DNA of 32,493 nucleotides from Alkalinema sp. RU_4_3. Its GTDB lineage: Bacteria; Cyanobacteriota; Cyanobacteriia; Leptolyngbyales; Leptolyngbyaceae. Below the pieces are notes generated by a model. The model was given only the letters and a program-made list of their open reading frames with translations. It was not told where the DNA came from and ran no database searches. Within the stretch, counting starts at the first letter, position 1. Each line of letters begins with the position of its first letter. Below are positions 1-32,493 of the stretch, one piece after another. Position numbers and translations under genes: made by a program. Where the stretch lies: assembly GCA_012031975.1 (NCBI GenBank), contig JAAUSA010000033.1, positions 1 through 32,493 on the forward strand. Direction: 5' to 3'.

Positions 1-76
1 CTCAGCATGACGATCGAACCCCCTGTAATGCCTATCATTCAGGGATTTAACCGTTTCAACGGGTTTGAGTTGTTAG

Positions 77-96
77 CCTGGGATTTTAATCCCAGG
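77..96. repeat. 20-bp perfect palindrome upstream of the Fe-S gene
   Basis: Two 9-bp arms (CCTGGGATT / AATCCCAGG) face each other around a TT centre. The element lies in the gene-free first 281 bases, where I see no convincing gene. Hairpins of this wording recur between cyanobacterial genes, so a dispersed intergenic repeat is as likely as an operator. Confidence 0.5.
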
Positions 97-281
97 TGGG
101 CCATGCGATCGTCGAGTAGAACCCAAATTGAGTTCGCCAACAGAATCATGAATTGCGGGCTAGTCGGGCCGTCCCTACAGGACTCTCACTAACCCGTGGG
201 AGACTGAATTTGGAATTGCTGTCGGATGGTTTCACGGTAGGATCAGATCCACCCTTGAAGCCATCCGATCGCCCGTTTTAA

Positions 282-653
282 ATGATTCATCTCTCCGCCC
301 GCGCCGCCGCTGAAATCCATCGCATGCAAAACCAGCGTCGGCAACCCGACAGCTACTTCCGCCTCAACGTGCTCACGGGCGGCTGTCAGGGCCTGCGCTA
401 TGACATCCAGCTTGTAGAACAACCGAACCCCGACGAACAAGTCATCCGCCAGCAGGGCGTGGCCATCGCCGTCAGCGATCGCACAATCCTCCAAGTCACC
501 GGACTGCAACTCGACTTCGCCGACGACCTGATGGGCGGGGCCTTCCAATTCCAAAACCCCCAGGCCGTCAAACTCTGCGACTGCGGCAACTCCTTCGCGA
601 TCGCTCCACCAACGACCAGGACTGGAACGTCGATTGTGGCCTGTAGGCCCTGA
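282..653 (+). CDS. A-type iron-sulfur carrier (IscA/SufA/Ycf57-like)
   Basis: Small scaffold/carrier protein that would pass Fe-S clusters to apo-proteins in the cytoplasm. The 123-residue frame has the family layout: a first cysteine in TGGCQGLRY (about residue 35) and a C-terminal pair in LCDCGNSFAI, with the cyanobacterial stretch DDLMGGAFQFQNP before it. Start ATG at 282. The tail after NSFAIA looks atypical (PPTTRTGTSIVACRP). One extra C near 605-607 would instead give a tail PTNDQDWNVDCGL ending at 646, which looks more natural, so the last 15 residues may come from a sequencing slip. It lies immediately upstream of the str operon on the same strand. Confidence 0.8.
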   Translation: MIHLSARAAAEIHRMQNQRRQPDSYFRLNVLTGGCQGLRYDIQLVEQPNPDEQVIRQQGVAIAVSDRTILQVTGLQLDFADDLMGGAFQFQNPQAVKLCDCGNSFAIAPPTTRTGTSIVACRP

Positions 654-694
654 CGGGGCCAAAACTTCGATCGCCGTTTATCACCTACTTATGG

Positions 695-700
695 TATATT
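695..700 (+). promoter_or_regulatory. possible -10 element (TATATT) of the str operon
   Basis: TATATT lies 52 bases before the rpsL start in the only gap between the Fe-S gene and rpsL. No good -35 hexamer is visible at the expected spacing. Inference from position only. Confidence 0.3.
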
Positions 701-751
701 CGGTGATCGTTGAAACTTTTGGAACAGCCAGGAAAAAAGGCAAGCATACCA

Positions 752-1156
752 ATGCCAACTATCCAGCAACTCATTCGTGATGAGAGAAACCGCGAAAACA
801 AGAAAACCAAGTCGCCTGCTCCATAAAGCTGCCCTCAGCGTCGTGGTGTCTGCACTCGTGTGTATACCACCACGCCGAAGAAGCCGAACTCCGCCCTCCG
901 TAAGGTGGCGCGGGTCCGTCTGACCTCTGGCTTTGAAGTGACGGCCTATATCCCCGGTATTGGCCATAACCTTCAGGAACACTCCGTCGTCATGATCCGT
1001 GGGGGTCGTGTTAAGGACCTGCCCGGTGTGCGCTACCACATCATTCGCGGGACCCTAGATACCGCTGGTGTGAAGGATCGCAAACAGGGTCGATCGAAGT
1101 ACGGTGCTAAGCGTCCGAAACCCGGCGCTCCGGCAGCAACTGGTAAGAAGAAGTAA
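752..1156 (+). CDS. rpsL: 30S ribosomal protein S12, with an in-frame stop
   Basis: S12 sits at the ribosomal decoding centre. The start [12 protein letters not shown] at 752 is typical of cyanobacterial S12. The same reading frame continues through [25 protein letters not shown] and the [26 protein letters not shown] core to the usual end ([10 protein letters not shown]), but is interrupted by TAA at 824-826. At that point the family reads PALKxCPQ and this sequence reads PAP-stop-SCPQ. Frame and length are otherwise right (134 codons plus stop), so a base-call error is the simplest reading, but unlike the other broken genes here this one is not a simple homopolymer change. First gene of rpsL-rpsG-fusA-tuf. 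Confidence 0.88.
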
Positions 1157-1164
1157 GAAGTAGG

Positions 1165-1215
1165 TGGAAAAATCCCAGTTCCTAGAGATGAGTTGCTAGG
1201 GTGCTGGATTTTCCA
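1165..1215 (+). promoter_or_regulatory. long imperfect stem-loop in the rpsL-rpsG gap
   Basis: Outer arms TGGAAAAATCCCAG and CTGGATTTTCCA pair with two bulges, and inner arms CCTAG/CTAGG close a short loop. No T-run follows, so attenuation or a protein-binding mRNA structure is as likely as termination. In enterobacteria S7 represses its own operon by binding the rpsL-rpsG junction; whether this element acts alike is inference. The rest of the 298-base gap (1157-1454) shows no ORF. Confidence 0.4.
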
Positions 1216-1454
1216 TAGGTAGGGCTGGGCCTCTCACGTTCGCCCCGTCACTACCGCTAGGCTAAACCCCGAGCATTGAATTGGTTTCTGGAAAGATCTA
1301 TGCTGGATTTTGAACCCTTCCTGGCAGCGGTTACCTAGCCCTTCGATAGGTATGAGAAAGTAGGGTTTGCGACGGATGGCTTCAGGGCTATTTGTGCAAG
1401 CTTTTTCCCATGGATTTATTGAATGTGTAAGGTCTAGTAAGGAAACCCCATCAA

Positions 1455-1924
<470 letters not shown>

Positions 1925-2010
1925 ACGTTTAGAATCGTAACGGTGTGTTTTGCGGGTACCCGCAGGGTGCACCGCAATCATATCGTTCAAAAATAATCGA
2001 GGAGGTAACC

Positions 2011-4134
2011 GTGGCTCGGACCGTTCCGCTCGAAAGAGTACGAAATATCGGAATTGCTGCCCACATTGATGCGGGCAAAACGACTACAACGGAACGGATC
2101 CTGTTCTATTCCGGTGTGGTGCACAAAATCGGCGAAGTCCATGACGGCGGTGCTACCACGGACTGGATGGAACAGGAGAAAGAGCGCGGTATTACCATTA
2201 CGGCGGCTGCCATCAGTACCCAATGGACCCGACGGGATCCTGAGTCCCCTACCAAGGTCCAGGAAGGCGCCCTGGAGCATAAGATCAACATCATTGACAC
2301 CCCCGGTCACGTGGACTTCACCATTGAAGTCGAACGTTCCATGCGGGTACTTGATGGCGTGATCGCTGTGTTCTGTTCCGTGGGGGGCGTACAACCCCAG
2401 TCGGAAACGGTGTGGCGTCAGGCCGATCGCTACGCCGTTCCCCGCGTCATCTTCGTCAACAAGATGGATCGCACGGGTGCCAACTTCTACAACGTCTACG
2501 CCCAGGTCAAAGATCGCTTGAAAACTCCGGCTGTGCCTTTGCAGTTGCCGATCGGCGCAGAGGACAATTTCCAGGGGATCGTGGACTTGGTACGGATGAA
2601 GGCCTATGTCCATAAGGATGACTTGGGTAAGGAAATCGAAGTGGTGGATATCCCCGCTGATCTCCAGGACCGGGCCGATGAATTTCGGGCCAAGCTACTT
2701 GATGCCGTAGCGGAAACCGATGATGTCCTGATGGAGAAATACTTCGCAGGCGAATCCTTCACCGTGGAAGAAATCCAGAAGGCCGTCCGTAAGGGCGTGT
2801 TGGAAGGCACCATGGTACCAATGTTCTGCGGTTCTGCCTTTAAGAACAAAGGCGTCCAGCAGCTCCTCGATGCGGTCGTGGACTATATGCCCGCACCGAT
2901 CGACGTTAAGGCCATTGTCGGCACCATGCCCGACGGCAGCCAGCAGGAGCGTCCCGCCAGCGACGACGAGAAGTTATCGGCCCTAGCCTTTAAGGTGATG
3001 ACCGATAAGTTCGTGGGTCGCTTGACCTTCGTCCGAGTCTACTCCGGCGTCCTGAGTAAGGGCACCTATATCTACAATTCCACCAAGGACAAGAAGGAGC
3101 GCGTGTCGCGCCTGATCGTCATGAAGGCGGATGAGCGGATCGATGTAGACGAGCTGCGGGCGGGGGATCTGGGCGCGATTCCCGGTCTGTCCGACACCCT
3201 GACGGGGGATACCCTGGTCAAGGAAGGCGACGGGATTATTCTGGAATCGCTGTTTATTCCAGAGCCGGTGATTTCGGTCGCCGTCGAACCCAAAACCAAG
3301 AGCGACATGGAAAAACTTTCCAAGGCGCTCAAGGCTCTCTCCGAGGAAGATCCCACCTTCCGCGTTAGCATCGATGCTGAAACCAATCAAACCGTGATCG
3401 CCGGGATGGGTGAACTTCACCTGGAAATCCTGGTCGATCGGATGATGCGGGAATTCAAGGTCGAAGCCAACGTGGGCGCTCCCCAGGTGGCCTACCGCGA
3501 AACGATTCGCAAGCAGGTCAAATCCGAAGGGAAGTTCGTCCGTCAGTCGGGGGGTAAGGGTCAGTATGGTCACGTCGTGATCACGCTGGAGCCGGGGGAA
3601 CCGGGCTGCGGCTTCGAGTTTGTCTCGAAGGTTGTGGGCGGTACGGTGCCGAAGGAATACGTCGGACCTGCGGAAGCGGGGATGAAAGAAGCTTGCGAAT
3701 CCGGTGTGATTGCGGGTTATCCTTTGATTGACGTAAAGGCAACGCTGATCGATGGTTCTTACCACGATGTTGACTCGAACGAGATGGCCTTTAAGATTGC
3801 CGGATCGATGGCACTTAAGGAGGCTGTCCTCAAAGCTTCTCCGGTATTGCTCGAACCTGTGATGAAAGTCGAGGTCGAGGCACCGGAAGATTATCTTGGT
3901 CCGGTCATGGGGAACTTGATTTCCCGCCGGGGTCAAATCGAATCCCAAGGCGTTGAGCGTGGGATCGCCAAGGTGGTCACTAAAGTACCGTTGGCTGAGA
4001 TGTTTGGTTATGCAACCGACATCCGGTCTATGACCCAGGGTCGGGGTACTTTCACGATGGAATTTGCAAACTATGAGGAAGTGCCTCGGAACGTTGCAGA
4101 AGCCATCATCGCGAAAAACAAAGGGAACGCTTAG
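2011..4134 (+). CDS. fusA: elongation factor G
   Basis: Translocation GTPase. A strong GGAGG at 2001-2005 decides the GTG start at 2011 (protein [15 protein letters not shown]), not the longer in-frame start at 1945. GTPase motifs are present: AHIDAGKTT (P-loop, about 17-25), [14 protein letters not shown] and NKMD. Predicted length is 707 residues, about 15 more than the common ~692. The excess is one insertion of about 15 residues between QW (about 72) and the [11 protein letters not shown] strand ([17 protein letters not shown]). The insertion is in frame and flanked by perfectly conserved sequence, so it is real and not an error. Lies 86 bases after rpsG and 20 before tuf. Confidence 0.97.
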
Positions 4135-4154
4135 ATTTACAGAGGAACAATTCA

Positions 4155-5383
4155 ATGGCACGCGCTAAGTTTGAAAGAACCAAACCCCACGTCAACATCG
4201 GCACGATCGGTCACGTTGACCATGGTAAAACCACGCTGACGGCAGCAATTACCTCGACGCTGGCTGCCCTGGGTCAGGCCGCAGCAAAGGGTTACGCGGA
4301 TATCGACGCAGCTCCTGAGGAAAAGGCGCGCGGTATTACGATTAACACCGCCCACGTGGAGTACGAGACCGAGACTCGCCACTACGCCCATGTGGACTGC
4401 CCCGGTCACGCGGATTATGTGAAAACATGATTACGGGTGCGGCTCAAATGGACGGTGGGATCCTGGTGTGCTCCGCCGCCGATGGTCCTATGCCCCAGAC
4501 CCGTGAGCACATTCTGCTGGCCCGTCAGGTGGGTGTGCCCAGCCTGGTGGTCTTCTTGAACAAGAAGGACTTGGTGGATGACGATGAACTGTTGGAATTG
4601 GTGGAAATGGAAGTGCGCGAGTTGCTGAGCAGCTACGACTTCCCCGGTGACGACACCCCAATTACCTGCGGTTCCGCGACCAAGGCCTTGGAAGTGATGC
4701 AGGCTAACCCCAAGACCCAGAAGGGTGACAATGAGTGGGTGGATGCAATTCACCAGCTGATGGAATCTGTGGATGCTTACATCCCCACGCCTGAGCGGGA
4801 AGTGGACAAACCCTTCTTGATGGCTGTGGAAGATGTGTTCTCGATTACGGGTCGTGGTACGGTTGCCACGGGTCGTATTGAGCGTGGTCAGATCAAAATC
4901 CAGGAAGAAGTGGAAGTTGTGGGTCTGCGCGACACCCGCAAGACCACGGTGACCGGGATCGAGATGTTCCGTAAGCAGTTGGAATCCGGCCAGGCTGGGG
5001 ACAACGCAGGTTTGTTGCTGCGTGGTATCCAGAAGGAAGATATCGAGCGCGGTATGGTCTTGGCCAAAACTGGTTCGATTAAGCCCCACACCAAGTTTGA
5101 GTCTGAGGTTTACATCCTGAAGAAGGAAGAGGGTGGCCGTCACACGCCGTTCTTCTCCGGCTACCGTCCTCAGTTCTACGTCCGTACGACTGACGTGACC
5201 GGGACGATCAGCGACTTCACCAGCAGCGAAGGCGAGAAGTCCGAAATGGTTATGCCTGGTGACAACATCAAGATGACCGTTGAGCTGATCTGCCCCGTGG
5301 CAATTGAGCAAGGGATGCGTTTTGCGATCCGTGAGGGTGGCCGCACCGTGGGTTCTGGCATTGTGGCTAAGATCCTCGCGTAA
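4155..5383 (+). CDS. tuf: elongation factor Tu (one-base frameshift)
   Basis: Delivers aminoacyl-tRNA to the ribosome. The first frame carries [24 protein letters not shown] and [10 protein letters not shown]; the second starts at [15 protein letters not shown] and carries NKKD and the C-terminal beta-barrel domains to the end ([11 protein letters not shown]). AAAA at 4422-4425 should be AAAAA (family reads [15 protein letters not shown]); one A restores a 409-residue protein, the usual cyanobacterial length. AGAGGA precedes the ATG. A strong hairpin follows the stop. The break is read as a sequencing deletion. Confidence 0.95.
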
Positions 5384-5390
5384 GTTCCTC

Positions 5391-5430
5391 TGAAAGGGCG
5401 GCGTTTCGAGTTTGAAACGCCGCCCTTTCA
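5391..5430 (+). terminator. perfect 17-bp hairpin after tuf
   Basis: Arms 5391-5407 and 5414-5430 are perfectly complementary (TGAAAGGGCGGCGTTTC and its reverse complement) with a 6-base loop, 7 bases after the tuf stop. There is no T-run, so it may stabilise the mRNA 3' end or act with another factor. It separates tuf from rpsJ. Confidence 0.65.
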
Positions 5431-5450
5431 TCCCTAACCCGCGTTTGCAT

Positions 5451-5470
5451 TGAAGTTTAGTGAAGTTTAG
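5451..5470 (+). repeat. tandem 10-mer upstream of rpsJ
   Basis: TGAAGTTTAG occurs twice back to back, and a partial third copy (CTGAAGTTTTG) follows at 5473. It lies about 80 bases before rpsJ, in the likely promoter region. Could be an operator or chance. Confidence 0.5.
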
Positions 5471-5512
5471 AACTGAAGTTTTGACCTTCTAAGCCTCAAT
5501 ACCAGTGCGTGA

Positions 5513-5518
5513 TACAAT
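5513..5518 (+). promoter_or_regulatory. possible -10 (TACAAT) of rpsJ
   Basis: TACAAT lies 31 bases before the rpsJ ATG and downstream of the tuf hairpin. The nearest -35-like TTGACC (5481) is too far upstream (26-base spacer), so this is a weak call. Confidence 0.35.
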
Positions 5519-5549
5519 CTAGAACCTTGACAATATAGGCACCATTGCA

Positions 5550-5867
5550 ATGGCTACTGTTCAGCAGCAGAAAATTCGGATTCGTTTGAAGGCTTTTGAT
5601 CGTCGTCTTTTGGACACTTCCTGCGAGAAGATTGTCGAAACGGCAAATCGTACGGATGCGATCGCGATCGGCCCTATTCCCTTGCCCACTCGCCGCCGCA
5701 TCTATTGCGTGTTGCGTTCTCCCCACGTGGACAAGGATTCCCGCGAGCATTTTGAAACGCGTACTCACCGTCGGATTATCGACATTCGCCAGCCTTCGTC
5801 GAAGACGATCGATGCGCTGATGAAGTTGGATTTGCCTGCTGGTGTGGATATTGAAGTGAAGCTGTAA
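5550..5867 (+). CDS. rpsJ: 30S ribosomal protein S10
   Basis: S10 is a 30S head protein and, in well-studied bacteria, also the transcription elongation factor NusE. The 105-residue frame is complete and typical: [53 protein letters not shown], ending [12 protein letters not shown]. It follows tuf, the usual cyanobacterial order, but lies behind the tuf hairpin and has its own terminator, so it may be transcribed separately. Confidence 0.97.
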
Positions 5868-5892
5868 GCGCTTTATTCGATTGGTTTAGTTG

Positions 5893-5928
5893 AGGGCAGG
5901 TTTTGGCGATGGCTGAAACCTGCCCTTT
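5893..5928 (+). terminator. rho-independent-type terminator after rpsJ
   Basis: An 11-bp perfect stem (AGGGCAGGTTT / AAACCTGCCCT) with a 12-base loop is followed by TTTAT, 26 bases after the rpsJ stop. Confidence 0.75.
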
Positions 5929-6062
5929 ATTGCAGCTTGGAGGTGGTGGCGGGGCGATCGGGAGGAGGCCCCCGAGCCCCCAAGTTTGGGGGGACCGAGC
6001 CGTAGATTTAAGGCTAACTGCTATGTTTAGATGAGAGCACTCTTCGCGACTAGCCAATAAAT

Positions 6063-6335
6063 ATGCCGCCGCCAGAAGTTCAAGACCTGCTTCAGACGAA
6101 CCGATTCCTACGACTAATTTACTTGGTCGGTAACATCGGTTCGTTCTTTAGTTTGATAATTACGATCGTTTTTCCCCTGCCGCTATTTGTCTACAGCGTG
6201 AAGAACCACTTACCTTGGCAGTGAGCATTATTACTTGGCTTATTGTCGATCGTCATTGGGTATGGCACGATGCGCGGTTTTGGCAGACTTCAGGGGTGGG
6301 CACTTAATCGCTGCAAACTGTTAAAACAGCGTTAG
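6063..6335 (+). pseudogene. small two-helix membrane protein frame interrupted by TGA
   Basis: From ATG 6063 a 53-codon frame encodes MPPPEVQDLLQTNRFLRLIY and then a hydrophobic segment (about 28-44), ending in NHLPWQ at TGA 6222-6224. The same frame continues without a stop to TAG 6333-6335 and encodes a second hydrophobic segment (ALLLGLLSIVIGYG) and a basic tail (NRCKLLKQR). Read through (TGA to TGG would give PWQW) it is a ~90-residue two-helix membrane protein. In a window with many base errors a miscalled codon is plausible. It ends exactly where the convergent Uma2 gene ends. I do not recognise the family. Confidence 0.45.
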
Positions 6336-6905
6336 CTAGGGTGACCAGCGATCGAGCCCTAACAAGATATCGATCGAAACCACCAAGTCAGAGAATGCGA
6401 GGGGACTAATGATACCCGTTGTATAGGTTTGTTTTGACTGGTACTCACCGTCGAGCGGATCGCGAAAGACAACCAATCGCCTCGCTGGTAGGTTCACCAC
6501 CCAATATTCCTGGATTCCCGCCGCCGCATAGACTTTATCTTTGATTTCTACGTCTTTCTTGAGACTGGTGTTAGACAGCTCGATCAACCAGAAAATATCC
6601 TCAGGATAAGGATGATGCGCTTCGTAGCCCCACACCTGAAAGGTCACGATCGCTAGGTCTGGCTCTGGCTCAGAAGCACTCTCTGGTAGGGTAATGGGCT
6701 TACTGTCGCGGAGGAGGGCTCGATTGCCTAGGAGATGTCGCAAATAAGTCCCAATTCCATCGCCTCGACCTGCATGGACTTCTCCTTCTGAGGGCATCGT
6801 TACCAACTCTCCGTTCAATAGTTCAATATGCTGGCCTTCAAATACCCCTGCATTCACCGCTTGGTGATACTGATCTATGGTCCATCGATAAGCCGCAACC
6901 GTCAT
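6336..6905 (-). CDS. Uma2 family (DUF820) restriction-like endonuclease
   Basis: Family expanded in cyanobacteria, with a PD-(D/E)XK-type nuclease fold and no settled biological role. Visible marks: IELLNGELVTM near the N terminus, PEPDLAIV (acidic metal position), FWLIELSNTSLKKDVEIKDK (E and K of the core) and YAAAGIQEYWVVNL, the family's C-terminal signature. About 189 residues from the start at 6905, chosen because AAGGTGG lies just upstream; a longer in-frame start at 6980 adds a segment without family resemblance. Convergent with the small membrane ORF; single-gene unit. Confidence 0.8.
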   Translation of the reverse strand: MTVAAYRWTIDQYHQAVNAGVFEGQHIELLNGELVTMPSEGEVHAGRGDGIGTYLRHLLGNRALLRDSKPITLPESASEPEPDLAIVTFQVWGYEAHHPYPEDIFWLIELSNTSLKKDVEIKDKVYAAAGIQEYWVVNLPARRLVVFRDPLDGEYQSKQTYTTGIISPLAFSDLVVSIDILLGLDRWSP

Positions 6906-7054
6906 GACGCCCACCTTTTTCAAGACTGTTTCTATAGTAGCAAACCCACTTTTACCCAGCCAAATTCCCAGAAAAGGCAACTCCAGAGATCAAATCGCTA
7001 GGCCGATCGGCTACATTAAGTAAAGATTTACAGCGCTTTTGTAGGAACATTGCC

Positions 7055-7717
7055 ATGCCTTTCTCTTCCACCATGGCGGTACGGGAACTGCCGCTCTTCC
7101 CACTGCCGGGCCTGGTGCTCTTCCCCAATCGCCCCCTCCCCCTCCATATCTTCGAACACCGCTATCGCATCATGATGAACACCATTCTCGAAGGCGATCG
7201 CCGCTTCGGGGTGCTGATGTGGGACGAAGCTGCGGGGAAACCTTCGTCGGTGGGCTGCTGCGCGGAAATTATTCAGTTCCAACGACAGCCAGACGATCGG
7301 ATCAATATCCTCACCCTCGGACAGCAGCGCTTCCGCGTCCTGGAGTACACCCGCGAAAATCCCTATCGGGTCGGCCTGGTGGAATGGATTGATGATGATG
7401 CCACGAACAAAGATCTGCGGCCCCTAGCGCGGGAGGTCTCGACGCTACTGGATGATGTGGTGAGGCTGTCGTCTAAGCTGTCGGACCAGCCGATCGAGAT
7501 TCCCGATGATATTCCTGATCTGCCCATGGAGCTGTCCTACTGGATCGCTAGCAATCTCTATGGGGTGCCCGAGGAACAGCAGGCACTGCTGGAGATGCAG
7601 GATACCTATGCGCGGCTCGAACGGGAGTCGGAGATTTTGTCCTCGACCCGGAATCACTTGGCGGCAAGGACCGTGCTCAAGGATACCCTGGGCAATGTGG
7701 GGGGGTTGGACGATTAG
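7055..7717 (+). CDS. Lon N-terminal (LON substrate-binding) domain protein
   Basis: A stand-alone LON domain without the AAA+ or protease parts of Lon, 220 residues. Family signs: RELPLFPLPGLVLFPNRPLPLHIFEHRYR at the start, FGVLMWD, a GCCAEI strand, ILTLGQQRFRV, then a helical C-terminal half (LPMELSYWIASNLYGVPEEQQALLEM). Such proteins occur throughout cyanobacteria; the function is not established, and substrate recognition or a chaperone role is inferred from the fold. AGGA precedes the ATG at 7055; an in-frame ATG at 7073 is an alternative. Its stop overlaps the pheA stop by 4 bases. Confidence 0.85.
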   Translation: MPFSSTMAVRELPLFPLPGLVLFPNRPLPLHIFEHRYRIMMNTILEGDRRFGVLMWDEAAGKPSSVGCCAEIIQFQRQPDDRINILTLGQQRFRVLEYTRENPYRVGLVEWIDDDATNKDLRPLAREVSTLLDDVVRLSSKLSDQPIEIPDDIPDLPMELSYWIASNLYGVPEEQQALLEMQDTYARLERESEILSSTRNHLAARTVLKDTLGNVGGLDD

Positions 7718-8586
7718 GTGCGGCCTGTGATGTCCACAAGGTCATAGCTGCCGAAGATCTTCAGGGTTTCGGCCTGGGCGGCCAAATCCTGGAGGGCGGC
7801 TTGGGTTAGGGTGGCGCGGGCATCAGCTTCCATGTCGATGAAGAATAGGTATTCGCCCATCGATCGCTTGGTGGGCCGTGATTCAATTCGGCTCAGGTTG
7901 ATGTTCCGTTTGGCGCAGATTTGCAGAGCTTGGACCAAACCACCGGGACAGTTGGCCGGAAGGGTGAAGGCGAGGGAGGTGTAGGCTCCACCGGGGGCAC
8001 TTTCGCGGCTCAAAAGGATAAAACGGGTGCAGTTGTCGGGGTGATCGTTGATCGCCTGGGCAAGAATCGGCGTTTGGGATAACTCCGCCGCGCGTTCTGA
8101 GGAGATGGTGGCGCAGGTTGGGTCAGATAAATATTTGAGGCCCTCGGAGGTGGAATTGGTGGGGATGATTTCGGCCTGGGGGAGGTTTTGGGTTAGCCAT
8201 TGGAGGCATTGGGAGAGGGCCTGGGGGTGGGAGTAGACGCGCTGTACGCGATCGATCGCCCCCGCCCGACTCAGAAAAGCATGACGAATTGGCATCAAGA
8301 GAGCACCATGGATCTGGAGTTGGTTCATCTGCCAGAGGCTGTCGAGGGTCATGGTGACGCCGCCTTCGACGGAATTTTCGATGGGGACGATCGCCAAGGG
8401 AACCTCACCGTTGGCGACGGCTTGGATGGTCAGGGGGATGCTGGGGTAGGGTTGGAGCTGGTAGTCCTGGTGGGTGGTGTGGGACAGGTGGTGGCTATAG
8501 TGGAGGGCGGCGGCTTCGGCATAGGTGCCAGCGGGGCCGAGGTGAGCTATGGTGATTGTCATGGTTGGCGTAGAAAGTTCGGTCAA
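7714..8586 (-). CDS. pheA: prephenate dehydratase
   Basis: Converts prephenate to phenylpyruvate in phenylalanine synthesis. The 290-residue protein has the monofunctional layout: a PDT domain starting IAHLGPAGTYAEAAA, the IVPIENSVEGGV substrate-binding segment, the catalytic TRF motif in NCTRFILL (187-189), and a C-terminal ACT domain with the ESRPTK phenylalanine-binding motif, which implies feedback inhibition. There is no chorismate mutase domain. The start is either MTELSTP at 8586 or MTITIAH eight codons later. Divergent from the DUF1997 gene. Confidence 0.95.
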   Translation of the reverse strand: MTELSTPTMTITIAHLGPAGTYAEAAALHYSHHLSHTTHQDYQLQPYPSIPLTIQAVANGEVPLAIVPIENSVEGGVTMTLDSLWQMNQLQIHGALLMPIRHAFLSRAGAIDRVQRVYSHPQALSQCLQWLTQNLPQAEIIPTNSTSEGLKYLSDPTCATISSERAAELSQTPILAQAINDHPDNCTRFILLSRESAPGGAYTSLAFTLPANCPGGLVQALQICAKRNINLSRIESRPTKRSMGEYLFFIDMEADARATLTQAALQDLAAQAETLKIFGSYDLVDITGRT

Positions 8587-8619
8587 ACGGTGGACAAAAC
8601 TTGGGGGAAAGCGTCGTTT

Positions 8620-8625
8620 TATAAT
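8620..8625 (+). promoter_or_regulatory. -10 element TATAAT before the DUF1997 gene
   Basis: A consensus TATAAT lies 76 bases before the ATG at 8702 in the pheA/DUF1997 divergent gap. No -35 hexamer at standard spacing is evident. Confidence 0.45.
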
Positions 8626-8701
8626 AGTAGGGACTTTTGCGTTTCCGTGGAGCTACGGTTCTCGGCGTAAAATGTAGGCAAGCCAGGTTTGGGAATTCGC
8701 T

Positions 8702-9250
8702 ATGGATGCTCGTTTTAGCGCAAATCAATCGGTGGAAATTGCGGTGCCGGATCTGGCTAGGCCGATCGCGGAATATTTGCGGCAGGGCGATCGGATTGTG
8801 GCGGCCTTGGTGGGCAATGGCGAGATGGCGGTGGTGGGTTCTGATGTCTACCAGTTGAAGCTGAGGCCGATCGGGCTGTTGTCTTTGTCTTTGCAGCCGA
8901 TCGTCAATGTGCGGGTTTGGACGACCGATGATGATGTGTTGCATGTGCGATCGGTGGATTACCAGATTTTGGGGCTGGAGGCCTTTGGGAATCCGAGGTT
9001 TGAGTTGAGGCTGGAGGGGGAGCTGTATCCAAGGGTGGTACGGCAGGAGACAAGGTTGCAGGGGCAGGTGGATCTGGTGGTGGCGGTGGATGTGCCGAAG
9101 CCGCTGTCTTTGACGCCTCGGGGGATGATTGAGCGGGCGGGGAATGCGGTGATGGCGGGGGTGTTGGGGACGATGAAGCAGCAGCTTTTGAAGAATTTGG
9201 TGGCGGATTATCAGGGGTGGGTGCGTCAGGGGAGGACAGTTTTGTCGTAG
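8702..9250 (+). CDS. DUF1997 family protein
   Basis: 182 residues, a family shared by cyanobacteria and plastids with no assigned biochemical role. Recognisable stretches: IAVPDLARPIAEYLRQGDRIVAALV, a YQLKLRPIGLLSLSLQPIVNVRVW strand region, and near the C terminus PKPLSLTPRGMIERAGNAVMAGVLGTMKQQLLKNLVADY, which is typical of the family. No signal peptide or membrane helix. Complete, with its own -10 element. The family assignment is from memory of these motifs. Confidence 0.75.
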   Translation: MDARFSANQSVEIAVPDLARPIAEYLRQGDRIVAALVGNGEMAVVGSDVYQLKLRPIGLLSLSLQPIVNVRVWTTDDDVLHVRSVDYQILGLEAFGNPRFELRLEGELYPRVVRQETRLQGQVDLVVAVDVPKPLSLTPRGMIERAGNAVMAGVLGTMKQQLLKNLVADYQGWVRQGRTVLS

Positions 9251-9281
9251 GTCACTGGATTTGGGTTCATCATGCAACCTC

Positions 9282-9287
9282 TATAAT
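9282..9287 (+). promoter_or_regulatory. -10 element TATAAT before the 9318 gene
   Basis: TATAAT is 31 bases before the ATG at 9318; TTGGGT at 9261 is a weak -35 with a 15-base spacer. It supports ATG 9318 over the upstream in-frame start at 9261, which would lie inside the promoter. Confidence 0.5.
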
Positions 9288-9317
9288 AGGTACAGAGCCC
9301 GTCATCGCCAGAGGCCC

Positions 9318-9929
9318 ATGTCCAAGACCCATATTCTCGACCCGAAGAAGAGCTATACATTTAGCAAGTATGCCGAGATGCCGTTTGCGACGGAGGATAT
9401 TTTGGCGGAGTTTGGGGTGGGGTTTAGGAGTTTGGCGTTGCAGTTGCCTTCGCATGCACCGATTTCGTCGATCGCGCTGAAGGCTGAACTGGAGGAGAAT
9501 ATGGCGCTGGTGGACCCTACGTCGGAGATTGCTCGGCGGGAGTCGATGATTTTTCCTGTGCTGAAGACGGTTTGTAAGTTTTCTCAGACGCAGTTCAAGA
9601 TTGAGTATCCTGTGCGGGTGAGCAATTGGCTGCGCGGGAGTTTTGACTATTTTTTGCCGTTTGCGAAGAATTTGGTGGTGATCGAGGCGAAGAATGCTGA
9701 TATTGCGCGGGGTTTTACGCAACTGGCGGTGGAGCTGATTGCGCTGGACCAGTGGACGGAGTCGGATACGGCGATCTTCTATGGCTGTGTCACGACGGGT
9801 GATACTTGGAAGTTTGGGACATTTGATCGGGTCGATCGCATCATCCACAAAGACATCAATAGCTATTTGGTGCCGGGGGATATCGATCGAGTGCTGTCAA
9901 TCCTGCTAGGCATCGGGGCGGAACCTTGA
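9318..9929 (+). CDS. PD-(D/E)XK nuclease-like protein of unknown role
   Basis: 203 residues from ATG 9318. The middle has the hallmark arrangement of restriction-like nucleases: D110 in GSFDYFLP, then E123-x-K125 in VVIEAKN, then Q135 in FTQLAVELIAL, with E75 upstream as a possible further ligand. The N terminus is moderately conserved-looking (ILDPKKSYTFSKYAEMPF). No helicase or methylase neighbour, so it is not an obvious restriction enzyme. Many stand-alone cyanobacterial proteins of this kind are annotated hypothetical. The nuclease fold is inferred from the D...ExK...Q pattern. Confidence 0.6.
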   Translation: MSKTHILDPKKSYTFSKYAEMPFATEDILAEFGVGFRSLALQLPSHAPISSIALKAELEENMALVDPTSEIARRESMIFPVLKTVCKFSQTQFKIEYPVRVSNWLRGSFDYFLPFAKNLVVIEAKNADIARGFTQLAVELIALDQWTESDTAIFYGCVTTGDTWKFGTFDRVDRIIHKDINSYLVPGDIDRVLSILLGIGAEP

Positions 9930-9992
9930 GGGGCGATCGCTAATCCACGATTGGATGCCGCGAGAATCCTACATACTTTCCCAGACAGTTGG

Positions 9993-10627
9993 TTAGTTTT
10001 GCCGATCGATCGCCTCCCTCACAGGTGCATAGCTCCGCCGATGCCAGGATGTGACGCCGTATTGGGTGAGTCCTTCTAGATGTTTTTTTGTCCCATAGCC
10101 TGCGTTTTTTTCCCAGCCGTAGCCGGGATAGCGCACCGCTAGCTTTTGCATCAGCCGATCGCGCCGCACCTTAGCCACAATAGAAGCACAGGCGATCGCA
10201 TACGAAACCGCATCACCCTTGACGATCGTTGTGTAGGGCGGACGGATCGGCCCGCCCGGTTTGATCGCCCGACCGTCGATCAGGGCGTGATCGTAGGGTT
10301 CGACGCGGGCGAGGGCACGGGACATGGCCAGGTGGGAAGCCTGAAGGACATTGATGCGATCGATCTCCTCCACGCTAGCCATCCCGATACCGATCGCCAA
10401 AGCCTGGTTTTGAATCAGTTCAAACAGCTTAGTGCGCTGACTTAAGGAGAGAGTCTTTGAGTCGCGGACCTTGGGGATTAGGGGCAGTCGATCGGCACCA
10501 CAACCGCCGCAGAGACGATCGGACCCGCCAGACAGCCCAACCCCACTTCATCCACACCCGCAACAAGAAGAGCGCCAGCCTGCCACAGCTCACGCTCTTC
10601 ATCCAAAGTCGGTAGACTCACCGCCAT
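9993..10627 (-). CDS. rnhB: ribonuclease HII (one-base frameshift)
   Basis: Removes ribonucleotides and RNA from RNA-DNA hybrids. The N-terminal frame starts at ATG 10627: [20 protein letters not shown], then [23 protein letters not shown]. At 10481-10484 GGGG (CCCC on the coding strand) is one base short; correcting it joins to [24 protein letters not shown] and on to ALIDGRAI and [17 protein letters not shown]. Total 211 residues. Acidic catalytic residues are visible in GVDEVG and LIDGRA. The usual R of DExGRG is L here (DEVGLG). It starts 2 bases after the rne stop, so it is co-transcribed with rne. Confidence 0.9.
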
Positions 10628-10629
10628 TC

Positions 10630-12898
10630 CTAGCCCGCAGCGGAGGAACGCCGACGCCGACGGCGGACAACGCCTTCAGCACTATCCTCCTCGTTGCTGT
10701 CCACTAGGACAGGAATCGGATCGGGGCTGGACTGCAAAATCTCAGGCAGAGGCTCCGTCACGGCGGGCATGATGCTGGACTTGCGGCGCAGCAGGGGCTT
10801 GGTCGAAACGGGCTCCGTGGTCGGAGGGGCCACATAGGAGGCAGGCAGGTAGGGCGCAGGCACATAGGGTGCGACTTCCGGCTCCTCCGGCTCCTCATAC
10901 TCCAGATCCAATTCCGGCTGCTCCACCACCGCCGCCGCCGATGCCCCCGCTGCATGGGCCGCCATGGCCTCCAGGAACATCGCTGGGGGCTCCTCGCCCG
11001 GTAGGGTCACGGCGATCATCGTGTTCCTTGGGTTCTTCACCTGCTGATCCGACATCCACAGGGGCGAAACACCCATCCAGGCAAAGACTTCCTGCTCCTG
11101 CTCGCTCATCTCCACATGGACCACTTCGGGGGGCTCGATCGGGCCGCGATCGCGACGACCCCGACCCCGACTGCGATCCTCTCGCTCAGCACGGGGCGGT
11201 GGTCCGGCCTGCTCTTCACCGGGTTCGTCGGCATACCCGTCCGACGCAACGGTGACGGCGGGCAGAATTCGGCTGCTGGGTAAGGCCCGCTCCGGACGAC
11301 CCCGGTTGTCACGGGATTCACGGGGCTCGCGGGGATTCGCGGGGCTCACGCGGTTCGCGGGTTTCACGGGATTCGCGGGGCTCACGGGAGGGCCGACCGC
11401 TGCCGCGATCCTCCTCTTCCCAAGGCGTCGTAGTCCGGGCTGTCGGGAAAGCCAGCTCACCCCGACGACGGCGACCGCCCCGGCCGCGACGGCCATTGCG
11501 TTCCTGGTAGCTGGGGTGGTGGTTGAGATCGAGGTCGTTGCCTTCGCCGCCTTCTTCGTATTCTTCATTGAGGGCCACGGGCTCAAAGGTTTCCCGGCGG
11601 GGTTCCGCCGATCGGCGATATTCCCGGTGCTCATGGGGAGAATGGATATGCTGGCCGGGCTGCTCGCCGGGCAGGTTGACCACCTGACCGAGGCCGCCGC
11701 AGGTGGCACAGGGCTGGCCAAACAGTTCGTAGATGTTCTTGCCCTGGCGTTTGCGGGTCAATTCTACCAGGCCGAGTTCGGTCAACTGGGCGATCTGGGG
11801 TTTTGCCTTGTCCGATCGCATGGCTTTATTGAAGTGCTCCAGGACCTGCAACTGGTCCCGGCGCGATTCCATGTCGATGAAGTCTACGACGATCACCCCG
11901 GCAATGTTGCGCAACCGGAGCTGGCGGGCGATTTCCGTGGCGGCTTCGCAGTTGGTCCAAAGGACCGTCTCACGGGCGGTGGCCGATCGCGTGAAGGACC
12001 CCGAATTGACGTCGATCACCGTCAGAGCTTCGGTCTTCTCGATGATGATGTAGCCGCCGCTGGGCAGATCGACGCGAGGCTTCATGGCTTCGCGAATTGC
12101 CGCGTTGACCCGGAAGTACTCCAGCATCGGGCTGCGTTCCTTGTGGTGGTCCACCAGGATATTTTGGGGGAGCTTGCCGCCGCCCCAGCTCGTCAGGTGA
12201 CGCTTGACGCGGGTCAGGCCGGGGGCCGAATCCACCACGATCCGGTTGACATCGGCGCTGTAGACGTCCCGCAGCACGCGCTGAATGAAGTCGTCGTCCC
12301 GATTGAGTAGGCTGGGACGGGTGGTGGAGCTGACCTCCTGAATCACCGATTCCCACTGCTTTTGCAGGAGTTCTAGATCTTCGAGGATGGCTTCCTCGGG
12401 CATGTCCTCAGCTTCGGTGCGCACCAAGATGCCCATGCCAGCGGGTTTGGTCAGGATGGCGAGGGCGCGGAGGCGGTTGCGCTCGTTCTCGCTGCGGATG
12501 CGTCTGGAGAGATTGACGCCGCGACCGTAGGGCATCAGGACGAGATATCGACCGGGCAGAGAAATATTCCCGGTCAACCGGGGACCCTTGGTACCCGTCG
12601 GCTCCTTCATCACCTGGACCAGCACCTTTTGCTGGGGGGCGAGGAGCTCGGTGATCGACCCCATGGTCTTGCGCAATTTCAGGGGGCCAAGGTCAGAGAC
12701 ATGGATAAAACCGTTGCGATCGGAGTCCCCAATGTTGACAAAGGCGGCATCGATACCAGGGAGAACATTCTCCACGACACCCATATAGATGTCGCTAACC
12801 TGGTGGGTGCCCGTGGCAACAATCAGCTCTTGGATTTGATCTTCGGAAAAAACGGCAGCAATGCGATGCTGCTCGGCAATAACGATCTGTTTAGACAT
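10630..12898 (-). CDS. rne: ribonuclease E/G (one-base frameshift in the linker)
   Basis: Endoribonuclease for mRNA decay and rRNA processing. Starts [20 protein letters not shown] at 12898. S1 domain at about 35-120 ([20 protein letters not shown]), RNase H-like and DNase I-like catalytic parts with VIDVNSGS and VVDFIDM (the two metal-binding Asp positions), then the Zn-link CATCGG. The C-terminal half is a charged, disordered tail ending [12 protein letters not shown]; the RRRRRRSSA nonapeptide is the cyanobacterial PNPase-binding motif. In the RE/PRE-rich linker GGGG at 11331-11334 should be GGG; removing one base gives a 755-residue protein. Upstream is a ~420-base leader. Confidence 0.93.
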
Positions 12899-13325
12899 TA
12901 ATGGGAGTTCCTTGAACGGGGAACGCGCGTATGCTGGACCGTCGCGGTTACGTTCTGGCAACCAGGGCGCGCTATGGGTTCTGGTAGAAAAAGCTAAGCG
13001 GTCGTCCGTCGCGTGCGGGAGCAAATCCAGAGGCCCTATACCCGGCCAACAAAGGCAAACGGATGGAAACTCAAGGGTTCAAACCTACCGAGCGTCAAAC
13101 TGAATCGATCGCTTGGATTGCGGTGATTGACAGTGGGCATATTAGCTCCCAAAGGTGCAAGGCGGCTCACCTTAAGCAGCCCGAAACCCCTAGAGGAGCG
13201 ATAGACATTAATCAAAAACCTCGTGAATAGCACTGCCGCCGACCTGGAGCAATTTAACCTTCTGGTATTTCGTTCTTACGAGAAGTGCTCGCTTGTAGGC
13301 AGTTGCTATTTGATGACTCATTATA
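12899..13325 (-). promoter_or_regulatory. rne promoter and long 5' leader
   Basis: The 454-base gap between rne and the radical SAM gene holds no convincing gene. A consensus TATAAT on the minus strand (13325 down to 13320) would give an rne leader of about 415 bases. Cyanobacterial rne mRNAs are known to carry long 5' leaders that RNase E itself cleaves for autoregulation. A similar role here is inference from length and position; I did not resolve a defined fold. Confidence 0.5.
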
Positions 13326-13352
13326 GCCAATTGTGCTCCGATTGTAGCGAGT

Positions 13353-16009
13353 TTATTCTGACGGCTCCGTAGAAGCTTCCTTACCCGGCGGCAGAGGCGC
13401 GAGGAATAGGGCGACGCGATGGACCTGGCCCAGTTCTATTTCCGCCCCGCTGACACAGGCCACCATCTTGACGAGGTCCTGGGGCCGCAGCATCGTGCCG
13501 TCGTTGCGGCAGCTGCCCAGGTAGCGCAGTTTGGCTTCGCCTTCGCCGTGGCTTGTGAGGTCGAGTTCGAAGAGGCGATCGCGCAGGTTGACCGGGTAGG
13601 TCTTGCCGGATTTGGTGGTGTGTTCGACGGAGATGTCGGTGCGGTGGAGAATTTCGGCGATCGTCCCCGGCCAGTCGATGGCGCCCGCGAGCTGGACTTC
13701 GTAGGCGGCGCGATCGAGGCGGGTGGTGGCCGCAGGTTCGCTCGGGCTGACGCTTTCCACACTATAGATAGGCATGTCGGCGGGGAGTTGCGCCGCAAGG
13801 GCTGCTCGGAAGGCTTCGGCCTCCATCGGCACCGTCAGCTCAAAGTCCATCAGTTCGCCGCTGCTGGTGTGGCCCAGGGACAGAGCATTGGCCGGGACAA
13901 TCCGGGGGTTGGGGTGGAAGCCGCCCGTGAAGGAGATGGGAATGGCGGCGCGGCGGACGGCGCGATCGAACAGTCGCAGAACATCCAGGTGACTGACCAG
14001 GGCCATGGACCCCTGTTTGCCGTAGCAGAGGCGCAGGCGGGCCTGGCGATCGGTATTGGGCTTGAAATGGCCGACAAACTCCGGAATCGGCAGGGGCGGC
14101 ACCACAATGTTATGGCCGAAGTCCGGACTACAAACCCCGCAGTGGGAACAGCCCTCGAAGGAGCAGTCCGGCACCACCGCCGCCGCCAGGGCCTTTTTCA
14201 GGTCGTCATGGAGCCACTGCTTGTCTATTCCTGTATCCATATGGTCCCAGGGCAGGGGTTTGGCCACATCAGCAGTCGATAGCCGCCGATTTCCTCGTCG
14301 ATGGCAAACAGGTTCCATTCGCCGGATTCCACCTGGCGGTACTTCCAGTTGAGGCCCGCTTCGTCGATCGCCTGGGTCCAGGCACCATAGGCTTTTTCCG
14401 TGCTCTCCCACCAGGCATCCATCCCGGCGCCCAGTTCCCAGGCCCGTTTGATCACGGGGGCGAGGCGGCGATCGCCCCGGCCCACGAAGTCCTCCATGGC
14501 GGAGATCCGGTAGTCGGTGAAGTTGGCCTTGACGCCCCGCAGATCGCGGAAGGCCTGCCAGAGGAGATCTTTCTTGCGGACGAATTCCGACGCAGAGACG
14601 GAATGCCACTGGAAGGGGGTGTGGGGTTTTGGGGTGAAGTTGGAGATGGTGACGGTGAAGTTGAGGCGCTTGCGGCCCTTGGCGAAGCATTGTTCGCGGA
14701 GCCAGGAGAGGGTTTCGACGATGCCCATTACGTCGGCGTCGGTTTCGCCGGGCAGGCCAATCATGAAGTAGAGCTTCACCTTGTCCCAGCCCTGTTCCCA
14801 GGCGGTTTTGACGCCCCGCAGGAGTTCTTCGTTGGTCAAACCCTTGTTGATAATGTCCCGCAGGCGCTGGGTGCCCGCCTCCGGGGCGAAGGTGAGGCTC
14901 ATCTGCCGGGTGCCACCGAGGATGTTGGCGATGTTTTCGTCGAAGCGATCGACCCGTTGACTGGGCAGAGAAAGGGAGATGTTTTCGTTTTGCAGGCGAT
15001 TCTTAATCTCCAAACCCACGGCAGGTAGCGCTAAGTAGTCAGAACAGGACAGGGACAGGAGCGAAAACTCGTTGTAGCCCGTGGCTCGGATACCCTTTTC
15101 GATCGCACTAATCACCTGCTCCGGCTCCACATCTCGGGCCGGACGGGTCAACATGCCGGGTTGGCAAAAACGGCAGCCGCGCGTGCAGCCCCGGCGGATT
15201 TCCACGGTGAGGCGATCGTGGACAGTTTCGACGTAGGGGACAAGGCCGATCGAGTAGTGGGGCATCGGGTCGGCGACGCGGCGGAGGATCCGAGGTGGCA
15301 CCTCAGGGCGGATCGGGTGCACTTCACCAAACTCCCCCATGGCGTAGAACATCGGCACGTAGACGCCGGGAATCTGGGCCAGATCGAGCAGGGTTTCCTC
15401 CCGCGATAGGCCCGACAGCTTGGCCTCTTCCAGGATCAGCCCAATCTCCGGCAGCAGCTCTTCCCCGTCCCCAAGGGCGATGAAGTCGAAGAAGTCTGCG
15501 AAGGGCTCAGGATTGGACGTTGCGGTTTGGCCCCCGGCGAAGATCAGCGGCCAGTTGCCAGTCTGGCGTTCCTGTGACGTAAGGGGAATGCTTGCCAGGG
15601 TAAGCATTTCGAGGATGTTGGTGGCGCCCAGCTCGTAGCTGAGACTGAAGCCGAGGATGTCGAATTCTGTGAGCGATCGCTTTGACTCCACCGCGAACAA
15701 AGGCGTCTGGGTACTGCGCAGCTTTTCGCTCAGGTCGGCGGCGGGTAGATAGGCGCGATCGCACAACTGGCGGGGCTGGGCGTTGAGAATGCTGTAGAGA
15801 ATGATGTGGCCCAGGTTGGAGGAGCCGACTTCATAGATTTCGGGGTAGGTGAGGGACCAGCGCACCACGGCGCTCTCCCAGGGCTTATGGACCGCACCCA
15901 GCTCGTTGCCCAGGTAGCGGGCGGGCCGGAGGATCTCTGGGGTGATGAGGTCCTGGGGCCGAGAGCCCGTTTGCTCTTGGCCCGTTTGCTCTTGGATGGT
16001 TGTGATCAC
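13353..16009 (-). CDS. TIGR03960-type radical SAM protein fused to DUF2344 (frameshifted)
   Basis: N-terminal part: LITPEILRPARYLGNELGAVHKPW, a B12-binding-like region (WSLTYPEIYEVGSSNLGHIILY), then the radical SAM cluster motif CTRGCRFC (CX3CX2C) in EIRRGCTRGCRFCQPG. The C-terminal part, after DCSFEGCSHCGVCSPDFGHN (extra cysteines, possible second cluster), is the DUF2344/TIGR03936 domain (LRLCYGKQGSMALVSHLDVLRLFDRAVRRAAIPISFTGGFHPNPRI). The two frames overlap at 14225-14300, and one missing base there (before KPLPWDHMDTGIDKQW) joins them into about 885 residues. Widespread in cyanobacteria; the reaction is unknown to me. EQTGQEQTG at the N terminus is a short tandem duplication. Confidence 0.88.
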
Positions 16010-16074
16010 GGGATTCTGCCCTCTACCAAGAAATTGCGCTTTCCCAGTATAGGGTCAAGGTCCCAGATACAGCA

Positions 16075-16104
16075 CAGGCCCCGCCAACATCTTGGCAGGG
16101 CCTG
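16075..16104 (-). terminator. hairpin after the STAS gene
   Basis: On the minus strand, arms CAGGCCCTGCCAA and TTGGCGGGGCCTG pair over 13 bp with one U-G, around a 4-base loop. It lies 25 bases after the STAS stop and before the radical SAM gene start. No strong U-run follows. Confidence 0.6.
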
Positions 16105-16128
16105 GAAAGAAAGCTGTGGGATAGGTCC

Positions 16129-16455
16129 CTAGACCACTTCAAAAGCCACGGGGCTAGGAAGAATTTCGAAGACGCGATCGAGCTGGGTCAGTTCCAACAT
16201 GATCCGCGCCGAAGCGGGTACGGAGCAGAGGCTGAAGCGCTTATCAAGGCGCTGGGCCAGAGTCAGAGCCGAAACGAGGGCCATCAACCCGGCACTGTCA
16301 AAGGATTCAACCTGACTCATGTCCACGAGGACTGCCGTTGCATCGGAATTGACCATATTGGTCAACTGCTGCTGGAATTCTGGGGCACTGGCTGCATTCA
16401 CATGGCCCTGGGCACGGAACATAGCACCTTGGGCGCGGGTAAGCAGGCTCTGCAT
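16129..16455 (-). CDS. STAS domain protein (anti-sigma factor antagonist-like)
   Basis: 108 residues from MQSLLTRAQG at 16455, chosen for GAGGT just upstream; the longer frame to 16497 has no family resemblance. One STAS domain: VLVDMSQVESFDSAGLMALVSAL, with the phosphorylatable Ser in FDSAGL (about 54), then RFSLCSVPASARIMLELTQLDRVFEI. Such proteins bind or release an anti-sigma factor or partner kinase according to Ser phosphorylation; no partner kinase or phosphatase is in this window. It has its own hairpin terminator and a long divergent upstream region. Confidence 0.88.
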   Translation of the reverse strand: MQSLLTRAQGAMFRAQGHVNAASAPEFQQQLTNMVNSDATAVLVDMSQVESFDSAGLMALVSALTLAQRLDKRFSLCSVPASARIMLELTQLDRVFEILPSPVAFEVV

Positions 16456-16654
16456 AATCAACCTCAACAAAAACGATTTAGACAACGGCTTGAACACTTA
16501 TGCAATGAAGATAACTGCTTACTTAGGAAGCGCGCCATCTATTGGAGGGGGGATTTTCCGAATCTTTATCTAGGGGGGAGAATTGTTTTATTTTGGCCAA
16601 GATGGCCTGTCTATCGGGTATCAAGGCATACCGTTTACAGAGTTTCATGGAGAA

Positions 16655-16685
16655 TTGACAAATTCCCTCTCCCCAGAGATAGATA
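16655..16685 (+). promoter_or_regulatory. possible promoter with TTGACA
   Basis: TTGACA at 16655-16660 is followed at 17-19 bases by GATAGATA, a poor -10. It lies in the 452-base STAS/16908 divergent gap, which otherwise holds no convincing gene. Low confidence because of the -10. Confidence 0.3.
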
Positions 16686-16701
16686 TTTCTCCCCAAAGAT
16701 A
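16668..16701 (+). repeat. two 14-bp direct repeats 20 bp apart
   Basis: TCTCCCCAGAGATA (16668-16681) and TCTCCCCAAAGATA (16688-16701) match at 13 of 14 positions, with starts exactly 20 bp apart, about two helix turns. They overlap the possible promoter at 16655-16685, as tandem operators often do. Confidence 0.5.
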
Positions 16702-16807
16702 CTGGCTTAAAGACGTATTACTCAAGGGGGAATCACTCCTCCTCTGAGAATCTGCGGTCTGGCCGGGTCCGCAATTGTACGCCTATGTTAAGCAATATTG
16801 AGCGAAA

Positions 16808-16823
16808 TGTGATGAAAATCACT
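16808..16823. promoter_or_regulatory. CRP-type binding site
   Basis: TGTGA-N6-TCACT differs from the CRP/SyCRP1 consensus TGTGA-N6-TCACA at one base, and the core GTGATGAAAATCAC is an inverted repeat. It is centred about 92 bases before the ATG at 16908, in the divergent gap with the STAS gene. Binding is inferred from the match. Confidence 0.5.
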
Positions 16824-16907
16824 ATTTTCCCTGCATCCCGTCACATCCCGAGTTATTTAATTCATAGAAGATACGTCCTTAATACCCCTGTTTTGCGAGG
16901 TCCCGCC

Positions 16908-17102
16908 ATGAATAACATTGGAATTATTCGCCGACTGGTTGAACAAGCACTCTATTTGAAGCAGCTCACACCGATGATCGAAGATGCGATCAATTCTGAG
17001 CTGACCCGCCTGGGCCATATCTCCTCCGTTGACTATGAGGCCCTAGAACTGCTGATGGAAGAGATGGACGCGGGCCGCGTTGCCTTGGTTCCTAGCTGCT
17101 AG
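16908..17102 (+). CDS. small conserved-looking protein, 64 residues
   Basis: The frame is open from 16785, but the likely start is ATG 16908 (MNNIGIIRRLVEQALYLKQL), because the CRP-like site and AT-rich promoter-like DNA occupy the upstream part. Predicted mostly helical and acidic: LTPMIEDAINSELTRLGHISSVDYEALELLMEEMDAGRVALVPSC. No signal peptide, membrane helix or metal motif. It resembles short hypothetical proteins seen in cyanobacteria, but I cannot name a family. 66 bases upstream of dapL on the same strand. Confidence 0.65.
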   Translation: MNNIGIIRRLVEQALYLKQLTPMIEDAINSELTRLGHISSVDYEALELLMEEMDAGRVALVPSC

Positions 17103-17168
17103 TGGTCTAACCACAGGGGCGGTAAACTGTCTAAGAACCCACTGACCTGCAGCGTCAAGGACAAGTTT

Positions 17169-18403
17169 ATGGCCAGAATCAACGACAACTACCTCAAACT
17201 CAAAGCGGGCTACCTCTTTCCCGAAATAGCCCGCCGAGTCAATGCCTTTGCCGAACAAAACCCAGGTGCACCGATCATCCGTCTGGGCATTGGCGATGTG
17301 ACCGAACCTTTGCCCCAAGCCTGCCGTGATGCCATGGTTAAGGCCGTCGGAGACATGGGCGATCGCGCCGCCTTCAAGGGCTATGGCCCCGAACAGGGCT
17401 ACCTGTGGCTCAGGGAGGCCATTGCCAAGCAGGACTTCCAAGCGCGGGGCTGCGAGATTGACGCCTCGGAAATCTTCATCTCCGATGGCTCTAAGTGCGA
17501 CTGCGGCAACATCCTCGACATCTTTGGCCATGATAATGCGATCGCCGTGACGGATCCGGTCTACCCCGTCTATGTCGATACCAATGTGATGGCAGGCAAC
17601 ACGGGCGATATCAATGACAGGGCGAGTATGGCGGCCTGGTCTACCTGCCGATCACCGCAGACAACAGCTTCACAGCCGTTATCCCCACCACCAAGGTTGA
17701 CCTAATCTATCTCTGCTTCCCCAACAACCCCACGGGGGCCGTGGCCACGCGTGAGCACCTAGAGAAGTGGGTGGCCTACGCCAAGCAGCATGGCTCGATC
17801 ATCTTCTTCGATGCGGCCTACGAAGCCTTCATCACGGATCCGGCGATTCCTCACTCGATCTATGAGATTCCGGGGGCGAGGGACTGTGCGATCGAATTCC
17901 GGTCTTTTTCCAAGAACGCCGGGTTCACTGGCACCCGCTGCGCCCTGACGGTGGTGCCCAAGGGCCTCAAGGGTAAAGCCGCCGACGGCAGCGAGGTTGA
18001 GATCTGGCCCCTTTGGAACCGTCGCCAGTCCACCAAGTTCAATGGGGTGTCCTACATTGTCCAGCGCGGGGCAGAGGCCGTTTACTCCGCTGAGGGTCAG
18101 GCCCAGACCAAGGCGCTGATTAGCTTCTATATGGAGAACGCCAAGATCATTCGGGAGCAGTTGACCTCCGTGGGCCTAGAGGTCCATGGCGGCATCAATG
18201 CGCCCTACGTTTGGTTGAAGACGCCGGATAACCTATCGAGCTGGGACTTCTTCGACAAGCTGTTGGTCAACTGCAACGTCGTCGGCACCCCTGGCTCGGG
18301 GTTTGGGGCCGCCGGGGAAGGCTACTTCCGCATTTCAGCCTTCAACAGCCGGGACAATGTCAATGAGGCCATGGCGCGAATAACCGCGAAGTTTAAACAG
18401 TAA
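17169..18403 (+). CDS. dapL: LL-diaminopimelate aminotransferase (one-base frameshift)
   Basis: PLP enzyme converting tetrahydrodipicolinate directly to LL-diaminopimelate for lysine and peptidoglycan synthesis; the route used by cyanobacteria and plants. The start [24 protein letters not shown] is the family start, with AAGGA upstream. The first frame runs to [12 protein letters not shown]; one A is missing at about 17619 (family reads [14 protein letters not shown]). The second frame carries [20 protein letters not shown] and the PLP lysine in [12 protein letters not shown] (about residue 249), and ends ARITAKFKQ. Corrected length 411 residues, as in the family. A strong terminator follows. 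Confidence 0.95.
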
Positions 18404-18430
18404 ACAATCAGGATCCTTGTTTTCTATGAT

Positions 18431-18469
18431 GGGGTTGTGGTCTTGAACGATGGGCCACAGCCCCTTTTT
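18431..18469 (+). terminator. rho-independent terminator after dapL
   Basis: A 10-bp stem (GGGGTTGTGG / CCACAGCCCC, one G-U) with a 14-base loop and TTTTT tail, 27 bases after the dapL stop. Confidence 0.85.
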
Positions 18470-18600
18470 ATGGCGCCAACAACACCAGCGTGATCTTTTA
18501 TGAGATCTTTGCCGAGAAGGATGCTAAAACCTTGATCACTTTGTATGATTAAATGCATACATACGTACTAATCTAGTTCCGTCCTCCCCACCTGTTCGTC

Positions 18601-19611
18601 ATGACCCCTACCACCCCCATTCCCAACAGCATCATGGCCATGCTCCGCCACCTATCGGGGGAGGAATTTAAGGTGGTGGGGGTGCTGTGCCATCGGGCCT
18701 TTAGTCTTCAGCAGCCCCAGACCAGCCTGGAGCAGATTCAGGCCCTGAGTGGCTTGGTGGCCCAGATGGTCAAGCCGACCCTGGCCCGGTTAGAGCGGCG
18801 GGGGTTGGTACGCCAGCAGGGATCGCTCTACCAGATTGTCGGGACGGCCAGGGCCGAGGTGCTGCCCCCCGGTCCAGTACGATCCAGCCCTAGGCGTCCG
18901 ACCGGAGCGGGTCAAGCCGAATCTGCTCTACCCCGAGGGCCTTGGCTGACGGAGAATGGGCGGCTGGATGAGGATTTTGTCCGCGATCGCGCCGAGGTCT
19001 GGCGCAAGGGCAACACCTTCCGGTCCCAGGCCTTTGGGGAGATGGCCATCGAAGACGTGATGGGCTCCGTCTGCAAGCATTACCTCAAGGTGGAAAACCA
19101 CGCCAACCTAGAAATCGACTGGCAGAGCTATCTGTCCAAGAACCAGCGCTACCTGGGCAATGTCCAGGAGCGGATGCGCAGTGGTGTGGCGATCGACCTT
19201 GACGAACAGGCCGAGGTCCTGCGCAAGCTGCCCCTGTTCCAGCAGTCCTTGGATCTGGTCTATGAAGCAGCGGCGGCCCCAGCGGAACTGCCTGAGGTGG
19301 CCCAGCGCCCGGCCCTACGGCCCTTGATCACGCCACAACCCAATGGCGCTCAGCCAGCAGGCAGCCTGACCGCCATTGGCCTGAGCGCCGCCAACCTAGC
19401 CGCTGTGATGCCCGCCGCCGTGCGATCGATGCCCAAGCCCAGCTTCCAACGCAACAGCCTATCAAGGCGCGATCGCCTCAAACTCTGGCTCTCCGACCCC
19501 GTGCTGCGTCAGGAGGCCCTGCGGGAGGCCAGCCGGCTGGGCTATGGGATCATCTACGGGGACTCCGGTCAGCCGATCGATCTTGAAGAAAACGCCGACA
19601 TTGCTTCCTAG
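18601..19611 (+). CDS. winged-helix DNA-binding-like protein, unknown role
   Basis: 336 residues. The N-terminal 85 look like a winged-helix domain (LRHLSGEEFKVVGVLCHRAF, then LEQIQALSGLVAQMVKPTLARLERRGLVRQQGSLYQIV), the type found in replication-initiation and MarR-like proteins. A Pro-rich linker (about 95-120) follows, then a helical block (FRSQAFGEMAIEDVMGSVCKHYLKVENHANLEIDWQSYL), another linker, and a basic C-terminal block (LSRRDRLKLWLSDPVLRQEALREASRLGYGIIY). No known catalytic motif. The stop codon lies in a 17-bp tandem duplication. The domain call rests on pattern, not on a search. Confidence 0.7.
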   Translation: MTPTTPIPNSIMAMLRHLSGEEFKVVGVLCHRAFSLQQPQTSLEQIQALSGLVAQMVKPTLARLERRGLVRQQGSLYQIVGTARAEVLPPGPVRSSPRRPTGAGQAESALPRGPWLTENGRLDEDFVRDRAEVWRKGNTFRSQAFGEMAIEDVMGSVCKHYLKVENHANLEIDWQSYLSKNQRYLGNVQERMRSGVAIDLDEQAEVLRKLPLFQQSLDLVYEAAAAPAELPEVAQRPALRPLITPQPNGAQPAGSLTAIGLSAANLAAVMPAAVRSMPKPSFQRNSLSRRDRLKLWLSDPVLRQEALREASRLGYGIIYGDSGQPIDLEENADIAS

Positions 19612-19627
19612 CCGACATTGCCTCCTA
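19594..19627 (+). repeat. 17-bp tandem duplication across a stop codon
   Basis: GCCGACATTGCTTCCTA (19594-19610) is followed directly by GCCGACATTGCCTCCTA (19611-19627), 16 of 17 identical. The first copy encodes the last residues of the winged-helix protein (ADIAS) and supplies the first two bases of its TAG stop. Confidence 0.85.
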
Positions 19628-19636
19628 AAGGTCGCA

Positions 19637-20029
19637 CTACTGTTCGTTTTTGACAAAATATTCCGGATAGGCTTGGTATAGCTGGTGAATAAATTGATGG
19701 AGCTGCTGTTTGGGCCGAGGGGATAGCATTTCCTGGGGCTTGTCCTCCGTCTGGTACAATCGCACCATTAGGGGTAGCACTTCCGTATCCATCGCTTCTC
19801 GAAACAATCGATCGGGCAGGAGCAGATCTGACGTTTCCCGCAGATCCTGCCAAGTCCAGCCACTACCACCAATGTCCTGGGGATTGGCACCGGGATCGAT
19901 CGCGGTCGCGATCGCCAAGGGCCTTGCCCAGCAGCAGGCACGCTGCGTGACATGCTGGATGATTTCAGCATACAGGTAGACCGAGTCATGGGTCAGGCAG
20001 ACAATTTGGTTGGGCAGGAAATGCGTCAT
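19637..20029 (-). CDS. hypothetical protein, 130 residues
   Basis: The frame starts MTHFLPNQIVCLTHDSVYLYAEIIQHVTQRACCWARPLAI and has a W-rich middle (GGSGWTWQDLRETSDLLLPDRLFREA) and a helical, polar C terminus (KQQLHQFIHQLYQAYPEYF). It opens with a beta-rich part containing two adjacent cysteines. No signal peptide or membrane span. I do not recognise the family; its conserved-looking WARPLAI and DLLLPDRLFR stretches and intact length argue for a real gene. Convergent with the winged-helix gene and divergent from clpS. Confidence 0.7.
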   Translation of the reverse strand: MTHFLPNQIVCLTHDSVYLYAEIIQHVTQRACCWARPLAIATAIDPGANPQDIGGSGWTWQDLRETSDLLLPDRLFREAMDTEVLPLMVRLYQTEDKPQEMLSPRPKQQLHQFIHQLYQAYPEYFVKNEQ

Positions 20030-20213
20030 AGGAAAGCAAAATCTCGATCAAATCACGTCTTTAGACCTGTTCCCTATTGTAGAAACTCAAGCCACTGCCT
20101 GCCTAGCGCCAAAACAATGGTGCTATAACTGGAAGGGAAATTTTTTGACTTGTGTGAACGAGTTTGAGTCTTTTTGTAAGAACCCTGCGATTTCCAACGA
20201 GAGAGGTTGAACT

Positions 20214-20495
20214 GTGGCTGTCGAAACCCTAGAAAAGACAACAACTGTCCGCAAACCCGCGCCCATGTATCGGGTGTTGCTGCATAACGATCCCCATAAC
20301 ACCATGGAGCATGTGATTCAAAGCATCATGGAAGTGGTGCCCAGTATCAGTGAACCCCAGGCCGTGAATATCATGATGGAGGCCCATAACAATGGGACGG
20401 GCCTGGTGGTGGTCTGTGCCCTGGAGCCTGCGGAGTTTTATTGCGAATGTCTGCAGAGTAAGGGGTTGACGAGTACGATCGAGCCGGATGACTAA
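20214..20495 (+). CDS. clpS: ClpS adaptor of the ClpAP/ClpCP protease
   Basis: Adaptor that hands N-degron substrates to the Clp ATPase. The GTG start at 20214 is supported by GAGAGG eight bases upstream. 93 residues, normal length. Family core: PMYRVLLHNDPHNTMEHVIQSIMEVV (the HNDxxNTMEHV substrate-pocket motif), then EAHNNGTGLVVVCALEPAEFYCECLQSKGLTSTIEPDD. Followed after 13 bases by the CPBP protease gene, so the two are probably co-transcribed. Confidence 0.95.
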   Translation: MAVETLEKTTTVRKPAPMYRVLLHNDPHNTMEHVIQSIMEVVPSISEPQAVNIMMEAHNNGTGLVVVCALEPAEFYCECLQSKGLTSTIEPDD

Positions 20496-20508
20496 GTCGT
20501 TAGGATAG

Positions 20509-21430
20509 GTGTTGGTTTTGAGTGGTTTTGGTGATGTCGCGATCCGGCTATGGCAAAGGCTGATGGCCTATTATTCGCCCAGGTTATCCAAACAGGGAGC
20601 GGCGTGGCGGATGATCGTTTTCATCGTGACCTTGGCTTTGCTGTGGCTACCGATTAATCTACTGTTGATGCGTTTGATTGGGGGGCCTGTGCAGGTGGGG
20701 CCGCTGCGGATTCAGGATGCGCCGACGATTTTTCCCCTCGTGGCGCTCTATGGGATTTTCATTGCACTGCTGCGCTGGTGGGGGAAGCGAGTCCATGGGG
20801 AATCCCAACCCCTGCGCTATTACGGCTGGATCTGGACCAGATTGCAGCGCAAACGACTGGTGGCGGGGCTGATTTTGGGCTACGGCTCGGTGCTGCTGAT
20901 GTATCTGATTCAGAGTTTTTTGGGCTGGGTTGTCTGGAATGAGCCGACGAAACCCCTACTGCCTTTGATTATTGAGGGCGGGGTGATGTCTATTCTGTTG
21001 GGGCTGGTGGAGGAATTGTTGTTTCGGGGCTGGATGCTGGGGGAGCTACGGCGGGATTATTCGCCCTGGGTCAGCATGTGGGTGGGCAGTGGGATCTTTG
21101 CGCTGTTGCACTGTCTGCGGCCTTGGCATGAGAGCGGCCAGGGGTTTGCGCTGCTGCTGTTGGGGGCGGGGCTCTGTCTGGCACGGGGGGCGGGGCGGGG
21201 TTGGCCTGATGGGATTGGGATCCATGGGGCCTGGTCTGGCTGACTATGTGCTCACGGTCGGGAAACTGGTGTCACCGACTGGGGCCGTGCCGGGTTGGGT
21301 AACTGGCGTCGATGGCAATCCCCTGGCAGGGGTGTTGGGGGTGGGGTTGATGGGGGCGATCGTCCTTTGGGTTGGAGTAGATGCGGCGGCGGCGACTAAC
21401 GACCCACCGCACAGCTCGCCGGAGCATTGA
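20509..21430 (+). CDS. CPBP family intramembrane protease (frameshifted)
   Basis: Membrane glutamic protease of the Rce1/CAAX-like (CPBP) family. Hydrophobic helices alternate through the protein; motif 1 is EELLFRGW (catalytic Glu pair and Arg), motif 2 FALLHCLRPWHE, motif 3 the late His in GIHG. The first frame ends at about 21243 (HGAWSG), while the conserved ending (LADYVLTVGKLVSPTGAVPGWVTGVDGNPLAGVLG) is in another frame. Two missing G's, at about 21226-21229 and 21236-21240, would give HGGLVWADYVLTVG. Corrected length about 307. Start GTG 20509; ATG 20563 is an alternative. The 3' end overlaps the convergent exoprotein gene by ~35 bases. Confidence 0.85.
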
Positions 21431-23844
21431 GGGCGGATTCGCCGAGCAGGGCGATCCGGCCATCCCCGAGCGGCTGCCAGGCTTGGGCTTCGAGGCTAAT
21501 TTGCGCGGTGGTTTGAGACCTTGGGGCGAGGCGGAGATCGGCCCAGGGTTGGACGGGGTTGAGGGCGCCTTGGGGGTTTTCGGGCAGGCCGCCGCGACCC
21601 GTGGCGACGAATTGGCTGCTGTCGCGATTGGCCCCGCAGCGATCGTCGATCTGATTGGCGGAATCGACGAAGTCCCCGGAGAGGGAGGACTTTTCCTCGG
21701 CTTCCCTAAAGTCAGGGTTGCTGATCGCCACGCTGCCGCTCACTCCGATTTCAGAGTTGGCCGTGATGTCACTCTCGGGGGTCCGTTGCAGTCGGTATTG
21801 CAGGCCGATCAGCGCCTGGGTGTTGATCGTAATGTTGCCGCCGTTGCCCGGCGAGCTTCGGCGGTGATGTCGCTGTTGTTGAGGCCGACGATATTGGGGG
21901 CATTGATTTCGATGTTGCCGCCGTTGCCGTTGCCTCGGGCGTTGGTGGAGATGCTGCCGCCGTCCCTGATGAGGAGACTACTGCGGGCATTAACCATCAA
22001 TTCCCCGCCGTTGCCGCCTTGGGTGGTGGCGGCGATCGAACCCTTGTTTTTGAGCGCGATGCGATCGGCGTTGATGGTTAGGGTGCCGGAGTCTCCCGAA
22101 CCCAGGTTACGCACGGTCACCAAGGCGTTGTCGGTGACTTCTAGCTGGGCCGTATTAATCACGAGGTTGCCGCCATTGCCTGAGGGTGTGGCCGCAACGT
22201 TATACAGCGTTTGCAAGGCTGGGGGAAGGACGTTGCCTGCGGCGCTGATTTGACTTTGGAGTTTTGACGGGGAGGTGCCTTGGACGGTGACGGAATCGCG
22301 GGCATTGACGGTAATGCTGCCCGCGTTGCCCGCGCTCACCGTGGAGGCTCCCAAACGTCCGCCATTTTGAATCAACAGGCGGGGCGTCGTCACCACCACA
22401 TCGCCTGCGTTGCCCGATCCGGTACGGGAGCCGACGGAAATATCAAAGATGGTACTAAATTGCCCAAACTTTAATTCCTGGCCCGACAGGACGATCGAAT
22501 CCGTCGCCGTCACCGTCACGTTGCCCGCATCGCCCAGGTCCAGGGTGGCACTGCCGATCGAGCCGCTATCGAGGGCCTGGAGTTGGCCGGAGGAGACCGT
22601 CACATCCCCGGCTCGACCGTTGGTGTAGGTGTAGGTAAAGATGCCGGAGAAATTAGAAGTATCAATGGGCGAAAATCCCTTTACCCAGAGGGTATCCGGG
22701 GCAATCACCTGAATATCGCTGCCTCTGGCCGCACTAAAACTCTTGGTATTCACCGTTGAACCATCCAGCAGCTCCACTGTCGGTGCTTGCAACTGCACCA
22801 AACCCCCTGGGCCATCACTGAGCTGCTGGCCATGAACCCCGGTTTGGAGCTGGCCATCGGCGGTGGTGCCCGTGAAGCGCAGGCCTTGGCTAGCCGTCAG
22901 GTTGATGGTGCCCGAGGCGAGGCGGCCTGTGTTTTGCATCAGGGCAATGGAACCCTCGCTAAAGTTCACCTGGGAACCCCGGACCTGGAGACGACTGCCG
23001 CCGGACCACTGTTGTCTAGGATCGATCGCCCCTGCAAGGTCACCGCCCCAAACTGACTGACTTGGCCGTAGTCCAACTTGCCATCGGGGGCGATCGCCAC
23101 CGTACCCGCCTGAACGCCTCCCAGGTCCAAGCTTCCCTGGGGCACCCGCAGCACTGCTCCATCGAGCAGAATCTCACTGCCGACGAACTGTAAATTCTGG
23201 CCGGGGTTGACCGTCAACGCTTGGGTTGTGGGGCCGTTGACTAGGGCCGTGCGGCGATCGGGACGGCTCTGCCCTGTGACGTTATGGCCATTCCCTTGCA
23301 GTTGAATCCCACCGGACTTCCCAGCGAACTGCAATCCGATCGGCACACTGACGGTGAGGAGTTGGGGTTGGAGGGCAGCGCTAAACACCGTCCCGTCACT
23401 AAATTTGAGGCTACTGGCGGTGGTGCCGAGGAAGGAGCCGCCGAGATTCAGGGAGGCATTGGGGCCAAACACAATTCCGGCGGGGTTGAGCAAAAATAGG
23501 TTGGCGGTGCCTGAGGTCGCCAAACGCCCGTCGATTGAAGAGACCTGTCCCCCCGTCACCCGGCTAAAAATATTGGTAATCCCTGGTCCATGGACAAAGG
23601 TGACCGAGCCCGCCGTCGGCACTGAAAAAGCTTGGAAACTATGGAACAAATTTGACCCAGCGCTGCTGCCCTGGAGCACTTGAAAATTCTGACCCCCAAG
23701 GTCAAGCACTTGGGTGGAGAGCGTTGTATCGGCCAGCGGAACCGACTGCGCGGTAGCGGGACCAATGCCCAGGTGCACCCATACAAAACCCAGGAGCGCG
23801 ACAGGCAAGCGATTCACCCATCGGAACGATCGCATTGGTTGCAT
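21396..23844 (-). CDS. filamentous haemagglutinin-type exoprotein (two frameshifts)
   Basis: Secreted beta-helix protein of two-partner (TpsA) type. Three frames join: 23844-22966 has a signal peptide (cleavage likely after GPATAQ) and the TPS domain with NLFLLNPAGIVFGPNASLNLGGSFLGTT; 22969-21809 has repeated GNAGxVxV / GGNGGxLxI strands and DGSTV turns; 21743-21396 has the common cyanobacterial tail (FVATGRGGLPENPQGALNPVQPWADLR). One base is missing at 23001-23003 and one at 21847-21849. Corrected length about 816. No TpsB transporter is in the window. Adhesion or a cell-surface role is inferred from the family. Confidence 0.88.
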
Positions 23845-23977
23845 GGTATAGAACTATTTAAAGAGGCTATCTCTAGGATGCCCATCTAATGCAAGGGACG
23901 ATCAATCGATCAGGCAGAATTTTAAGTCCGCCCCCTAGGTAGAGTTGCGATCAGCGTAATTCCCTTAGGAATATATT

Positions 23978-23995
23978 TTCCGTAGCGCTACGGAA
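23978..23995. promoter_or_regulatory. 18-bp perfect palindrome between exoprotein and isoprenoid genes
   Basis: TTCCGTAGCGCTACGGAA reads the same on both strands and directly follows TATATT (23972-23977). It sits in the ~200-base divergent gap, 50 bases before the first gene of the five-gene block. A shorter palindrome ATCCTAGGAT lies at 24014-24023. It could be an operator for the block or a dispersed palindromic repeat. Confidence 0.45.
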
Positions 23996-24044
23996 CCTGG
24001 AGATTAACGCTAGATCCTAGGATGATTACACAGGTGTGCACAGC

Positions 24045-25127
24045 ATGGGCTTGCTCTCAATGATCAAGCCAGACTCGTTTTGTTGGACTCTACAATTACC
24101 TGCTATTTTGTGTGGCTCTGCTATGTGTTACGCCCCTGTTTCCCAACCGTTGACGGATTCGGCGATCGCCCCTCTGAAGCTTCAGGCTTATCAGCAAATT
24201 AACTTTGGCAAAATTGCTCTCACGCCGCAGCAACAGGAGTCCCTCGCCGGACTCAATCGTCAGTTGATTCCCTTCTGTCAATCCCTGCCCCCAGCATTGC
24301 AAACTGGGGCCATTTTCGCCATTCAGCAATATTTCACAGGCTTTCAACTGGGGAATTTGCAGCAGTTTTTTAATAAGTTCTATGCCCCCAGTTGGACCTT
24401 GCTGGGCTGGATGGGCAGCGAGGCAATCTCCGCAGCGGAATTGGAACAGGCTATTCATCTTCAAGGGATGGCCTATTTCCTGCATATGCTGGATGACCAC
24501 TTGGCGGATGGTCAAATTCCCATCAGCCATTTGATGCTGCAACTGCGGACCCAGGCCTGGATGCGGTTTATTCAAGGGGCGGAGCAGTTGGTTCTGTCGG
24601 AGAGTTGTCAGGAATCGCTGATTTACGGTTGGATCAATCGCTATTTCAGTGGGATGCAAGGGGCTGAGCCTGTGGATAGCCTGGCTGCCTATTGCGATCG
24701 ATTTCGCCAGCAGCTCAGCACCACGCTGGTGTTGCCGATGATTCTGGCCGATCGCACCGGGTACAATGCTGATGATGTCCAGGAGGCCTACGAAGCCTTT
24801 TGCATTGCCTGGCGTCTCTTGGATGATCTGCGCGATTGCCAAGAGGATGCGCTGGCTGGAGAACTGTCAGGGATTTATTATTTGCTGCCCTTGGAGCAGC
24901 GTCAAGCTTGGCTTGACTGTCAGGGATTGGAGCCAGCGGCGGCACAGTGGCAGCAACTATCCGAGTGTTTAGAATTTTCAGGGGTTTTACCCGCCGCCAT
25001 ACGGGAGATCTTGGCTTGGTTGGCGATCGCCCAGGCGGCGGCGGAGCGGGCGAATCTACCGGGCTATGCTGGGGAGTTGCGACAGTTGGCGGGGCCTTTG
25101 GTTGAGTTATTAGAGATGGAGTCGTAG
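24045..25127 (+). CDS. class I isoprenoid-synthase-like protein
   Basis: About 360 residues, mostly helical. Two acidic motifs match the class I isoprenoid-synthase pattern, numbered from ATG 24045: DDHLAD in AYFLHMLDDHLADGQ (about 150-155) and DDLRD in IAWRLLDDLRDCQED (about 260-264), 110 residues apart as in polyprenyl synthetases, with the second followed by a D and a GELSG turn. They would bind Mg2+-diphosphate. No NSE motif and no squalene/phytoene synthase signature. GTG 24036 is in frame; ATG 24060 is also possible. The first ~40 residues are hydrophobic and may not be part of the domain. First gene of the five-gene + block; substrate unknown. Confidence 0.6.
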   Translation: MGLLSMIKPDSFCWTLQLPAILCGSAMCYAPVSQPLTDSAIAPLKLQAYQQINFGKIALTPQQQESLAGLNRQLIPFCQSLPPALQTGAIFAIQQYFTGFQLGNLQQFFNKFYAPSWTLLGWMGSEAISAAELEQAIHLQGMAYFLHMLDDHLADGQIPISHLMLQLRTQAWMRFIQGAEQLVLSESCQESLIYGWINRYFSGMQGAEPVDSLAAYCDRFRQQLSTTLVLPMILADRTGYNADDVQEAYEAFCIAWRLLDDLRDCQEDALAGELSGIYYLLPLEQRQAWLDCQGLEPAAAQWQQLSECLEFSGVLPAAIREILAWLAIAQAAAERANLPGYAGELRQLAGPLVELLEMES

Positions 25128-25147
25128 TCATTTTTGGAGAAGCGATC

Positions 25148-25354
25148 ATGAAGACTTACATGGATTTTATTACGGATATCACGACGAATAGCGGACTATT
25201 GCAGGAGTTGGAGCTGGTGTTGCCTTTTCCCAATACTGATGCATTGACGGTTTGGTTTTCCTATAAGGGATATGCCTTGGGGGATGAGGATGCGGCGATG
25301 TTGTATCAGCATCAAAACGCTTTGATGGATTCGGAGGAGCCGATTCATTATTAG
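25148..25354 (+). CDS. small Nif11-like protein, 68 residues
   Basis: Starts at ATG 25148 behind TGGAGA, 20 bases after the isoprenoid gene. The spacing of MDFITDITTNSGLLQELELV, then a central helix, then FSYKGYALGDEDAAMLY resembles the Nif11/Nif11-like leader fold (FLxxVxxDxxLQxxL ... GYxLSxED). Nif11-type leaders normally end in a double-glycine cleavage site; this one ends SEEPIHY, so it is not a standard peptide precursor. It could be a stand-alone Nif11-like protein or a partner of the adjacent enzymes. Assignment by eye only. Confidence 0.5.
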   Translation: MKTYMDFITDITTNSGLLQELELVLPFPNTDALTVWFSYKGYALGDEDAAMLYQHQNALMDSEEPIHY

Positions 25355-25409
25355 ATTGATCATTCAGCGGTGGCATCGATCGGATCGTTTCATAAATTGC
25401 TTGTACCCC

Positions 25410-26228
25410 ATGTGTTCCACAATTGCACTGCCTCAGCCCGCTCCAAGAATGGTATTTACCCTACGCGGCCCGAATCCACGCCCAATTTTTCTGTCGGAAT
25501 CTGACTGGACGGGCCGGATGTTTTCGCTCTGTATGACGCCCCATTGGCGGGGGATTCCCTGGGGAGACGAGCGACTTGATGTGGAGGGCAGTAGCTATTT
25601 GCTGTTTCCTGAGGCGGCGGCGGGGCAGGCCTATTCGGCCCATTTTGACCCGAATAGTCCCTATTTTTATGCCTTCTTTGGCACCTATATTATTGCGCCC
25701 CAGGATGGAAAACGCCTGCCGCCGGAGATTTTTGCGGAATTAGGCAACCGAGATAATCTTGCCTGGCTACGCACCATGGGCGATCTTCACCCCTTCTCAG
25801 CGGTGACGACACCGACCCTTTTGCTGCCGGAGCCGGGGGAAATCGATCGCTGGTCCTTCGTTGCCACCTACGCTGTCCATAACGGGTTGGGTCTGAATAA
25901 TCCGCGAGCGGGATTACCGGAATTGCTGCTGCCCCCGGAGTCGGGGGTTTGGTCCAATGTGATTGACAGCTACCAAAATATGGTGATGCATTGTCAGGGC
26001 AAAATTTGGTATGAAGGGGACTATTTGATTATGAGCTTTTTCACGGGGGCTGAATATTTCCGCCGATCGGGAAAGCGCATTAATACCTTCCACCAATTTC
26101 CAGCTTTTTATCAACAGCAGGGTCGCATGCTGGATGCCGTCAAGATTATTAACGATGGTTCTGGCTTCTCTACCCCCGATCGCACCTCCTTTGCCGAGAA
26201 ACGCACCCATTATGAAACGCGCAATTAG
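25410..26228 (+). CDS. unknown protein of the five-gene block, 272 residues
   Basis: The frame is open from 25356 (TTG, one base after the Nif11-like stop), but ATG 25410 (MCSTIALPQPAPRMVF) is more plausible. It is rich in aromatic residues and beta-type segments (WTGRMFSLCMTPHWRGIPW, YFYAFFGTYIIAP, IDRWSFVATYAVHNGLGLN, KIWYEGDYLIMSFFTGAEYFRR). No signal peptide, no membrane helix and no catalytic motif I recognise. Its 3' end overlaps the GMC oxidoreductase start by 17 bases, which ties it to that operon. Lipid-binding or substrate-binding is a guess not supported by motif. Confidence 0.7.
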   Translation: MCSTIALPQPAPRMVFTLRGPNPRPIFLSESDWTGRMFSLCMTPHWRGIPWGDERLDVEGSSYLLFPEAAAGQAYSAHFDPNSPYFYAFFGTYIIAPQDGKRLPPEIFAELGNRDNLAWLRTMGDLHPFSAVTTPTLLLPEPGEIDRWSFVATYAVHNGLGLNNPRAGLPELLLPPESGVWSNVIDSYQNMVMHCQGKIWYEGDYLIMSFFTGAEYFRRSGKRINTFHQFPAFYQQQGRMLDAVKIINDGSGFSTPDRTSFAEKRTHYETRN

Positions 26229-27746
26229 AGACTCTATCCCTTCCAGTTTTGACTACATTATCGTAGGGGCAGGCGCCACGGGCTGTGTCCTAGCCAATCG
26301 CCTGAGCCAAAACCCCAATTGCCGGGTTTTATTAATTGAAGCGGGATCGCGCGATCGAGCCTCCGAAATCCATCAACCGGGCGGTTTGTTTAGCCTCTGG
26401 GGTAGCGAACTAGACTGGCAGCATAGCACCGAGCCCCAGGCGGGATTGGGGGGGCGATCGATTCTGCTCTCCCAGGGTAAGGTCCTGGGCGGTTCGAGCA
26501 GTATTAATGCGATGATTTACACCCGTGGCCATCGGCGGGATTTTGACCATTGGAAACGCCTGGGCAACGAGGGTTGGGGCTATGACGAAGTACTGCCCTA
26601 TTTCCTCAGGTCTGAAAACTTCCTCGGACAACCCTCGCAATACCATGGCATCGGTGGCGAATTAACGGTGCAAACCTGCCCCACCCCACGGAAATTGCCC
26701 AGGCCTTTGCCCAATCCGGCAGCGCCCTTGGCTATGGCACCGATTGGGATTTCAATGGTGCCCAACAAGAGCGCGGCACAGGTTTGTATCAGGTTACAGT
26801 AAACGCCGAGGGGAAACGCTGTAGTGCAGCGGTGGCGTTTTTAAATCCGATTTTATACCGATCGAATCTCACCATCCTCACCAACATAGAAGTGACGCAA
26901 ATCGTCATCCAAAACCATCGCGCCATCGGTGTTTTGCTTCAATCCGGTGAGACAATCCAGGTCGATCGCGAGGTGATTATATCTGCGGGGGCGATCGCTT
27001 CGCCAAAACTCCTAATGCAATCCGGCATCGGCAACGCCCAGGATCTCAAACACCATGGCATTGCGGCACAATGCGATCTCCCCGGCGTCGGCCAAAACCT
27101 CCAGGATCACCTGATGCTGATGCTACCCTACCAGGCAAGGCAATCGATGCCTATCCCGGAATACCTCGGGGAGGCCGGACTATTCGTCAACACGGGCAGC
27201 GATTTAGTCGTAGATGCCTCCGATTTACAGGTCCATTTCACCGGAAATATGCAGCCATTATTGGGCGGTCAGGCGCTTGGCCCTGTCTTCTTCGCCTGTC
27301 CCACCTTGCTAAAACCGGAATCCTTGGGGGAAATCAAACTGCGATCGGCCCAATTTGATAGTCCTTTAGCGATTAATCCAAACTACTTAAACTGCGATCG
27401 CGATGTCGATGTTTTGCTCCAAGGGATTCACTTAGTCCGAGACCTCGTCCACAGCGACGTCATGGCTCCGTTTTTAGAATCAGAACTAGCCCCAGGCTTA
27501 GCTGCCGATTCCCAAACCTTGCGATCGTTTATCCGATCACAGGCCTCCACCATTTGGCATCCCTCCGGCACCTGCAAAATGGGCCGAGATGAAACTACCG
27601 TAGTCGATTCCCAGCTCCGCGTCCATGGCATTGACCAATTGCGGATCGCCGATGCTTCGATTATGCCGCGCATCATCAGTGCCAACCTCCAGGCCACCTG
27701 CATGATGATTGGTGAAAAGGCCGCCGACTTAATTCTCCACCCCTAA
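26212..27746 (+). CDS. GMC family flavin oxidoreductase (one-base frameshift)
   Basis: FAD enzymes of the glucose-methanol-choline type oxidise alcohols or aldehydes. The N-terminal frame has the FAD-binding DYIIVGAGATGCVLANRLS, LLIEAGSRDR and the GMC signature GKVLGGSSSINAMIYTRGH. One C is missing at 26684-26687; the corrected frame continues PTEIAQAFAQSGSALGYGTD to a C-terminal part with IISAGAIASPKLLMQSGIG (second GMC signature), GVGQNLQDHLM and the active-site His in STIWHPSGTCKMG, ending ATCMMIGEKAADLILHP. Corrected length about 511 residues, normal. Overlaps the preceding gene and is 15 bases before the next. Substrate unknown. Confidence 0.92.
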
Positions 27747-27761
27747 ACCCACCCCAACGCC

Positions 27762-29060
27762 ATGTACACCGACTCCCCCGCCCAATCCATCCACTCCGCC
27801 ATCGGCGGCTTCCAAACCGACTTTGGCGGTGTCAAACGCTACCGGGCTAGCGTTGTGCAGCCCGTGCGATCGACCCTCAACGTCCTCGATGCCTTAGCCC
27901 AGGCCAGGTCCCAGCAGCTTTCCGTAACCATCCAAGGGGCGGGCCATTCCTTTCGAGGACAGAGTCTCAGCTCCGGCGGGATGCAGATGCGGAACTATAG
28001 TAAGTCAGCGGATGTTACTTTTTTAGAGGATGGCTTAATTGAGGTGTCGAGTCGAAGCAGCTGGCGATTTGTGGAGCGATCGCTGAATCAAGCGGGCAGA
28101 CAGTCCCCCGTCCTAACCGACTATCTCGATCTCTCCGTCGGCGGCACATTATCCGTCGGCGGCATGGGTCTAGCCTCGATTACCCAGGGCTTCCAAGTTG
28201 ATCATGTGGTTAAGCTAAAACTCATCCAACCCGATGGCCGCGTCCTTTGGTGCTCTCGGGAAGAAAACAGTGAATTATTCCGCTTTGCCTTAGCGGGTAT
28301 GGGACAAGTGGGCTTTATCGATCGCGTCATCATGGGAACGGAGCCCTTTCGCCTCTTGACCCACAGCTTAAAACGCGTCCATCGCAACGTCGGCGAAATG
28401 ATGACATTAATTGCCGAGCTTGCGGCCCCAGGCAGTGGGGTCGAGCATTTCAATGGCTACATTGGCGGCAATGAAATTGCTTCAGAATATGGCTATTTTA
28501 GCAATTCGGATACGCTGGATCGATCTCCACTTGCTCCAAACTTACAGAAGGCGATGGTGATGCGATCGGAAACGGACGCTACGTTTAAGATCCAAGATCG
28601 CCGCGATAGCTGGATGGCAGAGTTTCCCGATCACTTTCAAATTTGGACGGACTATATTTTCACCTACGAGAATGCGGTGAAATTCATGGCCTATTTGGAA
28701 CCCTTGATGGAACAAGACCCCTTAAATGAAGCGCTCAAGGCGATCTATGTCCTGATCCTCCGCCGCCCAGAGAATGCCGTTCCCTTCGCCTTTCTACCCG
28801 CACCTCCGGGCGACTTCCTCGTTAGCATCGGCCTCTACACCATGGTCAACTGCTGGAATCCCACCCTGCTGGCCAAAACCCTACCGATACTAAAAGAGGC
28901 CCTGGCGACCTGCCAAGCCATGGAAGGCCGCCCCTACCTATACGGCTTCAACGAAATGGACGAAGCCATGAAGATCAAGTTCTACGGCTCAGACTACCAC
29001 CGCCTCCAAGTCCTGCGCCAGGACCATGGCCTCATGGGACTGAATCCTGAGAGCTTTTAA
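27762..29060 (+). CDS. cytokinin-dehydrogenase-like FAD oxidoreductase
   Basis: 432 residues of the VAO/PCMH (FAD_binding_4) superfamily. VTIQGAGHSFRGQSLSSGG carries the His (H62) that in relatives binds FAD covalently. The region DYLDLSVGGTLSVGGMGLASITQGFQVDHV, then LIQPDGRVLWCSREENSELFRFALAGMGQVGFIDRVIM closely resembles cytokinin dehydrogenases (VGGTLSNxG ... CSxxENSELFxxxLGGLGQFGIIT). The C terminus is less alike, so the substrate need not be a cytokinin. No signal peptide. Last gene of the block; converges with the TPR relic with a 3-base stop overlap. Confidence 0.85.
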   Translation: MYTDSPAQSIHSAIGGFQTDFGGVKRYRASVVQPVRSTLNVLDALAQARSQQLSVTIQGAGHSFRGQSLSSGGMQMRNYSKSADVTFLEDGLIEVSSRSSWRFVERSLNQAGRQSPVLTDYLDLSVGGTLSVGGMGLASITQGFQVDHVVKLKLIQPDGRVLWCSREENSELFRFALAGMGQVGFIDRVIMGTEPFRLLTHSLKRVHRNVGEMMTLIAELAAPGSGVEHFNGYIGGNEIASEYGYFSNSDTLDRSPLAPNLQKAMVMRSETDATFKIQDRRDSWMAEFPDHFQIWTDYIFTYENAVKFMAYLEPLMEQDPLNEALKAIYVLILRRPENAVPFAFLPAPPGDFLVSIGLYTMVNCWNPTLLAKTLPILKEALATCQAMEGRPYLYGFNEMDEAMKIKFYGSDYHRLQVLRQDHGLMGLNPESF

Positions 29061-29443
29061 CCTTTTTTGGCATAGGCTTCTTGAGTCTCCTGGGGGAGTG
29101 CACGAATATTTTGACGGAGAATTTCATACTGTGCAACCAATTTTTTATAGAAAACGATCGCCAGTTCAGGTTGCTTTTGAGTGGCGAGTAGGGAGCCAAT
29201 ATTTTTAAGGATAATCGCTTCGCCGCTGCGATCGCCCACAGCATGAAACATTGGCAGGGCCTGATTGTAATAATTTAATGCTTTCTGCTTTTCTCTCAAA
29301 TCATCATAGACACGACCGATATTATTGAGTGCGGTTGCTTCGGCGCTGCGATCGCCCAGGGCTCGACTGATCGGGAGCGGGGCGATCGACAGACCCATTG
29401 CCAAAGCAAGCGTAATTTGTAGGAGCGATCTCTGGAAGCACAT
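29057..29443 (-). pseudogene. truncated TPR protein (TPR-CHAT type remnant)
   Basis: 128 residues with two GDRS-type TPR units (ISRALGDRSAEATALNNIGRVYDDLREKQKALNYYNQAL and VGDRSGEAIILKNIGSLLATQKQPELAIVFYKKLV), then YEILRQNIRALPQETQEAYAKKG, a stretch that in full-length cyanobacterial TPR-CHAT proteins leads into the CHAT domain, here cut off by the stop. The N terminus (MCFQRSLLQITLALAMGLS) is hydrophobic but runs straight into a partial repeat, so this looks like the tail of a degraded gene. Another piece of the same repeat lies at 29484-29556. Confidence 0.65.
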
Positions 29444-29483
29444 CTAACAATTCTCCGTGGGGCAATCAAACGCTGATTTTTTC

Positions 29484-29556
29484 CTAACCTGTCGTAGCCA
29501 GGACCGATGTATTGAGCGTAGCAGCTTCATCGGAACGATCGCCCTTAGCACAGCAG
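29484..29556 (-). pseudogene. isolated TPR repeat fragment
   Basis: Minus-strand codons read AKGDRSDEAATLNTSVLATTG and then a stop. The GDRSDEAATLN part is one TPR unit of the same GDRS type as the adjacent remnant, in a different context and not joined to it. The remaining parts of 29444-29663 show no gene. Confidence 0.5.
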
Positions 29557-29663
29557 TAAAAAGGGAGACTGCACCATTAACCAGAATATGGATCCACCAC
29601 TCGCCTGCTTGTCCTAATTCGCTAGAATGACCCTATCCAGGTGAAGGAAGGGAGACTTGCCCC

Positions 29664-30289
29664 ATGACGATCGCCACCGATCGATCGATCCAACAGAAGC
29701 CACTGAGCTTTGAAGGCTTTTTAGCCCAGTATGGCGACAACGATCACTACGAGTTGATTGACGGAGAGCTATTTGATTTGGAACCTACAGGCCCCCACGA
29801 GGAAGTTGCCGCCAAGATTGGCCAGTGGCTCAACTTTGAAATTGTCCAGCAGCGCCTCAACTACTTCATTCCCCATCGTTGCTTGATCAATCCCCTATCG
29901 GCCTGGACAGGGTTTCGACCTGATGTGATAGTGCTGGACCGATCGGAGTTATCCAAAGAACCCCTCTGGAATAGTGAGCCCGTCATCACCATGGGTAGTA
30001 CGGTCAAATTTGTTGCTGAAGTCGTCAGTAGCAACTGGCAGAACGACTACGCCAGAAAATTTGAAGACTATGCCCTACTCGGCATTCCAGAATATTGGAT
30101 CGCTGACCATGCAGCCCTCGGGGGCGAAATCTTCATTGGCCGTCCAAAGCAAGTTTCCCTAACAATCTGTACCATGGGCGCTGATGGCCGCTATCAAACA
30201 CAAATTCTACGGGGAAACGAAGCGATCGTTTCCCCCACATCCCCGGCCTGAACCTGACAGTAGAAGACCTGTTGAGCACTGGCGGTTAA
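29664..30289 (+). CDS. Uma2 family (DUF820) endonuclease-like protein (3' frameshift)
   Basis: Second Uma2 protein in the window. HYELIDGELFDLEP at the N terminus; FRPDVIVLDRSEL, KFVAEVVSSNWQNDYARKFEDYALLGIPEYWIAD carry the D, E and K core and the family signature. The open frame stops at 30251 after VSPTSPA, but one missing T at about 30240 would continue into FPGLNLTVEDLLSTGG, the usual family ending, stopping at 30289 (about 208 residues). Most likely a sequencing deletion. Flanked upstream by the TPR relic and downstream by a second Uma2 tail, so this is a region of gene decay or turnover. Confidence 0.85.
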
Positions 30290-30310
30290 CCCGACGCGAC
30301 CCCATAGGGA

Positions 30311-30394
30311 TCTAAAATTCAAGCGATCGTCTCCCTTAGTTTCCCCGCTCTGAAGGTGACGGCGATCGAAGTACTTAAGGCTGGACGGCGATAA
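30311..30394 (+). pseudogene. relic of a Uma2 C terminus
   Basis: Codons read QAIVSLSFPALKVTAIEVLKAGRR then TAA, matching the AIVSPTFPGLNLTVEDLL tail of the gene just upstream and of the family in general. No N-terminal part is present. Either a decayed second copy or a tail left by a duplication. Confidence 0.55.
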
Positions 30395-30443
30395 ATACAA
30401 AAACCCCAGCCCGATCGAGGCCAAGGGTTTCTAATCAAACTAC

Positions 30444-30516
30444 GGGACCGGCGGGAATCGAACCCACGGCCTGTCACTTAGGAGGCGACCGCTCTATCCT
30501 ACTGAGCTACAGTCCC
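30444..30516 (-). tRNA. tRNA-Arg (anticodon CCU)
   Basis: On the minus strand a full cloverleaf folds: acceptor GGGACTG/CGGTCCC, D-arm with AGCTCAGTAGGATAGAGC, anticodon stem GTCGC/GTGAC around loop CTCCTAA (anticodon CCT), and T-arm GTGGGTTCGATTCCCGC. 73 bases, CCA not encoded. It reads AGG codons. Confidence 0.93.
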
Positions 30517-30544
30517 AGATACTCTGAGTATAACAAAAAAATCC

Positions 30545-30724
30545 CTAGGCGCTACGACTGCGCCAACCCAGAACGATCGCCATCACCACCGTCGGCAGAA
30601 AAATCCCAACCAGGGCATTCTGAGGCGTCGCCGGAATCGCGGCGTAGGGGGCCAGGTACTTGATCACCAGGGTGATGGCGATCGAAGCCCCCAGCAGTTT
30701 AATCAGCAGAAAATATTGGGTCAT
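30545..30724 (-). CDS. 59-residue two-helix membrane protein
   Basis: ATG at 30724 overlaps the TGA of the peptidoglycan hydrolase by 4 bases (ATGA), a typical coupled junction. The protein reads MTQYFLLIKLLGASIAITLV, a short PYAAIPATPQN turn, a second hydrophobic helix (VGIFLPTVVMAIVLGW) and a basic tail RSRSA. Two membrane spans with a short loop and a positively charged C terminus are holin-like, but also fit many small membrane proteins. I do not recognise a family. Confidence 0.6.
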   Translation of the reverse strand: MTQYFLLIKLLGASIAITLVIKYLAPYAAIPATPQNALVGIFLPTVVMAIVLGWRSRSA

Positions 30725-32259
30725 TTTTTCAGGGCGGAAGCCAGATATTGTTTCCAGTAGGCATAGGCCTCAGCCAGACGAACATCATACTCATTCTGCC
30801 GATAGCCCTCCCCATTGTAACCCCTAGCAAAGGCCGCCCAGTTTCGCCGGACCAACGCGGGGGCTAGATCCGCATTGCGGATGAAGTTAAACATGGCGAT
30901 CAACTGCTTCCCCTCACTGATGTGCATGTCTTTGACAAAGTCCTCCACATTTGGGTAGCCCGCCAGGTTGTGATTAAACCCCATAATCTGGCCGAGGCCC
31001 CAGGAGGCCGACTGGAGAGCTGCAGCGCGATTCAGGTTGGCGGCGCGATAGAGACGATCCCATTCACCGACCCCACCAATATATAGACTGCGATTCCACA
31101 CAGGACTAGAAAGACTCGGGGCCGTATCGTCATAGATCCCATCCGTCAAATCCGAAAACCAATGGGCCTCAAACAAAATTTTCGATCGCCCATCCGCAAA
31201 GAACCCCGAACCCGCCGCTTCCACCTCCGTCACCGCCCGCACCGTCGCCTCTTCACAGCCCATCATCTTGGCCACGGTTTGGTAGTCCTGGTCGGTCAGT
31301 TTTGCAGGCTTTTCGGGCACAGGAATTCTGGGGATTTCGGGTTCCAGCAGGAGTTTTGCGCCGCGCGGGGAGAGGGCTAGGTTGGTGGCATCAAAACTGA
31401 GGCTGTCGAACTTGGTCGCAAAGGCTCGGTAGGCCGTCTGGGTTCTGTTGCCCCAGGCGCCGTCTTCGGCACCGGGTTGGTGGCCCATGGCATTGAGGGA
31501 CTGCTGGAGTTCCTGGGTCAGGCCACTGGAGGCTTTGACTTGCTCAACGGACCAGCGGTATTTCCCAGTTCGCACAGCCCTGAGATTATCGGGTGCTTTT
31601 CCACTGTCCGGCGCCCAGGCCAAGCTATCCGGTGGGGTAGGTTTAACCGTAATAACGGGTGGGTCAACCTTGGGTGGGTCAACCTTGGGCGGGTCAACTT
31701 TAGGCGGATCAAGCTTGGGCGGAGCAGGCTGGGGCAGCAGCAGCTTGGCCGCTTGGGGGGTGATGGTATTGGTGGGGAGTTTGTTGGCGGTGGCCCAGGC
31801 GATGTAGGCATCTTGGCTGGTAAACCCCCAGAGGCCATCGATCGTCCCTGGCTTCTGACCAACGGCGGTGAGACGGGTTTGAATATCGCGGACTAGGGCG
31901 TTATTCAGATAGACCGCATCAATGGAGACATTGGTGGAGCCGTCGGCGATCGCCTTCAAACTAGAGGGCACCAAGGGCGGCTCAACCTTGGGCTGTGGCA
32001 ATAGGAGTTTTGCCGCTTGGGGGGTGAGGCTATCGGTGGGCAGGGCCTTGCTTTTGGCCCAGGCAGCATAGGCGGATTCGGTCCTGCTACCCCAGAGACC
32101 ATCGATGGTGCCGGGCGCCTGACCCAGGGCCGTCAAGCGCTGCTGCAACTCTCTGACCAAACCCTGGTTGCCTCGGATGGCCATCAGATTGTAATTGCTG
32201 GTGCCCGAGGCGATCGTCTGGAGCGTCTTCTCGTTGCAAAAGGGTGAGGTCACCTTCAA
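30721..32259 (-). CDS. peptidoglycan-binding N-acetylmuramidase-like hydrolase (N terminus uncertain)
   Basis: Three peptidoglycan_binding_1-like repeats (LVRELQQRLTALGQAPGTIDGLWGSRTESAYAAW; LVRDIQTRLTAVGQKPGTIDGLWG; LTQELQQSLNAMGHQPGAEDGAWGNRTQTAY), a PPKVD-repeat linker, then a C-terminal N-acetylmuramidase (DUF3380-type) domain: VRAVTEVEAAGSGFFADGRSKILFEAHWF ... SWGLGQIMGFNHNLAGY ... WAAFARGYNGEGY. The Glu residues of EVEAAG and LFEAHWF are catalytic candidates. The true N terminus is not visible: only from about TLQTIASG (near 32225) does it match the second repeat, and further upstream the frame runs into foreign DNA. Coupled to the 59-residue membrane protein. Confidence 0.85.
   Translation of the reverse strand: MKVTSPFCNEKTLQTIASGTSNYNLMAIRGNQGLVRELQQRLTALGQAPGTIDGLWGSRTESAYAAWAKSKALPTDSLTPQAAKLLLPQPKVEPPLVPSSLKAIADGSTNVSIDAVYLNNALVRDIQTRLTAVGQKPGTIDGLWGFTSQDAYIAWATANKLPTNTITPQAAKLLLPQPAPPKLDPPKVDPPKVDPPKVDPPVITVKPTPPDSLAWAPDSGKAPDNLRAVRTGKYRWSVEQVKASSGLTQELQQSLNAMGHQPGAEDGAWGNRTQTAYRAFATKFDSLSFDATNLALSPRGAKLLLEPEIPRIPVPEKPAKLTDQDYQTVAKMMGCEEATVRAVTEVEAAGSGFFADGRSKILFEAHWFSDLTDGIYDDTAPSLSSPVWNRSLYIGGVGEWDRLYRAANLNRAAALQSASWGLGQIMGFNHNLAGYPNVEDFVKDMHISEGKQLIAMFNFIRNADLAPALVRRNWAAFARGYNGEGYRQNEYDVRLAEAYAYWKQYLASALKK
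31659..31733 (-). repeat. 15-bp coding repeats (PPKVD linker)
   Basis: Four to five copies of a 15-base unit (GGTGGGTCAACCTTG and variants on the + strand) encode PPKLD/PPKVD in the hydrolase linker. Such units expand and contract by slippage, so copy number may vary between strains. Confidence 0.8.
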
Positions 32260-32493
32260 GATCGCGAGCTCGCCGAGGCCGAGCTGTGCACCGCCCTTCG
32301 TCCTCGCGTCGGGTGTGCTCTCGACGACCTTCGCGGCGTGTGCGACGAGGGTCCGGTGAAACGCCTCGATGCTCGAGAGGAGCCGCTTCTGCAGGTGGAG
32401 GAAGACGAGCCGGCCCCGGCCCGTTCTCGGGACGTCGCATCTCGGTGTACTCGCCGAGGAGGCGCGACAGCTCGACCTCGGCGTGGATCGAGA
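32256..32493 (-). other. foreign-looking fragment of a helicase-like gene, probable chimeric join
   Basis: The last ~240 bases are far richer in GC, with runs like CTCGCCGAGG, and lack the cyanobacterial codon style. The minus strand reads IHAEVELSRLLGEYTEMRRPENG and, one base shifted near 32411-32430, GRLVFLHLQKRLLSSIEAFHRTLVAHAAKV. The QKRLLSSIEAF stretch recalls SF2/SNF2-type helicases of large (DISARM-like) defence or repair proteins; this is from memory and weak. The frame then fuses to the hydrolase. Confidence 0.45.

Follow-up and report, generated by a model that had tools for sequence, protein, structure and literature searches.

A rare five-gene operon in Alkalinema and a second cyanobacterial genus that could encode an isoprenoid-type pathway

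The described systems closest to the locus analysed here are the class I trans-prenyl diphosphate synthases (PF00348) and squalene/phytoene synthases (PF00494), the canonical bacterial class I terpene synthases, the choline dehydrogenase/MftG group of GMC oxidoreductases and the cytokinin dehydrogenases (CKX), which combine a PF01565 with a PF09265 domain. In cytokinin dehydrogenases the histidine of a GHS motif links the FAD and a TDY pair acts on the substrate, and Nostoc NoCKX1, which lacks the histidine and the aspartate, was found to be inactive (PMC4574047). A precedent for a CKX-family gene beside a prenyltransferase gene is the fas operon of plasmid pFiD188, in which, as annotated, the gene of a CKX-family FAD protein adjoins that of an adenylate dimethylallyltransferase. 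This prenyltransferase is, however, of a different kind from the gene 1 product described below, and the P450, ferredoxin and LOG-type genes of the fas operon are absent from the block of five genes that is the subject of this work. No description of this gene combination was found in the open-access literature. We propose, with a probability of about one half, that the five genes constitute one operon for a small, previously undescribed isoprenoid-type pathway; the operon was observed directly in two genomes, whereas its chemistry is what we infer.

Organization of the gene block and its second copy

The window, meaning the whole 32,493-nt stretch of Alkalinema sp. RU_4_3 DNA that was analysed, belongs to a 362-contig draft assembly and contains, at 24036-29060, five co-oriented coding regions on the + strand arranged as a compact block. 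Gene 1 (24036..25127), for a probable class I isoprenoid-synthase-like protein of 363 aa when counted from the GTG at 24036, is separated by 20 nt from gene 2 (25148..25354; 68 aa), which in turn lies 55 nt from the ATG at 25410 of gene 3 (25410..26228; 272 aa from this ATG, with TTG 25356 as an alternative start). Gene 4 (26212..27746), for a GMC oxidoreductase, overlaps gene 3 by 17 nt (26212-26228) and is followed after 15 nt by gene 5 (27762..29060), for a CKX-like FAD_binding_4 flavoprotein. A previous sequence-only reading had described five + strand genes lying 15-55 bases apart or overlapping; the positions and spacing were as it gave them but gene 4 proved not to be a single open frame. 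The flanks that it had named, a divergent exoprotein gene and a convergent relic, were likewise recognized, the former as a filamentous-haemagglutinin-type protein with a TPS domain (21432..23844, − strand; PF05860, E = 1.6e-56), split by two frameshifts in the window assembly, and the latter as a TPR fragment (29057-29443, − strand). Scans for promoters and terminators gave results near the shuffled expectation.

A second copy of the block was identified in a genome (hereafter G203) from another genus within the family, with all five genes in identical order on one strand (locus L006; gene 1, 9860-10864; gene 2, 9633-9839; gene 3, 8851-9633; gene 4, 7315-8829; gene 5, 5990-7312). In G203, genes 1 and 2 are 20 nt apart, genes 2 and 3 overlap by 1 nt, and gene 4 is separated by 21 nt from gene 3 and by 2 nt from gene 5, so that no interval exceeds 21 nt. 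Protein identities between the window and G203 were 48% for gene 1, 57% for gene 2, 51% for gene 3, about 59% for gene 4 and 60% for gene 5. The fraction of differing codon positions was 0.63-0.72 at third and 0.23-0.32 at second positions, and this concentration of differences at third positions indicates that all five genes are protein-coding and constrained, while the 63-72% of third positions that differ point to an old divergence between the two copies. G203 also carries a TPS-type exoprotein gene divergent from the block, to which the middle part of the window exoprotein is 45.5% identical, against at most 35% for the other G203 paralogues examined. Outside these six genes, the block and the exoprotein gene, the flanks of the two genomes differ. 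Conserved co-location of enzyme genes is a criterion for recognizing terpenoid gene clusters, and here it extends to all five genes in G203. Membership of the five genes in a single operon is therefore well supported.

Gene 1 and the class I isoprenoid synthases

Similarity between the two gene 1 proteins starts at about ATG 24123, which from the sequence comparison may be the true start of the gene in the window. The protein has two Asp-rich motifs, DDHLAD and DDLRD, matching the two DDxxx(D) motifs reported from the sequence alone; the first reads DDHISD in G203, the second is common to both copies, and every Asp is invariant between them. In an AlphaFold2 model (mean pLDDT 48) gene 1 is all-helical, with the first motif at the end of helix 124-147 and the second near the end of helix 236-261. 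When this low-confidence model was used in a fold search against the PDB, the best 50 matches were essentially all class I prenyl synthases, with a best E value of 0.08, while a poorer control model of gene 3 (pLDDT 33, built from a single sequence) returned a random mixture of folds. The matches thus lean towards the class I fold anticipated for gene 1, but with a model of pLDDT 48 and E values of 0.08 or more this fold is a candidate assignment.

No Pfam or NCBIfam family matched gene 1 above its cut-off; NCBIfam gave none and the sole Pfam match was to SQS_PSY, at 14 bits against a cut-off of 26, while a PDB sequence search gave no meaningful match. In profile alignments to cyanobacterial GGPP, solanesyl-type and phytoene synthases, the second motif of gene 1 was aligned on the second motif of the synthases, coinciding with the DDxxD of GGPPS. 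The score against GGPPS exceeded those of 60 of 60 column-shuffled controls and that against phytoene synthase 57 of 60. The E values of the profile comparisons were marginal (0.036-0.16). Squalene-synthase-like proteins gave a profile score that did not stand out from shuffling (17 of 60 controls scored as well).

The likeness of gene 1 to the PF00348 and PF00494 synthases therefore lies in the all-helical model, the two Asp-rich motifs, the fold matches and the alignment of its AWRLLDDLRD with their AFQIVDDxLD, and it differs from them in falling below all cut-offs, in a motif spacing of about 110 residues and in lacking the isopentenyl-diphosphate site GGKRxRP, which is absent from all five gene 1 homologues and present in the cyanobacterial synthases compared. 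With the canonical bacterial class I terpene synthases it shares the first Asp-rich motif and a presumed ionization of a diphosphate, but it matches none of their Pfam or NCBIfam models and has a DDxxD where these have the NSE triad. Together, these observations support, short of proof, a class I isoprenoid-synthase fold for gene 1 in which the two Asp motifs would bind a metal-diphosphate.

The two flavoenzymes and the proteins of genes 2 and 3

Gene 4 contains both GMC domains, GMC_oxred_N (PF00732) and GMC_oxred_C (PF05199), and an HPSGTCKMG motif. The GMC oxidoreductase named in the sequence-only reading was thus recovered with its two domains, though not in one frame: the N-terminal half is read in frame +1 (26245-26730) and the C-terminal half in frame +3 (26679-27737), the frame changing within a C-rich stretch near 26676-26690. 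The rpsG, tuf and dapL genes and the exoprotein gene of the window are likewise split between frames; since the first three, housekeeping genes, cannot plausibly all be broken, the window assembly must contain indel errors. Given these parallel cases and the intact 504-aa gene 4 of G203, the frameshift is probably an assembly error, a real mutation being the alternative. Gene 4 resembles the choline dehydrogenase/MftG group in its two GMC domains, FAD motif and HPxGTCxMG signature but falls below all specific-subfamily cut-offs, lies in another gene neighbourhood and is frameshifted.

Gene 5 encodes a FAD_binding_4 domain (PF01565, E = 1.6e-15) and its closest solved relatives are cytokinin dehydrogenases (E = 1e-21). 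Both copies retain the GHS histidine of covalent FAD attachment, in GAGHS, and the active-site Asp with its neighbouring Tyr, in TDYL (D169-Y170 of ZmCKX1), in agreement with the cytokinin-dehydrogenase-like flavoprotein initially proposed. The cytokinin-binding domain PF09265 was matched by neither copy, while a Nostoc NIES-3756 control scored 1.2e-47. The likeness to cytokinin dehydrogenases comprises the FAD domain, the GHS motif and the TDYLxLxVGGTLS segment; the PHPWLN and HFG motifs are absent along with PF09265, and the second half of the protein is either unrelated to CKX or strongly diverged from it. For want of the PF09265 domain we rejected the view that gene 5 encodes a genuine cytokinin dehydrogenase, and the protein is designated CKX-like.

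The label Nif11-like given to gene 2 from the sequence alone found no support, as no Nif11, Nif11-leader or other family of Pfam or NCBIfam matched the protein at E ≤ 10, and it was discarded; comparison with a Nif11 consensus, a weak test, also gave no alignment. Gene 2 is conserved over its full length in G203 and differs from a typical RiPP precursor in having neither a Gly-Gly site nor a variable core. Gene 3, considered unrecognized in the earlier reading, indeed matched no Pfam or NCBIfam family and had no relative in a PDB sequence search.

Distribution, alternative readings and proposed pathway

Of 390 genomes sampled from the class, only the window genome and G203 yielded gene 1, and the same two alone yielded gene 3 and gene 5 (the last at E ≤ 1e-30), a matching occurrence that favours one operon. 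Within the order, gene 3 was confined to the same two of 42 genomes, several others of the G203 genus being included. Two copies of the operon are thus known, and its rarity, counted from these genome samples, is well supported: the expected synteny does recur, complete, in another genus, but the block is very rare and not common across cyanobacteria. Among 218 Nostocaceae-type genomes, three carried gene 1 without the rest of the block, namely Calothrix sp. NIES-4101, G418 and G419. None of genes 2-5 adjoined it in any of them, and a search of the Calothrix sp. NIES-4101 genome for gene 3 gave no match. In a sample of 391 genomes of the Nostocaceae order only Calothrix was recovered with gene 1. 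Scanning of genome contigs with the single gene 1 protein gave no match and scanning with a two-sequence profile recovered only Calothrix sp. NIES-4101; the short patterns of the profile missed G418 and G419, so the contig scan is insensitive. Plasmid records searched with genes 1 and 3 yielded no relatives. The solo gene 1 is directly followed by nadC in G418, and in Calothrix an island separates it from a downstream nadC, a shared context that makes the solo locus older than a recent origin from operon fragments would allow, and this origin was rejected. In two of the Nostocaceae solo copies the third Asp is missing from both motifs (DDRLAN/DDLRS and DDRLSN/DDLRG); this joint loss suggests that the two positions work together, and, judging from these residues, the two proteins may have lost the reaction.

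Four other interpretations of the block were weighed. GMC and FAD_binding_4 enzymes act on substrates that include many alcohols, sugars and amines. The two flavoenzymes might accordingly oxidize a small molecule that is not an isoprenoid, gene 1 being an unrelated helical protein with non-catalytic Asp motifs; this breadth, the position of gene 1 below every family cut-off and the loss of the third Asp in the two solo copies all fit such a reading, which we nevertheless regard as unlikely, though worth keeping in view, given the coherence of the gene 1 fold matches, the profile alignments that set motif upon motif, the behaviour of the gene 3 control and the retention of both Asp motifs in both operon copies. 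A cytokinin-like metabolism, in which gene 5 would act as a genuine cytokinin dehydrogenase within an operon making or degrading a hormone-like prenyl-purine, draws on the closest solved relatives of gene 5, on its GHS and TDY residues and on the pairing of genes annotated in pFiD188. It was judged improbable, as neither gene 5 copy has the PF09265 domain so clearly scored in the Nostoc control and the block contains no adenylate prenyltransferase or LOG-type gene.

The location of the short gene 2 between genes resembling those of modifying enzymes would suit a RiPP cluster, with gene 2 as a Nif11-type precursor and the remaining genes modifying it, gene 1 by prenylating the peptide. The absence of any Nif11 or leader match at E ≤ 10, the 57% identity of gene 2 along its entire length, its lack of a Gly-Gly site and variable core, and the lack of a transporter or peptidase gene in the block make this very improbable. 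Equally little credence is given to the window operon being a decaying, non-functional remnant: gene 4 and the adjoining exoprotein gene are indeed split between frames, but so are rpsG, tuf and dapL, which points to indel errors of the assembly, and both halves of gene 4 are as constrained by codon position as the other genes of the block.

Under the isoprenoid-type pathway that we favour, the five genes could together make and oxidize a prenyl- or terpene-type metabolite. Gene 1 would ionize a prenyl diphosphate drawn from the general pool and, as it has neither the GGKRxRP site nor the NSE triad, would be expected to cyclize or transfer the prenyl group rather than elongate the chain. The GMC enzyme encoded by gene 4 would then oxidize an alcohol, and gene 5, whose FAD is probably attached to the histidine of the GHS motif, would carry out a second oxidation, a desaturation or an oxidative cyclization, with genes 2 and 3 as putative accessory or tailoring proteins. 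A bolder proposal, advanced tentatively and at somewhat less than even odds, is that gene 1 defines a new family of prenyl-diphosphate enzymes that have the class I fold but are missed by current models, and that the operon represents a new kind of isoprenoid pathway in which gene 1 is combined with the GMC oxidase, with a flavoenzyme derived from CKX and with the new family of gene 3, and which dispenses with a P450.

Gene 5 would offer a testable case of a CKX-type flavin domain combined with another kind of substrate domain, and for two unassigned protein families, represented by genes 2 and 3, the locus supplies the context of a pathway. Genome mining finds terpenoid clusters through models of known synthases, and gene 1 falls below the cut-offs of these models; should it be a prenyl-diphosphate enzyme, such mining is overlooking clusters of the present type.

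Solo homologues of gene 1 in Nostocaceae

Homologues of gene 1, the probable class I isoprenoid-synthase-like gene of the operon, were found without genes 2-5 adjoining in three Nostocaceae genomes, namely Calothrix sp. NIES-4101 (L009 9995-11041), G418 (L013 7879-8922) and G419 (L014 9664-10695). The third Asp of both Asp-rich motifs (DDHLAD and DDLRD in gene 1 of the window) is kept in the Calothrix copy and lost from those of G418 and G419.

In G418, nadC directly follows the solo gene, and in Calothrix the two are separated by an island (L009, about 11101-17800) of oxidoreductase, SDR, hydrolase and transposase-like genes. Close to the G419 copy, several short ORFs with Gly-Gly-type stretches (e.g. 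LSGGALSGG) adjoin an ABC transporter and a HlyD-like gene, and this group (L014 2857-7874) resembles a bacteriocin export cluster.

Other genes and assembly quality of the window

Further downstream in the window are a Uma2-type protein (29664-30251, + strand; PF05685) and an N-acetylmuramidase (30721-32259, - strand; PF11860), the latter also carrying peptidoglycan-binding repeats and a proline-rich linker. The housekeeping genes rpsG (1455-1990), tuf (4152-5383) and dapL (17169-18403) have split reading frames, which shows that the draft assembly contains many indel errors, and apparent pseudogenes of the window must be read with caution. The frame of the exoprotein gene (21432-23844) is likewise split.

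The TPS-domain exoprotein family

In the order of the window genome, TPS-domain exoproteins make up an extensive family of paralogues, and a single genome gives as many as 17 strong matches. G203, a genome of another genus of the same family with a second operon copy, encodes one beside the operon (L006 11351-13870) and further copies elsewhere. Despite these many paralogues, the operon-adjoining copies of the two genomes are orthologous.
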